This document shows, in pieces, positions 1 to 64,000 of a stretch of DNA of 64,000 nt. Origin of the DNA: Azospirillaceae bacterium (GTDB lineage Bacteria > Pseudomonadota > Alphaproteobacteria > Azospirillales > Azospirillaceae). A program made the translations under genes and the position numbers. The notes beneath the pieces are model-generated. The model was not told the origin of the DNA. It made no database searches and saw only the letters and a program-made list of their open reading frames with translations. Location: the NCBI GenBank assembly GCA_031291675.1, contig JARLIO010000059.1:62001-126000 (forward strand), given 5' to 3'. Position 1 is the first letter of the stretch; each line of letters starts with the position of its first letter.

Positions 1-474
1 ATTTTCGGCGCCGGGCTGCGCTGGTTCCCGATCGGCGGCTATGGCGATGGTCTGGGCGAACATCTGTACCATCTGTTCCTGCCCGCCCTGACCCTGGCCT
101 TCAGCCTGTCCGCGGTGCTGATGCGCAATCTCCGCGCCTCGATCATTGATGTCCTCAACGCCGACTATGTCGACTTCGCCCGATCCAAGGGGCTGGCGCC
201 GCGGCTGGTGCTGCTGCGTCACGTGCTGCGCAACGCCCTGGTCTCGACGGTCACGCTGTTTGGCCTGTCGGTCGGAACCCTGGTCGGTGGCGCCGTGATC
301 ACCGAAACCGTCTTCGCGGTTCCCGGCGTCGGCCGGCTGATGATCGAGAGCATTTATGGCCGCGATTATCCGGTGGTCCAGGGTCTGGCGATGACGCTCG
401 CCGTCGTGGTTTCGCTGGTCTTCCTGCTGGTCGATATCGTCCAGGCGATGCTGGACCCCAGAGTGTCGCGATGA
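1..474 (+). CDS. Oligopeptide/dipeptide ABC importer permease, DppB/OppB type (5' truncated by window edge)
   Basis: The reading frame is open from base 1, so only the last 157 residues are present. They form the C-terminal half of an inner-membrane permease of the DppB/OppB family, one of the two membrane subunits that carry short peptides, or in some relatives nickel or glycosides, into the cytoplasm. The coupling-loop region that contacts the ATPase is recognisable (DYVDFARSKGLAPR, then LLRHVLRNALVS), followed by three hydrophobic segments. The stop overlaps the start of the next permease by four bases (ATGA), indicating translational coupling in one operon. The substrate cannot be named without the missing binding protein. 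Confidence 0.93.
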   Translation: MFGAGLRWFPIGGYGDGLGEHLYHLFLPALTLAFSLSAVLMRNLRASIIDVLNADYVDFARSKGLAPRLVLLRHVLRNALVSTVTLFGLSVGTLVGGAVITETVFAVPGVGRLMIESIYGRDYPVVQGLAMTLAVVVSLVFLLVDIVQAMLDPRVSR

Positions 475-1319
475 CCGCCGTGCCCACCTCCGGCGCGGCC
501 GCGGACCCGCGTCGGCGCCGCCCGGCGATCGGCCTGATCGCCGGGCTGGTGATCCTGGGCCTCAGCCTGCTGACCGCTTTCCTGCCCGGCCTCGTCGCCC
601 CTCATGACCCGCTGAGCTTCGATTACAAGGCGATCCTGCACGGCCCCAGCCTGGTCCACCCGTTCGGCACCGATAATTTCGGCCGCGATATGCTGTCCCG
701 GGTGATCTGGGCCTATCGCATCGACATGCAGATCGCGGTGTTCACCACGCTGTTTCCCATCCTGTTCGGCACCATGGTCGGCGCCCTGGTCGGGTTCTAT
801 GACGGCATCGCCGCGCAGATCTTCGGCCGGATCGTCGACGCGGTGATCACCTTCCCCTTCATCGTGCTGGTGATCGCGATCGTGGCCGTGCTCGGTCCCG
901 GGCTGGGCAACATGTATATCGCGGTCGGCATGGTCGGATGGGTGTTCTATGCCCGCCTGATCGCCGCCGAAATGCGGGTGCAGATGCGGCTCGATTACGC
1001 CGCCGCCGGCCGCGTCCTGGGCTATGGCGATGTGCGAATTATTGTGCGTCACCTGCTGCCCAACGCCATCGGCCCGGTGCTGGTCTATTGGATGACCGAC
1101 ATGGCGCTGTCGATCCTGCTGGGCTCGGCGCTCGGCTATCTCGGGCTCGGCGCCCGCCCGCCCGCGGCCGAATGGGGTGTCCTGATCGCCGACGGCAAGA
1201 ATTTCATGACGACGGCCTGGTGGATGACGATCTTCCCCGGCGTGGCGATCGTGCTGACCGGGCTGGGCTTCAGCCTGCTGGGCGACGCCGTCGCCGAGCT
1301 GTTGCGCCCCCGGCGATGA
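471..1319 (+). CDS. Oligopeptide/dipeptide ABC importer permease, DppC/OppC type
   Basis: This 282-residue inner-membrane protein is the second permease of the importer. It has the DppC/OppC layout: a cytoplasmic N-terminus, one early membrane helix at about residues 22-45, the HPFGTDNFGRDMLSRV motif typical of the family, then a five-helix core. The ATPase-contact loop reads AAGRVLGYGDVRII. The length is normal for the family. It overlaps the upstream permease by four bases and its TGA overlaps the ATG of the ATPase gene, so all three are co-translated. The peptide or other substrate is not determinable here. Confidence 0.94.
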   Translation: MTAVPTSGAAADPRRRRPAIGLIAGLVILGLSLLTAFLPGLVAPHDPLSFDYKAILHGPSLVHPFGTDNFGRDMLSRVIWAYRIDMQIAVFTTLFPILFGTMVGALVGFYDGIAAQIFGRIVDAVITFPFIVLVIAIVAVLGPGLGNMYIAVGMVGWVFYARLIAAEMRVQMRLDYAAAGRVLGYGDVRIIVRHLLPNAIGPVLVYWMTDMALSILLGSALGYLGLGARPPAAEWGVLIADGKNFMTTAWWMTIFPGVAIVLTGLGFSLLGDAVAELLRPRR

Positions 1320-3376
1320 GCGCCGTGCCCGGCATGACACCGCCGCTGCTGTCGGTCCGCGACCTGGTCACCGAGGTCGCAACTGCGCGGGGCCCGATGC
1401 GCGCCGTCGACCAGGTCAGCTTCGATCTGGCGGATGGCGAGATCCTGGGCCTGGTCGGCGAATCCGGATCGGGCAAAACCGTCACGCTGCGCTCGATCCT
1501 GCGCCTGGTGGCGCCGCCGGCACGCGTCGCGGGAACGATCCTGTGGCGCGGCCGGAACCTGGTCGCACTGCCGGAACGCGAACTGCGCGCCATCCGCGGC
1601 CGCGAAATCGCCGCGGTGTTCCAGGAACCGATGACGGCGCTCAATCCGGTGCTGACGATCGGCCTGCAGATCGAAGAGAATCTTCAGGCCCATACCATGC
1701 TGACGGCCCGGGAGCGGCGCCGCCGCGCCATCGAGCTGCTCGACATCGTCGGGATCCCGGCCGCAGCCAGCCGCCTCGACGGCTATCCGCACCAGTTCTC
1801 CGGCGGCATGCGCCAACGCGCCATGATCGCGATCGCGATCGCCAGCAATCCCCGGCTGCTGCTGGCCGACGAACCGACCACGGCCCTCGACGTCACGATC
1901 CAGGACCAGATCCTCAAGCTGATCCTGACCCTGCGCCAGCAGCTCGGCATGAGCGTGATCTTCGTGACCCACGATCTGGGCGTCGTCGCCGAAACCTGCG
2001 ACCGGGTTGCGGTGATGTATGCCGGCCGGATCATCGAGACCGGATCGGTGGCGACGGTGTTCGCCGGCCCGCGCCATCCCTATACCGCGGGGCTGCTGGC
2101 CTCGGTGCCGCGCACCGGTGGCGAACGCCGCCCGCTGCAATCGATCCCGGGAACGCCGCCGCCGCTGTCGCAACGGTCGGGCGACTGCGCCTTCGCCCCG
2201 CGCTGCGCATTCGCGACCGACCACTGCCGCCAGCGACAGCCGACCCTGTCCGCGGTGGCGCCCGATCATGCCGCGGCCTGCTGGCACCCCGAGGCGCTGA
2301 CCACCGCGCCCCCGCGCACCGCCGCGATCGCGCCGCCGCCCCGCGCGCCGTCACGGCCGACGGCGACCACCCCCTTGTTCGAGGTCGCGGGCCTGGTCAA
2401 GGGCTTCCCGGTGCGACGCTCGGCGCTGGCGCGCCTGCTGGGCAAACCGCAGCGGGTGGTCCATGCGCTCAACGGTCCTCATTTCGTGCTGGGGCGCGGC
2501 GAAACGCTGGGGATCGTCGGCGAATCCGGCTGCGGCAAATCCACCCTGGCGCAATGCCTGGTGCGCCTGATCGAGGCCGATGCCGGCACGATCCGCTATG
2601 ACGGGATCGACATCCGTACGCTGCGCGGCGCGGCGCGGCGCGGCTTCAACCGGCGGGTCCAGATGATCTTCCAGGATCCCTACGGCTCGCTCAACCCGCG
2701 CATGACGGTGCGGCAGATCCTGGGCGAAGCCCTGCACGTCCATCACATGCGCCCGGCCGCGGCGATCCCCGATCGTATTACCGCCTTGCTCGACCTGGTC
2801 CGGCTGCCGGCCGACGCCGCCGATCGTTACCCCCACGCCTTTTCCGGCGGTCAGCGCCAGCGCATCGGCATCGCCCGGGCGCTGGCGGTCGAGCCGGAAT
2901 GCCTGATCGCCGACGAGCTGGTCTCGGCGCTCGACGTCTCGGTCCAGGCCCAGGTCGTCAATCTGCTGCTCGACTTGCAGAACCAGTTGGGATTGTCGGT
3001 GCTGTTCGTCGCCCATGATCTGCGCCTGGTGCGCCACATCTCGCATCGCGTCGCGGTGATGTATCTGGGCGAAATCGTCGAGATCGCGCCGACCGAGGCG
3101 CTGTTCGCCGCGCCGCGCCATCCCTACACCCAGGCGCTGCTGTCGGCGGTCCCGGATATCGACCACAGCCGGCGCACCCTGCGCATCGCGGTGCGCGGCG
3201 AATTGCCGAGCCCGCTCGCGCCGCCGCCGGGCTGCCCGTTCCATCCCCGCTGCGCCCAGGCCATCGACCGCTGTCGCCGCGAACGGCCGGCGCTGACCGC
3301 CCGGGGCGGCGACCGGCTGTTCGCCTGCCACCTCGCGCCGCCGCAGGACGGCGCCGCGGCAGCCCCGAGGCCCTGA
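1316..3376 (+). CDS. Fused double ATPase of a peptide ABC importer (DppD-DppF type)
   Basis: This 686-residue protein contains both ATPases of the importer in one chain. The first unit has Walker A GESGSGKT at about residues 48-55 and signature FSGGMRQR near 161. A Pro/Ala-rich linker follows. The second unit has Walker A GESGCGKS near 402 and signature FSGGQRQR near 508. Each half ends with the Cys-containing oligopeptide-type tail ([14 protein letters not shown] and [14 protein letters not shown]). The ATG at 1316 is chosen because it overlaps the preceding stop; the frame remains open further upstream but overlaps the permease gene. Fused ATPases of this kind (YejF-like) are known in proteobacteria. 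It is the last gene of the operon. Confidence 0.93.
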
Positions 3377-3749
3377 GCGCCGCGTCGTCGCGGTTGTAGG
3401 GTCCTGGAAGAGCTTTCGGTCTCCGCCGGGACGTCAACAATCTTGGCCAATCCGGCATCGCAGCCACGGATCAGCCTGCGCCCAGCCTCGTTATCATACC
3501 AGCCCGCCGGCGCCTGAGGCTTCGCTTTGATCGGTCACGATCAAAAGCGGATTGGCATGAGTCGCAAACGAGAATCACTCCAATTTGGATCGAACACCAA
3601 TTGCAAGGAAACCTTTAATACCATATCAGTTTCTTTAGTTTCCCTGACATCAGACCCGGCGGATGGGTCATCCCCCGAACCCGGTCCTTGAACAGCCGCC
3701 CCTCATGATCACCCGATCGGCAACGATCCCGGGAACAGGAGACAGCGCC
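3377..3749. other. Intergenic region with one copy of a dispersed repeat, no gene seen
   Basis: The stretch separates the importer operon from the cupin gene. It holds a truncated copy of the repeat described at 3496-3561 and an AT-richer segment at about 3570-3650. I see no convincing coding sequence or RNA gene. The promoter for the cupin-monooxygenase pair should lie in the AT-richer part, but no clear -35/-10 pair could be assigned. Confidence 0.5.
3496..3561 (+). repeat. Dispersed intergenic repeat, copy 1 (truncated composite)
   Basis: Bases 3496-3508 are identical to the outer 13 bases of the left hairpin arm at 49367. From about 3509 the sequence continues directly into the last ~50 bases of the repeat seen at 43721 and 49439 (core GGCTTCGCTTTGATCGGTCA). 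The core contains a short inverted repeat, CTTTGATCG / CGATCAAA(A)G. This copy looks like a deletion derivative of the longer composite element at 49367-49520. Confidence 0.7.
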
Positions 3750-4289
3750 ATGGATTCCACCACGCCCCCGGCCGACGGCTCCCTCGCACGGCGGCCCACC
3801 ACCGCGAACAGTTGGTATTCCCCGATTGGCCTCGCGATTTCATTTCTGATCAGCGGTGACGAGACCCAGGGCCAGTTCAGCCAGCTCCAGATCACCGCGC
3901 GCCACGGTGCCGGCCCGGCGCGTCATGTTCACAGCCGGGAGGACGAAACCCTGACCGTTCTGGCCGGCGCGGTCGTCGTCCAGGTTGGCGATGCCACAAC
4001 CACGCTGCACCCCGGCGACACCGTGTTCCTGCCACGCGGCGTCCCTCACACCTATCAGGTGATCACGCCGCAGGCGACGTTCCTGGGCACGATCGGTCCC
4101 GCGGGATTCGAGAATTTCTTCCGCACCATCGCCGAACCGGCGGTCGCCCCGGGCCTGCCCGACGGACCGTCGGTAGCGCCCGACCCGCAGCGGATCGCGG
4201 CCCTGCTTGGCGGTTTCGGCGTCACGGTGGTCGGCCCGCCGCTGCGCCTCGACGGAGTACGTTTCACCCCGGCAAAACCATTGACGTGA
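3750..4289 (+). CDS. Cupin-domain protein
   Basis: This 179-residue protein is a small single-domain cupin (beta barrel). The metal-binding motif is visible as HVHSREDETLTVLAG followed by PGDTVFLPRGVPHTYQ, giving His, His, Glu and His ligands. The ATG at 3750 is preferred over the in-frame ATG at 3663 because it is preceded by an AGGAGA-like ribosome site and leaves out a non-conserved leader. It lies 27 bases upstream of an FAD monooxygenase and probably shares its transcript, suggesting a role in oxidising or binding a small, perhaps aromatic, compound. The substrate is unknown. Related cupins include quercetinase-like proteins and non-enzymatic binders. Confidence 0.85.
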   Translation: MDSTTPPADGSLARRPTTANSWYSPIGLAISFLISGDETQGQFSQLQITARHGAGPARHVHSREDETLTVLAGAVVVQVGDATTTLHPGDTVFLPRGVPHTYQVITPQATFLGTIGPAGFENFFRTIAEPAVAPGLPDGPSVAPDPQRIAALLGGFGVTVVGPPLRLDGVRFTPAKPLT

Positions 4290-4316
4290 TCGACATCAAA
4301 ACCAAAGAGGGCAGAG

Positions 4317-5888
4317 ATGACGAAGAATTCCTCACCCGCCATTCTGGTTGCCGGCGCGGGGCCAACCGGCCTGACCCTGGCGCTGACCTTGCGCCGTTAC
4401 GGCGTCACCGTGCGGCTGATTGATCGGGCCCCGGCGCCGGCCACGGTATCAAAAGCCCTGGCCGTGTGGAGCGGCAGCCTGGAGGCCCTGGCCGGTCTCG
4501 GGGTGATCGACCGGTTCCTCGCCGCCGGCACGCGGCTCAATTCGCTGACGATCGGTTCCGGGGACCGCAAACGGGCGACCCTGGCGGTCGGCGAGGGTAT
4601 CGACAGCCCCTACCCGTTCCCGCTGCTGCTGCCCCAATCGGAAACCGAGGCCATTCTCACGGCACGGCTCGCGGCATGCGGAACGACCATTGAGCGTGGC
4701 GTCGAACTGGTCGGTTTCGTCGCCGATGCCGAGGGCGTCACGGCAACGCTGCGCCATCCCGACGGGACCACCGAGGAGACAAAGGCGCTGTACCTGGTTG
4801 GCGCCGATGGCGCCCGCAGTCTGGTGCGCCAGTCACTCGACGTCGCTTTCGAAGGCTACACCGAGCCCGCAACCTATCTGCTGGGCGACGTCAAGATCAC
4901 TGGCGGCGCCCTCGATCATCGCAATATCGTAGTCTGGTGGAAACAGGGCGGCACAGTGGCGCTGTTCCCCTTCGAGACCGAGACCTGGCGCCTCTTCGCG
5001 GTGCGCGACGCGGGCGCCGGCGAGAGCCCGCCGACGCTGAAAGAGCTTCAGGATCAGATCAATCGTCACGGCCCCCCGGGGGTGCGGCTCCATGATCCCA
5101 GTTGGCTGTCCAGTTTCCGGATCAACGAACGTCTCGCCGCCCGCTATCGCGTCGGTCGCGTCTTTCTTGCCGGTGATGCCGCCCATATCCACAGTCCGGC
5201 CGGCGGTCAGGGCATGAATACCGGGATCCAGGATGCCGCCAATCTCGGCTGGAAGCTCGCCGCTGTCCTGAACGGCCAGGGCAATGCCGCCGCGATGCTC
5301 GACAGTTACGAGGCGGAACGCCGGCCGATCGCGCGCGATGTTGTGGCCGGGGCCGCGCAAAAGCTGCATATCGCGTTCGCGGGCGGTGCGACGGCCCGGT
5401 TGTTCCGGGACATCGCGGTCGCCGTGATCGGCAATCTTCCGGCGGCCCAACGCCGCTTGCAGATCGAGCTGTCGGAGACCGAAGTCACCTATCGTGACGG
5501 CCCCCTGGTCGCGCTGGGCACGCCACCGCGGCGCCCCCGGCGTACCGACGTCGGCACCCGGGCCCGCGATGCCCCTTACCGCGCCGTGCCGCACAACCGG
5601 GATGGCACGCTGTGGCCGCTGCTCAGCGGTCCGCATCACAGCCTGCTGGTGTTCGAGGATGGCGCCACGCCCCTGCCGCTCGGCGATATCGCCGGCCGGG
5701 TTGGCAACGATCTCACACTGGTGCGGATCGCGCCGGATCGGCAGGCGCAGCGACGCTACCACATCCGGGCACCGGGCTGGGTGCTGGTCCGGCCCGACCA
5801 GGTGGTGGCGGCTCGCGGTGGCGCCAGCGACCTCGCGACGCTCGCCAAATACCTCGATCATGTGCTAGGGGCGAGCACCAACCGGTGA
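4317..5888 (+). CDS. FAD-dependent monooxygenase (aromatic hydroxylase / PheA-TfdB family)
   Basis: This 523-residue flavoprotein is of the group A monooxygenase family, which hydroxylates aromatic or polyketide rings using NAD(P)H and oxygen. The dinucleotide fold GAGPTGLTLALTLRRYG is at residues 11-27. The middle motif VGADGARSLVRQ and the FAD-ribityl motif RVFLAGDAAHIHSPAGGQGMN are both intact, and a thioredoxin-like C-terminal portion follows. A GAGGGCAGAG ribosome site precedes the ATG. A cupin gene lies upstream and a TetR-family regulator downstream on the same strand, an arrangement usual for a small inducible detoxification or degradation unit. The substrate cannot be inferred. Confidence 0.9.
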   Translation: MTKNSSPAILVAGAGPTGLTLALTLRRYGVTVRLIDRAPAPATVSKALAVWSGSLEALAGLGVIDRFLAAGTRLNSLTIGSGDRKRATLAVGEGIDSPYPFPLLLPQSETEAILTARLAACGTTIERGVELVGFVADAEGVTATLRHPDGTTEETKALYLVGADGARSLVRQSLDVAFEGYTEPATYLLGDVKITGGALDHRNIVVWWKQGGTVALFPFETETWRLFAVRDAGAGESPPTLKELQDQINRHGPPGVRLHDPSWLSSFRINERLAARYRVGRVFLAGDAAHIHSPAGGQGMNTGIQDAANLGWKLAAVLNGQGNAAAMLDSYEAERRPIARDVVAGAAQKLHIAFAGGATARLFRDIAVAVIGNLPAAQRRLQIELSETEVTYRDGPLVALGTPPRRPRRTDVGTRARDAPYRAVPHNRDGTLWPLLSGPHHSLLVFEDGATPLPLGDIAGRVGNDLTLVRIAPDRQAQRRYHIRAPGWVLVRPDQVVAARGGASDLATLAKYLDHVLGASTNR

Positions 5889-5922
5889 GGGTGGGACGCC
5901 GCGGGCGGCTCCCTGGTGCCGG

Positions 5923-6636
5923 GTGGGGCGCGGTGCGCAGCCCGCGCCGTGCCAAGGAGAGCGCCCGATCGTCACCGACCCGTCACCCCTGCCGCCCATC
6001 GACCTTGATGACACACCGGCGGGCCGCATTCTCGCCACGGCCCGGGCAATCCTGGTCCGGGAACGCTATAGCGGCCTGACCATGGACGCGCTCGCCTTCG
6101 CGCTCGGCATGAGCAAAAAGACGATCTATGTCCATTTCCCGTCCAAGGAGGCGATCGTGTCGGCGATCATCGCGGCGACCGGGGCCACAATCCGGCGGCG
6201 GATCACGGCGGTGATGGACGGCCCCGGGGGCTTTCCTGACAAGTTCGAGGCGGTGCTGGGCATCATCGCCGGCTATTTCGGCGCCATGCGCCCCGACTAT
6301 CTCCAGGATCTGCAGCGCCATGCGCCGCAGCTGTATCGCGAGATCGATGCGCTCAAGGAGCACAATATCCCCCTGGTGTTCCGGCGCGTGCTGGCGTTCG
6401 GCGTTGCCCAGGGCCATGTCAGGGCCGACATCGACGTGACCTTTCTGATCGAATATTGGCTGCAGGTGATCAAGGGCGTCCATGACCCCGTGGTGCTGAA
6501 CCGGACCGGCCTGACCCCGCGCGCCGCGTTCGAAAAGGCCCTGGACCTGTTCATCCGCGGTGTATTGACCGACGCTGGCCGGGCCCAAAGCCGATGGGGC
6601 GAGTCGGCGGCGGAACCCGACCCGCAATCACCTTGA
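5923..6636 (+). CDS. TetR/AcrR-family transcriptional regulator
   Basis: The protein of up to 237 residues has an N-terminal TetR helix-turn-helix (MDALAFALGMSKKTIYVHFPSKEAI) and a variable, largely helical C-terminal ligand domain. It lies 34 bases after the monooxygenase on the same strand, so it probably controls that unit in response to a small ligand. The start is uncertain. The only in-frame initiator is a GTG at 5923 with no ribosome site. A good AAGGAG site at about 5953-5958 faces ATC and GTC codons at 5968-5973 rather than a normal start. The coding call is firm; the N-terminus is not. Confidence 0.88.
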   Translation: MGRGAQPAPCQGERPIVTDPSPLPPIDLDDTPAGRILATARAILVRERYSGLTMDALAFALGMSKKTIYVHFPSKEAIVSAIIAATGATIRRRITAVMDGPGGFPDKFEAVLGIIAGYFGAMRPDYLQDLQRHAPQLYREIDALKEHNIPLVFRRVLAFGVAQGHVRADIDVTFLIEYWLQVIKGVHDPVVLNRTGLTPRAAFEKALDLFIRGVLTDAGRAQSRWGESAAEPDPQSP

Positions 6637-6695
6637 TTAGTCAGAACCTCCGTGGCGCGGGCGCGAAGACCCACCGCAACACCGGGGAAATACCC

Positions 6696-7439
6696 TCAAC
6701 GCCCCCCGGCAACATCAAGGATCGCCCCGGTGGCATAGGACGCGGCATCGCTGAGGAACCATAGGATCGCCTCGGCGATCTCGTCGGCGCGGCCGGGACG
6801 CGCCATCGGGGTGGTTCCCCCCAGGCGATGGGCACGATCGGGCTGCCCGCCGCTGGCGTGGATCTCGGTATCGATCAGGCCCGGCCGCACCGCATTGACC
6901 CGAACGCCCTGGGCCGCCAGTTCCTTGGCGAGGCCGATGGTCAGCGTATCCACCGCGGCCTTTGACCCGGCATAGTCGACATATTCGAATGGCGAGCCGA
7001 GCCGGGCGGCAACCGACGACACCAGCACCACCGAGCCACCGCGGCCACCGCGATCGCGCGCCAGACGACGGGCGCTTTCGCGAGCACACAGATAGGCGCC
7101 AAAGACATTGACCGCGAACATCCGCTGCAGCCGTGCTGCGTCGATCTCGGCCAAGGGCAGCGACGGCGCGACAATGCCGGCATTGATCACAACCCCATCG
7201 AGCGGCCCGAAATGCTCCATGGCGGCATCAAACATGGCAATGACATCGGCCTCGACCGCGACGTCGCCCTGAACCAGCGCCGCCTGGCCGCCGGCAGCGC
7301 GAACCGCCTCGGCCGTGGCCTCGGCCGCCCGCTGATTGCCGACATAATTGATCGCCACCGACCAGCCCCGGGCACCACACAGGCACGCCGTGGCCCGGCC
7401 GATGCCGCGACTGCCGCCCGTCACCAGAATAGTCTTCAT
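6696..7439 (-). CDS. Short-chain dehydrogenase/reductase (SDR)
   Basis: This 247-residue cytoplasmic oxidoreductase has the classical SDR layout. The cofactor motif TGGSRGIGRA is at residues 7-16, an NAG-type motif (VINAGI) follows, then the catalytic Ser (VSSVAA) and the YAGSK form of the Tyr-x-x-x-Lys motif. The basic residues near the N-terminus suggest NADP(H) preference, which is an inference. It starts three bases after the stop of the GFA-family gene and is likely co-transcribed with it. It resembles glucose-dehydrogenase-like or oxoacyl-reductase-like SDRs; the substrate is unassigned. Confidence 0.9.
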   Translation of the reverse strand: MKTILVTGGSRGIGRATACLCGARGWSVAINYVGNQRAAEATAEAVRAAGGQAALVQGDVAVEADVIAMFDAAMEHFGPLDGVVINAGIVAPSLPLAEIDAARLQRMFAVNVFGAYLCARESARRLARDRGGRGGSVVLVSSVAARLGSPFEYVDYAGSKAAVDTLTIGLAKELAAQGVRVNAVRPGLIDTEIHASGGQPDRAHRLGGTTPMARPGRADEIAEAILWFLSDAASYATGAILDVAGGR

Positions 7440-7442
7440 GTG

Positions 7443-7982
7443 TCATCGCCTTTCGTGGATCACGGCATCGCCCCGGCGGGCGGCCCGATAGGCCTTGATC
7501 GCCGGCAGGATCGCCTGCCACCGCTCCAGGCTCGCCGCCGGCCAAAAGGCATTGCGCTCATAATAGGCCGGGACCGCGGGAACCGTCGGCGGAATGAGAA
7601 CCCAGGGCTGTCGTGACTCGGTGAAGATGTGAATGTCGGGCGGCAGATGCCCGGGCTCGTCCAGGGTCCCGACGCGGACGAAACTGAGCAGCGGGCCGGC
7701 CCCGGCATAATGGCTCCACAGCGCAAGGTGGCAGCGCGGGCAGCGCGCGATCTGCTGCCCCAGGCCGCTTTCCGACGGGGTGTCGACCCTGTCGACGGTG
7801 CCCGACAGCAAAGACACCCGATCGGCCTCGATCATGGCGTTGACGGCAAAGGACGCGCCGCTTTCGCGCTGACACCAGTGACAGTGGCAACAATGGACAA
7901 TCAGCGGCGCGGTCAGCATCCGATAGCGGATCTGACGGCAATCGCAACCGCCTTCGAGGGGAAACGCGGACATCGCGGACAT
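7443..7982 (-). CDS. GFA-family zinc protein (glutathione-dependent formaldehyde-activating-like / CENP-V fold)
   Basis: This 179-residue protein carries the cysteine pattern of the GFA family. The pairs are GGCDCRQIRY near the N-terminus, CCHCHWCQRESG around residues 31-42 and ARCPRCHLALWSHY in the middle, which together form two zinc sites. The start at 7982 gives the usual short leader before the first beta strand. It is the first gene of a two-gene unit with the SDR. Members of this family are often annotated as glutathione-dependent formaldehyde-activating enzymes, but most have no proven activity, so only the fold and metal binding are firm. Confidence 0.88.
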   Translation of the reverse strand: MSAMSAFPLEGGCDCRQIRYRMLTAPLIVHCCHCHWCQRESGASFAVNAMIEADRVSLLSGTVDRVDTPSESGLGQQIARCPRCHLALWSHYAGAGPLLSFVRVGTLDEPGHLPPDIHIFTESRQPWVLIPPTVPAVPAYYERNAFWPAASLERWQAILPAIKAYRAARRGDAVIHERR

Positions 7983-8138
7983 GACATCATCCCGGGCACA
8001 TCACACCGGCCAGACTCCAACCCGCGCCCGACCCCGCCGAGGATATCGGATCGGGTTGCGGCACGCAAATCCGCGAGCGGTTCGGGCGACGGGTCTTGGG
8101 ATCGCGCCCCAGGGCGCGCGGTCGCCGGCGCGACCGGA

Positions 8139-8175
8139 ACCCGTCCGCCATGAGTCAAGATCATGGCGGACGGGT
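8139..8175. repeat. Perfect 15-bp inverted repeat, palindromic family member 1
   Basis: The arms at 8139-8153 and 8161-8175 are perfectly complementary, with a 7-base loop. The stem begins about 17 bases beyond the stop of the leftward ten-gene operon, where a transcript end is expected, but there is no T tract. The reverse complement closely matches the hairpin at 49367-49407 in both arms and loop, so this is a repeated element rather than a gene-specific terminator. Confidence 0.8.
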
Positions 8176-8191
8176 ATCATAACGCGCGGCC

Positions 8192-9232
8192 CTAAAGAAC
8201 CAGCTTGTCCTGTGGCGTCGGGGCCTCCGCCGCCAGCAGGCCCTGCGCCTTGAGCTGCGCCCACAACGCCGTGGGAATCGTCTCGTGAAACCACGCCATG
8301 TTCTGGCGCACGCTGGGCAGCCGGCTCATGCCGACAACGACGGTGCGGACCGCGGGATGGCCGAAGGGAAACTGGACCGCGGCGGCGGCCATCGACACCC
8401 CGTGCGCGGCACACGCCGTGGCAATTCCCTGGACCCGGGCGACGATGTCGGGCGGCGCCTCACCATAGTCGTAATGGCCGCCGGAACCCGGCCCCTTGGC
8501 CAGGATCCCGGAATTGAACACCCCGGCAACGACGACATCGACGTGGCGCTGGGTGGCAAGCGGCAGGAACGTCGTCAGCGCGCCTTGCTCGAGCAACGTG
8601 TAGCGGCCGGCGAGCATCACGACATCGAGATCGCAGTCCCGAATCAGGTCCGTGGCGACATCGGCCTCGTTGAGGCCGACGCCGATCGCCTTGATGTCGC
8701 CACTGCGGCGCAGCCCGTCGAGCGCGCGATAGGCGCCATCAAGCGCCTGGGCGTAGCAGCGATCGAACGCGGCACCGAGATTGCGCCGGTCGAGATCGTG
8801 GATATAGACGATGTCGATCGACCCGATCCCCAGCCGGTTGACCGACTGTTCCAGGGCCCGCATCGTGGCGTCATAGCTGTAGTCGAGCACCGGCTTGAGC
8901 CCGAGCGGCGCGACCCATTGGCCCGGATCGAGGGTCTCGCCCGGCCGGGGCGCGACCAGGTAGCGGCCGACCTTGGTCGACAACAGGTAGCGATCGCGCG
9001 GCAGCGTGCGCAGGAATCGCCCGAGGCGCAACTCGCTGAGCCCATGCCCATAAAGCGGCGAGGTATCGAAATAGCGGTAGCCGGCGGCATAGGCCTCCTG
9101 CAGGATCGCATGGGCGGTGTCGTCGGGAATGTTCCAGGTCAGGGTGCCAAGACCGCTGGCGCCGAAACCAACGCGCGCCGAAAGTGGCTTCGCGCTGAGC
9201 GGGGCAACGGACTCAAGGGTTTCGGCGGTCAT
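8192..9232 (-). CDS. Aldo-keto reductase, L-fucose / D-threo-aldose 1-dehydrogenase type
   Basis: This 346-residue TIM-barrel oxidoreductase matches the subgroup that oxidises L-fucose, L-galactose or D-arabinose at C1 to the lactone (D-threo-aldose 1-dehydrogenase; pyridoxal 4-dehydrogenase is a close relative). The AKR tetrad is visible: Asp and Tyr in YFDTSPLYGHG, Lys in STKVGR and His in YIHDLD. The start at 9232 is chosen because it overlaps the lactonase stop (ATGA); the open frame runs further upstream only as a shadow of that gene. It is the last gene of the leftward fuc-type operon, directly after a lactonase, which strongly supports an aldose-to-lactone step. Confidence 0.86.
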   Translation of the reverse strand: MTAETLESVAPLSAKPLSARVGFGASGLGTLTWNIPDDTAHAILQEAYAAGYRYFDTSPLYGHGLSELRLGRFLRTLPRDRYLLSTKVGRYLVAPRPGETLDPGQWVAPLGLKPVLDYSYDATMRALEQSVNRLGIGSIDIVYIHDLDRRNLGAAFDRCYAQALDGAYRALDGLRRSGDIKAIGVGLNEADVATDLIRDCDLDVVMLAGRYTLLEQGALTTFLPLATQRHVDVVVAGVFNSGILAKGPGSGGHYDYGEAPPDIVARVQGIATACAAHGVSMAAAAVQFPFGHPAVRTVVVGMSRLPSVRQNMAWFHETIPTALWAQLKAQGLLAAEAPTPQDKLVL

Positions 9233-10098
9233 GCCGGGATCTCCGTGATATCGAGATGGTAAAGGTCGAGCGCCGTGCCGCCGAGAATACGGGCCTGGTC
9301 GGCGGCATCGAGACCGGCGAGCCCCTGGCGCAGCGCCGCCAGAACCCGGGCGTAACCGCCAGCGACCTGGCACACCGGCCAGTCGGAGCCAAAGAGACAG
9401 CGTGCCGGACCGAAGACCCGCAGCACGGTGTCGATGAAGGGCTTCAGGTCGGCGGGCTGCCAGTGCGCCCAGTCGGCCTCGGTCACCATGCCGGACAGCT
9501 TGCACCAGACATGGGCGCGATGATCGGCGAAGGGCGCGATCCGCGCCGCCCAGACCCGATCCTCGCCGCTGCGGATGTCGGGTTTGGCGATGTGATCGAT
9601 GACGAAACGCAGTCCGGGCAGCGCGGCAACGGTCGCCAGGGCCGCCGGCAGCTCCCGCGGCCGGACCAGCAAATCATAGACCAGCCCGTGGCCGGCGACC
9701 GCGGCGAGCCCCCGCCGGACATCGGGACGGTTCAGCCAGTCGGGGTCCGGTTCGTCATGGACCTGATGACGGATGCCGACGAGATGGCGGCCCCCCGGCA
9801 CGGATTTGAGCAGGGTAAGGGTGCGGTCAATATCGGCTGCGGTCAGATCGACCCAGCCGACGACGCCGGCGACGAAATCGACCGTTTCGGCGAGGGCCAG
9901 GAACGCCTGGGTCTCCGCCAGGCTCGACCAGGTCTGCACCAGCACGGTGGCGCGGACCCCGGCTTGGGTCAGTTCCGGACGCAGATCCGCGGGGCCGAAC
10001 ACGCGCCGGATCGGCGTGAACGGACCGCTCAGCCAGGCGTAGTCGCCCTGGTCGGGATCCCAGAAATGCTGGTGCGCATCGATGATCAGCGGGGTCAT
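9229..10098 (-). CDS. Amidohydrolase-type sugar lactonase (L-fuconolactonase-like, COG3618)
   Basis: This 289-residue amidohydrolase-superfamily enzyme probably opens L-fucono- or L-galactono-lactone to the aldonate. Visible family features are the N-terminal IIDAHQHFWDP, the strand-end His in FVIDHIAKP, and the late FGSDWPVCQ motif carrying the conserved Asp. The length fits the COG3618 lactonases. It starts 37 bases after the kinase gene and overlaps the aldo-keto reductase by four bases, so the two consecutive oxidative steps are translationally coupled. A related 2-pyrone-4,6-dicarboxylate lactonase role is less likely in this context. Confidence 0.88.
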   Translation of the reverse strand: MTPLIIDAHQHFWDPDQGDYAWLSGPFTPIRRVFGPADLRPELTQAGVRATVLVQTWSSLAETQAFLALAETVDFVAGVVGWVDLTAADIDRTLTLLKSVPGGRHLVGIRHQVHDEPDPDWLNRPDVRRGLAAVAGHGLVYDLLVRPRELPAALATVAALPGLRFVIDHIAKPDIRSGEDRVWAARIAPFADHRAHVWCKLSGMVTEADWAHWQPADLKPFIDTVLRVFGPARCLFGSDWPVCQVAGGYARVLAALRQGLAGLDAADQARILGGTALDLYHLDITEIPA

Positions 10099-10135
10099 GA
10101 TCGGGGTTCCGGACTATGGTGTCACCGGCGGACCA

Positions 10136-11614
10136 TCACGGCACATCCGGCGTCTGTGCCACCGCGATGGCGAAGCGATGCCAGGCCGCATCGGGCACCG
10201 CAGCGCCCGGTGCGATATCGGTGACGGCGAAGGAATGGCGGACCAGGGCGCGGGCATCATCAAGGGTCGCGATCGCGCCCAGCGCCATCATTTGCAGGCA
10301 GGCATTGCCCAGCGCCGAGGTCTCGACCGGACCGGCACTGACCGGGATCTGGCAGGCATCGGCACAGAGCTGATTGAGCAGGCCATTCTGGCTGCCGCCA
10401 CCGATGATGCGGATCCGCGTCACCGGCCGGCCACGCAGGATCTCCAGCTCCTCCTTCACCCGCCGGTAATCGAGGGCGAGACTGTCGAAGACACAGCGGG
10501 CCAGGGCGCCGGGGTCGCGGGGGATCGGCTCACCGCCCGCCGCCGCCACCGCCTGGATCGTCGCGATCATCGAATCCGGGTTGAGAAACCGGGGATCATC
10601 GGGATTGATCAGGGTTCGCCAGGGCGACGCGGCGCCGGCCGCCGCGACCAGATCGGCGAAGGGCGGTGCGCCCAGCTCGTTGCGGACGCGCTGGAACAAC
10701 CACAGCCCCATCATGTTCTTAAGCACGCGATAGCGGCCGCCGACACCGCCCTCATTGCCGAAATTGAGGCGCCGGGCAGTCGCATCGGCGAAAGCTGTCG
10801 GGCTTTCCACCCCCATCAGCGACCAGGTTCCCGAGCTGAGGAAGGCTTCATCGGGTCCGGCGAGGGGGGCCGCCGCGACCGCGGACGCGGTATCGTGGCC
10901 GCCCGGCGCGACGACCTGGATCGCCGGTCCATCCGGGGTCAGGCGCATCGTCCCGAGCACGGACCCCGGGGCCACCGGCCGGGTCATCAGGTCCGGCGTG
11001 ACTCCGGCCAAGGCCAACAGGTCGGGATCCCAATCACGGGTTTCCAGATTCAGCAACTGTGACGTCGTCGCGATGGTGTATTCGTTGCTGATCACCCCCG
11101 AGAAGCAGAAATGCAGGTAATCGGGCATCATCAACAGATGCCGGGCCCGGCGCAGCCATTCGGGGTGGTGCCGCGCCGTCGCCGCCAACTGGTACAGCGT
11201 GTTGTAGGGCTGAAAATGGATGCCGCTGCGCCGATAGATCTCCGACGGCGGCATCCGGGCGAACACCGCCTCCATCATGCCCGCGGTGCGATGATCCCGA
11301 TAGGTGACCGCGGCACCGACCCGACGGCGCCCGGCATCAAGCAGCACGAAATCGACCCCCCAGGTGTCGCAGCCGACGCTCGTGAACGGGGCAATCCGGT
11401 CGGCCTTTTCGAGACCCAGGCGGACATTGGCCGTGATCGCCTCGATATCCCAGCATTGGTACCCGCTCTCCGGGTCCTCGGCCTGCGGGGTTTCGAAGCG
11501 ATGCGCCTCGGTCAACGACAGGCGGCCGTCGTTGAGTTCGGCCAGGATGACGCGGCCACTGCCGGCGCCCAGGTCGACCGCTGCCGACCGCGCCCGGGGG
11601 ATTGATGATGCCAT
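10136..11614 (-). CDS. FGGY-family sugar kinase, rhamnulokinase (RhaB) type
   Basis: This 492-residue kinase phosphorylates a ketose with ATP. The sequence follows RhaB closely: AVDLGAGSGRV at the N-terminus, the block GCDTWGVDFVLLD, AVTYRDHRT, RSGIHFQPYNTLYQL, LLMPDYLHF and the late IIGGGSQN signature. The neighbours, however, are an L-fucose isomerase, a fuculose-phosphate-type aldolase and a FucU mutarotase, with no rhamnose isomerase. The inferred substrate is therefore L-fuculose, made by the isomerase and passed on to the aldolase. RhaB- and FucK-type kinases are related, so substrate switching is plausible. Confidence 0.9.
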   Translation of the reverse strand: MASSIPRARSAAVDLGAGSGRVILAELNDGRLSLTEAHRFETPQAEDPESGYQCWDIEAITANVRLGLEKADRIAPFTSVGCDTWGVDFVLLDAGRRRVGAAVTYRDHRTAGMMEAVFARMPPSEIYRRSGIHFQPYNTLYQLAATARHHPEWLRRARHLLMMPDYLHFCFSGVISNEYTIATTSQLLNLETRDWDPDLLALAGVTPDLMTRPVAPGSVLGTMRLTPDGPAIQVVAPGGHDTASAVAAAPLAGPDEAFLSSGTWSLMGVESPTAFADATARRLNFGNEGGVGGRYRVLKNMMGLWLFQRVRNELGAPPFADLVAAAGAASPWRTLINPDDPRFLNPDSMIATIQAVAAAGGEPIPRDPGALARCVFDSLALDYRRVKEELEILRGRPVTRIRIIGGGSQNGLLNQLCADACQIPVSAGPVETSALGNACLQMMALGAIATLDDARALVRHSFAVTDIAPGAAVPDAAWHRFAIAVAQTPDVP

Positions 11615-11681
11615 GGGTCCCTGTCCGCTATAAGGGCGACGGTCCGAGGCGCCGGCCGTCGCGTTGCCCGATAGCGCGCGA

Positions 11682-12116
11682 TCACGAAACCGGGATCACG
11701 CCCTTCTTGATAATGATGTTGCCGTATTTCGCGGTCTCGCCGGTCACAACCACGGCAAAGGCCCGGCGCGTGCGGTCATAGAAATCAAAACGCGAAATGA
11801 AGGTCGTCGCCGCGGCATCGGGATCATGGCGTTCGATCGCGGCCCGAAAGCGCAGCGCGACCTGGGGATCGGCGATGTCGCCCTCGGCCGGGGCCATCAT
11901 CACCAGCGGGTCGCTGACATAGCTATCGAGCGCCCATAGCGGCATGATCGCATCCAGCAGATCATGGACGCGCAGGCCATCGGCGCGCAGCACGCGCGTA
12001 TTGCAGCTCTCGGCCGGGAAATGGGCATCGGTCAGGACGAGCTCGTCACCATGGCCCATGCGGCTCAGCAAGGCCAACAAGTCGGGCGACAGCAAGGGCG
12101 AGATTCCACGCAACAT
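11682..12116 (-). CDS. fucU: L-fucose mutarotase, RbsD/FucU family
   Basis: This 144-residue protein of the RbsD/FucU family interconverts sugar anomers and so speeds delivery of the form used by the isomerase. It begins MLRGISPLLSPDLLALLSRM and contains the catalytic-region motif GHGDELVLTDAHFPAES, both typical of FucU rather than RbsD. The C-terminus GNIIIKKGVIPVS carries the usual aromatic/Asn region (AKYGN). An AAGGAAG ribosome site precedes the ATG. It lies between the sugar-binding protein and the kinase in the operon. Confidence 0.9.
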   Translation of the reverse strand: MLRGISPLLSPDLLALLSRMGHGDELVLTDAHFPAESCNTRVLRADGLRVHDLLDAIMPLWALDSYVSDPLVMMAPAEGDIADPQVALRFRAAIERHDPDAAATTFISRFDFYDRTRRAFAVVVTGETAKYGNIIIKKGVIPVS

Positions 12117-12130
12117 GGCAGGTCTTCCTT

Positions 12131-12176
12131 CCGCTGGTTTTTTCGGCCGCTGGTTTTTCGGCCGCTGGTTTTTCGG
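12131..12176. repeat. Three-unit 15-bp tandem repeat
   Basis: Units of 16, 15 and 15 bases (core CCGCTGGTTTTTCGG) follow head to tail between the binding-protein stop and the fucU start. The unit length would also preserve frame. It ends just before the ribosome site of fucU. Confidence 0.85.
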
Positions 12177-12186
12177 CCGGCGACAG

Positions 12187-12223
12187 CCCGCCGGTGCCGC
12201 CGTTTCGGGGCAACACCGGCGGG
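12187..12223. terminator. Stem-loop just downstream of the binding-protein gene
   Basis: Perfect 10-bp arms CCCGCCGGTG (12187-12196) and CACCGGCGGG (12214-12223) enclose a 17-base loop, nine bases beyond the stop of the leftward binding-protein gene. There is no clear T run, so it may protect or attenuate the transcript rather than end it. Confidence 0.5.
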
Positions 12224-12231
12224 ACGCGTTC

Positions 12232-13179
12232 TCAGTACAGAACGTTCTTGGCTTCCGGCTTGTCGAGATTGTCCTTGGTCACGAAGACGACGCCGGTATC
12301 GACGTTCTTGGGAACCTTCTGGTTCGCGATGATTTTCGCAACGGTCTGAATGCCGAGCTGGCCCATCTGGAACGAACCCTGGACGGCAATACCCTGGAGT
12401 GTCCCGTTGCGGACGAAGTCCTGAAGGCCCTGGTTGCCATCAAAGCCAATTGCGGTGATCTGACCGACCTTGCCGCTCTGGACGATGGCGCGGCCCATGC
12501 CCTCGGCGGTCGGCTCGTTGGCGCCAAAGATGCCTTTGAGATCGGGATTGGCGGCCAGGGTGTCGATGGTCTGGTTCAGCGCGGTGGCCATCTGCGACTG
12601 TGAATAGAACGGCCCGATCAGGTCGATCTTCGAATGTTCCTTGATATAGGCCGTGAAGCCGCCGACCCGGCCAATCTCCGAGCCGACGCCCGCAACATAA
12701 GACATGATCGCGACCTTGCCGGTCGTGCCCATGCGTTTGATCAGTTCTTCGGCGCACAGACGGCCGGCCTTGTCATTGTCGGTCGACAGGAACGCCTGAT
12801 AATATTTCTCGCCCGTCGGGGACATCAGAGAATCAATCAACACCAGCGGGATCCCGTTCTCCCAGGCCTTCCTGGCCGACGGGATCAGCGCGTCGGGGTC
12901 GGACGGTGCCAGAACGATCCCGGCAACCTTCCGGTTGACCGCGTTCTCGACCATGTTGACTTCATCGGCGACATTCGATTCCGCGGCCGGCCCCTGGAAT
13001 GTCAGGGTGTAGCCCGCCTCATCCTTGATCGCGGCTTCGGCGCCCTTGCGGACATTCTGCCAGAAATTGGAATTGGCGCTCTTGACGATGACCGCGATCT
13101 CCTTGCTTTGCGCAAAGGCCGACGGTGTGGTTGCGGCCATCAAAGCGGCCGCCAGGGCACCCAGTACGATTTTCTTCAT
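12232..13179 (-). CDS. Periplasmic sugar-binding protein of a ribose-type ABC importer
   Basis: This 315-residue periplasmic-binding-protein type 1 protein captures the sugar for the adjacent permease and ATPase. A clear Sec signal peptide (MKKIVLGALAAALMAATTPSAFA) is followed by mature sequence starting around QSKEIAVIVKS. The family hinge regions are recognisable (NSNFWQNVRKGAE, LAPSDPDALIP, GFDGNQGLQDF). The ATG at 13179 is chosen because it places the signal peptide correctly and has a GGAGG site upstream; the frame is open to 13239. The neighbouring genes point to L-fucose, L-galactose or a related pentose as ligand. The gene is bracketed by stem-loops on both sides. Confidence 0.93.
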   Translation of the reverse strand: MKKIVLGALAAALMAATTPSAFAQSKEIAVIVKSANSNFWQNVRKGAEAAIKDEAGYTLTFQGPAAESNVADEVNMVENAVNRKVAGIVLAPSDPDALIPSARKAWENGIPLVLIDSLMSPTGEKYYQAFLSTDNDKAGRLCAEELIKRMGTTGKVAIMSYVAGVGSEIGRVGGFTAYIKEHSKIDLIGPFYSQSQMATALNQTIDTLAANPDLKGIFGANEPTAEGMGRAIVQSGKVGQITAIGFDGNQGLQDFVRNGTLQGIAVQGSFQMGQLGIQTVAKIIANQKVPKNVDTGVVFVTKDNLDKPEAKNVLY

Positions 13180-13233
13180 TGCACGTTCCTCCATGGTTCC
13201 AGGTCTGCGTGGGAATAACCGCTTGTTGTTTTT

Positions 13234-13297
13234 CGTCATCCCCGCGAAACCGGGGGCCCGATCCGCCGATCGGGTCCCCGTCTTCGCGGGGATGACG
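13234..13297. repeat. Palindromic intergenic stem-loop between permease and binding-protein genes
   Basis: Outer arms CGTCATCCCCGCGAA (13234-13248) and its exact complement (13283-13297) enclose a second imperfect stem (GGGGCCCGATC against GATCGGGTCCCC). The outer sequence resembles a widespread proteobacterial intergenic palindrome. It sits in the leader of the binding-protein gene, inside the operon. Confidence 0.85.
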
Positions 13298-13341
13298 CGT
13301 TGCCTGGGTCTGTGGCCCGGCGGCGAAACGCCGCCGGGGCC

Positions 13342-14361
13342 CTATTTCCGGTTCCGCATCTGATCGATCCACACGGTCACGATGATGACGAGCCCGATGG
13401 TGATCATCTGGATGAAGCTCGACACGCCGTTCATGTTGAGGCCGTTGCGCAAAATGCCGATGATGAAGGCGCCAATCACCGTGCCCGAGATCGTGCCGAC
13501 ACCCCCGACCAGCGACGTGCCGCCGATCACGGCACTGGCGATCGCATCCAGCTCGTAGGCCACGCCCTCGTTCGGTTGCGCCGTGACCAGCCGGGACATC
13601 AGGACGCAGCCGCACAAGCCGGCCAGCAGGCCGGCCAGCACATAGGCGCCGATCTTGGTCCGCGCCACGTTGACGCCCGACAGCCGCGCCGCCTCCTCGT
13701 TCGAGCCGATCGCGTAGAGATGACGGCCGAAGGTGGTCTTGAGCAGGAGGATGGCGATCACGATCGCCAGCACCACCATCACGATCACCGGGTAGGGAAT
13801 GCCGGGGAACACCACCTTGGGAAAGCCGTTGGCGCCCTCTTCGACGACACGCAGCAGCGACCCGTTGCCGAGAACGCCGAAGCTCTCCCCCAATCCGGAC
13901 ACCGGCCGGGCCCCGGTGATCTGCAGCGCGACGCCGCGCGCCACCATCATCATGCCCAATGTCGCGATGAAGGGCGGCAGGCGCATCCGGGTGATGATCA
14001 ATCCGTTGATCAGGCCACAGACGCCCCCGGCGATGACCCCCACAGCCATGGCGATGGGCACCGGAATGCCCTCTTTGGCGACCATGCCGGCGACAACACC
14101 GGCCAGGGCGAGCACCGAGCCGACGCTGAGGTCGATGCCACCGGTAATGATGACGCAGGTCGCGCCAAAGCCCAGGAAGGCGATCGATGTGGTCTGCAGC
14201 GCGATGGTGACGCCGTTGCTCATTGTCAGAAAGGCAGTGCTCGTCAGCGCGAATGCAATCACCAGCAGGACGAGGCCCGCGAGCGCGGCGAATTTCTGAA
14301 TCAGATCCTTGCGGTCCAGGTTCATCTTGCGGTCCTGAACACCGATTTCGGTAATAGCCAT
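13342..14361 (-). CDS. Ribose-type ABC importer permease (RbsC family)
   Basis: This 339-residue inner-membrane permease is predicted to have eight to ten helices. It carries the family motifs GGIDLSVGSVLALAGVVAG and NGLIITRMRLPPFIATLGMM, and the ATPase-contact loop RHLYAIGSNEEAARLSGVNV. It forms the membrane channel for the sugar importer with the ATPase immediately upstream and the binding protein downstream. The 64-base gap to the ATPase and the operon order (ATPase, permease, binding protein) are usual for this class. Substrate specificity comes from the binding protein. Confidence 0.94.
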   Translation of the reverse strand: MAITEIGVQDRKMNLDRKDLIQKFAALAGLVLLVIAFALTSTAFLTMSNGVTIALQTTSIAFLGFGATCVIITGGIDLSVGSVLALAGVVAGMVAKEGIPVPIAMAVGVIAGGVCGLINGLIITRMRLPPFIATLGMMMVARGVALQITGARPVSGLGESFGVLGNGSLLRVVEEGANGFPKVVFPGIPYPVIVMVVLAIVIAILLLKTTFGRHLYAIGSNEEAARLSGVNVARTKIGAYVLAGLLAGLCGCVLMSRLVTAQPNEGVAYELDAIASAVIGGTSLVGGVGTISGTVIGAFIIGILRNGLNMNGVSSFIQMITIGLVIIVTVWIDQMRNRK

Positions 14362-14424
14362 GATGCGCCTCTGGAATATTCGATTGTTCCGGCCGGTCGT
14401 TGCAGCCGGCCCCGGCGGCTGGTA

Positions 14425-15993
14425 TCAGCAGGACATGTGCTTGACGCCCGAAGCGTACTGCATGATTTCCTCCTGGGACGTCTGGCGGGTCTCGAGAATC
14501 CCGGTGACCTCGCCCTCGTGGAACACGACGACGCGATCGGTCATGCCGAGGATTTCGGGAAGTTCGGACGTGATCAGGATGACGCCGACACCGTCCCGCG
14601 CCAGCTTGTCCAACAATTGGTAAATCGCGAATTTGGCCCCGACATCGATGCCCCGGGTCGGCTCATCAAAGAACAGCACCCGGGAGTCGCGGAACAGCCA
14701 TTTGCCGATGACGACCTTTTGCTGATTGCCGCCGGAGAGATTCCGCACGATCTGGGTCAGCGACGGCGTCTTGATGTTCAACAAGCCGACATAGCGCTGT
14801 GCCGCCTTGCGTTCCGCCGCATCATTGATGAAGCCAAAGCGATCGGTGACCGCCGCCATGTTGGCCATCGTGATATTGTCCTTGACCGACATGCGGACCG
14901 CGAGCCCGTTCAGCTTGCGGTCCTCGGACAGATAGGCGATGCCGGCATTGATCGCGTCGATCGGCGAGCGGATATCGAGGGCGCGTCCGGCCAGGGTCAC
15001 GGTGCCCCTGGTCTTGGGATCGGCCCCGAAGATCGCGCGCGCCACCTCGGTCCGCCCCGCCCCCATCAGCCCGGCGAAGCCCAGGATCTCACCCCGCCTC
15101 AGGGTGAAACCGATATTCTCGAAGACTTTGTCGCGGCTCAGGCCGTGAACCGCAAAAATCTCCTCGGCGGTTGGGGTTGAGGTCCGTTCCGGGAATTTGT
15201 CTTCCAGGGCCCGCCCGACCATCGCGGCGACAATGTCATCGACCGTGATCGCCGCGAGATCGCGGGTCGAGACGTAGCGCCCGTCACGCATCACCGTGAC
15301 CCGGTCGACGATCCGCCGCAGCTCGTCCAGGCGATGCGAGATATAGATGATGCCGACGCCCTGGGCCTTCAGCTCCTGGATGATCTCAAACAGCCGGTCG
15401 ATCTCGGATTCCGTCAGCGAGGAGGTCGGCTCGTCCATGATCAGGACCTCCGCATTGAGCGACAGGGCCTTGGCGATCTCGACCATCTGCTGGCGGGCCA
15501 CGGTCAGGGACAGGACCGGATCGGACGCCTTGATATTGACCTTGAGCCGATCGAGATAGACCTGGGCGTCGGCCTCCATCTTTCTGTTGTTGATGAACAG
15601 ACCCTTGCGTGGCTCGCGCGCCAGATAGATGTTCTCGGCGACGGTGAGGTGTGGCACCAGATTGAGTTCCTGGTGGATCATGGTGATCCCGACGGCCTGG
15701 GCTTCCTGGATCGACTGGAAGTGCCGTTTTTCGCCCTTGAACACCACCTCGCCCTCGTCGGTCTGATAGAGACCGGTGATGATCTTCATCAGGGTCGATT
15801 TGCCGGCGCCGTTTTCGCCGCACAGCGCGTGCACTTCGCCGCGCCGCAGCTCCAGATGAACATTGTCGAGGGCCAGAACGCCGGGAAAACGCTTGGTGAT
15901 CCCGGTCGCGGTCAGGATCGGCCTGTCGTCGGCGGCCCTGGTCATCACGGTGGCGCCGGTGTCAGGAACCGGTCGGACCTGGTTTGTCAGCAT
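14425..15993 (-). CDS. Ribose-type sugar ABC importer ATPase (RbsA family, two ATPase domains)
   Basis: This 522-residue cytoplasmic ATPase has two fused nucleotide-binding domains. The first has Walker A GENGAGKST, a weak signature region (LTVARQQMVEIAKAL) and Walker B VLIMDEPTSSL. The second has the degenerate Walker A GLMGAGRTEV, a strong signature LSGGNQQKVVIG and LFFDEPTRGIDVG; this asymmetry is normal for RbsA-type proteins. The ATG at 15993 follows an AAGGGG-like site; the frame is open to 16218 but the extra sequence is not family-like. It energises uptake of the sugar handled by the flanking isomerase and aldolase. Confidence 0.94.
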   Translation of the reverse strand: MLTNQVRPVPDTGATVMTRAADDRPILTATGITKRFPGVLALDNVHLELRRGEVHALCGENGAGKSTLMKIITGLYQTDEGEVVFKGEKRHFQSIQEAQAVGITMIHQELNLVPHLTVAENIYLAREPRKGLFINNRKMEADAQVYLDRLKVNIKASDPVLSLTVARQQMVEIAKALSLNAEVLIMDEPTSSLTESEIDRLFEIIQELKAQGVGIIYISHRLDELRRIVDRVTVMRDGRYVSTRDLAAITVDDIVAAMVGRALEDKFPERTSTPTAEEIFAVHGLSRDKVFENIGFTLRRGEILGFAGLMGAGRTEVARAIFGADPKTRGTVTLAGRALDIRSPIDAINAGIAYLSEDRKLNGLAVRMSVKDNITMANMAAVTDRFGFINDAAERKAAQRYVGLLNIKTPSLTQIVRNLSGGNQQKVVIGKWLFRDSRVLFFDEPTRGIDVGAKFAIYQLLDKLARDGVGVILITSELPEILGMTDRVVVFHEGEVTGILETRQTSQEEIMQYASGVKHMSC

Positions 15994-16108
15994 GATCTGT
16001 CGCCCCTTGCCTGAAGGCGGGAGGGAACGGCCACCGTGCACAACGACGGCGTCCGTGGCGGGAACCGGAGACCGGCAGCGGTGGGGGACCCCACCGCCGC
16101 CGCGAAAC

Positions 16109-17887
<1,779 letters not shown>

Positions 17888-17939
17888 CTTGGGCTTCCTC
17901 TCCATTCCTGAATTCGATCAACCGTCTTGTGCGGCCGTT

Positions 17940-18647
17940 TCAGCGGGGGCAGGCACCACCATAGGCGGGGGGTTCGACCCGTTCGGTGATGCTGGGATCG
18001 ATTTCATCCTTTTGCTTGCCGTAGGTCTTGAAGCGTTGCAGCACCACGTCCATCTCCGGCGCGGTCAACAGCACGCCGCCGCCGAGCATCCGGGTGCCGA
18101 TATAGATCCGGGCCAGGTTTTCCGTTTCGGCCAGCACGCCGAAGGCGCTGTTGAGTGTCTTGCCCAGCGTGATGACGCCGTGATTGCCCAACAGGCAGGC
18201 CATGCGCGGCCCCAGCGCCTCCAGCGCCGCGACCGACAGGGCCTGGGTACCAAACGGCGCGTAGTCCGAGCATTTGATCACCGAACCGCCGCTGACCGCG
18301 ACCATGTAGTGGATCGGCGGGATGTCGAGCCGGCAACAGGCCAGGATCGCACAATGGGTGGCGTGGCTGTGCAGCACGACATCGACATCCGGGCGCGCCT
18401 TGAGAATGTCATAGTGAAAGCGCCATTCCGACGACGGGATGAAATCGCCGTAATATCGGCCTTCCATATCCATCGCGACGATCTGCTCGGGCCGCATTGT
18501 TTCATAGGCAATGCCGGACGGCGTGATCAGAAAGCCGCCCCTGACCCGAACACTGATGTTCCCGGCCGACCCGACATTGAGGTTCGCGTCGTTCATGCGC
18601 AGACAGGTGGCGATAATCTCCGAACGGATCGCGGTATCGCTGCTCAT
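17940..18647 (-). CDS. Class II aldolase, L-fuculose-1-phosphate aldolase type
   Basis: This 235-residue zinc aldolase is expected to split L-fuculose 1-phosphate into dihydroxyacetone phosphate and L-lactaldehyde. The zinc ligands are visible as HSHATHC and the later LLGNHGVITLG; the phosphate-binding and catalytic region NVGSAGNISVRVRGGFLITPSG is also intact, including the Glu in SSEWRFHYDIL. Its start at 18647 follows an AAGGGA site. It sits directly upstream of the isomerase in the same operon. Related enzymes act on rhamnulose 1-phosphate or ribulose 5-phosphate, but the neighbours favour fuculose 1-phosphate. Confidence 0.87.
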   Translation of the reverse strand: MSSDTAIRSEIIATCLRMNDANLNVGSAGNISVRVRGGFLITPSGIAYETMRPEQIVAMDMEGRYYGDFIPSSEWRFHYDILKARPDVDVVLHSHATHCAILACCRLDIPPIHYMVAVSGGSVIKCSDYAPFGTQALSVAALEALGPRMACLLGNHGVITLGKTLNSAFGVLAETENLARIYIGTRMLGGGVLLTAPEMDVVLQRFKTYGKQKDEIDPSITERVEPPAYGGACPR

Positions 18648-18815
18648 CCTGGTGTCCCTTCGCATCTTGTGGCTTTGGCGGTGGCCGCAAAAGGGCCAAC
18701 CCCGGAAAACATTTTGGCGGTGGCGGAGCCAACCCGGGAGCGCCGGGACGCCATGCGGGCAAACGGTCCGGTTTGAAGAACGACGGCGCTGCGGCTCAGA
18801 CGGGCGGGTGCCCGG

Positions 18816-19724
18816 TCAGCGCCACGGCTTGTATCCCAACTGCACATCCAGCCCATCCTTCGCTCCGTATCGGGAGTCGTTGTTGGTCTTGCGGTCAGGG
18901 CTGCTGACCGTGTCCGGCACCGGGGCGAGCGCCGCGGCCGCCCCCTTGGCGCCGGTTTCCGCCACCAGAACGGTGACACCGGCATCGACGAGCATCTTGT
19001 GCGCCTTGTCAGAAATGCCGTCGTCGGTGACGAACACATCGACCTCCGGCAGTGGACAAACCACGAGGCTCCGGCTTTCGAGAAATTTCGAACTGTCGGC
19101 CAGCACCACCAGCCGTTCCGCCTGCTTGAGCAGCGCGCGGACCCCGCGCAGCGGCAGCGCGTCATCCTCCATGATCCCGGCCTGGGTCACCGCGTGGCAG
19201 CCGATGAAAAACGTGCTGGCGGCGATGTGATAGATCGGCCCGTCATCGAAGGGGCTCAGGACAATGCCCTGCTGGGCCAACACCTCGCCCCCGGTCATGA
19301 ACACGCGGTTTTCGGTGTTGAGCGACAGATGACTGGTCACGGGCAGCGAGTCGGTCAGAATCGTCAGCCCCGACGCCGGCAGATATTCGGCAAGCCGCGT
19401 CACCGTCGTGCCCCCGAACAGGATCAGCGTATCGGGCACCGTGATCAGGCTGAGCGCCCGGCGCGCGATCGCGTCCTTGGCGGGCATGTTGCGCAACTGA
19501 TGCTCGCGGAAGAAATAGGACTGCAGCGGTTTGACGATGGTCCGAACCATCGGGGCGATGCCGCCGCGGATCTTGCGAATCTGCCCGGTCTCGCACAGCT
19601 GGTCGACGTCACGACGCAGCGTCGCGCTTGAGGCATCGATGACCGAAAGCAGTTCCTCGTAGGAAACCGCCTCGCGCCCGGCGACGCACTTCAGAATGAG
19701 GTTGCAGCGTTCTTCTTTGAGCAT
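18816..19724 (-). CDS. DeoR-family transcriptional regulator
   Basis: This 302-residue repressor-type regulator has an N-terminal DeoR helix-turn-helix (YEELLSVIDASSATLRRDVDQL, ending in the RKIRGGIA wing) and a sugar-phosphate-sensing domain with IDLGG-like sequence replaced by LILFGGTTVTRLAEYL, and VVLADSSKF near the C-terminus. It is about 45 residues longer than usual because of a polar C-terminal tail. It is the first gene of the leftward fuc-type operon and faces the lgoD-like gene across a 397-base control region, so it likely regulates both directions, with a sugar phosphate from the pathway as the natural effector (inference). Confidence 0.92.
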   Translation of the reverse strand: MLKEERCNLILKCVAGREAVSYEELLSVIDASSATLRRDVDQLCETGQIRKIRGGIAPMVRTIVKPLQSYFFREHQLRNMPAKDAIARRALSLITVPDTLILFGGTTVTRLAEYLPASGLTILTDSLPVTSHLSLNTENRVFMTGGEVLAQQGIVLSPFDDGPIYHIAASTFFIGCHAVTQAGIMEDDALPLRGVRALLKQAERLVVLADSSKFLESRSLVVCPLPEVDVFVTDDGISDKAHKMLVDAGVTVLVAETGAKGAAAALAPVPDTVSSPDRKTNNDSRYGAKDGLDVQLGYKPWR

Positions 19725-20121
19725 GGCGCGATGCTAGGTCCGGGCGTCGCCTCCGTCAATCGCAGCCCGAGGCTTCTTATCAAAACGCATCATATTTTTC
19801 TCATTATCTCTCACAAATGGCCGCATCTTCGACCGCCTTTTCAAGCACTTCGCGGCGCATTGCGGCAGATTGTCGCGCCAAAATGATACATTTTGCAACA
19901 TTATGATAGTCCGTCCGACAGCAACCGGCCCGCTGGCCCCACGCCAGGGGCCCCGATAAATGTTTTTGTTCATGTATAATATCAATAAAAAACACTTTGA
20001 CAAGATCCCGGGCCGATTGTCTTAATATCGATAATAGACTGAACCGGGGCCGCGCCAAATCCGGCGCGCGATCGCCGGGCCGACGGGCGCAGGAGCGCCG
20101 GACAATCAGAGGAACCGAACC
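19725..20121. promoter_or_regulatory. Divergent control region between the two arms of the sugar locus
   Basis: This AT-richer region separates the DeoR gene (leftward) from the LgoD-like gene (rightward). A rightward promoter candidate has a perfect TTGACA at 19997-20002 and CTTAAT at 20021-20026 with an 18-base spacer, about 95 bases before the ATG. Two 13-base sites in opposite orientation, at 19781-19793 (reverse strand ATGATGCGTTTTG) and 19883-19895 (ATGATACATTTTG), differ at two positions and are operator candidates for the DeoR protein. A short open frame crossing 19734-20003 has no coding character. Confidence 0.45.
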
Positions 20122-21138
20122 ATGAAGGCCTTGATGATCGAGGCTGTCGGGCGTTGCGCCCTGCAGAATATTGCTGAACCGGTCCCCGGCCCCGGGGAGG
20201 TGTTGGTCGCGGTGCGCCATGTCGGGCTGTGCGGCAGCGATCTCGCCACCTTCACCGGGCTCAACCCGCTGGTCAGCCTGCCGCGCATCCCCGGCCATGA
20301 GATCGGCGCCGAAATCGTCGCGGTCGGTGCCGACGTCCCCGCCGCCTATGCCGCGGGCCGACGCGTTGTCGTCGTGCCCTACACCGCGTGTGGCCAGTGC
20401 CCTTCGTGCCGCCAGGGACGGGTCAATGCCTGCCGCAGCAACCGGACACTCGGGGTGCAGCAAAATGGCGGCGTCGCCGAAAGACTGGTGCTGCCCTATC
20501 AGAAACTGATCCTCAACGAGACGCTGGCACCGCGTCACCTGGCCCTGGTTGAACCGATGTCGGTCGGCTTTCACGCCGCGGCGCGCGGCCGCATTGCCGC
20601 GACCGACCGGGTCGTGGTGCTGGGATGCGGCATGATCGGCCTGGGCGCGGTCGCCGGCGCTGCCGCCCGCGGCGCCACGGTGATTGCCGTCGATCTCGGC
20701 GCCACCAAGACGGCGATGGCCGCCCGTTACGGCGCCCGGCATACGATCAATGCCGAAACCGAGGATGTCGCGGCCCGCGTCGCCGCCTTGACGGACGGCG
20801 ACGGCGCCGATGTCGTCGTCGAAGCCGTCGGCCTGCCGCAGACCTTCACCCAGGCGGTTGATCTTGCCGCCTTTTGCGGTCGTGTTGTCTATATCGGCTA
20901 TTCCAAGGCGCCGGTGACCTACGACACCAAATTCTTCAATCTCAAGGAATTGGACATCCTCGGGTCCCGCAACGCTTTGGCGGCGGATTTCCACGCGGTG
21001 ATCGCCACCCTGGAGCGGCTCGGTTCGGCACCCGAAGAATTGATTTCGAAGATCTTCCCCTTTGGCGAGGCCGACGCGGCCCTGCCCTATTGGGTCCGGG
21101 AACGCGCGTCCACGATCAAGATTGTTATTGAGACCTGA
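20122..21138 (+). CDS. Zinc-dependent dehydrogenase, L-galactonate 5-dehydrogenase (LgoD/YjjN)-like
   Basis: This 338-residue medium-chain dehydrogenase resembles E. coli LgoD, which oxidises L-galactonate to D-tagaturonate. The catalytic zinc site is seen in GLCGSDL and GHEIG with a later EPMSVGFHAA. The structural zinc site is CGQCPSCRQGRVNAC. The cofactor fold is VVLGCGMIGLGAV. Segments such as VVPYTACGQCPSC, the GG after GVQQN, and LGSRNALAADFHAV line up with LgoD as I remember it. The ATG follows a GAGGAAC site. It is followed by tagaturonate reductase and altronate dehydratase genes, which is the natural order for LgoD. Other sugar or polyol dehydrogenase activities remain possible. Confidence 0.82.
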   Translation: MKALMIEAVGRCALQNIAEPVPGPGEVLVAVRHVGLCGSDLATFTGLNPLVSLPRIPGHEIGAEIVAVGADVPAAYAAGRRVVVVPYTACGQCPSCRQGRVNACRSNRTLGVQQNGGVAERLVLPYQKLILNETLAPRHLALVEPMSVGFHAAARGRIAATDRVVVLGCGMIGLGAVAGAAARGATVIAVDLGATKTAMAARYGARHTINAETEDVAARVAALTDGDGADVVVEAVGLPQTFTQAVDLAAFCGRVVYIGYSKAPVTYDTKFFNLKELDILGSRNALAADFHAVIATLERLGSAPEELISKIFPFGEADAALPYWVRERASTIKIVIET

Positions 21139-21265
21139 TCACAGTTTCGGCCGTCCCGTCAGGCCGGATCAACACCCTGGCGGCGCCGCGGATGGCGTTT
21201 CTCAGCATCCGGACGCCGTCGAAGACCGGCCCCGCGCCGGTCATTTGCATGTGCAAGGACAGGAC

Positions 21266-22735
21266 ATGAAACCCATCGACGCGTCGCGTCTCGGCGGTCG
21301 GCCGCGGCCAACCCCCCGCATCCTCCAGTTCGGCGAAGGCAATTTTCTGCGCGCCTTCGTCGACTGGAAAATCGACAAGATGAATGAGGAAGCCGGCACC
21401 GACTGGGGGGTCGTCGTCGTTCGCCCGATCGCCGGCGGCAATCCGCACACCCTCAACGAGCAGGACGGCCTCTATACCGTGCTGAGCCGCGGCGTGGACG
21501 AGAAGGGCCAGAAGGTCTCGCAGGCCCGCATCGTCGCCAGCGTACGCCGTGAAGTCGCGGCGCATGGCGAATGGGACGAGGTCCTGAAGCTCGCCCGTGA
21601 TCCGCTGATCACCGTGGTCGTCTCCAACACCACCGATGCCGGCATCGCCTATGTCCCGACGGTCGCCTATGCCGATGCCCCGCCGGTCTCATTTCCCGGC
21701 AAGATGACCCGGCTGCTCCATGAGCGCTGGAAGGCCTTCGACGGCCGGGCCGACGCCGGCTGGCAGATGATCGCCTGCGAACTGATCGACCACAATGGTG
21801 ATGAGCTGCGCCGCATCGTGCTGCAGCATGCCCATGAATGGGGCCTGGAACCGGCCTTCATCCACTGGGTCGAAACCGCCAACAGCTTCTACAACACGCT
21901 GGTCGACCGCATCGTCCCGGGCTATCCGCGCGCCGAGGCTGAGACGCTGAAGCAGGAACTCGGCTATGACGACCTGTTCATGACCGCGACCGAGCTGTTC
22001 AATTTCTTCGTGATCGAGCGCAAGCCCGGGACTCCGGCCCTGCGCCTGCCCCTGGCCGATCATGACCCCGGCACCATCGTCACCGAGGACGTCACCCCGT
22101 ACAAGGCACGCAAGGTCGCGATCCTCAACGGTGCCCACACCGCGCTGTGCCCGCTGGCACTGCTGGCCGGCGTCGCCACCGTGGGCGAGGCCGTGACCTC
22201 GGCCGTCGGCGCCCGCTTCCTCGAACGCCTGCTCAACGAGGAGGTGATTCCCTTCCTGACCCTGCCCCGGGATGAGCTGAATTCCTTCGCGGAGGCAGTG
22301 CTCCGTCGCTTCGCCAACCCCTATATCCATCATCTGTGGTACGACATCAGCCTCAACGGGCTGGTCAAGTACCAGACCCGCAATCTGGATCGGCTCAGCG
22401 CCTATCTCGATCGCAACGGGCGGCCGGCGCCGCTGATGACGCTGTCGCTGGCGGCATGGCTCGCCTTCTATCTCGGCCGGTTCCCCAAGGCCGCCGAATG
22501 GACGCCGCGCGACAGTGCGGACATCATCGCGCGGGCCAAGGCGATCGGCAGTCTCGACGATGGCACGACCCGCGGCCGTGAAGCGATGATCGCGGCCTAT
22601 CTGGGCGAAAGCACCTTCTGGGGTCGCTCGATCGATGAGCCCCGGCTGCGCGCCGCCACGCTGGTCGCCTTCGCCGATCTGACCGAAGCGCCGTTCTCGT
22701 TCGACCGGCTGGCCACCCTGATCGCGACCCCGTGA
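21266..22735 (+). CDS. uxaB: Tagaturonate reductase (altronate oxidoreductase), mannitol dehydrogenase family
   Basis: This 489-residue enzyme matches UxaB, which reduces D-tagaturonate to D-altronate with NADH. Family blocks include RILQFGEGNFLRAFVDWKID near the N-terminus, VVVRPI, NTTDAGIAY, IACELIDHNGDELRRIVL, NSFYNTLVDRIVPGYPR and the catalytic Lys region PYKARKVAILNGAHTA. The ATG at 21266 has a CAAGGACAGG site; the frame is open upstream but without family similarity. It lies 127 bases after the LgoD-like gene and about 190 bases before uxaA. No uronate isomerase is present nearby, so the substrate is more likely supplied by the LgoD-like enzyme. Confidence 0.92.
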   Translation: MKPIDASRLGGRPRPTPRILQFGEGNFLRAFVDWKIDKMNEEAGTDWGVVVVRPIAGGNPHTLNEQDGLYTVLSRGVDEKGQKVSQARIVASVRREVAAHGEWDEVLKLARDPLITVVVSNTTDAGIAYVPTVAYADAPPVSFPGKMTRLLHERWKAFDGRADAGWQMIACELIDHNGDELRRIVLQHAHEWGLEPAFIHWVETANSFYNTLVDRIVPGYPRAEAETLKQELGYDDLFMTATELFNFFVIERKPGTPALRLPLADHDPGTIVTEDVTPYKARKVAILNGAHTALCPLALLAGVATVGEAVTSAVGARFLERLLNEEVIPFLTLPRDELNSFAEAVLRRFANPYIHHLWYDISLNGLVKYQTRNLDRLSAYLDRNGRPAPLMTLSLAAWLAFYLGRFPKAAEWTPRDSADIIARAKAIGSLDDGTTRGREAMIAAYLGESTFWGRSIDEPRLRAATLVAFADLTEAPFSFDRLATLIATP

Positions 22736-22927
22736 TTTCGGCCCGGCCCCACCCGAGGCTTTGAGCATCGGGCACCCCACCTTATGTGAATGATCCGGCC
22801 TCGGCCCCGCGACGAAGAACGCACGTTTCGGGATCGATGCCGGACCAGGCCCCCGGCGGCTCGCTTCCCCTCCTGACGCCGGGGGCGCCTATCTTTCGTG
22901 AACACGCACCGATCCCCTGGTGAGGCC

Positions 22928-24415
22928 ATGAGCAAGACCCTGAAGATCCACCCCAATGACACCGTCGCCGTCGCCCTGGAACCTCTTGCCAAGGGAACGG
23001 TGATCGAAGCCTTTGCGCTGACGCTGGGCGACGAGATCCCCCAAGGCCACAAATTCGCGATCAAGGACATCGCCGAAGGCGAGACGGTCATCAAATACGG
23101 CGCCGTCATCGGCATCGCCAAGGAGCCGATCGCGGCCGGACGTCACGTCCACACCCACAATCTCAAGACCGCGCTGGGCGGCATCGTCGACTACAATTTC
23201 GCCGGCGACAGCGCGGTCGCGGCGAACGACGCGACCCCGGCCCCGACCATCCTGGCCTATGAACGGGTCGACGGCCAGATCGGTATCCGCAACGATCTGT
23301 GGATCATCCCCCTGGTCGGCTGCATCAACGGTCTGGCCCAGAACATCGCCCGGCAGATCGAGCGGGAAGGCTTCCTGCCCGAAGACGCCCGGGTCCAGGT
23401 CCTGTCCCACCCCTATGGCTGCTCGCAGCTCGGCGACGATCTCGCCAATACCCGTGCCATTCTGCAGAATTACGCGCTTCACCCCAATGCCGGCGGCGTG
23501 CTGATCCTCGGGCTCGGCTGCGAAAACAATACCCGGGCCGCGTTTCAGGAAACGCTCCATCCGGCCGACCCGCGTCGGGTCCGCTTCCTGACCAGCCAGG
23601 AAGCCAATGACGAGCAGGCTGAAGCCGTCGCCGCATGCCGGGAACTGGCCGCGGTGATGAAAGAAGACCAACGCACCCCGGTCAGCGCCAGCCGCCTGCG
23701 CATCGGTCTGAAATGCGGTGGCTCCGACGGGTTCTCGGGCATCACCGCCAACCCGCTGCTCGGTGCCTTCTCCGACTGGCTGTGCGGCGTCGGCGGCACC
23801 ACGGTTCTGACCGAAGTGCCGGAGATGTTCGGCGCCGAACAACTGTTGATGGCGCGGGCCGAGAACCACGACGTCTTCGACAAGACGGTCGCGCTGATCA
23901 ATGAGTTCAAGCAATACTATATTGCCAACAATCAACCGATCTATGAGAACCCGTCGCCGGGCAACAAGGCCGGCGGGATCTCGACGCTTGAGGAAAAATC
24001 CCTGGGCTGCACCCAGAAGGCCGGTCAGTCGACGGTGCGCGACGTGCTGAAATACACCGACCGGCTGCACACGCCGGGGCTCAACCTGCTGTCCGCACCC
24101 GGCAATGACGGTGTCGCGGTGACCGCGCTGGCCGCCACCGGCTGCCACATCGTGCTGTTCACCACGGGCCGCGGCACCCCCCTCGGCGGCGTGGTTCCCA
24201 CGATCAAGGTTGCGACCAACACCACACTGGCAACCCATAAGCCGCATTGGATCGACTTCAACGCCGGCCCGATCGCGACCGGTGAGAGCTCGGTCGCCGG
24301 CTTGCGGGATTCCTTCATCCGGACCGTGCTCGATGTCGCCAGCGGCAAGCCGGCGCGCAACGAAGTCAATGGCATCGGTGAAATCGTCCTGTTCAAGACG
24401 GGCGTGACGCTCTGA
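22928..24415 (+). CDS. uxaA: Altronate dehydratase
   Basis: This 495-residue protein has the same length as E. coli UxaA, which dehydrates D-altronate to 2-keto-3-deoxy-D-gluconate. It has the N-terminal SAF-like domain (KIHPNDTVAVALEPL, HVHTHN) and a C-terminal catalytic domain with characteristic blocks LSHPYGCSQLGDD, LGLGCENN, LKCGGSDGFSGITANP, TEVPEMFGAEQLLM, ENPSPGNKAGGI and SLGCTQKAG, the Cys residues being metal-ligand candidates. The ATG at 22928 is chosen over an in-frame GTG at 22898 for family fit. It ends the rightward arm of the sugar locus and is convergent with the exopolysaccharide cluster. Confidence 0.94.
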   Translation: MSKTLKIHPNDTVAVALEPLAKGTVIEAFALTLGDEIPQGHKFAIKDIAEGETVIKYGAVIGIAKEPIAAGRHVHTHNLKTALGGIVDYNFAGDSAVAANDATPAPTILAYERVDGQIGIRNDLWIIPLVGCINGLAQNIARQIEREGFLPEDARVQVLSHPYGCSQLGDDLANTRAILQNYALHPNAGGVLILGLGCENNTRAAFQETLHPADPRRVRFLTSQEANDEQAEAVAACRELAAVMKEDQRTPVSASRLRIGLKCGGSDGFSGITANPLLGAFSDWLCGVGGTTVLTEVPEMFGAEQLLMARAENHDVFDKTVALINEFKQYYIANNQPIYENPSPGNKAGGISTLEEKSLGCTQKAGQSTVRDVLKYTDRLHTPGLNLLSAPGNDGVAVTALAATGCHIVLFTTGRGTPLGGVVPTIKVATNTTLATHKPHWIDFNAGPIATGESSVAGLRDSFIRTVLDVASGKPARNEVNGIGEIVLFKTGVTL

Positions 24416-24509
24416 ACCGCCTGGGCACATCGTAAAGCCGGCTCGGCCCCGACCGTCATCCATTTCGGTGTGATGGCGGTCCTTGGCGCCGCCGCCGCAT
24501 GAAAGCGGA

Positions 24510-24881
24510 TTACCGCAACTGGGACGCCGTGTCGGGCAGGGACTGGCGGATCAGGTCATGAATACAGCTCTGCAGGATCAGGTAGTCCTGGTCGCCGTGG
24601 GCGCGGGCGCGCTGATCACACTCGCGCTGGATATAGTCCGGCACCGTCCGCCACACCCGCCTGATCGCATCGACGGCGTCGTTCCGGCGCTGGACGCATT
24701 GCTGCTGGAGCTCGACCGAAAAGCCGTCCAGCGTCGCGGCGAGACGATTGCAGAGACCGTCGACGTCATAACGTGGCGGCCGGTCGTCGGCGTATCCCGG
24801 CGTTACGATCGTCATCGCGACGGCGCAGGCGACGCCACTGATAGCGGCCCGGAAACGGGCCGGGGCCAGCAGCATCCTCAT
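24510..24881 (-). CDS. Small secreted Cys-containing protein, unknown function
   Basis: This 123-residue protein has an N-terminal signal peptide (basic start, hydrophobic ISGVACAVAMTIV, cleavage likely after GYA). The mature part is charged and helical with three Cys, in DGLCNRL, QQCVQRR and RECDQRA, plus a fourth in LQSCIHDL, so two disulphides are possible. Its start overlaps the flippase stop by four bases, making it the last gene of the exopolysaccharide operon. I do not recognise the family; similar small periplasmic proteins of unknown role occur in alphaproteobacteria. Confidence 0.75.
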   Translation of the reverse strand: MRMLLAPARFRAAISGVACAVAMTIVTPGYADDRPPRYDVDGLCNRLAATLDGFSVELQQQCVQRRNDAVDAIRRVWRTVPDYIQRECDQRARAHGDQDYLILQSCIHDLIRQSLPDTASQLR

Positions 24882-26269
24882 TTGTCCTCATTCCCGATGG
24901 CATGGTGTTGCGGAGGGGGTGTTGCGGGCATGGTGCTGGGCCGCATCCACCCGGGCCGGAGCCAGCGGGCGAGATCGCGGAGCGGCGCGATGCCAAGCGA
25001 GCGATGCGCCGCCCAGGCCGCGCCGCCGCCATTGACCAGGATTGCCAGAACCGTCGCCGTGGCCGCCCCCGCGCTGCCCCACGCGGGAGCCAGCAGCAAT
25101 GTCGCGGCGAGCAGCACCAGCGCTGACGCCATATTGATCCGGCGCAGGATCGCGGTATGGCCGGTCATCCCCAGCAGCTCGGGCATGGCCGTGAAACAGG
25201 CGGCGATCAGTTGCCCCAGCGCCAGGATTCGCAGCGTGGCCGCCCCCGTCGCGTAGCCGTGGCCGAACAGCCCGAGCAGCGGCACCGGCAGCGCCAGCAT
25301 GGCCAGCACCGGCACCAGCCCCAGTCCAACACCCAGACCAACCGCATGAGTGGCGGCACGGGCGAGGTCGTGCCGGTCGCCCCGGGCATCGCACGCGGCG
25401 AACTTCGGCACCGCCATGCCGGTCACGGCGCTGACCACGACATTGGTCACCAGGGCGATACGCCAGGCCAGCGCGAACCGGCCGACCGCGTCGCTCGCGG
25501 CCACCATGCCCAGGATGAGCGTCGGCGCCGCCGCGATCAGCAGTTGGAGCAGCTCGAGGGTGAACAGCGACAACCCCAGCCTCAGCAGCGGCGCGGCCGG
25601 TGGCCGCGGCGATGCGCCCGCACCGCCGACCTGGCGCAGCGCCCACCACAACAAGATCAGGCCGACCAGCGCGGTCACGGTGAAACAGGCGGCGATCAGG
25701 ATCAGGGCCGCCGTCAGCGCCGTGCCGAAGCACAAAGCCACGCCGCAGAACAACGCCGGCCACAACCATGAATAGATCATCTGGCTGAGACCGACCCGGT
25801 TCAAACCGGCCAGCGCGCCGGCGGCCACCGCGCCAAGATTTTGCGGAATGATCGCCAGGGCGCCCAGCACCAGCAGACCGGCGAGATCGGATTTGCCGGT
25901 CAGGAGCACAGCGCCACTGGCCAGCAGCGCCGCCATGGCCAGGGAGGCGACGGCAACGGCGCCGAAGGCGCGCATGATGGTCGGTCGGATCACCTCGTCG
26001 ACACCGGTCGCGAGCGCGGCGGCCACCTGCCGGGTCAGGGCCCGGTCGATACCAAGACGCCCGAATCCGGCCAACGCCACCATGGTGCTGAAGACGACAT
26101 AGAACCGTCCCGCCTGATCGACGCCCAGCGCCGCGGCGACCAGCAGGTGAAAGCCGTACCGGCTGGGAAGATCCAGCATCCGGACGCCGACAGTGACCAG
26201 GGCACCACGGACCATGCCGCGACCGAAGCGCGACGACGCGACCCTGGCCGCCGGGACCGCCGCGGTCAT
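24878..26269 (-). CDS. Polysaccharide flippase (Wzx/MATE-like)
   Basis: This 463-residue protein is hydrophobic almost throughout, with about twelve to fourteen predicted membrane helices. It has the N-terminal arrangement of the oligosaccharide flippase family (GMVRGALVTVGVRMLDLPSRYGFHLLVAAALG), where basic and aromatic residues line the first helices. Its likely job is to flip the lipid-linked repeat unit across the inner membrane. It overlaps the GH44-type gene upstream and the small secreted gene downstream by four bases each. An O-antigen polymerase role is less likely because another protein in the cluster fits that better. Confidence 0.87.
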   Translation of the reverse strand: MTAAVPAARVASSRFGRGMVRGALVTVGVRMLDLPSRYGFHLLVAAALGVDQAGRFYVVFSTMVALAGFGRLGIDRALTRQVAAALATGVDEVIRPTIMRAFGAVAVASLAMAALLASGAVLLTGKSDLAGLLVLGALAIIPQNLGAVAAGALAGLNRVGLSQMIYSWLWPALFCGVALCFGTALTAALILIAACFTVTALVGLILLWWALRQVGGAGASPRPPAAPLLRLGLSLFTLELLQLLIAAAPTLILGMVAASDAVGRFALAWRIALVTNVVVSAVTGMAVPKFAACDARGDRHDLARAATHAVGLGVGLGLVPVLAMLALPVPLLGLFGHGYATGAATLRILALGQLIAACFTAMPELLGMTGHTAILRRINMASALVLLAATLLLAPAWGSAGAATATVLAILVNGGGAAWAAHRSLGIAPLRDLARWLRPGWMRPSTMPATPPPQHHAIGNEDK

Positions 26270-27942
26270 CGCGCGACCCCGTGGAGCACGAACAATGTCA
26301 CGCTCTGTGCCGGCAGCGCCGCGCCAAGGACCCCATCGCTGTAGGTTCCCGGCGCCAGCCGGTCGATCTGCCCCTCGGCGAGCTGGTAGGCCTGCTGCGA
26401 CCCGTGATCGGCAAAATGACCGAGCGTCATCCTGACCTCGGCGGGCGTGGCAAGCTGCTTGTTGATGACCATGATCGTCATCGCGCCGTCGGCCGCGCGC
26501 AGCGCGGCAAACGCGGACACGGCGTCCGGGTCGGGGACACGGGCCGCGATGCTGGTATCGCCAAAACCGCCATCCTGACCATCGTAATTGCGGTAGAGCT
26601 TCATCGCCAGGAAAGTGGGCGAACCCGACGCGGGTGCCGCCCAGCGATTCGCGATATCCAGACCTTCACGCCCGAAGATGCCCAGAATGTCGGCCTCAGT
26701 CGTGGCACCGTTCATCGACGCCTCGCCGCCCCAATTGTATTCCGTGATGGCGATAGGCGTGTGTGGATCATAATCAGTGTCGACCCAATGCCGCAGTCGC
26801 GGAATCAGCATGACCGTGTCATTGATCCAGGTCGTGTTCCGGTAGTGGGGATCCCAGAGATCCCGGGTCGACCGGTTGCGCAGCAGCTGCATTTCCGGTG
26901 AGACATCATCGTGATTGTCGCCGTATTCACCGCCCTGGGGATAGTAATGGACGCTGACGACATCGACGGGATGCCCGGCCGCTTTCCACTGTGTCAGCAG
27001 CCATGGCAAATAGTCCATGCCGTCGGTTTGCTCGCGACGGTCGGGGGCGGCGTCAAAGCCGTGATGGACCGCATATTGCTGGTCATAGCCGCTGTAGCGG
27101 TAGCCGCCCCAGCCCCATTCCTCCGGAGCGACCACCTTGCCCTGCGGGTCGACCGATTTCACCATCGCGGCATAGGCTTCGACCTTCACCGCGATGTCGC
27201 GGGCACGGGCGCCCACCGGCTGCACGTCGCGATGGATCCGATGCCAAGCGCTGGGCTCGTTGTCCAGGATGTAATACGGCACGCCGCCGGACGCTGCGCC
27301 GCCCCATCGGGCGACGAGATGACGGAGCCATTGCTTCTCGTCATCGGCCGTGTCGGGGATGGCGGCATCGTTGGGGTCGTTGTCGGTAATCTCCGCGCCA
27401 TCGATCGCGATACCGTTACCGGCATCGGCAAAGCCGGACAGATCGCTCGCCTGCTGCAGGCCATAATTGCCGATCGCGAAGCTGGCCAGCGGCCGGCCCG
27501 CGGGATCGAGCTTCGCGACCCAGCCGATCATCGGAATGGTGAGCATGGGCCGGGCGCCGCCGGCCCGGGTCTGGGCAACGAAACCGTCACCATATTGATC
27601 GAAGATGTCGTCGGTGCAGCGCAAACTCTCGAAATACCAGTCCTTGCCGGCATTGCGGGCGTCCAGGCGCCAATTGAACAGCGAGGCACTGTCGCCGCCG
27701 GAGCGGTTGAGCGGGGCATTGAGCTCCTTCAGCAGCGCCGTGGTGCCAAAATTGACCCCGTAGATCAACGGACTGATGGGGTGACGATCGGCCCCGGCGT
27801 CGATGACAACATCGACCGGCACGCCCCCGGCAACCGGCACGGCGGCGGCCAGGGTCGGGCCCGGGACAACAACAAAGCCGCCGAACAGGAGGCAGGCCAG
27901 CGTCGGAAACAGCCGGTACATTGTCCAATCATCCTTGCTCAT
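26266..27942 (-). CDS. Secreted glycoside hydrolase family 44-like enzyme
   Basis: This 558-residue protein has a signal-type N-terminus (LFPTLACLLFGGFVVVPG, cleavage near LAAA) and then a GH44-like catalytic domain. The GH44 opening motif appears as ISPLIYGVNFGTT. The candidate acid/base Glu lies in YYILDNEPSAWHRIHRDVQP at about residue 228, and the candidate nucleophile in AITEYNWGGEA near 401. GH44 enzymes cut beta-1,4-glucans and xyloglucan. Its position within a Wzx/Wzy operon, overlapping both neighbours by four bases, suggests trimming or release of the exported polymer in the periplasm. The motifs match the family well; activity is not proven. Confidence 0.85.
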   Translation of the reverse strand: MSKDDWTMYRLFPTLACLLFGGFVVVPGPTLAAAVPVAGGVPVDVVIDAGADRHPISPLIYGVNFGTTALLKELNAPLNRSGGDSASLFNWRLDARNAGKDWYFESLRCTDDIFDQYGDGFVAQTRAGGARPMLTIPMIGWVAKLDPAGRPLASFAIGNYGLQQASDLSGFADAGNGIAIDGAEITDNDPNDAAIPDTADDEKQWLRHLVARWGGAASGGVPYYILDNEPSAWHRIHRDVQPVGARARDIAVKVEAYAAMVKSVDPQGKVVAPEEWGWGGYRYSGYDQQYAVHHGFDAAPDRREQTDGMDYLPWLLTQWKAAGHPVDVVSVHYYPQGGEYGDNHDDVSPEMQLLRNRSTRDLWDPHYRNTTWINDTVMLIPRLRHWVDTDYDPHTPIAITEYNWGGEASMNGATTEADILGIFGREGLDIANRWAAPASGSPTFLAMKLYRNYDGQDGGFGDTSIAARVPDPDAVSAFAALRAADGAMTIMVINKQLATPAEVRMTLGHFADHGSQQAYQLAEGQIDRLAPGTYSDGVLGAALPAQSVTLFVLHGVAR

Positions 27943-29234
27943 GCCGGACCATCGGTCTGCAGACGCTGATAGGTGTAGGCGAAGATCGCCAGGATCACCG
28001 CAATCTCGCCCGGGGTCAGCGTCGGCGGATACAGACCAGAGATCAGCAATGTATAGAGAATATAATCACGGAGACTGGCCAGGAAATCGCTGTCGACAAG
28101 ATACTCAAGACGTCGATAGAAAAACAGCCCCCGGATTTGGTACAGCAAGATCAGGATGGTGCCAATGATACCAAATTCGAACAAAATGCCGAGCCAGGTG
28201 ATATCGGCGAGAAAGAACATGTGATCGAAATACGCGAAAAGATTATCGGAGTTGATCGGGCTGATGGTGCCGACCCCGAAAAGCCAGCGGATCCAGTCGG
28301 TCCCGAGAAAATCCAGGGCCTTGGTCACCGTCGTCCAGCGCACGTCGAAGCCGCTCGTGGCATCGGTCTGGAACAGCGTGCTGAGATAGCCGAACGAAAA
28401 CAGCCCGGCGAGGCCGATCGGCGCCAGGACCAGCAGCACGAGACGCTGCACGGCGCTGGCCGAGCCCCAGGTGGTGATGACCAGCATCCCGGCGACGCCA
28501 ACCATCATCGCGCGTGTTTTGACCACAAACAGGGTCAGCACGAAGCCCAGCGCCGCCGCCAGCAACCAGACGACCTGACGTGACCGAAGAAAGCGGCGGT
28601 AGCCATAAAATAGCGTGATCATGCCGAAATACATCGGCATGCGGATCCGGTTGCCACGATTGTCGAAGGAGAACAGGGGCGACGAACCGAAGGCGTAGTT
28701 GCCGCTGTACCAGCTCTGCGGGACGAGCGCCCACAAGATGATCAACGCCCCGTAGGTCAGAAGGCCGCACACGATGTATCCGGTCGCCAGTTCGCGAAGC
28801 GTCGGCCGGAGATAGAGCAGAAGTGCCAGAAACGAAAAGAAATACAACATCGGCAACAGCTTCACCTGGGCCGCGACGCCGGTGAAGAAATCCTGGTCGA
28901 AATAGACCGTGGCGACAAAACTGGGCGCCAGCACCAGCCAGGCGAAGGTGATCACGACCTGGCGCGTGATCGGCGCCCGGTTCCAGACAAGCAGGGTAAA
29001 GGCCAGCGGCAGTGACAGGATCGGAAACGCCTTCGACAGCGCCCACAGCGACGGCAGATCCTTCATATAGTGAAAGATCTGCCCGAACAACGGCAGGCTC
29101 AGCAGCAGCACCGCAAGCGGCAGGCCCCGCGGTGGCACCGCGGTGTCGAGAAAATCGGGCCGGTCATTCCGGGTGCCGTCGTCAGCCGCCGCCACCGCGG
29201 CATCGCCGTCCAGGGTAACCGGATCCGCACGCAT
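27939..29234 (-). CDS. O-antigen polymerase/ligase-like membrane protein (Wzy-type)
   Basis: This 431-residue inner-membrane protein has about ten to twelve hydrophobic segments and a larger soluble loop around residues 270-330, the layout of Wzy polymerases and WaaL ligases. The start at 29234 follows a GAGGAGA site; the open frame continues upstream without family character. In a cluster with flippase, priming transferase, Wzc-like and Wza-like genes it most likely polymerises the lipid-linked repeat units on the periplasmic face. Sequence alone does not distinguish polymerase from ligase. Confidence 0.83.
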   Translation of the reverse strand: MRADPVTLDGDAAVAAADDGTRNDRPDFLDTAVPPRGLPLAVLLLSLPLFGQIFHYMKDLPSLWALSKAFPILSLPLAFTLLVWNRAPITRQVVITFAWLVLAPSFVATVYFDQDFFTGVAAQVKLLPMLYFFSFLALLLYLRPTLRELATGYIVCGLLTYGALIILWALVPQSWYSGNYAFGSSPLFSFDNRGNRIRMPMYFGMITLFYGYRRFLRSRQVVWLLAAALGFVLTLFVVKTRAMMVGVAGMLVITTWGSASAVQRLVLLVLAPIGLAGLFSFGYLSTLFQTDATSGFDVRWTTVTKALDFLGTDWIRWLFGVGTISPINSDNLFAYFDHMFFLADITWLGILFEFGIIGTILILLYQIRGLFFYRRLEYLVDSDFLASLRDYILYTLLISGLYPPTLTPGEIAVILAIFAYTYQRLQTDGPA

Positions 29235-29316
29235 CTTGTCTCCTCTCGCCCTCTTTCGGCCCCCGGACGGTTCCGGCGCCGCTGCCGTTACCGTCCCGCC
29301 TGTGCTCCGGCCCGTG

Positions 29317-30150
29317 CTACGGGTTTGTCGGCGCCGCCGTGCTATTGCTGATCGTGTAATCGAGGTTGCGGTTGAACGGCAGCGCCTTGGTGATGTACTG
29401 CTCAACCCACTTGTCGACTTCCGCGATGGTTGACTTCGGTACAAAGACGGTATCCAGCGGCTGCAGAGCCACGGCCTGATCGGGGTCGCCGGTTTTGACA
29501 TAGGCATCGAGGTCAACCGTACGCAGGATCGGCCGGCCGTCCGGTCCCTGACGGATGATCACGATCGCACTGGGACGCGCCGTGTCCAGCACGCCGCCCG
29601 CCGCCGCGATCGCCTGAAGGGGGGTCATCTTGTTCTGCAGTGGCACGGCACCCGGCTGCTTGACCTCGCCGTCGATATAGACCACGGGGGCATAATGCCG
29701 GATGCTGAGCGACGGACGGGCATTCGCGGCGATGTGGTTGTCGACCAGGGCCTTGTCGAGCAGGGCCTCGAATTCCGGAACCGTCCGGCCCTGGGCCAGC
29801 AGCGAGCCGACCACCGGCATGGTGAAGCGGCCGTCGGGCCCGACCGGCCCCTCATAATTCAACTCCGGATTGAACGGTAGAATGACCGACAGGTCGTCAC
29901 CGGGACCGACGCGATATTCGGCCGGAATCTTGGGCAGCAGCGGGAACGCCGTCGGTTGCTGCCTTTCCGGTGGCACCGTGTCGGCGCACGCCGACAACCC
30001 GATCACGGCCAGGAGAAACAGGGGTCGGAACCGCGTCGGCGCGCCGCCACCCTGCAGAAAACGGGAGCTCTGGGATTGCACGATCTGCCTCATAAAGCGT
30101 TGCACAACGCGCCACCATCCCCGGACCGTCCGCTTCGGCACCCGGGTCAT
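29317..30150 (-). CDS. Polysaccharide export lipoprotein (Wza-like)
   Basis: This 277-residue envelope protein has a basic N-terminus, a hydrophobic segment and a lipobox (VIGLSAC) near residue 55, so the mature protein would begin with a lipidated Cys. The poly-export domain follows (EYRVGPGDDLSVILPFNPELN, then PDGRFTMPVVGSL), and a SLBB-type domain (VYIDGEVKQPGAVPL, MTPLQAIAAAGG). It should form the outer-membrane exit channel for the polymer. The long leader before the lipobox suggests the true start may lie downstream of 30150; the Met in RFMRQIV near residue 20 is a candidate. Its annotated start overlaps the WecG-type gene by four bases. Confidence 0.9.
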   Translation of the reverse strand: MTRVPKRTVRGWWRVVQRFMRQIVQSQSSRFLQGGGAPTRFRPLFLLAVIGLSACADTVPPERQQPTAFPLLPKIPAEYRVGPGDDLSVILPFNPELNYEGPVGPDGRFTMPVVGSLLAQGRTVPEFEALLDKALVDNHIAANARPSLSIRHYAPVVYIDGEVKQPGAVPLQNKMTPLQAIAAAGGVLDTARPSAIVIIRQGPDGRPILRTVDLDAYVKTGDPDQAVALQPLDTVFVPKSTIAEVDKWVEQYITKALPFNRNLDYTISNSTAAPTNP

Positions 30151-31004
30151 GGCAGGCTCCGCTGGTCGTCGGCCGCCACCGTCGCGGCACCGGCCGGCGA
30201 CGGCCGTGGCGCCAGGTCCCCCGGGTCAGACGAGGCCAGTATGTCGCGGCCCACCGCAAGCAGAAAGCCGGCAGCCGACCGCACATAACGCAAACCGAGC
30301 CGATGGGGTTCGAGGCAGAGACGCCAGAACCATTCGAGATTCAGGGCGACCAGCAGCGCGGGTGGCGTCGGGTTCAGCCCCAGGGCAATCTTCACGCCCT
30401 GGCCGATGCACAGCGCCCAGCACGGCGGCAGGATGCTCCTTTGCTCATGCACGAAGGTCTCGCTTCGCGGGGCCCCCACCCCCATGATCAGAATCGTCGT
30501 CCGATGCTGCCGGATGGTCCGGGCGAGATCCTGGCACAGGGTGTGGTCGCGTTCGAAGCCGAACGGCGGAATTGCGGTTGCGACCCGATCGCCGAGACCG
30601 CGTTGCCCGGCCCAATCGCGGACCGCCTGGGCCGTCCGCTCATGATCGACGACAAAGAACAACCGCACAGGTGCGGGGAACGCCGCGCGCCGCAACAGGA
30701 TCGCGACCGCGTCGCGCCCGGTCACCCGCCCTGGCAAAACGCATCGGCGCAACCGCGCATAGTAATGAACCGGAAAGCCATCGCAGGTGGTAATCGCGGC
30801 ACTGGCGCAGGCGGCACGCAAGGCCGCATTCGAACGCAGCAGGGCGATGTGTTGAATATTGGCGGTCACCACGAGGCCGACACCATCGGCTGCGGATCGT
30901 TGTGTCCCGACGACCCTGTCGACGATTGCGCCAACGGTGAGCGACGTGACGCGCAACCCGAAAATCCGCTGTTGGCTCGCCTCGTCTGAAAAATGCACGG
31001 CCAT
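30147..31004 (-). CDS. WecG/TagA/CpsF-family glycosyltransferase (GT26)
   Basis: This 285-residue cytoplasmic or membrane-associated transferase has the GT26 layout: LVVTANIQHIALLRSNAALRAA near the N-terminus, the active-site region TTCDGFPVHYYARL, GRVTGRD, the FGFERDH segment and IMGVGAPRSETFVHEQ. The C-terminal arm ALNLEWFWRLCLEPHRLG is the conserved membrane-association region. Relatives add ManNAc-type or other sugars to a lipid-linked first sugar. It therefore probably adds the second sugar after the priming transferase of this cluster. It overlaps the Wza-like gene by four bases. Confidence 0.9.
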   Translation of the reverse strand: MAVHFSDEASQQRIFGLRVTSLTVGAIVDRVVGTQRSAADGVGLVVTANIQHIALLRSNAALRAACASAAITTCDGFPVHYYARLRRCVLPGRVTGRDAVAILLRRAAFPAPVRLFFVVDHERTAQAVRDWAGQRGLGDRVATAIPPFGFERDHTLCQDLARTIRQHRTTILIMGVGAPRSETFVHEQRSILPPCWALCIGQGVKIALGLNPTPPALLVALNLEWFWRLCLEPHRLGLRYVRSAAGFLLAVGRDILASSDPGDLAPRPSPAGAATVAADDQRSLP

Positions 31005-31109
31005 GCTGGCAAATCCTGGCAGTCAGAAAAAATCGCGGGCAAGCGCCGGCCTCGCGGCCGCGGCGCGGTGATCGGAACGGCGGCCCGACAGGCGCGCGCC
31101 GTCCCGGCT

Positions 31110-31583
31110 TCAGGACGGCGCGGCATTCACGGCGCACATTGCCTTCAGCGACGTGCAGATGCTGGGGACGCCATTGCGGCCGCAGATGCTGTCGGCCTTG
31201 ATGTCAGACACGTTGAGCCGGCCATAATGGCGACCCTCGATATCGACGATGATCGGGGCCTCGGCCGCGAACGGATCGCAGGCCGAATACCGGCCGTGCG
31301 CCGCCCGATAGGCGGCGAAATGGCTGAGGTTGGAATAACCGTTCCCCCAGCCAAGCGGCGACTGGTTGTTCCACACCGAATTGCCATCGTAGGAGTCGCA
31401 ATTCAGGCAACCCAGATACTCGCGATCGAGCGGTCCGGCGTAGATCAGCAGCCGGGGCTGCGCGACCGTGCTCTGGGCGTGCGTCCGGCCCGCCGTCACA
31501 ACCCCGGCAAGACATAGCGCGACCGCCAGGGGTCGGGCGATCCGGTGCAGGGCCACGGCCACAGCAGGGCGGTGATGACGCAT
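31110..31583 (-). CDS. Small secreted protein of unknown function
   Basis: This 157-residue protein has a signal peptide (PLAVALCLAGVVTAG, cleavage near THA). The mature part contains LLIYAGPLDREYLGCLNCDSYDGNSVWN and a tract rich in Asn, Tyr and Gly, ending with paired Cys (SICGRNG, SICTSLKAMC). The pattern recalls a widespread family of exported proteins with repeated LGCLNC-type and YG-S motifs, whose function I do not know. The ATG at 31583 overlaps the stop of the upstream gene (TGATG), which fixes the start. Its place inside the exopolysaccharide operon suggests a periplasmic role. Confidence 0.78.
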   Translation of the reverse strand: MRHHRPAVAVALHRIARPLAVALCLAGVVTAGRTHAQSTVAQPRLLIYAGPLDREYLGCLNCDSYDGNSVWNNQSPLGWGNGYSNLSHFAAYRAAHGRYSACDPFAAEAPIIVDIEGRHYGRLNVSDIKADSICGRNGVPSICTSLKAMCAVNAAPS

Positions 31584-32569
31584 CAGCGCTGCCACGCCCG
31601 GTGCAACAGCCCCAGACCGCGGCGCACCACGGCGGAGTAGAACTCCGCCCATTTCAGCCGGGTGCTCTCATAGCGATGATAGGGCTGTCGCGTGATCGGG
31701 AAGAAAGGCTCCAGCTTGGCGATCACGCGCTCCGGGGGTATCCGGGTATTGCTCTGCACCACGGCAAACAGGCCGTCGCCGTCGGGGGCAAAATGATCGG
31801 CCGCCGACCAGTCGTCGAGATTCCGCCCGCCGCGGCCGGCGTACCAGACGCTCTGCGCCGCATGGATCGAATGCGGCCCGGCCGCCGGCGGGGCATGGAA
31901 CGCCTCCAACAGGCCCTCGCGTTCGGCGTTGAGCCAATAGAGCGTGTATTCGGTCCAGTCGATCATGCTGTGGCGCAGAAGCACGCGAATCCAGTCTTCC
32001 TGGTAAAGTTCACGCAATCTTTGCTGCAGATGACCGCACAGGGTGCTGGAGAGGATCGCCGGGGTCCACCAGATGCCGTCCCGGTCGAGATGCGGGTCCT
32101 GGCGCAGCAGCCCGGCCGACGCCTTCCAGAAACGCGGTTCGCGGGTCCTCGGCTGGCGATAAGTGTTCGCCCGGCCGTCGACGATCAGCGAGTCGACCGA
32201 GAAATGACGGGTCGCCAGCACGTCGGGATCGAAAATCATGAAATATTCGGTGTCGATCAGCGCCGGCGTGAACAGCTTGATGATCTGCTGACGGTGCCAG
32301 GGCCGGATCTGGTGGCGCCGATTGAATTCCGCGAACGCCGGCAAATGGACGGATTCATCGACGATCTCGATGGGAAAATCCCGCCATGCCGCCCCGTAAC
32401 GCTGTGCGTCGGCGAGTTCGTCATGCGGGACCACGATCACGAATTTCTCGAAGATGTCCGGTTTCGCGAAATGCCGCAATGAAGAAAACAGTATATCGCA
32501 CCGCGCGATATTGTCGACATAGTGCCGGCCGCGCGTCTTCAAGGGAAGAATGGCGCTGATCTTTGTCAT
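31583..32569 (-). CDS. DUF6492-like, glycosyltransferase-fold protein
   Basis: This 328-residue soluble protein begins MTKISAILPLKTRGRHYVDN, like a GT-A nucleotide-sugar domain, and has the acidic metal-type motif MIFDPDVLATRHF near residue 118. Further blocks include RRHQIRPWHRQQIIKLF and IDWTEYTLYWLNAE, which fit the DUF6492 group found in capsule and exopolysaccharide clusters. It probably transfers a sugar to the growing repeat unit or modifies it, but no donor can be named. It sits between the Wzc-like protein and a small secreted protein, overlapping the latter. Confidence 0.75.
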   Translation of the reverse strand: MTKISAILPLKTRGRHYVDNIARCDILFSSLRHFAKPDIFEKFVIVVPHDELADAQRYGAAWRDFPIEIVDESVHLPAFAEFNRRHQIRPWHRQQIIKLFTPALIDTEYFMIFDPDVLATRHFSVDSLIVDGRANTYRQPRTREPRFWKASAGLLRQDPHLDRDGIWWTPAILSSTLCGHLQQRLRELYQEDWIRVLLRHSMIDWTEYTLYWLNAEREGLLEAFHAPPAAGPHSIHAAQSVWYAGRGGRNLDDWSAADHFAPDGDGLFAVVQSNTRIPPERVIAKLEPFFPITRQPYHRYESTRLKWAEFYSAVVRRGLGLLHRAWQR

Positions 32570-32622
32570 TCCAGGGACTCACGGGCTTGTGCCAAAGGTC
32601 TTCACCGGCTTGTGGGGCTGTT

Positions 32623-34839
32623 TCACAGAAAGCGGTAGATGAATGACGGGATGTAGCGCCGCCGGTTGGTCATGGCGACGCCAACGATATTGCCACCGGC
32701 ATCCGTGACCTGGTTCTTCATCGACAGTGCGACCGGCTTGCGGGTCGCCTCGGCGCGAATCGCCAGCACCGTGGCATCGGCGCGCAATGCCGCCTCCACC
32801 CCGACGAAGGACCGGCTCGCCGGGGGCACCGCGATGATCACGTAGTCGTGGGCCGCACGCAGCCGCTCGAACAGTTCGGCACCTTGCGGGCCCACCGGCA
32901 GGGTCATCCCGGGATGCAGCCGGCCGATCACGATGTGCCGCCGCTCCACCGCATGGAAGGTGAACACCGACTGCGCCGCGGCGCTGAATCCCGGCCGTGC
33001 CGCCACCCCGACCCAGGACGGCGCCGGGCCGTCGTCGCCACCGGGCCAATGCAACAGCCCATCGGCGTCGGGCTCGCCGTAACGGCCAGGTTCCGCTGTC
33101 AGGTCCAGCACCAGGAGCGGGCACAGCGACCGGCGCTCCAGTTCCTCGGTCAGGCCCTGGATCACGGTCTGGATGCCGTCGTCGTCACGGAACGCCAGCA
33201 ACAGCACAACCTTGCTGGCGTTGCCGGCGCTGTTATCGATCGCCGAGATCATGCGGCCATATTCGATGTGCGACCGCCGCGCGCGGGGGGATGGCATCGC
33301 TGCCGCCACGGCCGGGAGCCGATACCGGTCCACCGCTGCGGGTCCGGTCCACCGCGACAACCGGCCGATCAGCGGCAACGGCTTTTCGAATCGCAGGGGG
33401 GCGCTGAGCACCGGCAGTCCCAGCGACCGTTCGATCTCCTCGGGGCTGAGGAACGTTTCGCGCAGCGTGGACATCACCAGGATCGAAACACCGGCGATCA
33501 GGACCGCGGCCACGGCGCTGGCCGCGATGAACAGCAGGGGCGGATTGCTGCGGTGGGTTGGTGGTATTGGCGTCTGAATGATGCGGACATTGGTGCTGGT
33601 GGCGGTGTCGACCTCGTTCTGCTCGATCCGCGCCCGCTCGAGCTGACGCGAGAAATCCTTGAAGGAATCGGCCAGCAAATCGCGATCGATCTCGGTGCGG
33701 CGAAGCTGATTGGCGACGGCAATCAGGGTCTGCAGGCGATCGTCGGAGTCCTTGTATTGATGCTCCAGCGACTGCTTGCGGGCAACCTCGCCGGCGACGT
33801 CGGAGGTCAGGCGCATAATCCGGTCACGGATCGTGTCATAATAGGTGTTATGTCCGGTGCGCACGGTGCTGGTGAGGTGAGGTTTCTGCCCGGCGATCGC
33901 CTTCCTGACATCCGCGATCTGTTGATCGATTTGCGCGATGAACGGTGCGCCTTCGAGATAGCGCGACGCCAGGTCGGCCCGGCGCGCCTCAAGCTGAAGC
34001 AGGGTCAACTGCATCGTGTCGGCGGCATGCGCGGCTTCGGTATTGTCCGAAAACAGCTCGATCGTCGGTTGGACGCCCTTGGCGTCCTTGAGCAGGGACT
34101 GGAGGGTGTCGCGATCCTGACTCAGCGAATTGTCGTTTTCGAGCGTGCGCTGGAGCAGCAACCCGTTCAGGGCGACCGCACCCGCAATCTGGGCGTCGAT
34201 ATTGACGACACCATGGGCACGCTGAAACGCGATCAGCTGGGCGTTTGCATTGTCGAGCTGCGTCTTGGCCTTGTCGCGTTGCGCCACCAGAAAGTCGACA
34301 CGGCCGCTGGTGAAAACCCCGGCGCGCTGACGAAAATATCGCGCGATCAGCGTCTCGAGGATATGGGCGGCGCGGACCGGATCGGAATCGGTGAAGCTGA
34401 GCGCGATGACATTGGCGGCCTCGAACTTCTCGATATGAAACCGGTCCTCGAATCGACGCAGCCGCTGGTCGAATTCCGCGGCTGTCCCGCCGCTGCCAAA
34501 TTCATCGGTCACGACCAGGTGGTGCAGTTCCGGGCTGGCCAGAATCTGCGCCTCGACATTGACCACTTCGCCGGCCTCGATCGCCGGCAACGACCTCGTC
34601 GCGGAGCGATCCGACTGCATGTCATAGTAGCCGGCAAACAGCGTCAGCAATCGCGCTTCGGCACGATAGGTTGGCGGCATCAGAACCGCGACCACGCTGC
34701 CCAGCGCGATGACCACCAAGACAATGGCGGCAGCCTTCCATCGATAATAGAAAGCAATATTAAGAAAATCTCTGGTGGAAACCTGCGGTACCGCCAGCGG
34801 GCGACGTGCCCTGTTGATGTCGTTGTTCCGCACCGTCAT
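32623..34839 (-). CDS. Wzc-like polysaccharide co-polymerase with a degenerate kinase domain
   Basis: This 738-residue inner-membrane protein has the polysaccharide co-polymerase layout. A first membrane helix (AAAIVLVVIALGSVVAVLM) lies near residues 36-54, then a large periplasmic coiled-coil region, then a second helix (LLFIAASAVAAVLIAGVSILV) near 440-460. The C-terminal ~220 residues correspond in position to a BY-kinase domain, with VVLLLAFRDDDGIQTV where a Walker A is expected. The glycine-lysine-threonine loop is absent and there is no terminal tyrosine cluster. The protein probably sets chain length without autophosphorylating, unless a separate kinase is encoded elsewhere. Confidence 0.88.
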   Translation of the reverse strand: MTVRNNDINRARRPLAVPQVSTRDFLNIAFYYRWKAAAIVLVVIALGSVVAVLMPPTYRAEARLLTLFAGYYDMQSDRSATRSLPAIEAGEVVNVEAQILASPELHHLVVTDEFGSGGTAAEFDQRLRRFEDRFHIEKFEAANVIALSFTDSDPVRAAHILETLIARYFRQRAGVFTSGRVDFLVAQRDKAKTQLDNANAQLIAFQRAHGVVNIDAQIAGAVALNGLLLQRTLENDNSLSQDRDTLQSLLKDAKGVQPTIELFSDNTEAAHAADTMQLTLLQLEARRADLASRYLEGAPFIAQIDQQIADVRKAIAGQKPHLTSTVRTGHNTYYDTIRDRIMRLTSDVAGEVARKQSLEHQYKDSDDRLQTLIAVANQLRRTEIDRDLLADSFKDFSRQLERARIEQNEVDTATSTNVRIIQTPIPPTHRSNPPLLFIAASAVAAVLIAGVSILVMSTLRETFLSPEEIERSLGLPVLSAPLRFEKPLPLIGRLSRWTGPAAVDRYRLPAVAAAMPSPRARRSHIEYGRMISAIDNSAGNASKVVLLLAFRDDDGIQTVIQGLTEELERRSLCPLLVLDLTAEPGRYGEPDADGLLHWPGGDDGPAPSWVGVAARPGFSAAAQSVFTFHAVERRHIVIGRLHPGMTLPVGPQGAELFERLRAAHDYVIIAVPPASRSFVGVEAALRADATVLAIRAEATRKPVALSMKNQVTDAGGNIVGVAMTNRRRYIPSFIYRFL

Positions 34840-34897
34840 GATCGATACAAACCAAATGGATTTTCAAGAATTTCGAGGCGGGGTGGATTACAGATGG

Positions 34898-36364
34898 TCA
34901 ATAGGCATGCCTACGGTCGAACAGAACGATCCAGACACTCCTGATCAGGATCTTGAAGTCCAGCCATAGCGACCAGTTTTCGATATAGTTAAGATCATAC
35001 TCGACCCGGCGCTGTGCCGCAACCGTGTCGGCCACCTCACCCCGCAATCCATTGACCTGGGCCAATCCGGTCAATCCCGGCCGGACGCGGTGGCGCGCGA
35101 AATATTCCTCGACCGTCTCGTCATACGGTCTGCCGCCGACCCGCATCGCGACGGCGTGCGCCCGCGGCCCGACCAGGGACATGTCACCCCGCAGGACATT
35201 GAACAGCTGAGGCAACTCATCGATGCTGAAGGCCCGCAACACGGCGCCGACGCGGGTGACGCGCGGATCCTGCCGCACGGTGCGCTGGGCTCCGGACGCG
35301 TCGCCCAGCGCCACATGCATCGTCCGGAATTTCAGCACGGTAAAAACCCGGTTGTTGAAGCCGTACCGGTCCTGCCGGAACAGCACCGGCCCCGGGCTGT
35401 CGAGCTGGACCAGCGCCGCGAACAGAAGGAGCAGGGGCGCGAACACGACGAGCGCGACGCCCGAAAGGATCTTGTCCTCCAGGAATTTGGCCACGATGTC
35501 CCAGCCCTTCAGCGGCCGCTCGAAGATCTCGAGCACCGGGATGTCACCGAGATAGGACACCGCCCGAACCGGCCGACCCGGTGCGATCATCTCGCAAGTC
35601 AGGCGGAGATCAACGGGCAACACCATCAGCGCCTTCATCACGTCGCTCAGCCGGGGCGAGGTGGTGATCGGCAGTGTCACGATGATTTCATCGGGAAGTT
35701 CGGTGCGCGCAAACCGCACCAGGTCCCGGATCATCCCCAGCACCTCGATGCCATGGAGTTCAGGCGGGACCCGGTCACGTCGGTCGTCGAATATGCCCAG
35801 GACCTGGTAGTCGTGCGGGCGACTGTTCAAAAAGCCGATCAGACGCGCACTGGTATCGTTTGCGCCGACAACGGCAATGCGGCGCCGCAGCGCGCCGGTC
35901 CGCCACCAATGCCAATAGATGCCCGTCAGAACGAGTCGGACCGTATAAAGAGCGCTCAGGGCGATGGTACCCGCGATCGTCACAAATTGGATCGAGGAAC
36001 CATCATCGTCATCACCAACAAAAATCGCGGCCAGCAACACAATTTCCGCAACCAGGCACAGTACGGTCATCCGGGTGAACTGAAACCAGATGTTTGCCGC
36101 ATTTCCCGGCGAATAACCGTTCGCGCATTGGAACAGGAGTACATATCCCACCGCAGGAACCGCGATCAGAGCGAAATAACCAACGTGCGGGAGCAAGATG
36201 CTGCCATGGAGCCTCTCCAAGAGATGATACGCCGCCGTCGCGCCGGCAAGAATTGACAACCCGTCAAAAAGCCGAAACATTCCACAAAAAATGACAACCG
36301 TCGTCGACGGTATTTTCTTGTGATCACTGTGTTTCAGAGCATTCACTGCACGAAGCGTATGCAC
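34898..36364 (-). CDS. Priming sugar-phosphate transferase (WcaJ/undecaprenyl-phosphate glucose-1-phosphate transferase family)
   Basis: This 488-residue membrane enzyme loads the first sugar phosphate onto undecaprenyl phosphate. It has four N-terminal membrane helices, a Rossmann-like middle domain (RRIAVVGANDTSARLIGFL) and the conserved C-terminal catalytic domain: a fifth hydrophobic segment (LSGVALVVFAPLLLLFAALV), SPGPVLFRQDRYGFN, FRTMH, then LRAFSIDELPQLFNVLRGDMSLVGPRAHA and RHRVRPGLTGLAQVNG. The start is a GTG at 36364 with a weak ribosome site; an ATG at 36280 is an alternative. It is the first gene of the exopolysaccharide operon. Confidence 0.93.
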   Translation of the reverse strand: MHTLRAVNALKHSDHKKIPSTTVVIFCGMFRLFDGLSILAGATAAYHLLERLHGSILLPHVGYFALIAVPAVGYVLLFQCANGYSPGNAANIWFQFTRMTVLCLVAEIVLLAAIFVGDDDDGSSIQFVTIAGTIALSALYTVRLVLTGIYWHWWRTGALRRRIAVVGANDTSARLIGFLNSRPHDYQVLGIFDDRRDRVPPELHGIEVLGMIRDLVRFARTELPDEIIVTLPITTSPRLSDVMKALMVLPVDLRLTCEMIAPGRPVRAVSYLGDIPVLEIFERPLKGWDIVAKFLEDKILSGVALVVFAPLLLLFAALVQLDSPGPVLFRQDRYGFNNRVFTVLKFRTMHVALGDASGAQRTVRQDPRVTRVGAVLRAFSIDELPQLFNVLRGDMSLVGPRAHAVAMRVGGRPYDETVEEYFARHRVRPGLTGLAQVNGLRGEVADTVAAQRRVEYDLNYIENWSLWLDFKILIRSVWIVLFDRRHAY

Positions 36365-36638
36365 GATACCGTTCTTATCTACTGAAATGACAGATCAATG
36401 ACGGGCAGCCCCGACCATTGCAGCTCGACGCCCACCGCGGCAATACCGCCCACACGCCCGGCGAAGCATCCCGCAGACAAAGAAACTTGGCATCATCGCG
36501 GCGCACCCAGCTACCCGCCTGCCGGCCCAGGAAAATTCTCCTCACCCGCGATCGAACATTATGCACGGCTATAGCCTCCACGATGCAACTGATGTATATC
36601 AGTTATACGCAGTACGGGCACATAGACCTGCGCTTTTT

Positions 36639-36950
36639 TCACCCCTGAGCTGCGTATTTTTTTACCAGAACCCACGCAATCTTCGGCCCACACCCGCGAC
36701 GGTCGCCGTCGCTAATGATCGGGCCGGAATAGTTGACTATATCGGTAAACGCCACAATCTCAGACACCGTATTCCGACCGACGTCGGCGACGAAAGCATC
36801 GCCCTTGGCATTGATCGCAATAGCGCTGAGGTTGGAACACCCACTGCAGATCGTCGACACTCCGGTGTCGGCGTTCGAATGAATAAAATACAGCCGAGCA
36901 TACGAATGATTATCATCATTATGAGACGGTATGATGACATTCAATCCCAA
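36639..36950 (-). pseudogene. Possible remnant of an NHL-repeat (beta-propeller) protein
   Basis: A 103-codon open frame contains LSAIAINAKGDAFVADVGRN followed by TVSEIVAF, which strongly resembles one NHL/SMP-30-type blade (AVD-x-x-GNVFVAD-x-x-NNTV). The rest of the frame has no family-like sequence and no ribosome site precedes it. It is best read as a fragment of a larger secreted repeat protein in a decaying region, not as a working gene. Confidence 0.35.
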
Positions 36951-37518
36951 AACTGCGTAATTTTATTCGTACTGCCCTTTTTCATCCGCACCAGAAGTCA
37001 CTTCTTCTGATTGTTTTCTTCACGTTACAGACCCCATCCCCATCTGATGAACAGGACACGCGCCCGAATCCCAGACAGCACGGCGTCCCTGACCCTGACC
37101 CGGAAATGCGCAATATTTCGATGCTTCTTTAATATTTTGATAATTTTTTCTTGAGATCACCCTTCCACCCCACCGCGACATCGTGAAGGTACGGACACTA
37201 TCCAAATGTGGCGGTGCAAGTCACCCCGCATCCCCTGACCGATGCTGACCGAACCTGCGTGAAGGATCCGGCTAACCCGGTGCAAACAAAGGAAGGGGAG
37301 ACGCGCGGTTTGGCGATGCTGACGCCACCTTGCCAAGACCCCCCCACCGAGGGTCTGTCCGGAGGCATTGCAAGGCGCCTCACTCCATTATCGGCGACGA
37401 AAATCGCGTGGACGCCGCGACTCTCGTGTGATTTCCGGGCGGGCAGGCACCGACTCATGAGGTGGCGCATGAGGACGCCGGAAAACCACCCCCCCTCTAC
37501 AACTGTGACAAGCAACGC

Positions 37519-37860
37519 TATCCGGGCGACCTGACGGACGCTGAGTGATGGCATATCGAGCCGCTGATACCACCCGTCAATCGCGGTGGGGGCAAACGGA
37601 GCGTTGCCATGCGCAAGGTGATTACATCCGCCGATGTCCAGGATCGCGACGGCGGGCTGCTGGTCCCGGCCACGACGCTCGAACGGTGCCCATTCCTCAG
37701 GACGCTGTTTGCCGACAGCGCCGATGCCGGGCCGCAGTTCCGGGACGGTCTGGCGAGCATCATGCCGGGCCTCGCCACCGAGATCGTCCGTCGCTCCAAT
37801 CGGGCCAAAGAGTTCGTCGTTCTGCCAGAACGATGGATCACCGAAACAACCCGGTGTCGC
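37519..37860 (+). pseudogene. IS5-family transposase remnant
   Basis: Translation in one frame gives YPGDLTDAE, a TGA stop at 37546-37548 in place of a conserved Trp, then WHIEPLIPPVNRGGGKRSV and AMRKVI. The sequence then jumps to SADVQDRDGGLLVPATT, LRTLFADSADAGPQF and IVRRSNRAKEFVVLPERWI. These are the N-terminal and C-terminal parts of an IS5-type DDE transposase. The middle portion is missing, and similarity ends soon after the RWI-x-E motif. The nonsense codon, internal deletion and truncated end make it non-functional. Terminal inverted repeats were not identified. Confidence 0.85.
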
Positions 37861-38144
37861 TTCCCGCGATCCGGGGCGCCGCCACCCCACCACCGCCACC
37901 CCACCGGCACCAACGCAGACAATGCATTCCGATGACACGCCACTGTGATTCGTTGCGCATGGCCTCCCGGCCGCGCCGTTAACGCGTTCTTGCAGCGACG
38001 GTCGCCAAGCCACGATGATTCCTATTGTTTTTCGTGCTGAGCTACGGTAATAGGGTTGGCTGACAGTGACGCACGCTCTGGCGCTTTCCCGGATCAGAGT
38101 CGGTGGTCGCGCATTGTCTGCATCTTGTGCATTCGAGAATTCAT

Positions 38145-38165
38145 AAGGCCATTTCGGGCCTTTTT
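38145..38165 (+). terminator. Short terminator-like hairpin
   Basis: AAGGCC (38145-38150) and GGCCTT (38157-38162) flank a six-base loop and are followed by TTT. It has the form of a weak rho-independent terminator on the plus strand, but no intact gene ends just upstream. It may belong to mobile-element debris. Confidence 0.35.
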
Positions 38166-38379
38166 GAGTAGAGCTGTCGGTCTTCCCCGAGATTCTCACT
38201 CTGAGGACGGTTCGCCGATTCCGGTGAAGGGTTTTATTGTGCCGTTTCAGTGACGGCAACCGCGATCTTCGTCGTCCCGGTTGTTTTCAGTGGATCACGG
38301 ACGGGCAGATCGAGGGCAGGACGCCCACGCACGGTCATGACGTGATGGCTGGGGCCGTACCAAAAGCGGATCAATCGAT

Positions 38380-39663
38380 ATGATCGATTCTATGCAGATC
38401 GCTATCAGGCTGTGTCCCGCACGGGGTCGATTCCGGCAAATGGGCGGAAAGGCCGCCTGTCTCCTGCTGCTCTTGGTCGCAGCCTGTGCCACCAGTCCCG
38501 GCGGCCGGGTCTCAACCGCCCAGAATACCGCGGGTTCGGCCGGTGACGACGACCAGGGACGCCCCCTCGATCCGCGCGACCCCTGGGGCGGTTACATCCA
38601 TGAAGCATCGGAACGTTTTGATGTTCCCGAGGTCTGGATCCGGACCGTCATCCGAATCGAAAGCGGCGGCCATACCCGGATCAATGGCAAGCTGATCACC
38701 AGCCCCAAGGGCGCGATGGGCTTGATGCAGCTCGTCCCGGGGACCTACGATGAAATGCGCGCCAAATATGGTCTCGGCCCGGACCCCTATAATCCCCGCG
38801 ACAACATCATGGCTGGAACCGCTTATATCCGGGAGATGTACGAGGTTTTCGGCTCCCCCGGCTTCCTCGGCGCCTATAATTGCGGCCCGGCCTGTTATGG
38901 CGATTTCGTCGCCGGCGCGCGCCATCTGCCCGCAGAGACGCGCAATTATATCAAAATGGGCCAGGTCCGCGTCGCCTCGGCCGAACCGAAGAACCGCGGC
39001 GTGATCGAGGCCGACCCGAGCCATCCCGGCGTGATGACGGCGATGCGCGAGCAGGTTCAGATTGCCTCGGCCACGCCTGATCTGACGGTTCCGGAACCGG
39101 CGGCCGTCACCCCGCCGGCGCCGCCCGCGCCGATCATGGTCGCCTCGGCCAGTCCGGCCCCGGCCACCGTGATCCCTGCAGTCGCGAGGCCGGAGCCGCC
39201 GCCGCTGCGGCCCAGCCCGATCGCACGGCCCGCCACCAAGCCGGCATCGATCATCCTGGCCTCGGCGATCGTGCCACCGCTGCGGCGGCCATTTCAAGGC
39301 AACGAGCCCGTGGTTCCGGTGCCTCCGCCTTCCGTTACCCCGATCGCGCTGCGCGTTTCGACCGACAGCATGGGCAGCCACAACCTGGTCGCCGAACTGG
39401 CCGCCAAGCGTCCCAACGAATCCTGGGGCGTCCAGGTCGGCGCCTTTACCTCCAAGGTCGAAGTCGACCACGTCGTCGCCCATGCCCGCGGTCTGGTCCC
39501 CGACATCCTCGGCAAGACCCATCTGGAGATTGCCGAGATCCAGACCTCGGGCAAGACCCTGTTCCGCACCCAGTTGCTCGGCCTGTCAGAAGGCGAGGCG
39601 ACCACAGCGTGCCAGCGCTTGATGGACAAGGGTTCGTCCTGCGTCCGCGTCCGACTGGCCTGA
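38380..39663 (+). CDS. Lytic murein transglycosylase lipoprotein with C-terminal SPOR domain
   Basis: This protein of up to 427 residues has a lipoprotein signal (LLLLLVAAC) near residue 35, then an SLT domain. The catalytic Glu is in IRIESGGHTRIN, followed by SPKGAMGLMQLVPGTY and the Asn/Tyr motif LGAYNCGPACYGDF. A Pro/Ala-rich linker leads to a SPOR-type C-terminal domain (SWGVQVGAFTSKVEVDHVV) that binds denuded septal peptidoglycan. Its likely role is cleaving glycan strands at the division site. An ATG at 38440 would give a normal-length lipoprotein signal and may be the true start; no candidate has a strong ribosome site. Confidence 0.9.
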   Translation: MIDSMQIAIRLCPARGRFRQMGGKAACLLLLLVAACATSPGGRVSTAQNTAGSAGDDDQGRPLDPRDPWGGYIHEASERFDVPEVWIRTVIRIESGGHTRINGKLITSPKGAMGLMQLVPGTYDEMRAKYGLGPDPYNPRDNIMAGTAYIREMYEVFGSPGFLGAYNCGPACYGDFVAGARHLPAETRNYIKMGQVRVASAEPKNRGVIEADPSHPGVMTAMREQVQIASATPDLTVPEPAAVTPPAPPAPIMVASASPAPATVIPAVARPEPPPLRPSPIARPATKPASIILASAIVPPLRRPFQGNEPVVPVPPPSVTPIALRVSTDSMGSHNLVAELAAKRPNESWGVQVGAFTSKVEVDHVVAHARGLVPDILGKTHLEIAEIQTSGKTLFRTQLLGLSEGEATTACQRLMDKGSSCVRVRLA

Positions 39664-39862
39664 GCCGGAGCGGAGCCTGGCCCGTCGATCCGGCGCGGTG
39701 GCGCCGTGATGAACCGGCACCACCGGGCCGCTGCTTCGGCGGCATGGCCGGGAATGATGGACCGCCCCGGGCGAATTGATTAGTCTGTCGTCCCTTGCCG
39801 GGGTCGTGCCGGATGTTCGGCGGAGATCGGCGGCGAGGTCAATGGCCTGTGGGATTTGACGC

Positions 39863-41248
39863 GTGCCTCTCGATCTTTACAATACCCTGAGCCGCCGCAA
39901 GGAGCGTTTCGAACCGCTGGACCCGAATCGCGTCGGGCTTTATGTCTGCGGGCCAACCGTCTACGATTTTGCCCATATCGGCAACGCCCGCCCGGTCATC
40001 GTATTCGATGTGCTCGCTCGACTTTTGCGGCGCAGCTATCCGACCGTGGTCTATGTCCGCAACATTACCGATATCGACGACAAGATCATCGAGGCGGCGC
40101 ACCGTCGCAACGAGACGATCGCGACGGTGACGGCCCGCACCGCCGACCAGTTCCATGTCGACATGGCGGCGTTGAATGCCTTGCCGCCGGATATCGAACC
40201 GCGCGCCACGGCACATATTGCGCAAATGATCGCGATGATCGCGACCCTGGTCGCCAAGGGTCACGCCTATGCGGCGGAAGGCCATGTCCTGTTCGCCGTG
40301 ACGACGATGGCGGATTATGGCGCCCTGTCACGGCGCGACCAGGACGAGTTGATCGCCGGCGCCCGCGTCGAGGTCGCGCCCTACAAACGCCACCCCGCGG
40401 ATTTCGTGTTATGGAAGCCCAGTGACGCCGACCAGCCGGGCTGGGACAGCCCCTGGGGACGTGGCCGGCCGGGCTGGCACATTGAATGCTCCGCGATGTC
40501 GGCCGAGCATCTGGGCATCACCTTCGACATCCATGGCGGCGGCCTGGACCTGATCTTTCCTCACCATGAGAACGAGATCGCCCAGAGCCGGTGCGCCCAT
40601 GATGGCGCGCCTCTGGCGCGCTATTGGGTGCATAACGGCTTTCTGACCGTCAACGGAGAGAAGATGTCCAAGAGCCTGGGCAATTTCTTTACCGTCCACG
40701 ATCTGCTGGATCAATTTCCCGGCGAAGCGATCCGGATGTCGCTGCTGTCGACACATTACCGCCAACCCGCGGATTTCAGCGCCGACGCCGTGCGCCACGC
40801 CAAGGCTCAGCTCGATCGCGGCTACGAGGCTCTGCGCCTGGCCGCCGCCACGCCCACTGACCCGGCGCCACCGGCACCACCGGCGTTGTTGGCCGCGCTG
40901 GAGGACGATCTCAACACGCCCCTGGCCCTCAGCCATCTTCATGGTCTGGTCGGCGCGCTCAACCGCGCCGAAACCGACGAACGCCGCACCGCGACCAAAT
41001 CGGCGTTGCTGGCCGCGGGTGCGTTGCTGGGGATCCTGCACCAGGATCCCGAAGCCTGGTTCCGCTGGCAACCGAAGGATGCCGGCAGCCTTGACGAAGC
41101 CGCGATCGTCAGCGCCATCGCGGCGCGACAGGCGGCACGCAAGACGCGGAACTTTGCCGAAGCCGACCGGATCCGTGCGGAACTCGCCGCCGCCCGGGTG
41201 GTCCTGGAAGACGGTCCCGGTGGCACGACCTGGAAACGCGGGGGATAA
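39863..41248 (+). CDS. cysS: Cysteinyl-tRNA synthetase
   Basis: This 461-residue cytoplasmic enzyme charges tRNA-Cys. The first zinc ligand and HIGH-type motif are together in [18 protein letters not shown]. The other zinc ligands are visible in HIECSAMS and [10 protein letters not shown], and the KMSKS loop as [12 protein letters not shown]. The length and C-terminal anticodon-binding helices are normal. It starts at a GTG. The next gene, cimA, follows within three bases, so the two are probably co-transcribed, an arrangement seen in alphaproteobacteria. Confidence 0.97.
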
Positions 41249-41251
41249 GCG

Positions 41252-42841
41252 ATGACCGTCGGCGAGCGGATCTTTCTCTATGACACAACCCTGCGCGATG
41301 GCGCCCAGACCCAGGGGGTCGACTTTTCGGTCACCGACAAGCTGGCGGTCGCCGAAGAGCTGGACCGGCTGGGCATTGACTATGTCGAGGGCGGCTGGCC
41401 CGGCGCCAACCCCACCGATACGGCATTCTTCGCCGAGCCCCCGCTCCTGCGCCATGCCCGGCTCACCGCGTTCGGCATGACCCGCCGCCCCGGCCGCAGT
41501 GCCGCCAACGACCCGGGTCTGGCTGCATTGCTGGACAGCGGCAGCGCGGCCGTCTGTATCGTCGGCAAGAGCTGGGATTTTCAGGTTGATGTCGCTCTGG
41601 GCATCGGCCGGGACGAAAATATCGACCTGATCGGCGACAGCATCGCCCAGATCCGGCACCGCGATCGCGAAGCGCTGTTCGATGCCGAGCATTTCTTCGA
41701 CGGCTATAAGGCCAACCCGGCCTACGCCCTGCGCTGCATCACCGCTGCGTTTGAGGCCGGGGCCCGATGGATTGTGCTGTGCGACACCAATGGCGGCACC
41801 CTGCCGCACGAGATCGACGCCATCGTTGCCGCGGTCACCCAGACCATTCCAGGCGATCGGCTCGGCATCCATTGCCACAACGACACCCAGAACGCCGTCG
41901 CCAATTCCCTGGCCGCGGTGCGCAGCGGGGTGCGGATGATCCAGGGCACGCTGAACGGTCTCGGCGAACGGTGCGGCAACGCCAATCTGGTGGCGTTGAT
42001 CCCCACGCTGATGATCAAGATGGGCTATACCACCGGCATCAGCGAGGCCGGCCTGACCCGCCTGACCGCTGTCAGCCGGGCCCTTGATGAACGGCTGAAC
42101 CGGGCCCCGGACAATCACGCCGCCTATGTCGGCGCCTCGGCCTTTGCCCACAAAGGCGGACTGCACGCCTCGGCGGTTGAAAAGAACCCGGCCTGCTATG
42201 AACATATCGACCCGTCGCGGGTCGGCAACAGCCGGGTCATCCTGGTGTCCGACCAGGCCGGCCGCTCCAACATCCTGACCCGGCTGCGCGAGCTGGGGAT
42301 CACCGTCGATGCGGATCACCCGGGGATCAACCGGCTGGTCACCATCGTCAAGGACAAGGAATTTCAGGGTTATGCCTTCGACGGCGCCGAAGCCAGCTTC
42401 GAGCTTCTGGCCCGCCGGGCGTTGGACGAGGTTCCCTCCTTTTTCCGCCTGATGTCGTTCCGGGTCCTTGATGAGCGGCGCTTCAACGCCAACAACCGCT
42501 TGGTCACGCTGTCCGAGGCCACGGTCAAGGTCGAGATCGCGGGCGAACTCATCATGACGGTGGCCGAAGGCAATGGCCCGGTCAACGCTCTCGACACCGC
42601 GCTGCGCCAAGCCTTGATCCCGGCTTTTCCGGTTCTCGCCGGCGTCCAACTCGTGGATTACAAGGTCCGGATCCTGACCCCGGGCGAAGGCACCAAGGCC
42701 GTGACCCGGGTCATGATCGAATCCTCGGACGGCCGCGGCCATCGTTGGACCACCGTCGGTGTTTCAGCCAATGTCATTGATGCCTCTTACGAAGCTCTCA
42801 ATGACAGCATCAGCTATCGGCTGTTCCAGGCGATGTCATGA
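41252..42841 (+). CDS. cimA: (R)-citramalate synthase
   Basis: This 529-residue enzyme belongs to the isopropylmalate/citramalate synthase family and matches CimA, which condenses acetyl-CoA with pyruvate to give citramalate for isoleucine synthesis. The active-site motif TLRDGAQTQGVDFS is at the N-terminus, the metal-binding His motif is LGIHCHNDTQNAVANS, and the C-terminal allosteric LeuA domain is present after about residue 390. The GGWPGANPTD block separates it from LeuA proteins. It lies between cysS and trmJ, whose start overlaps its stop by four bases. Confidence 0.93.
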   Translation: MTVGERIFLYDTTLRDGAQTQGVDFSVTDKLAVAEELDRLGIDYVEGGWPGANPTDTAFFAEPPLLRHARLTAFGMTRRPGRSAANDPGLAALLDSGSAAVCIVGKSWDFQVDVALGIGRDENIDLIGDSIAQIRHRDREALFDAEHFFDGYKANPAYALRCITAAFEAGARWIVLCDTNGGTLPHEIDAIVAAVTQTIPGDRLGIHCHNDTQNAVANSLAAVRSGVRMIQGTLNGLGERCGNANLVALIPTLMIKMGYTTGISEAGLTRLTAVSRALDERLNRAPDNHAAYVGASAFAHKGGLHASAVEKNPACYEHIDPSRVGNSRVILVSDQAGRSNILTRLRELGITVDADHPGINRLVTIVKDKEFQGYAFDGAEASFELLARRALDEVPSFFRLMSFRVLDERRFNANNRLVTLSEATVKVEIAGELIMTVAEGNGPVNALDTALRQALIPAFPVLAGVQLVDYKVRILTPGEGTKAVTRVMIESSDGRGHRWTTVGVSANVIDASYEALNDSISYRLFQAMS

Positions 42842-43623
42842 CGGCAGGAACCGACTCGACACGGGCGACGGATTGTGCAGAGACAGCCGGGGGACCGGCG
42901 GTGATCCTGGTCGAACCACAGATGGGCGAGAATATCGGCGCCGCGGCGCGGGCCATGTTGAATTGCGGCCTGACCGAAATGCGTCTGGTGCGGCCGCGCG
43001 ACGGCTGGCCCAATCCCCGCGCTGAAGCCGCGGCATCCGGCGCGACCCTGGTGCTGGACCGGGCGCAGGTGTTTGCCACCACCGCCGACGCGATCGCCGA
43101 CCTGCACAAGGTCTATGCCACCACGGCGCGGACCCGCGACATGATCCAGCGCGTCCTCACCCCGGCCCGCGCCGCCCGCGAATTGCGGACGCAGTGGTCG
43201 GCCGGGTGGCGGGTCGGATTGATGTTCGGCCCGGAGCGCACCGGCCTGCACAATGACGATCTGACGCTGGCGGACACGCTGATCAGTGTTCCGCTGAATC
43301 CCGCCTTCAGCTCGCTCAACCTGGCGCAGGCCGTGCTGCTGCTGGGCTATGAGTGGTACCAGAGTGAGGCGGCGAGCGAACCGGAAACCCTTCATCTCGG
43401 CGCCACCCGACCGGCGACCAAAGCTGAAGTGCAGAATTTGTTCGACCATCTGGAGGCCGAACTCGACGCCTGCGGGTTCTTCTCAACCCCCGAAAAGCGC
43501 CCGAGCATGGTGCGCAATATCCGTAACGCCATTCAACGCATGGCGATGACCGAGCAGGAGGTTCGCACCTGGCACGGCATCATCACCGGACTAACCGCCG
43601 GCAGCCGCAACGCCAATCCCTGA
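42838..43623 (+). CDS. trmJ: tRNA (Cm32/Um32) 2'-O-methyltransferase, TrmJ-type
   Basis: This 261-residue SPOUT methyltransferase resembles TrmJ, which methylates the ribose of tRNA position 32 using S-adenosylmethionine. The three SPOUT motifs are clear: ILVEPQMGENIGAAARAM, GLMFGPERTGLHNDDL and the knot segment PLNPAFSSLNLAQAVLLLGY. The C-terminal helical extension (AELDACGFFSTPEKRPSMV) is typical of TrmJ. It overlaps cimA by four bases. An rRNA-modifying TrmH-family role cannot be fully excluded. Confidence 0.9.
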   Translation: MTAGTDSTRATDCAETAGGPAVILVEPQMGENIGAAARAMLNCGLTEMRLVRPRDGWPNPRAEAAASGATLVLDRAQVFATTADAIADLHKVYATTARTRDMIQRVLTPARAARELRTQWSAGWRVGLMFGPERTGLHNDDLTLADTLISVPLNPAFSSLNLAQAVLLLGYEWYQSEAASEPETLHLGATRPATKAEVQNLFDHLEAELDACGFFSTPEKRPSMVRNIRNAIQRMAMTEQEVRTWHGIITGLTAGSRNANP

Positions 43624-43642
43624 TCGCAGCGCCGATCACGCC

Positions 43643-43681
43643 ATCGGGGCCGGCCGCCGCGTCACGGCCACCGGCCCCGAT
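43643..43681. terminator. Stem-loop downstream of trmJ
   Basis: Perfect 11-bp arms ATCGGGGCCGG (43643-43653) and CCGGCCCCGAT (43671-43681) enclose a 17-base loop, 20 bases after the trmJ stop and between convergent genes. It lacks a T tract. Confidence 0.5.
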
Positions 43682-43720
43682 CCCTGGCGTCCGACTCCGG
43701 GAGCCGCGACCGCGCGTCCC

Positions 43721-43804
43721 GGGGCGCGGAGCCAAGCGCCCGGATGGGCGCGCCGGCGCATGAGGCTTCGCTTTGATCGGTCACGAGCAAAGCCGATTGG
43801 TATT
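43721..43804 (+). repeat. Dispersed intergenic repeat, copy 2
   Basis: About 84 bases closely match copy 3 at 49439-49520 (shared blocks GGCGCGGAGCCAAGCGC, CGGATGGGCGCGCC and TGAGGCTTCGCTTTGATCGG), with about seven differences. It abuts the 3' end of the molbindin gene, reaching its stop codon region. Confidence 0.85.
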
Positions 43805-44009
43805 ACTTGCCAATAATGACGTCAGACGCCTTGATCACGGCAACGACAGAATCGCCCACGACGAGGCCAAGATCATCGACGGTCTCCGACGTCACCGTCG
43901 AGGTAATGACGTTGCCGCCACCAAGATCAATCTTGACCTTCGATGAGACGGGACCCTTTTCGACGGAAGTAATCGTTCCCTTGAGCTGATTTCGAGCACT
44001 GAGCTTCAT
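43803..44009 (-). CDS. Molbindin (single Mop/TOBE domain)
   Basis: This 68-residue protein is a single Mop domain, MKLSARNQLKGTITSVEKG at the start and a second half ending VVAVIKASDVIIGK. Such proteins assemble into hexamers that bind molybdate or tungstate in the cytoplasm and are thought to store or buffer it. Family residues SARNQLKG and AVIKAS are intact. It stands alone, with no molybdate transporter beside it, and its 3' end touches the dispersed repeat copy 2. Confidence 0.92.
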   Translation of the reverse strand: MKLSARNQLKGTITSVEKGPVSSKVKIDLGGGNVITSTVTSETVDDLGLVVGDSVVAVIKASDVIIGK

Positions 44010-44322
44010 GACGAGGCCTTTCCTTCATGGGAGGTAATCCGGCAGACCTCTCCGCTATACGGCGTCAACCGGGTGGCGTCAAATCAATCCGAGGTCAATC
44101 CGTGGGCAAGCTGAGGCCGGGACGACCACCAGAACGGCATGGTCGCGATAGCGATCGCCCGCGGCGCTGACACGGGTGCTTCACAATACCGCGAGCCTTG
44201 ACTGCGCAATCGACCCCGGTGGCGGGTCCATGATGATATTACTGTAACGAAAGGCTGCCCGAAAGAAGCCGCATCAAGCGCCAACCCGGGACGGTCTGAT
44301 CCAGGAGAGGAGGATCACCATC
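44010..44322. other. Intergenic region upstream of the alcohol dehydrogenase, nothing assigned
   Basis: Divergent space between the molbindin gene and the iron-containing dehydrogenase gene. It must hold promoters for both, but I could not assign a convincing -35/-10 pair. A strong AGGAGAGGAGG ribosome site lies at its right end. Confidence 0.4.
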
Positions 44323-45471
44323 ATGACATTCCGTCTGTGTTTTCCCAAAATCAATATCAGCGGCGCCGGTTGCCTCACCGAGGTCCCCGGGGAAATCGCG
44401 AAACGAGGCCTGAAACGGCCGCTGATCGTAACCGAGGACCGGTTGATTCGCCTGGGATTGATCCAGCCGCTCCTGGAGGGGCTGCGCGCCCGCGAAATCG
44501 ACGTCCGGGTCTTCGACGGCGTCGTGCCCAATCCCACCGTCGTCGAGGTCGACGCGGCGTTCACAGCCTTCCGGAGCGGCGATTGCGACTCGCTGATCGG
44601 CGTCGGCGGCGGCAGTGCGATCGACACCGCCAAGGCGGTCCGCATTCTGTCCGCCAACCCGGGACCGATCACGGCCTATGAAGGTGTCGGCAAGGTCGAA
44701 CACGAGGGCCCGTTCCTGATCGCGGTCAACACCACGGCCGGTACCGCCGCCGAAGTCACCGCCAACGCCGTGATCACCGACCCGGTCGCGCAGGTCAAGA
44801 TGGTCATCATCGATACCAACATCATCCCCGACATCTCGGTCAATGATCCCGAGATGATGATGGCGATCCCCGCCGCGACCACCGCGGCAACCGGTATGGA
44901 CGCCCTGACCCACGCGATCGAGGCGTTCCTGGCCAAGGGTGCCCATGTCCTGACCGACCACGCCGCCCTGGAAGCCATCCGCATCATCACCCGCTATCTG
45001 CCCCGCGCCGTCGCCGAAGGCAATAATCGCGAGGCCCGTGAGATGATGGCCTATGGCGAGTTCATCGCCGGCCTGGCCTTCAACAGCGCGGGCCTGGGCT
45101 ATGTCCATGCCATGGCGCATCAGCCGGGGGCAACGAAAAACCTGCCCCATGGGGTCTGCAACGCCATCCTGCTGCCGGTCGTGGCCGCCTTCAATCGACC
45201 GCACGCAATCAAGCGTTTTGCCCGGATCGCCGAGGCCATGGGCGTTGACATCCGCCACATTGACCGGGAAGCGGCGTCCTGGGCCGCGATCGAGGCGATC
45301 CGCGCGCTGTCGCGAACCGTCGGAATTCCCCGGGGTTTTGCCGAACTGGGCGTGACCGCGGATGATCTGCCGTCATGGGTACAGAAGGCCCAAAAAGATC
45401 CCTGCGCCGCCGGCAGTTCGATTCCCATGACCGACGCCCAGGTTCTGGCCTTGTATCACGAGGCGCTCTAA
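44323..45471 (+). CDS. Iron-containing (group III) alcohol dehydrogenase
   Basis: This 382-residue NAD-dependent dehydrogenase carries the group III hallmarks: the cofactor motif GVGGGSAIDTAKA, INTTAGTAAEVT, the metal-binding TGMDALTHAIEAF and the His pair in GYVHAMAHQPGATKNLPHG. A very strong ribosome site (AGGAGAGGAGG) precedes the ATG, suggesting high expression. The length equals that of FucO, and close relatives also include YiaY/AdhB-type and methanol or propanediol dehydrogenases. Acting as lactaldehyde reductase for the fuc-type operon 25 kb away is possible but not shown. A terminator follows. Confidence 0.9.
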   Translation: MTFRLCFPKINISGAGCLTEVPGEIAKRGLKRPLIVTEDRLIRLGLIQPLLEGLRAREIDVRVFDGVVPNPTVVEVDAAFTAFRSGDCDSLIGVGGGSAIDTAKAVRILSANPGPITAYEGVGKVEHEGPFLIAVNTTAGTAAEVTANAVITDPVAQVKMVIIDTNIIPDISVNDPEMMMAIPAATTAATGMDALTHAIEAFLAKGAHVLTDHAALEAIRIITRYLPRAVAEGNNREAREMMAYGEFIAGLAFNSAGLGYVHAMAHQPGATKNLPHGVCNAILLPVVAAFNRPHAIKRFARIAEAMGVDIRHIDREAASWAAIEAIRALSRTVGIPRGFAELGVTADDLPSWVQKAQKDPCAAGSSIPMTDAQVLALYHEAL

Positions 45472-45522
45472 TGCCACACTCGCGATGAGCTTGTCTCAGC
45501 GCGGGTGGGGGATCGCTAACAA

Positions 45523-45543
45523 CCGCCGCTGCGGCGGGTTTTT
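45523..45543 (+). terminator. Rho-independent terminator of the dehydrogenase gene
   Basis: CCGCCG and CGGCGG flank a three-base loop (45523-45537) and are followed by GTTTTT. It lies about 50 bases after the dehydrogenase stop. A weaker imperfect hairpin precedes it at 45481-45503. Confidence 0.75.
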
Positions 45544-45647
45544 CCCGCCGCGAGCACGGGTCCGTGGCGCCAAACCCGATCGCGCGCGGTCATGCGATGA
45601 GGGGCGCCTAACCGGCCCTGGAATTAATCATTTTCTAACTTCTGCGG

Positions 45648-45668
45648 AATCATTGTTGACCAATGATT
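45648..45668. promoter_or_regulatory. Operator-like inverted repeat
   Basis: Perfect arms AATCATTG and CAATGATT are separated by five bases (TTGAC). It lies in an AT-richer stretch about 180 bases upstream of the MCP-like gene. The binding protein is unknown. Confidence 0.4.
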
Positions 45669-45848
45669 GCCAGCGAAGGGAAGAGGCACATGGCCGACCT
45701 CGGGAAATCGACATGACCGCTTGCGCTGTTAGCGCGTATTCCATCCCTTGCGATGGCGTGCCATTCTCTCGTCCCGACATTTTGACTATTTCCCTGCCTT
45801 TGGCTCAGTCCGGGCGCCCCCTCTCCGATTTGTGGCAAATAGACCCCG

Positions 45849-47708
45849 ATGGACAAAGATGACAGCACGGCCATCGGTCGTGACCGGGTCGTGGTTGATC
45901 TGGCGGCATCCGCGGCCGACCTGCTCGCCGTCGCCCTATCGATCACGGATGCCGCCGTCACCGCGGAACAGGCCTTGATCGAGGTTGGCAACGATCTGGG
46001 CGATGCGATTACCACAGTGTCGGGGCTGACGACGAATTTCGACGTGTTGTCGGGTCGACTGGCGGGCCCGGACGTCGACGTGGCCGTGGGCCACCTGGCG
46101 GAGGTTGGCGCGGCGCTGGCCGCGATCGCCGACGCCCTGGCCGGTGAATGCGCGGCGCTGGACAGTCTGGCCGACCTGGCACGCACCATCGCCGGCCGCG
46201 GTGCCCATCTGCAAAACACGATCGCCACGATCTCGGTCCTGGCGATCAACGCCCGAATCGCCGCGGCGCAGATCACCGAAGACAACGAGGATTTTTCAGT
46301 CTTCACGATGGAAATCGGTCATCTGGCCGCCGTGGCAACCGAAACCGTCGGCCGTTTTGCCAGTGAGCTGCAAAGCCTGTTCGCCCTGTTGACCGTGGCC
46401 CGCGATGGCCAGGTCCACTTCGAACGAACCCACGCCGCCAGCCTGCGGACCGTAGCCCGGCAGTTGAACGACAGCCAGCACGCCGTCAACCAGCACCGGA
46501 GCCGAACCGCGACGGCGGCCGCGGGAATCGGCAACAGCACCAAGCGCATCGCCGCCGCCATCGGCGAAGCGGTGATGGCCCTGCAAATCGGTGACATTAC
46601 CAAGCAGCGCATCGAACATATCAGCCACGCCTTGACTCTGCTGTCGCGGGCCCTGGCAGCGCCCAACCCCGGTGAGGTCGCCGCCGATTGGACCCGGGAC
46701 CTGACTCCGGATCAACGCCAGGCCGTGATCGCCACGGTATGCCGGCTGCAGATCGCTCAGATCAACCAGACGACGCAGGATTTCAACCGTGAGATCAAGC
46801 GGGTTAGCGAAGCCCTGAAGGGCATCGCCAGCGAAGCCAACGACATGGTCCACCGCGGCGCCGATCTCTATGGTGCCGAAGGCCACCGGGATCAGTCATT
46901 CCTGGTGGTACTGGCCAATGACTTGAGGCAATCCGATACCCTGATCCGCAGTTCCCAGCTCGAACGTCGCCATGTCGATCAGGTCGTCGAGCGGGCAAAA
47001 CAGACATTGCTGGGCCTGGTGACCCAAATCAAAGCGGTCCGGCGCGTCGAAGTGGATATGCGCCTGGTCGGCCTCAACACCACGTTCAAATGCGGTCGCC
47101 TCGGGGCCAAGGGGCGGACCCTCAGCGCGATCGCCGAGGAACTGCGGGCCTCGGCCGCCGAAATCGTCATCGATGCCCAGGACATCATGACCGGACTCGA
47201 CGCCTTTGTCGCCCAGGCCAACGCCCTGGAACAGCAGAAAACCGGACAGGGCGCCAACCGGATCGCCCTTCTGGAAGGAACGACCGAAGCGGCGCTCGCC
47301 AGTCTCGACAAGGCCGGCGACAGCCTGACCGCCGCCCTGGCCACGCTGCAAACCGGCGGCGCCACGGTCATCGATTGCCTGGCCCATGCCGCAACACCAC
47401 TCGCGAACGAGGAAGCCCTGACCCGGGCGCTGTCCGCGGGCCGTGGCCGGCTCAACGGCATCGCCGACGCCACCGGAATCACCGACGAAGAGATCGAGCG
47501 CACCAAGGATCAGGTCCTGGGTCTGGTCCGCTCGCGCTACACAATGGCCAGTGAGCGCGAGGTCGACGAGTTGTTCGGCCTTGTCGAAACCGACCCGGCC
47601 CTGACAACCGCGCACGCCACGTCACGACGGATCGTCCCGACCGGAGCACCGGCTCAACGCCCTGCCGACGGCGGCGGAGAGGTCGATCTTGACAACATTC
47701 TGTTCTGA
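45849..47708 (+). CDS. Soluble MCP-like chemotaxis protein with a CheZ-like motif
   Basis: This 619-residue protein is almost entirely helical and has no membrane segment or sensor domain. Two parts resemble the signalling tip of chemoreceptors: ISVLAINARIAAAQI (about residues 128-142) and LVGLNTTFKCGRLGAKGRTL (about 400-420). Between them, ALQIGDITKQRIEHI (Asp249, Gln253) matches the Asp-x-x-x-Gln pattern of the CheZ phosphatase helix. It ends EVDLDNILF. The protein may act in a cytoplasmic chemosensory cluster or dephosphorylate a CheY-like regulator. The following gene overlaps its end by 20 bases. The function is inferred from motifs only. Confidence 0.75.
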   Translation: MDKDDSTAIGRDRVVVDLAASAADLLAVALSITDAAVTAEQALIEVGNDLGDAITTVSGLTTNFDVLSGRLAGPDVDVAVGHLAEVGAALAAIADALAGECAALDSLADLARTIAGRGAHLQNTIATISVLAINARIAAAQITEDNEDFSVFTMEIGHLAAVATETVGRFASELQSLFALLTVARDGQVHFERTHAASLRTVARQLNDSQHAVNQHRSRTATAAAGIGNSTKRIAAAIGEAVMALQIGDITKQRIEHISHALTLLSRALAAPNPGEVAADWTRDLTPDQRQAVIATVCRLQIAQINQTTQDFNREIKRVSEALKGIASEANDMVHRGADLYGAEGHRDQSFLVVLANDLRQSDTLIRSSQLERRHVDQVVERAKQTLLGLVTQIKAVRRVEVDMRLVGLNTTFKCGRLGAKGRTLSAIAEELRASAAEIVIDAQDIMTGLDAFVAQANALEQQKTGQGANRIALLEGTTEAALASLDKAGDSLTAALATLQTGGATVIDCLAHAATPLANEEALTRALSAGRGRLNGIADATGITDEEIERTKDQVLGLVRSRYTMASEREVDELFGLVETDPALTTAHATSRRIVPTGAPAQRPADGGGEVDLDNILF

Positions 47709-49149
47709 CCCCGTCAACGAGGAGGCGACGCGTCAGGCGCTGGACCGCCGCATCGCCGCCGAACCCGACGCCATTGCGCCGCGGTTCGAACGCGCCCTGC
47801 TGTGGACCCGACGCGGCAATGCCGACGCAGCCCGGCAGGATTACCTGGACATCCTGGCCCGCGATCCCGGACATTTCGCCGCGCTCAACAATCTCGGGAC
47901 CCTGCTCTACGACACCGGCTATCGCACCGCCGCGCGTACGGTCTATGGCGAGGCCGTGAAGCGGCACCCGGATCGCGCCACCGGCCATGTCAATCTGGGC
48001 AATCTGCTGCTTGGTGACGGGGCCCTGGACGAGGCGCGGCAGTCTTTCGAGACGGCGCTCCGGCTGGATCCGGGGCTGGCCGTGGCCCATCAGGGGCTCG
48101 CTCACACCCTTCAAGACAAGGGCGAGACCGCCGCCGCGGCCTATCACCGGCGGCTCGGGTTCACGGGCCACAGCCGCCAGACCTGGCCCTGCCGCGGCGA
48201 CGAAACAGCCCGGCGGGTCCTGGTGCTGGCTGCCGCGACCGGCGGCAACATCCCCCTGCAGTCATTGATCGATGACCGTCGGTTCCGGACCAGCGTGGTC
48301 TTCGCCGATTTCGACGATCCGGTTCAGCCGCTGCCGCCTCACGAGCTGGTGTTCAACGCGATCGGCGATGCCGACCAGAGCCCGGCGGCGTTGCATGCCG
48401 CGGGGCTGTTGATCGCGGGGACACGCGCGCCGGTGATCAACGACCCCGCCGCGGTCCTGGCAACCGGACGCGGCGTCAACGCCGGGCGTCTGGCCGCGAT
48501 CCCTGGCGTGATCATGCCGATCACCGCGCGGCTCCCCCGCACCGTGCCAAGCGGTGGCGACGCGGCTGCCGCGCTGGCGCGTCATGGGCTGGATTTCCCG
48601 GTCTTGCTGCGGACGCCCGGCTTCCACACCGGTCGCCATTTCGAGTGCGTCAGCGACAGCGGCGCATGGGACGCGGCTTGGGCCACCCTGCCCGGCACCG
48701 AACTGCTGGCGATCCAATATCTCGACGCCCGCGGCGCCGACGGCTATGCCCGGAAATACCGGGTCATGATGATCGACGGCCGGCTCTATCCGCTGCATCT
48801 GGCGGTCGCCGCCCACTGGAAGGTCCATTATTTCGCGGCCGACATGGCCGATCACGCGGAATTCCGCGCCGAAGAGGCCGCGTTTCTCCGCGACATGACG
48901 GGCGTCATCGGGTCACGTGGCATGCAAGCCCTGGAACGGATCCGCGATCAGTTGGGCCTGGATTATGCCGGGATCGATTTCGCCCTCGACCGCGACGGTT
49001 CGATTCTGGTGTTCGAGGTCAACGCGACCATGACAGTGGTCCCGCCGCCGGACGACCGCAAATGGGACTACCGGCGGCCCGCCTGCGCACGGGTCCTGAG
49101 CGCGATCCGAGACATGATGCTGACACGGATTCCCGCGGCCAGGCCCTGA
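47689..49149 (+). CDS. TPR protein with C-terminal ATP-grasp-like domain
   Basis: This 486-residue protein has three to four tetratricopeptide repeats at about residues 10-150 (for example FAALNNLGTLLYDTGY and GHVNLGNLLLGDGALDEAR). The C-terminal half has ATP-grasp features: YARKYRVMMIDGRLYPLHLA, then LGLDYAGIDFALDRDG and VFEVNATMTVVPP, where the Asp, Glu and Asn would hold magnesium-ATP. The start is a TTG at 47689 with a GGAGAGG site located inside the upstream gene, giving a 20-base overlap and probably translational coupling. It may ligate an amino acid or peptide to a carboxylate; the substrate is unknown. Confidence 0.8.
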   Translation: MTTFCSDPVNEEATRQALDRRIAAEPDAIAPRFERALLWTRRGNADAARQDYLDILARDPGHFAALNNLGTLLYDTGYRTAARTVYGEAVKRHPDRATGHVNLGNLLLGDGALDEARQSFETALRLDPGLAVAHQGLAHTLQDKGETAAAAYHRRLGFTGHSRQTWPCRGDETARRVLVLAAATGGNIPLQSLIDDRRFRTSVVFADFDDPVQPLPPHELVFNAIGDADQSPAALHAAGLLIAGTRAPVINDPAAVLATGRGVNAGRLAAIPGVIMPITARLPRTVPSGGDAAAALARHGLDFPVLLRTPGFHTGRHFECVSDSGAWDAAWATLPGTELLAIQYLDARGADGYARKYRVMMIDGRLYPLHLAVAAHWKVHYFAADMADHAEFRAEEAAFLRDMTGVIGSRGMQALERIRDQLGLDYAGIDFALDRDGSILVFEVNATMTVVPPPDDRKWDYRRPACARVLSAIRDMMLTRIPAARP

Positions 49150-49366
49150 TTTCCGCGCCCCGGATCAATCCCCAATGACGACCATAGCGGGGTGCGTCAA
49201 CGAGTTTGCGACCGTCGCCCTCGCAAACGCGGCCGCAAGCTCCGAACGATGGCGCCTGGGACCCTGGATGCCCGCGTTCGCGAGCATGACGGTGGCGACC
49301 ACCGGGGACGTCGGTCCGCCGGTTTCCGGCCTGGTGGACCAGCGCTCAGGAGCGCGTTTCAGACTG

Positions 49367-49407
49367 ATACCAGCCCGCCATGATCTTGCCTCATGGCGGG
49401 CTGGTAT
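49367..49407. repeat. Perfect 17-bp inverted repeat, palindromic family member 2
   Basis: The arms 49367-49383 and 49391-49407 are perfectly complementary around a 7-base loop (TCTTGCC). Arms and loop closely match the reverse complement of 8139-8175, with compensated differences in the arms. The left 13 bases also occur at 3496-3508. Confidence 0.85.
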
Positions 49408-49438
49408 ATCGGTCGCGACGCCGACCGCGCACCCCCAT

Positions 49439-49520
49439 GGCGCGGAGCCAAGCGCTCGGATGGGCGCGCCAGCGCCTGAGGCTTCGCTTTGATCGGTCAC
49501 GATCAAAGCGGATCGGTATG
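49439..49520 (+). repeat. Dispersed intergenic repeat, copy 3
   Basis: It closely matches copy 2 at 43721-43804. Its core has the best-preserved inner stem, CGCTTTGATCG and CGATCAAAGCG around GTCA. It lies 31 bases after the palindrome at 49367-49407, and the two may form one composite element. Confidence 0.85.
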
Positions 49521-49590
49521 ACACCAACGGTCATCGGAGATGACCGTTGTGTTCAGACGCTACGCATCACCCGGTCCTTGCGGTCCGGGA

Positions 49591-49815
49591 TCAGGCAACC
49601 TTGAGGGTGCCATCGACATAGCGCCAATCCAAAGCGTCCAACGCCAGCGGAAGGCGCGATTCAAAGCAGCCCTCATCGCCATTCGGCGCCGAAACATCGC
49701 CGATCGCATCTTCCGCAAGCACCCGCTCCGGCCGCTTGCCACAGCAGAAAATCAAACCCTCATCATCGGAATGACGCTCGAGATGTTGGCAATTCATGCA
49801 AATTTCGTCAGACAT
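49591..49815 (-). CDS. Small Cys-containing protein, unknown function
   Basis: This 74-residue protein begins MSDEICMNCQHLERH and has FCCGKRP at about residue 23-29, so four Cys are placed as for a small zinc site. A GAGAGGACC ribosome site precedes the ATG at 49815, and the acidic composition differs from neighbouring frames, supporting real coding. I do not recognise the family. It stands alone between repeat-rich DNA and a radical SAM gene. Confidence 0.6.
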   Translation of the reverse strand: MSDEICMNCQHLERHSDDEGLIFCCGKRPERVLAEDAIGDVSAPNGDEGCFESRLPLALDALDWRYVDGTLKVA

Positions 49816-50067
49816 CGCTTAGGTCCTCTCACTCACGCCACCGAAATCCTGAATTCCACCACCCCCAGGATCAGAGGGTCCCACGGCCATAGCGGGCGAA
49901 CCGATTTCGCCCTTCGGTTGCGCCATGGCGGCAGACAATGAACTGCGCCTTGGCGGCTTCATTGTCCATGCTTATTCGATTGGCGCGGCAAAAAGCCCCA
50001 GTCTTGGCAATGATTACACCGGGAATAAGAAATTGATAGAAGAATTCCGTTTCATTACTGCTTCTAT

Positions 50068-52143
<2,076 letters not shown>

Positions 52144-52365
52144 GAAGACTTCCGTTCGCAGCGCCCGTGGCGCGACGCGGAACTCTACAAGGCCGTCTCA
52201 CGCGACGCCAGAGCCGTTTCCGATCACGTTGGATCGAAAACGGCTCCGGCCCTTATGTTTTGACGCATTTTCTACGCCCAACCGGTATCCACTTGGTCGG
52301 AAAATGCTCTGGCCATCCTTCTGGCCACGGGCCACCGGGGACACCGGTACGGCCCCCGGCCGACG
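52144..52365. other. Intergenic region with composite palindromes, no gene
   Basis: Upstream of the YgiQ-type gene. It holds the two stems described at 52211-52246 and 52265-52307 and no supported coding sequence. Confidence 0.5.
52211..52307. repeat. Composite alphaproteobacterial-style palindromic repeat
   Basis: The first stem pairs GAGCCGTTTCCGATC (52211-52225) with GATCGAAAACGGCTC (52232-52246), one mismatch. The second has GCATTTTC (52265-52272) and GAAAATGC (52300-52307) around AACCGGTATCCACTTGG. This two-stem layout, including the CCGGTATCCACTT core, is familiar from intergenic repeats in Rhizobiales and relatives. Confidence 0.75.
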
Positions 52366-52560
52366 TCATGGCACCGGGGAACCGCCGCGCCTCATATCCT
52401 GGATCTGTCGAACCGCAAGCGCCAGACGCTGCTCGACATCGCCCACCGTTGCCGCCGGAGGCCGCACCGCCACTGCCGACCTCGACGCCGCGGCCCGCGG
52501 CGCGGGCGACACGCCGATCATCCGGCGGATCCGCGCGATCGCAGCTTGGAATGGTGGCAT
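52366..52560 (-). CDS. Candidate small protein at the end of the export operon
   Basis: A 64-codon frame starts at an ATG at 52560 with a GGGAGGGGG site, 21 bases after the HlyD-like stop. It also has an upstream GTG at 52584 overlapping that stop. The product is basic and Ala-rich with a potential amphipathic helix (VEQRLALAVRQIQDMRR). No family is recognised. The strong ribosome site and operon position are the only support. Confidence 0.4.
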   Translation of the reverse strand: MPPFQAAIARIRRMIGVSPAPRAAASRSAVAVRPPAATVGDVEQRLALAVRQIQDMRRGGSPVP

Positions 52561-52580
52561 CGTCCCCCTCCCCGGTCCGG

Positions 52581-53951
52581 TCACGGTTCGTGGAACGCGG
52601 TATCAACCGACCGGGTCAAAGGGCGGAACAGATAGCCCGCCAATGTCCGGGTCCCGGCAACAATCTCGGCATCAACCACCATGCCGGGCAGCAGGGGGCC
52701 CGGCGGCGCGGACTGCTGTCCCGGCACCTCGGGGGCCGTCGCATCGAACGCGATCAAACCCTTGTAGTAAGGCTGCCCCTGGCCATCGATCAGCGTCGTC
52801 GGCGAAACCTGAACCAGATGACCGGCCAGGGTGGCGTAGCGCGCGGAATCGGAACTCCTCACCTTGATCCGGACCGGCTGATCGGGCCAGAGCCGCGTGA
52901 CATCGCGGGGCGCGATCCGGACGTCGAGCTGGAGGCGGGCATCCGCCGGCACGACGGACATCAGCGTCTCCCCCGGCGACACCACCGCGCCGGGGCTATG
53001 AATCCGCAGATCCTGGACGATGCCATCGACCGGGGACCGAACATCAAGACCGGCGATGCGCGCCTGAAGCCGGGGAATGGTCGCCTTGATCGCCTCCATC
53101 TCGGTCGCCACCGTTCCCGTCTCGGTCAACGCCGCTTCGCGCTGCGCCATGTCCTGGTTGACGCGCTGGCGTTGCGTCTCGATGATCGACTGCGACGCCA
53201 CCAGAACCAGGTCGCGCAGGCGATTGACCTCGCCCTGCGCCGTCACCAGGGCGCTCTGGGCATCAAGCTGAATCTCCTGAGCATTGACCGCGTCCGGCGC
53301 CACGCGCTGGCGGAGCGCCAGACGCCGGCTGGCGATATCCAGCTGGCGTTGCGACAGGGTCAACGCATCGCGCAGCTGGTTGGCCTCCTTGCGATGCTGA
53401 TCGATCTGGCTGTCGATCACGGCCAGGGCCGCCCGATGACTGTCACGCTGCCCCGCCCAGATCCGGCGCTGGTCCGCCGCCAGGTCCGGCCAGTCGGCTT
53501 GCAGCACCACGAAATTGGGTTCCCGACCCTCCGCCAGCGCCCGCAGACGCTCGATCCGCATCTGCAACGCCGCCGATTGCGCCTGCGCCTGATGCAGTTC
53601 CTCCCGGGCCTGGACCGGGTCGATTCGCACCAGCAACTGGCCCTCCTTGACGCGATCGCCGTCCTGAACCGCGATTTCACTGACCACGCCGGCCTCGAGA
53701 TGCTGAATCGTCTTGATCTGACCGACGGGAACCACCTGTCCCGGTGCCGACACCAGCTCTTCAATGGGTGTGATCGCGGACCACCAGATGAAACCGACCA
53801 ACACGATGCCCGCGGTGAACACCAGACTCCGCACCAGATCGGAAATCGGCCGTTCTTCGAACCCCGCCGGCTCGACCAACACCCTCTTCCGGCGTAACCC
53901 AATCTGGACCGCGCCGGCGCCGCCGACGCGCGCGGATGTCAAGCGGATCAT
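52581..53951 (-). CDS. HlyD/LapC-family membrane fusion protein of a type I-like exporter
   Basis: This 456-residue periplasmic adaptor has one N-terminal membrane helix (LVFTAGIVLVGFIWW) at about residues 43-57, a lipoyl half (VSAPGQVVPVGQIKTIQHLEAG), a long coiled-coil hairpin and a second lipoyl half with beta-barrel (VRSPVDGIVQDLRIHSPGAVV). It ends with the AEIVAGTRTLAGYLFRPL motif typical of HlyD/LapC-type adaptors. It connects the tandem ABC exporter, whose gene overlaps it by four bases, to an outer-membrane channel. No TolC-like gene is in the window. Confidence 0.93.
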   Translation of the reverse strand: MIRLTSARVGGAGAVQIGLRRKRVLVEPAGFEERPISDLVRSLVFTAGIVLVGFIWWSAITPIEELVSAPGQVVPVGQIKTIQHLEAGVVSEIAVQDGDRVKEGQLLVRIDPVQAREELHQAQAQSAALQMRIERLRALAEGREPNFVVLQADWPDLAADQRRIWAGQRDSHRAALAVIDSQIDQHRKEANQLRDALTLSQRQLDIASRRLALRQRVAPDAVNAQEIQLDAQSALVTAQGEVNRLRDLVLVASQSIIETQRQRVNQDMAQREAALTETGTVATEMEAIKATIPRLQARIAGLDVRSPVDGIVQDLRIHSPGAVVSPGETLMSVVPADARLQLDVRIAPRDVTRLWPDQPVRIKVRSSDSARYATLAGHLVQVSPTTLIDGQGQPYYKGLIAFDATAPEVPGQQSAPPGPLLPGMVVDAEIVAGTRTLAGYLFRPLTRSVDTAFHEP

Positions 53952-56900
53952 GATGCCTGGCTCCCTGGGATCAAGTTGCTGAGCTCGCCATAGCGCCCGG
54001 TTTGCCGGATATAGCCATCCTCCAGATAGATGACGTCATCGGCGAGCCGCAAATGGTCGGGATTACTGGACACGATCAGAATCGTTGCCCGCTGGCGCAG
54101 CAGACCGACCGCCCGCTGGAAGGCCTGATCGGTCGCGGCGTCGAGGCCGAAGCCGGGATCGTCGAACAGGATCAGCGACGCCGAACCGAGATAGAGCCGC
54201 GCCAGCGACAGCCGTTCGCAAAAGCCGCGCGGCAGGCCTCCGCCCCAGCCGTCGCCAATCACCGTGGCGAAATCATCGGGCAGGGCAAAAATATCGGTCG
54301 TCAATCCGGCGAGATCGGTCGCCCGCCGCAGATCCTCGTCACCCGCCGTCGGATTGGCGAGGCGGAGATTGTCGGCGACCGTGCCGTTGAAAATACTGTG
54401 ACGTTGCTGGGCAAAGCCGACCACCGTGCGCAGATCCCAGGGATCGATCCGGCTGATATCGGTTCCATCGATCCGAATGGTTCCGGCCTGGGGCTGGTAC
54501 AGGCCGGCGATCAGCTTCAGCAAGGTCGATTTGCCACCGCCGGTCGGTCCGGTGATGCCGATCACCTGGCCGGCCGAGACCTGGAAACTGATCCCCAGCA
54601 AAGCGGGATCGGCATCGTCGTCATAGCGGAAGGACACGCGCGCAAAACTGAGATCGCCGCGAACTGGCGGCGGCACATGGCGTGCGCGGGTGATGTCACG
54701 TTCGACGCCCAACGCCATCAGCGCATCCGTGCGCCGGACACTGTCTCGCGCCCGCAGCAACGTTGCTACCGACGACAAGCCGAGCTGCCACGACTGGATC
54801 AGGCGATCGGTCACCAGCAACGCGGCGATGATCACCCCGGCGGCAACCGGTCCGGCTGTGGGCTCCAGCACCTGCAACGAACTCGCCGCCAGCGCCGTCA
54901 CCATCATCAGGGCGCCGCAGACCCGTGCCCCGCCGGCGATCCAACGGGAACAGGACTGCGCCGCGAGATCCGCGTCCATCGCCCGGGCCGACAGAGCGCG
55001 GAAGCGCTCGAACCACAGGCGCTCCAGACCGACCTGCTTGATCGCCCGCATCTTGCTGAGGCATTCGGTCAGAAACTCGCTTCGGCGTTCGCCCGCACGC
55101 GACGATCGCGCAATCTCCGCCCCCAACGCGCCCGACCTCGACCAGCCGAGCACAGCAAAAATCCCACCGATCGCGATCAGGGCCACGGGCAGCCAGATCT
55201 TGATGAAACCCAAAATGATCAAATAAACGACGTTCAACGGCAGTTCGTAAAACAGCAGTCCTGTCGCGCCAACGAACAGTTCGCGCAGGAATTCGAAATC
55301 TTCGAGCCGGGCCAACGTGCTGCCCAGGCTGCCGCGCTCGACGACCGATACCGGCAGGCCCAGGATCCGCCGACAGATCCCCGTCGCCAGGATGAATTCG
55401 AGCCGCGCGCCAATATGGGCGATGATCCGGCCACGCCGAAGCCGCAGCGCGCCCTCCACAACCAGGGCCAGAGCGGCCCCGACCGGCAACCACACGGTCA
55501 GAGCGACATCGCCCGCCGGGATCGCCCGGTCGAAAACCGCAATCAGCAACCCGGGGACGGCCAACGCCAGCACCGCGATGGCCATCGATACCACCAGGTT
55601 GACGGTAACCAGGCGGCGAAAACGCGTCATCACCCGCCAAAACCCATCAGGGTCCGCCGCCGCCGCGGTCCAGGCCGGTTCCTGCTCATCAAACCAGTAG
55701 ACCGTGCCGCGGGTCGGGCTGCGCGGCACGACGGTGTTCTCCACAGCACCACCGTCGAACACCACAACACCATCTTCGGTTTCGTGCAGCAGGATTTGCG
55801 CCGCACCATCATCAGGGATGAACAGGCAGGGCATTCCCATCGCCGTCACGTGATCGAGACGGGCCCGCGCCGACCGGGGCACATAATCGAGATGGCTCAT
55901 CACCTGGAGCAGCCCGGTCAGGTCGAGGGCGTCCGAACGCTGTGGCAAGGCCTCCGCCAGTTGCCGCGGACTGCCACGCCAGTCCAGGGCGGTCAACAGC
56001 GCCACGAGACAGGTCGAGAGATCGGTCGGGATGCGAAACCGCGACACCAGCAACCGCGACAGCGGCTCGGGCTCCGCCAGCACCACCGCGCCCGGATCGC
56101 GCCGCGCCGGCGGCCGCAGCACCGCCGCCGCAGAGACCACCGTGGCCAAACCGGCTGCGGGAGCGCGGTCGACGCGGCTCAGCCGGCCCTCGGCCAGGGT
56201 GTAGACCTGATCGGCCAGGGACAGGAACGGCACGCGGTCGGTCACCAGAACAAGGGTGCAGCGGCCCTTGAGCGCGGTCAGGAGCCGCCGCAACGCGGTC
56301 TCACCCGCCGCGTCGAGGCCGATACTCGCCTCGTCGAACAAAATGACCTTCGGCTGACGCGCCAACGCCCGGACAATCGCGATCCGCTGACGAAAGCCCG
56401 CCGGCAGGGTTTCCGCAATACTGTCCCCGACCCAGGTGTCGTAGCCGCGTGGCAGCAGACCGACAATCCGATCCAGCCCGAGATCCCGGGCCAATTCAAG
56501 CGCCGGGCCGACCCGATCGGGATCATACAGCGTGATGTTGTCCAGGATCGTTCCCTCGAACAGGACGCCCTCCTGTGGCAGAAACGCGATCTGATCGGAA
56601 AGCCGGGACGGCACATAGTCGGCCAAATCATATCCGTCGACCAGCACCCGTCCCCGGGTCGGTTTGACGAGGCCCGCCATCATCGCCAGCAACGAGGATT
56701 TCCCCTGGCCGCTGTCGCCGACAATCGCGACGCAACCGCCGGGCGGTACGTCGATCGACAAGCCGGAGAACAGCGCCATCGGCGACGGCAGATAGCGCAG
56801 CAGCACATTGTCAAGACGCACCGCACCGGCGATCGGCGGCAGTGCCGGCTGCTTGTCGTCGTCAACATGATCCGTCATGGCGGCCGCAGCGCCACCCCCG

Positions 56901-57913
56901 ACTTCCAGCAGACGCATCAGCCGGTCGCGGGCGGCGCGCGCCCCCTGGACCCGCGGCCAGGCCGCCAGACCACCGCCAAGCATTGCCAGGGTGCGACCAC
57001 ACAGGACCACGACGGCCGCCAGGCCGCCCAACGTCAACTGGTTGTCAACGACCATCCGCGCACCGAACCCGGCGATCAGGACCATGCCCAGCGAGGCGCA
57101 CACACTCGCCGCCGCGATCGTCCGCTGTGACCAGGCGCCATGCCGGTAGCGCAGCGCCACATTGGCCTCTTGCAGCGCTTCGTAGCGCCGTAACAACAAC
57201 GCTTCGGCGGTCAGCGTCTTGAGCGCTCGCAGCCCCTGTAGCAGTTGGGACAGGAAGCCAAGGCGGCGTTCCTCGGCAGCAGCGGCTTCGACAGCCCCCT
57301 GCCGGACCGCCCCGTGGGTCGCCGCGCCGAGAACCACCAGCAAGCCGCCCAGAACCAGCGGCACCACGACCAACCCACCGGCAATCGCCCCGATCACGCC
57401 CAGAAAGATCACGACAAACGGAAGATCGATCAGCGCCAGCAAAGTCTGGCCGGCATAAGGGCTGCCGAAACACTGACGCAGGATTGCCGCCGCTTTGAAC
57501 CCCTCGAGGCGCGCACTGACGTCGACCTGGTCAAAATCGACGATATTCGCCGCCATGACATGGCGCAGCGCCTTGCAACTGATCCGGTGGTCGAAGTGGG
57601 CCCCGACCCAGGCAACAATATATTCGCGGGCACCAGCGGCCAGCGCTTCCAAAATCAGCGCCACGCCAACCCCAAGGATCAAGGCCCAAAGCGTCGAGAT
57701 CGAATGATGAGGAACCACGCGATCGTAAATCTGTAACAATCCAAGAGGCAGAGCAAGCGCCAATGCATTGACAATAATCGATGCAACCGTCAGCTCAGGC
57801 AGCACGCGAAAAAATTCCTGCCAGCCGACGATCGGCAAACGGCGCCGTTGAGACGAACCGGCCGGATCCGACGTTTCAGAGGGTTCAGCCGGCACCGATG
57901 CTGTCACCGTCAT
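53948..57913 (-). CDS. Tandem (two-in-one) ABC exporter with atypical nucleotide sites and a C39-like domain
   Basis: This 1321-residue protein fuses two exporter half-units. Half 1 has membrane helices, Walker A GDSGQGKSS near 399, a signature position reading LPAGFRQR near 500 and Walker B LFDEASIGLDA near 520. A C39-like segment without an evident catalytic Cys lies at about 600-760. Half 2 has helices, Walker A GPTGGGKST near 1119, LPRGFCER near 1224 and LFDDPGFGLDA near 1246. The LSGGQ signature is replaced in both, the Walker B Glu is Asp in half 2, and the H-loop His is Asp (VTDR) and Asn (SSNP). Related to LapB/NHLM-type exporters; the cargo is unknown. Confidence 0.88.
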   Translation of the reverse strand: MTVTASVPAEPSETSDPAGSSQRRRLPIVGWQEFFRVLPELTVASIIVNALALALPLGLLQIYDRVVPHHSISTLWALILGVGVALILEALAAGAREYIVAWVGAHFDHRISCKALRHVMAANIVDFDQVDVSARLEGFKAAAILRQCFGSPYAGQTLLALIDLPFVVIFLGVIGAIAGGLVVVPLVLGGLLVVLGAATHGAVRQGAVEAAAAEERRLGFLSQLLQGLRALKTLTAEALLLRRYEALQEANVALRYRHGAWSQRTIAAASVCASLGMVLIAGFGARMVVDNQLTLGGLAAVVVLCGRTLAMLGGGLAAWPRVQGARAARDRLMRLLEVGGGAAAAMTDHVDDDKQPALPPIAGAVRLDNVLLRYLPSPMALFSGLSIDVPPGGCVAIVGDSGQGKSSLLAMMAGLVKPTRGRVLVDGYDLADYVPSRLSDQIAFLPQEGVLFEGTILDNITLYDPDRVGPALELARDLGLDRIVGLLPRGYDTWVGDSIAETLPAGFRQRIAIVRALARQPKVILFDEASIGLDAAGETALRRLLTALKGRCTLVLVTDRVPFLSLADQVYTLAEGRLSRVDRAPAAGLATVVSAAAVLRPPARRDPGAVVLAEPEPLSRLLVSRFRIPTDLSTCLVALLTALDWRGSPRQLAEALPQRSDALDLTGLLQVMSHLDYVPRSARARLDHVTAMGMPCLFIPDDGAAQILLHETEDGVVVFDGGAVENTVVPRSPTRGTVYWFDEQEPAWTAAAADPDGFWRVMTRFRRLVTVNLVVSMAIAVLALAVPGLLIAVFDRAIPAGDVALTVWLPVGAALALVVEGALRLRRGRIIAHIGARLEFILATGICRRILGLPVSVVERGSLGSTLARLEDFEFLRELFVGATGLLFYELPLNVVYLIILGFIKIWLPVALIAIGGIFAVLGWSRSGALGAEIARSSRAGERRSEFLTECLSKMRAIKQVGLERLWFERFRALSARAMDADLAAQSCSRWIAGGARVCGALMMVTALAASSLQVLEPTAGPVAAGVIIAALLVTDRLIQSWQLGLSSVATLLRARDSVRRTDALMALGVERDITRARHVPPPVRGDLSFARVSFRYDDDADPALLGISFQVSAGQVIGITGPTGGGKSTLLKLIAGLYQPQAGTIRIDGTDISRIDPWDLRTVVGFAQQRHSIFNGTVADNLRLANPTAGDEDLRRATDLAGLTTDIFALPDDFATVIGDGWGGGLPRGFCERLSLARLYLGSASLILFDDPGFGLDAATDQAFQRAVGLLRQRATILIVSSNPDHLRLADDVIYLEDGYIRQTGRYGELSNLIPGSQAS

Positions 57914-58143
57914 GACGCCACTTCATCGTACAATTTGATGATCGTCTTCGCGTCGTTAAGAATCATCAGTACCCTTGTCGACTTCTGAAGATTTTCCAAC
58001 TTTACGCCATATCGTAAATTACCCTTCGCTCCTATCAAAGCCAACGAATGGCGTCTCCTCTTGAATAGAGACGGAGGACCCGAAAGCGCGACGAATGCGA
58101 CACTCTTGCCACAGGTTTGATCGATCCGGGCCTGACGGGACAT
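57910..58143 (-). CDS. Candidate small protein upstream of the tandem ABC exporter
   Basis: A 77-codon frame ends with a four-base overlap (ATGA) with the exporter start, which suggests translational coupling. The product is basic, lacks a signal peptide and ends LENLQKSTRVLMILNDAKTI then IKLYDEVAS, a plausible amphipathic helix. No family is recognised and no clear ribosome site precedes its ATG. It could be a regulator, a leader or a spurious frame. Confidence 0.4.
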   Translation of the reverse strand: MSRQARIDQTCGKSVAFVALSGPPSLFKRRRHSLALIGAKGNLRYGVKLENLQKSTRVLMILNDAKTIIKLYDEVAS

Positions 58144-58595
58144 GCTTTTTCAACCGGTATTGAAATCAGGACCGCGACGTCCCGTCGCAACTGCACCCCG
58201 GCCAATGGATCGGGCCAACGGATTGAATAGAATCAGCGGAACGCGTTTCCGCAAAAACCGGGGCCCGGCAACCCCGGTGCCGCGTTATCACCGCGTCAAA
58301 ATGACCGAACCGACCCGGCAGCAGCGGTCGACTCGATGGTCCGCGAGAATCGCGGGTCTTGCCGGGGCGGCCGCCCGTGATGATCGCTGTTGCCGCTCCG
58401 AGCCGATCGGGTTAATACCGGCTCGCCACGCGTTGACCCCTTGCGGGCGACCGTCGGGCGGATCTCCGGGCCCGCCCGTCGCCAAGCCGCAATCAGGGCC
58501 GAGGCCATCGTCGTGGATGACCGCGTGCCGAGGGGCGCGGCGCGCTTGACAGTGGCGGCCCGCGCCCCGGGGCCGTCGGAGAAACCTTCCTGGCC
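58144..58595. other. Divergent intergenic region between exporter operon and ParA-like gene
   Basis: It should contain promoters in both directions. A 7-bp inverted repeat (CGAGCCG at 58399-58405 and CGGCTCG at 58419-58425) is the only structure I can point to. No gene is supported. Confidence 0.4.
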
Positions 58596-59708
58596 ATGCC
58601 GACCGACGATCCCGCCGCCCCGCCGCCGCCGTCAAACCGCCGTGCCGTTATCGCCACGATCTTCAATCAGAAGGGTGGCGTCGGCAAGACCACGACCAGC
58701 GTCAACCTGGCGACCTGCCTGGCCGCGGGCGGCGTGCGCGTCCTGGTGATCGACTTCGACCCCCAGGGCAGCGCCACCGCCAATCTCGGCCTGATCGGTC
58801 GCCCGGTCCCGGGCAGCTATGAACTGCTGATGACGGGCACACTCTCGGCCACGCTGATGCAAACCACGGCATTTCCCGGCGTCATGCTCTGTCCCGCTGG
58901 CGACGCGCTCGCCGGGGCCGACCTGGAACTGGCGATCTGCACCGACGCCCAGAATCTGCTGCGCCAGGCGCTGCACAATGCCCGGGTGCCGATTGACGTC
59001 ATCATCATCGATTGCCCGCCGACCCTCAGCATGCTGGCGTTGAACGCCCTGGTCGCCAGTGATGCCGTCGTGATGCCAGTGACACCCGACCCGATGGCCC
59101 GCGACGTTCTGCATCGCGCCTGGCGTCATATCCAGCGGATCCGGAGCACGCTCAATCCAAACCTCGCGATCGCGGGCGTCGTCCTCACCATGGTCCACGA
59201 CAACCCGGTGCATCGGGAATTCGAACAGACCATCCGGGGGGAGCTGGGCAACCGGGTCTTGCCGGTCGCCATCCCCTTCGATACCGCAATCCTGGGCTCG
59301 TCGCGGCATGACCTGCCGGTGTGCGTCTTCGCCCCGCAGAGCGCCGCCGCACAGGCCTATCTGGCGCTGGCGGCGGTAATCCAGGACCGGATGTCGGCGC
59401 TGTCCCGCCCGGTCGCGCAACCCGCGGCGTTCTGCGACGACACCGACGGTGCCGAACCCGCTTGCGTCATGACACCCGTGCCCGGCTTCAGTCATGATAC
59501 CGCGGCTGCCGCGTTGCGGTTCTGGTCCAGCAAAGCCGGGCACACGGAACCGCCGGCCCCGGTGACAAAAGCCGCCACGGTCGCGGCCCCGACCGCGGGC
59601 CGCGCGCCGGCCTCCGGGTGGCACAGCCCCGATCGGATCACCGGCTTCGCCGCCGGTTGTGTCCTCGGCATCGTGCTGACCCTGCTGGCCCGCGCCATCG
59701 GGCTTTAG
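58596..59708 (+). CDS. ParA/MinD-family ATPase with a C-terminal membrane helix
   Basis: This 370-residue protein has a deviant Walker A (QKGGVGKTT, residues 25-33), a switch I region (DFDPQGSATANLG) and Walker B-like VIIIDCPPTLSMLALNAL, all typical of ParA/Soj ATPases. After about residue 265 comes a variable linker, and residues 348-370 form a hydrophobic segment (ITGFAAGCVLGIVLTLLARA) that would anchor it in the membrane, unusual for ParA. No parB gene or parS-like site is next to it. It is convergent with a long coiled-coil protein, which may be its partner. Likely role: positioning a protein assembly or envelope machine. Confidence 0.88.
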   Translation: MPTDDPAAPPPPSNRRAVIATIFNQKGGVGKTTTSVNLATCLAAGGVRVLVIDFDPQGSATANLGLIGRPVPGSYELLMTGTLSATLMQTTAFPGVMLCPAGDALAGADLELAICTDAQNLLRQALHNARVPIDVIIIDCPPTLSMLALNALVASDAVVMPVTPDPMARDVLHRAWRHIQRIRSTLNPNLAIAGVVLTMVHDNPVHREFEQTIRGELGNRVLPVAIPFDTAILGSSRHDLPVCVFAPQSAAAQAYLALAAVIQDRMSALSRPVAQPAAFCDDTDGAEPACVMTPVPGFSHDTAAAALRFWSSKAGHTEPPAPVTKAATVAAPTAGRAPASGWHSPDRITGFAAGCVLGIVLTLLARAIGL

Positions 59709-59717
59709 CCCGGCCCC

Positions 59718-59747
59718 GGATGTGCCCCCTCGTGGTCGGGGGCATCC
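59718..59747. terminator. Stem-loop between convergent genes
   Basis: GGATG(TG)CCCCC and GGGGGCATCC pair with a two-base bulge, between the ParA-like gene and the coiled-coil gene. It could end both transcripts; there is no T tract. Confidence 0.4.
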
Positions 59748-59755
59748 CCAGCCGA

Positions 59756-61798
59756 TCAGGGACGCAACCGGCCGGTCAGCGTGAAGAAGTTCTGTGACAA
59801 TGCCGAAAGCCGCGTGTCGGTGCCGCCCGGCACCGGGCTGGCGGGATCCGGCTGACGAGCCGTCGACGGCTTTTCCCCGACCTCGGCGCCCGGGGCGACC
59901 GGAGCGACCGGCACCGGTGCGGGTTCCGGCTGCGGCGCGACAAACACCGGCGGGACCTCGACGAACACGGGTTCGGCGACCACCGGCGGGGCCACCTCTG
60001 CCTCGGCAACCGGCGGGGCGGCCGCCACCTTAACGACGGGGGCCTCAACGACGGGCGCCTCAACGACCGGCGCTTCAACGACCGGCGCTTCAACGAAAGG
60101 CGGCTCAGCGGTCTGGACGGCCGGCGCTGCCGCGATCCGCGTCACCGACTGCTGGCTCAGCTCCTGGACCTGACGGCGCAGATCTTCGATCGCCGCAGCG
60201 AACTGGGCCTCTCGCGCCTTCGCCTGATCGCGCTCGGCCTCGGCACCGGCCAGACGGCTGGTGAGGGCCGCCACCCGCTCGTTGGCCTCGGCCAGCGCCC
60301 GCTCCGACTCGGCGGCATTGCCATCATGGTCCGAGCCCGGTCCGGTCGACAGCGCGGCGACCCGCCGCTTGTGAAAATCGAGATCGGTGCGCAACCGCGA
60401 AATCTCCGCCATCAGGCGGCGCTGATCGAGTTCGCCGGCCGCCTTCTGGCTGCGCAGCCGCGCCTCGTTGACGTTATCGCTGTCGCGCAACCGGCGCTCC
60501 AGATCCTCGTTCCGCGCCAGGGCCGTGGCCAGTGCGCTTTCGGCCTGGGCCACCGCCTTGGCGGCATCGGCGCGGACGGCATCGGTCATCACCTTGGCCG
60601 CGGCCTTCTCCTCCTCGAGCAGACGGGCATAGGCCGCCCGCTCCTCGGACAAAAGCACCGCCGATTCGGCGCGCTCGCGCTCGACCTGCTGGCGCAAATC
60701 CTCGACTTCGGCGCTGTGGAAACTGACCAGCCGCTGGGCCTGTTCCAGCTCGATCGTCAGGTTGGTGATGTCCTCGGTCAGCCGCGTGACCTCGCCGTGA
60801 TGACGCTTGCGGTCCCCCTGAAGCTGATTGTCGATCTCGACGAAGGCCTGTCGAACCTGTTCACGGCCCTGGTCCAGCTGGCTTTCCAGCTCGGCCTGGC
60901 GTCCCCGCGATTCGTCCAGCGCGAGTTGGGCATCGGCCAGTCGCGCCAGGGCATTGCGGCGCTCAACCGACAACACCTCCTCGGACTGGGTCCGCGTCGC
61001 CTCCAGTCGGCTTTGGGTTTCCGCGAGGCGCTCGCGCAGCTGGACCGCCTCGCCTTGGAACTGGGCGACCTGGTTTTGCAGCAACTGGAGCTGAATGCGG
61101 TACACCGTGTCGCATTTGGCCAGTTCGCGGGCCGCCTGGTCGCGCTGCGAGCGCACTACCGCGGCCTCCTGCTGCGTCAACAGCAACTGGCCTTCCAGAT
61201 GGGCGACCTGGGTCTGAACCTCGCCCAGGCTGACAGTCGGTTGGAGGGAGAGGCTCGTCGCCACAGCCGAGCGCGACGGTTGCAGCGAATCATTTTCCGG
61301 GTTTGACGTCACGCGTTCTATTCCCCTTGAGAGAGTGTTGTCACCGGACACGGCATCGCCGGCATCGTCCCCCGCCTCAACCTCCGCGACGGGAGCAGCC
61401 CCGGCCGTGTCGGCGAGCGGCGACGCTGTCCGCGGCTCGTCGCTATCCCCGGAGACAGTAGCCCAGGACAATGTCAACGCCGCCTGGCGCTGATCCGGCG
61501 CCGTGGCGACCTGCCAGATCAGGCTGACACCGTGCGCCGCAAAACCGTCCCGCGCATCCTGCAGGATACAGCGTTCAAAGTCGGACCAGGTCTCATAGAC
61601 ACCCGACGGGACGTCCAAAGCCGCCCGAAACTGATCAAAGGGCAGCGTCCAGGTTCCGTCGTCTGCCCCTTTATGCCGGGACTCGATAAGGCGTGCCATC
61701 GCCAACGCCCATTTTCCGTCTGGCGACAAGACGTCACTGCCCGCGTTGAGCCGATCGACCAACGAAGGGCTCGCGGTATTCGAGGGACTGGGATCCAT
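59756..61798 (-). CDS. Long coiled-coil protein with a winged-helix-like N-terminal domain
   Basis: This 680-residue protein has three parts. The N-terminal ~120 residues (DGKWALAMARLIESRHKGAD, FDQFRAALDVPSGVYETWSD, FERCILQDARDGF) resemble the winged-helix layout of plasmid replication initiators, a weak match. Residues ~195-555 are a long coiled coil. The C-terminal part is Pro/Val/Glu-rich with a VEAPV repeat. The ATG at 61798 follows a GAGGCAGG site and is preferred over 61810. It has no membrane segment. Lying convergent with a ParA-like ATPase, it may be a DNA- or polymer-binding scaffold; the function is unknown. Confidence 0.75.
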   Translation of the reverse strand: MDPSPSNTASPSLVDRLNAGSDVLSPDGKWALAMARLIESRHKGADDGTWTLPFDQFRAALDVPSGVYETWSDFERCILQDARDGFAAHGVSLIWQVATAPDQRQAALTLSWATVSGDSDEPRTASPLADTAGAAPVAEVEAGDDAGDAVSGDNTLSRGIERVTSNPENDSLQPSRSAVATSLSLQPTVSLGEVQTQVAHLEGQLLLTQQEAAVVRSQRDQAARELAKCDTVYRIQLQLLQNQVAQFQGEAVQLRERLAETQSRLEATRTQSEEVLSVERRNALARLADAQLALDESRGRQAELESQLDQGREQVRQAFVEIDNQLQGDRKRHHGEVTRLTEDITNLTIELEQAQRLVSFHSAEVEDLRQQVERERAESAVLLSEERAAYARLLEEEKAAAKVMTDAVRADAAKAVAQAESALATALARNEDLERRLRDSDNVNEARLRSQKAAGELDQRRLMAEISRLRTDLDFHKRRVAALSTGPGSDHDGNAAESERALAEANERVAALTSRLAGAEAERDQAKAREAQFAAAIEDLRRQVQELSQQSVTRIAAAPAVQTAEPPFVEAPVVEAPVVEAPVVEAPVVKVAAAPPVAEAEVAPPVVAEPVFVEVPPVFVAPQPEPAPVPVAPVAPGAEVGEKPSTARQPDPASPVPGGTDTRLSALSQNFFTLTGRLRP
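60032..60106. repeat. Five-unit 15-bp tandem repeat encoding VEAPV
   Basis: Five consecutive 15-base units (core AACGACCGGCGCTTC on the plus strand) lie within the coiled-coil gene and encode a five-residue Val-Glu-Ala-Pro-Val motif. The units keep frame. Confidence 0.9.
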
Positions 61799-62357
61799 AG
61801 CCTGCCTCATCTGGATAGCCGCTGAAACCGGCGGCGAATGCCGCAGAGACGGTATCTCTTATCGCAAATCTCGTTATCGCAAATCTCGAGCCGCTTTTAT
61901 CAGAACAACGTGTGGGCGTCGAGGCGCTGCCGTCGACCGGAAGCAAAGACATCAACCCCATGACCTTTTGACCACGCCGCGTCAATAGCCGATCAGATAC
62001 GCGCAATCGGATCGGAACGCTTGCGTCTGCGTCACAGACCATCAGCACCGGAACCGTCGACACGCGATCCATTACCACCGAACCGCGCTATCCTCTGACG
62101 GGCGCGCGGCAAAATGACGCGAAACTGCGCTTCGCCGCGACCCCGGCATCGCCTTGCCGCTTGTGGCGTGCGCGACACCGGGGCAACCGATCAAGCCAAC
62201 CCAACGCTGCCGGCGATATTGACGCCACTGGCGGAACGGGGCGTAGATAGTCCGCGGCGCGCCATCGCGATCGACACAGACCGGCCGATTCAGGCTCTGC
62301 GACGACGCGACGAACCGGCCCATCGGGGGCCGGACAGTGCGCAACGGAGAAACAGTC
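61799..62357. other. Divergent intergenic region upstream of the GlcG-like gene
   Basis: The region holds a perfect tandem duplication of 15 bases, TTATCGCAAATCTCG at 61859-61873 and 61874-61888, about 60 bases upstream of the coiled-coil gene start. This could be a regulatory site. No gene is supported. Confidence 0.45.
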
Positions 62358-62774
62358 ATGGCATCGATCACCTTGCAGGCAGCCCAGACGCTGGCGGCTG
62401 CGGCCATCGACAAGGCCGCGGCGGATTACCAACGTCCGATCTGCGTCAGTGTCTGCGACCCCGCCGGTTTTCTGCTGGCCTTCGCCCGGGTTGACGGCAG
62501 TCCCCTTCGCTGCATCGCGATTTCGCAAGGCAAGGCCTATACCGCGGTGCGCATGGGCGTGACGACCGAGGCCTTCCTGGAACGCCTGCACCGCGAGAAT
62601 ATCCCGGCCGGCTATTTCTGTGACGACCGCCTGACGGCATTGCCCGGCGGCGCGGTCCTGAAGGACAGCGCCGGCGCCATCGTGGGCGGGGTTGGCATCA
62701 GCGGTCTGGCCTCCGGCGAAGACCAGGCGATCGCCAACGCTCTTGCGGCCCTCGCCGCGACCGGATCGGTGTGA
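62358..62774 (+). CDS. GlcG/HbpS family protein
   Basis: This 138-residue protein matches the GlcG/HbpS (DUF336) family. Typical blocks are VSVCDPAGFLLAFARVDGSP near the middle, SQGKAYTAV and a glycine-rich C-terminal segment, GGAVLKDSAGAIVGGVGISG. Some relatives bind haem or corrinoid, others have only an accessory role in small-molecule oxidation. The ATG at 62358 has an ACGGAGA site; an earlier in-frame start at 62337 is less likely. A small lipoprotein gene follows after 47 bases. Confidence 0.88.
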   Translation: MASITLQAAQTLAAAAIDKAAADYQRPICVSVCDPAGFLLAFARVDGSPLRCIAISQGKAYTAVRMGVTTEAFLERLHRENIPAGYFCDDRLTALPGGAVLKDSAGAIVGGVGISGLASGEDQAIANALAALAATGSV

Positions 62775-62821
62775 TCCCCGATCCCTATCTTTTGCATCAT
62801 GAAACCAAGGTTCTATCCCTG

Positions 62822-63061
62822 ATGAAAAAGTCTCTGCTCACCGCGGCACGGGCCCTTGTCCTGGGCGGCGCGCTGGTCGTTTCCGCCTGCGCGTCGAACG
62901 ATGCCAGTGTGGTTCACATGTCCAATGTGTGGTCGACCAGCTGTGCCAATGGCGGCCAGAGTGTCGTGATCAGCGCCGCGACACTGGCGCAGTTCCACCA
63001 GGCCGTTGAGGCCGCGCCGGAATGCGCGCGCGGCTATACGGCGACGGCGCCCGCCAACTGA
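62822..63061 (+). CDS. Small lipoprotein of unknown function
   Basis: This 79-residue protein has a lipoprotein signal, MKKSLLTAARALVLGGALVV then SAC, so Cys at about residue 23 would be lipidated. The mature part is about 57 residues with two more Cys (SCANGGQ and PECARGY) that could form a disulphide. The ATG at 62822 is preferred over 62771 for the signal layout. Its stop codon lies inside the left arm of a 21-bp inverted repeat. Confidence 0.75.
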   Translation: MKKSLLTAARALVLGGALVVSACASNDASVVHMSNVWSTSCANGGQSVVISAATLAQFHQAVEAAPECARGYTATAPAN

Positions 63062-63106
63062 TCCCCAACCGGCGATGAGCTTTTGTCATCGCCGGTTGGG
63101 GATCAG
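63058..63106. terminator. Perfect 21-bp inverted repeat between convergent genes
   Basis: The arms 63058-63078 and 63086-63106 are perfectly complementary around a 7-base loop (GCTTTTG). The left arm includes the lipoprotein stop codon. It lies between convergent genes and could end transcription in both directions, although no T tract follows. The arm-loop layout resembles the palindromes at 8139 and 49367 but the sequence differs. Confidence 0.7.
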
Positions 63107-63171
63107 CGGCGACGGCCGCCGCGGCCCGACCGACCAGCGCCCCGAACGGTACGCTGGTCGACCGCGGTGTA

Positions 63172-63957
63172 TCAATTGTGCAGCAACTGGTCCAGGAACT
63201 GGCGGGCGCGCGGCGTCGCCGGGCGGCTGAAGAAAGCGTCGGGGGTATCCTCCTCGACGATTTCGCCGCGGTCCATGAAGATCACCCGGTCGGCGACGCT
63301 TCTGGCGAAGCCCATTTCGTGGGTGACGCAGAGCATCGTCATGCCATCACTGGCGAGGCTGGTCATGACGTCCAACACCTCCTTGACCATTTCGGGGTCG
63401 AGGGCCGAGGTTGGCTCGTCAAACAGCATCACCCGCGGGTTCATGCACAGCGAACGCGCGATCGCCACCCGCTGCTGCTGTCCGCCCGACAATTGACCGG
63501 GATATTTCTTGGCCTGCTCGGCGATGCGAACCCGCTCCAGATAGCGCATCGCCGTCGCCTCGGCCTTGGCCTGCGTTTCCTTGCGCACCCAGATCGGCGC
63601 CAGCGTGCAATTCTCCAGCACCGTCAGATGGGGAAACAAATTGAAGTGCTGGAACACCATGCCAACCTCGCGGCGCACGGCCTCGATATTTTTGAGGTTG
63701 TTGGTCAGCTCGATACCATCGACGACGATGGTGCCGGCCTGGTGTTCCTCCAGATGATTGATGCAGCGAATCAAGGTTGATTTACCCGACCCGGACGGAC
63801 CGCACACCACGATGCGTTCGCCGCGGCGAACCGACAGGTTGATATTGCGCAGAACCTGGAACTCACCATACCACTTGTTGACACTGGTCAACTGGACGAT
63901 GACGTCCGCACTCGCATTATGGGAAACCGCCGCGGCGGCAGGGGAAGCCGAGCTCAT
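63172..63957 (-). CDS. Polar amino-acid ABC importer ATPase (AapP/BztD type)
   Basis: This 261-residue ATPase energises amino-acid uptake. Walker [10 protein letters not shown], the Q-loop [18 protein letters not shown], the signature [12 protein letters not shown] and Walker [15 protein letters not shown] are intact, as is the H-loop THEMG. The sequence is closest in character to AapP/BztD of the general L-amino-acid importers of alphaproteobacteria. The permease and binding-protein genes would lie beyond the right edge of the window, upstream on this strand. It is convergent with the small lipoprotein gene. Confidence 0.93.
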
Positions 63958-64000
63958 GGGACAGCGCTCCGGTTAATGGCGTCGGTTGCGGTTGAGATCA

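Follow-up and report, generated by a model that had tools for sequence, protein, structure and literature searches.

ParA-type ATPases usually fall into two groups, those that use the nucleoid as their matrix and those that, like MinD, rely on the membrane, which they reach through a peripheral helix. The role of the ParA basic residues at the R195, R221, R224, and K241 positions in nucleoid DNA binding is described in PMC7229837, where the corresponding region of MinD is given as mostly negative, with one Arg. MinD membrane targeting is attributed to a short, ATP-gated amphipathic helix (PMC9178275). The orphan ParA PpfA is described as having no parB and lying outside a partition operon (PMC9178275), and the residues that correspond to the DNA-binding arginines have been implicated in its binding of DNA (PMC7229837). 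Plasmid KfrA proteins (RA3, R751, RK2) join an N-terminal DNA-binding-type head to a long coiled coil; accounts of their anatomy, direct-repeat operator, and ParA contact are given in PMC7783346 and PMC7821693. In two-hybrid assays, KfrA of RA3 is reported to interact with KorB and to show a weak interaction with its ParA, IncC (136 vs 90 units; PMC7783346). Among the titles and abstract openings of the literature on membrane-anchored or orphan ParAs, in which subscription journals are thinly covered, none concerns a ParA anchored by a C-terminal transmembrane segment. Here, we compare these systems with two convergent genes in the window (the whole stretch of DNA analyzed, 64,000 nucleotides), which encode a ParA-like ATPase and a coiled-coil protein.

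The ATPase core and its predicted membrane tail

The ATPase gene has three features:

58596..59708, + strand: ATPase gene (370 aa), a ParB-less, tail-anchored ParA type based on Pfam AAA_31, best solved relatives (ParA/Soj), and tree
58653..59387, + strand: ATPase core (residues 20-264), with deviant Walker A KGGVGKTT, Walker A' DFDPQGS, and Walker B DCPP, and with the basic DNA-contact positions replaced
59628..59696, + strand: predicted C-terminal membrane helix (residues 345-367), based on hydropathy, pLDDT, alignment, and GxxxGxxxG

The first-pass annotation proposed a full ParA core, which is borne out by the presence of all three motifs that define ParA membership (deviant Walker A, Walker A', and Walker B) and by a Pfam AAA_31 score of 146 bits (cut-off 27). 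PHROGs assigns the protein to a ParA-like family (E 1.5e-53). The ATPase shares its motifs and core with ParA/Soj (E 3e-35 to Thermus Soj 2bek; 37% to its own chromosomal ParA), but differs in its C-terminal hydrophobic helix and in lacking both an adjoining parB and R195/R221/R224/K241-type contacts. The lack of a parB neighbor, also noted in that annotation, holds across the six neighboring proteins scanned with Pfam, none of which belongs to a ParB family. The canonical parA of the same genome is on contig C53, near an ORF with the ParB motif GERRWRA; two further matches to this motif (L041 and L105) fall in other ORFs. A defense system was considered and rejected, as the coiled-coil protein had no PADLOC match and the ATPase aligned with the P-loop of two PDC-M28B models (best E 8e-8).

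The proposed C-terminal membrane helix is confirmed as a hydrophobic helix by hydropathy and AlphaFold, and its membrane location is predicted. The best 19 residues (352-370) have a Kyte-Doolittle value of 2.09, with one Arg (366) among them. This Arg lies in the last helix turn and makes membrane insertion of the ATPase less clear-cut than for the other tails. Single-sequence AlphaFold places a helix at 345-367 (pLDDT 86-87 over the final two ten-residue blocks), within a model that is unusable as a whole (mean pLDDT 38). The tail includes GxxxGxxxG (G350, G354, G358), a pattern that appears by chance in 2-50% of shuffles, depending on the tail. Like MinD, the ATPase would be a ParA-superfamily ATPase at the membrane; however, its tail is a hydrophobic stretch with zero charged residues (348-365) rather than an amphipathic helix, and its score against the MinD equivalog TIGR01968 (51.6 bits) does not reach the cut-off of 212.9.

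At the R195, R221, R224, and K241 positions, the ATPase has D, F, A, and Q. In the alignment of tailed and untailed ParAs, the R195 position is Arg in 1 of 38 tailed vs 67 of 70 untailed rows, the R221 position is Arg in 1/38 vs 68/70, and the Caulobacter R224 position is Arg or Lys in 0/38 vs 65/70. Because the canonical subgroup was chosen by a pattern containing R221 and R224, the fair test is the comparison of tailed with all 70 untailed rows, together with R195, which is outside the pattern. One tailed ParA (G116) keeps the R221-type Arg, and a truncated one (G179, locus L107) retains basic residues (Arg and Lys) at two of the contact positions, with no GxxxGxxxG visible by eye. The ATPase has neither the basic residues for non-specific DNA binding nor the adjacent parB of ParABS systems. 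PpfA is similar in its lack of parB and its place outside a partition operon, but differs in the arginine-type residues, which the ATPase has lost. Altogether, the best reading is that the ATPase is a ParA that swapped the nucleoid for the membrane, and the loss of DNA-contact residues makes the DNA positioning first suggested for it less likely.

Distribution and phylogeny of tailed ParAs

Among 82 genomes of the family, tailed ParAs matched in 36 of the 45 Azospirillum genomes, plus the ATPase's own genome and one other (G001); tails were read in 34 of the 36 matching Azospirillum genomes. Several tailed ParAs sit on secondary replicons. A search of the class (385 genomes, E 1e-8, ~9 candidates scored per genome) yielded ParA matches in 53 genomes. 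Loci were retrieved for 30 matches; of those read, all lack a membrane tail at the end except the ATPase itself and the two tailed ParAs beyond the family, G116 and the truncated G179. At the phylum level (~8 candidates scored per genome), 269 of 398 genomes had matches, and the listed ones, the ATPase aside, either end short of the tail or run across stop codons. The absence of tailed ParAs elsewhere in the class and phylum is a weak result, since 30 of the 53 class matches were fetched, roughly eight or nine candidates per genome were scored, and the phylum results are the matches listed. Relatives of the ATPase, and of the head of the coiled-coil protein, were not found in the genome_contigs sequence set.

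Our preferred tree, based on cores without tails, places nine tailed representatives (including the ATPase and leaving out the truncated G179) apart from 18 other ParAs, on a branch with 100/99 support and 100% of 200 bootstraps. Without outgroups, the split between tailed and untailed proteins has 99/99 support; with the tails left in, the tailed grouping has only 92/41. The branches behind the tailed group are long, and a single genus supplies 34 of the 38 tailed rows, with about five independent lineages in all. Based on sequence, we assign the ATPase to a distinct, small alphaproteobacterial family of putatively tail-anchored, ParB-less ParAs.

The coiled-coil protein and its upstream repeat

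The convergent gene and its upstream region include the following:

59756..61810, - strand: KfrA-like protein gene (684 aa), with winged-helix head, coiled coil, and Pro-rich tail
61448..61741, - strand: predicted winged-helix head (residues 24-121), similar to WH2 in Rep3-family initiators by AlphaFold, Foldseek, VIA, and a sub-cut-off Pfam Rep3_C match
60143..61225, - strand: long coiled coil (residues 196-556), with hydrophobic period 3.58, a single proline, and one break near residues 490-497
59759..60142, - strand: Pro/Val/Ala-rich tail (residues 557-684), 21% Pro, with repeated VVEAP, the end FFTLTGRLRP, and a tandem repeat at 60028-60107
61859..61888, no strand assigned: perfect tandem duplication of TTATCGCAAATCTCG (two copies) that starts upstream of the coiled-coil gene at a distance of about 49-61 bp, a candidate operator

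The start of the gene is ambiguous, with 61810 and 61798 (the coordinate first annotated) equally likely, and its codon-position G+C fits a coding frame (GC3 0.80, GC2 0.49). The hydrophobic period with its one proline and the Pro content match the long coiled coil and Pro-rich tail of the first-pass annotation. The coil is matched weakly by SMC models (best E 1e-4, far under the cut-offs).

A winged-helix head that is weakly initiator-like had also been proposed, and the predicted fold agrees. Single-sequence AlphaFold of the head gives pLDDT 78-86 in blocks 51-120, in the order helix-strand-helix-helix-strand-strand. Judged by title, the top 46 Foldseek matches are structures of RepE, pi, and Rep proteins (some titles are without a protein name), with prob 0.97-1.00 and a best E of only 2.2e-3, and rank 47 has prob 0.12. 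VIA aligns the head with RepE residues 156-246 (Z 10.4) and with pi (Z 10.1). In Pfam, the whole protein matches no family at E up to 1; for the head alone, Rep3_C is the sole family listed at E up to 10, with E 0.011 and 16.3 bits, under the 21.1 cut-off. A PDB sequence search with the head returned only a prolyl hydroxylase (E 0.05). In head-to-initiator comparisons (shuffles of 125 residues, query of 135), the best score is 25.9 bits in a set that includes L040, itself found with the head, and the best independently chosen initiator ORF scores 18.7.

By predicted fold, the head resembles WH2 of the Rep3 initiators RepE of F and pi of R6K. In contrast with these, it is joined to a coiled coil and Rep3_N (WH1) was not found (E up to 1 for the whole protein, up to 10 for the head), so the coiled-coil protein is not an initiator. 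KfrA proper was rejected, as KfrA_N was not found in the head (Pfam, E up to 10). The protein shares with KfrA a DNA-binding-type head at its N terminus, a long coiled coil, a ParA encoded nearby, and candidate direct repeats upstream, but differs in its Rep-type WH2, its Pro-rich tail, its contig with core genes, and the lack of an adjoining ParB. As modeled, the gene product has a KfrA-like anatomy with another head. A comparable ORF, joining such a head to a coil, occurs in G062 near an ORF read as a relaxase. The anatomy of the coiled-coil protein suggests the reuse of a plasmid-initiator WH2 head on a KfrA-like rod, in which case DNA-binding heads of different kinds can give rise to KfrA-type anatomy. 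The presumed recognition helix has two basic and five acidic residues (two and three in one real initiator ORF), and the net charge of the head is -8; judging from this composition, the head may no longer bind DNA.

The head was found in 82 family genomes only in its own genome and in one Rep3-type initiator ORF (G065), and in 385 class genomes only in its own genome and in one match (E 0.0087) that is interrupted by stop codons. A class search with two heads matched 10 of 385 genomes, with a best E outside its own genome of 1.3e-4. Distant copies may be missed because the head evolves fast, and its own genus is represented by one genome in the 82-genome set. Against 72,556 plasmid records, tblastn found no match to the whole protein; the head alone (E up to 10) listed 120 records, none significant (best E 0.6). 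Fifteen of 20 plasmid records listed for the head are annotated as replication initiation proteins. A phage protein was also considered and rejected, as PHROGs returned five families for the coiled-coil protein (best E 0.014), four of unknown function.

The TTATCGCAAATCTCG duplication is one of three exact tandem duplications with a unit of 12-40 in the 64 kb, and no comparable one occurred in 2000 first-order Markov controls modeled on the intergenic stretch. Further exact copies were not found in the genome assembly, and degenerate copies in the window are not above chance. The repeat could be an operator of the coiled-coil gene, or it may be a product of replication slippage.

Separate neighbors or one device

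The first-pass annotation suggested that the two genes could form one positioning system, an idea to be dropped if they do not co-occur in other genomes; in the genomes compared, they do not. Head matches are absent from all 36 Azospirillum genomes with a tailed ParA, and of the ORFs in the 16 kb around the pair, only ParA (plus its antisense shadow) is found again when eight other tailed-ParA neighborhoods are compared (E 1e-8). Thus, the tailed ParAs there have no conserved association with the coiled-coil protein or with the exporter. A conserved two-gene system is not supported, and the pairing comes down to adjacency; a local partnership of the two proteins is possible.

On balance, we favor two neighbors with plasmid-maintenance relatives that probably work separately, a membrane ParA and a KfrA-like rod. 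The ATPase core would face the cytoplasm and form ATP sandwich dimers on the inner membrane face, perhaps helped by the GxxxG-rich helix, and would pattern a membrane-linked cargo in the manner of MinD, using the membrane and not the nucleoid as its matrix. A permanent anchor would stand in place of the ATP-gated amphipathic helix of MinD, so gradients would arise by lateral diffusion and local hydrolysis. The activator and cargo would be encoded elsewhere. The coiled-coil protein would multimerize through its coil and bind DNA specifically, starting with the tandem 15-bp repeat upstream of its gene, and this binding would make the gene autoregulated. If true, a family with a ParA core, lost DNA contacts, and a permanent anchor would make it possible to test what a matrix must provide for patterning and whether ATP-gated release from the matrix is needed.

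We regard as unlikely that the two proteins form one local device, in which the WH2-head rod would hold DNA or a scaffold and touch the membrane ParA as a DNA-to-membrane tether or positioner. The genes are adjacent, with 47 bp between their 3' ends, the repeat is a candidate operator, and KfrA of RA3 is described as contacting KorB and, weakly, IncC (PMC7783346); however, convergent genes form no operon, the ATPase has lost its DNA-contact residues, and co-occurrence was not found in the genomes and neighborhoods above. A chromosomal tether in particular, with the rod marking the tandem-repeat site and handing it to a membrane-riding ParA as a counterpart of the plasmid KfrA-ParA contact, seems quite unlikely; if true, it would be a test case for the old idea of DNA positioning from the membrane.

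It is very unlikely that the pair is a decaying relic of an integrated plasmid, with a ParA and an initiator fragment from the former backbone. Both parts have plasmid-type relatives, several tailed ParAs are on secondary replicons as noted, and the head-plus-coil ORF of G062 is near the relaxase-like ORF. On the other hand, both genes have open frames and codon use like that of the host, cysS and citramalate synthase are on the same contig, no plasmid family is found among the six neighbors scanned, and the tailed ParA is kept in 36/45 Azospirillum genomes. A role for the ATPase in positioning or regulating the nearby type I exporter would draw on the fused exporter and HlyD next door and on the envelope machines that ParA-type proteins are known to position, but it is highly improbable, as the exporter gene is divergent with 682 bp between and no exporter ORF recurs in any of the eight other neighborhoods. 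Among the nine loci compared, the two Azospirillum loci L041 and L113 show synteny with each other, and a few ORFs of L105 and L106 are shared with other loci.

The gene pair and the tailed ParAs

The two genes converge with 47 bp between their ends, and both are supported as coding by codon-position G+C:

58596-59708, + strand: ParA-type ATPase gene, 370 aa (sequence and Pfam)
61810 or 61798 to 59756, - strand: coiled-coil gene, 684 aa (sequence)

Because cysS, citramalate synthase and a TrmJ-like methyltransferase (TrmJ match just below the model cut-off) lie on the same contig, it is very likely the main chromosome.

By sequence search, the closest solved structures to the ATPase are ParA/Soj. 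Sequence, hydropathy and predicted structure give its C-terminal end as a hydrophobic helix, with residues 348-365 lacking charge and an Arg at 366. In the parts of the literature covered, we found no report of a ParA that carries a transmembrane anchor at its C-terminus; membrane association is known for F-plasmid SopA, with a possible amphipathic helix (PMC9178275).

Some ParA match occurs in 81 of the 82 genomes of the bacterial family. A profile of the ParA C-terminal half found long ParAs (E < 1e-50) in 36 of the 45 Azospirillum genomes and the window's own genome, plus a weaker match in G001. In 34 of these 36 genomes the protein itself was read and ends in a hydrophobic helix; in the other two, the match runs stop-free to the profile end. 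The class search added tailed ParAs (ParB-less, with such a helix) in genomes G116 (41% identity to the ATPase over the C-terminal half) and G179 (cut at the contig end). All 29 distinct tails checked carry GxxxGxxxG, a motif that appears in 2-50% of shuffles of glycine-rich helices and is by eye missing from the G179 tail; it does no more than hint at helix packing.

In a tree of proteins truncated at residue 275, which excludes the tails, one branch (support 100/99, 100% of 200 bootstraps) separates nine tailed representatives including the ATPase from 14 chromosomal-type and four other ParAs; with tails retained, support is only 92/41. The tailed ParAs thus appear to be one group, a result that is good but not final because the branches are long.

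Ten DNA-binding residues are reported for Caulobacter ParA; two of them, R195 and R224, are said to be shared by other ParA-like ATPases, and in HpParA the equivalents of R221, V223, R224 and K241 contact DNA (PMC7229837). We scored these positions (Caulobacter numbering) on an alignment of ParAs from the loci analyzed here, comprising 70 untailed and 38 tailed rows, 34 of the latter from one genus and together about five independent lineages. Arg is present at R195 in 1/38 tailed versus 67/70 untailed ParAs and at R221 in 1/38 versus 68/70; Arg or Lys is present at R224 in 0/38 versus 65/70 and at K241 in 1/38 versus 45/70. The ATPase has D, F, A and Q at these four positions, of which G179 keeps two and G116 one. 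Judging from this alignment, the DNA contacts appear lost in tailed ParAs.

The coiled-coil protein

The convergent gene encodes, from N- to C-terminus, a head, a low-complexity linker, a coiled coil and a Pro/Val-rich tail. The whole protein matches no Pfam family at E up to 1; the head alone matches only Rep3_C (E 0.011), and a PDB sequence search with it found no initiator. Against 307 ORFs from initiator loci, its best nine scores are all initiator-locus ORFs, led by a G065 ORF previously found with the head itself (25.9 bits; next 18.7); none of 200 shuffled heads scored above 11.1 bits. Single-sequence AlphaFold folds the head as a winged helix. Foldseek with this model returned RepE, pi and Rep, as judged by titles, as its top 46 chains (prob 0.97-1.00, then 0.12), with no match reaching E 0.001. 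In VIA, the head aligned with RepE 156-246 at Z 10.4 (2.4 A over 90 residues) and with pi at Z 10.1; one more RepE row stood at 6.8 and unrelated rows at 5.9 or less. We rejected an initiator function because WH1, the first winged-helix domain of Rep3-family initiators, was not found in the protein. The head is acidic, a point against its binding DNA.

From its sequence, the protein's anatomy appears KfrA-like. KfrA proteins combine a globular DNA-binding head with a coiled-coil tail and autoregulation; the RA3 KfrA, whose operator consists of five 9-bp direct repeats, partners KorB and, weakly, the ParA IncC (PMC7783346, PMC7821693). A perfect 15-bp tandem repeat, a candidate operator, lies about 49-61 bp upstream of the coiled-coil gene; the 64 kb hold three exact duplications of this kind, this one included. 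The unit has no further exact copy in the genome assembly, and its degenerate copies in the window show no excess over chance. A second 15-bp tandem repeat (60028-60107), within the gene, encodes the repeated VVEAP of the tail.

A 1078-aa ORF in genome G062 (locus L181, G062:C323, 6412-9648, + strand) has a similar Rep-WH2-like N-terminal head (BLASTP E 0.005 in a single comparison) and, by eye, a coiled coil and membrane segments. By our own reading, its contig carries one relaxase-like ORF and one resembling a single-strand-binding protein; the 1078-aa ORF may be a plasmid-borne relative of the coiled-coil protein. At loci L169-L177 and others, ORFs roughly 470 aa long match Rep3_C clearly, and Rep3_N has no match in their genomes (e.g., G032, G028, G026); in some of these genomes the ORF shares a contig with the tailed ParA, tens of kb apart.

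Association of the two genes and their surroundings

The first-pass annotation had proposed that the pair might position DNA or the adjacent exporter, and named as a refuter that the two genes do not co-occur elsewhere. That is what we found, in a set where the window's genus is represented only by the genome of the window. Among 82 family genomes the head matched this genome and a single initiator ORF; among 385 class genomes it matched this genome and gave one weak hit interrupted by stops. When the ORFs of 16 kb around the pair were compared with eight other tailed-ParA neighborhoods (E 1e-8), none recurred apart from the ParA and its antisense shadow. Direct contact between the two proteins is rather unlikely. 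Nor is the exporter a conserved neighbor of the ATPase in these eight neighborhoods.

The motifs, tail, grouping and contact loss of the ATPase, and the head fold, coil and repeat of the rod protein, are computed. We propose that the ATPase would insert in the membrane with its core on the cytoplasmic side, dimerize there in an ATP-dependent manner and pattern some membrane-linked cargo; the coiled-coil protein may multimerize and bind at its own promoter.

Type I exporters of the kind encoded nearby are usually homodimers of half-size proteins; this one has two complete ABC halves in a single chain. Residues 34-578 resemble an LssB-type model and residues 635-1311 one of HlyB type, with neither match reaching its cut-off:

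53948-57913, - strand: type I exporter, 1321 aa (model matches)
52581-53951, - strand: HlyD beside the exporter

A possible exopolysaccharide cluster spans 24510-36364, including two genes whose matches are well below the model cut-off:

32623-34839: chain-length-determinant-like protein
30147-31004: EpsA-like glycosyltransferase
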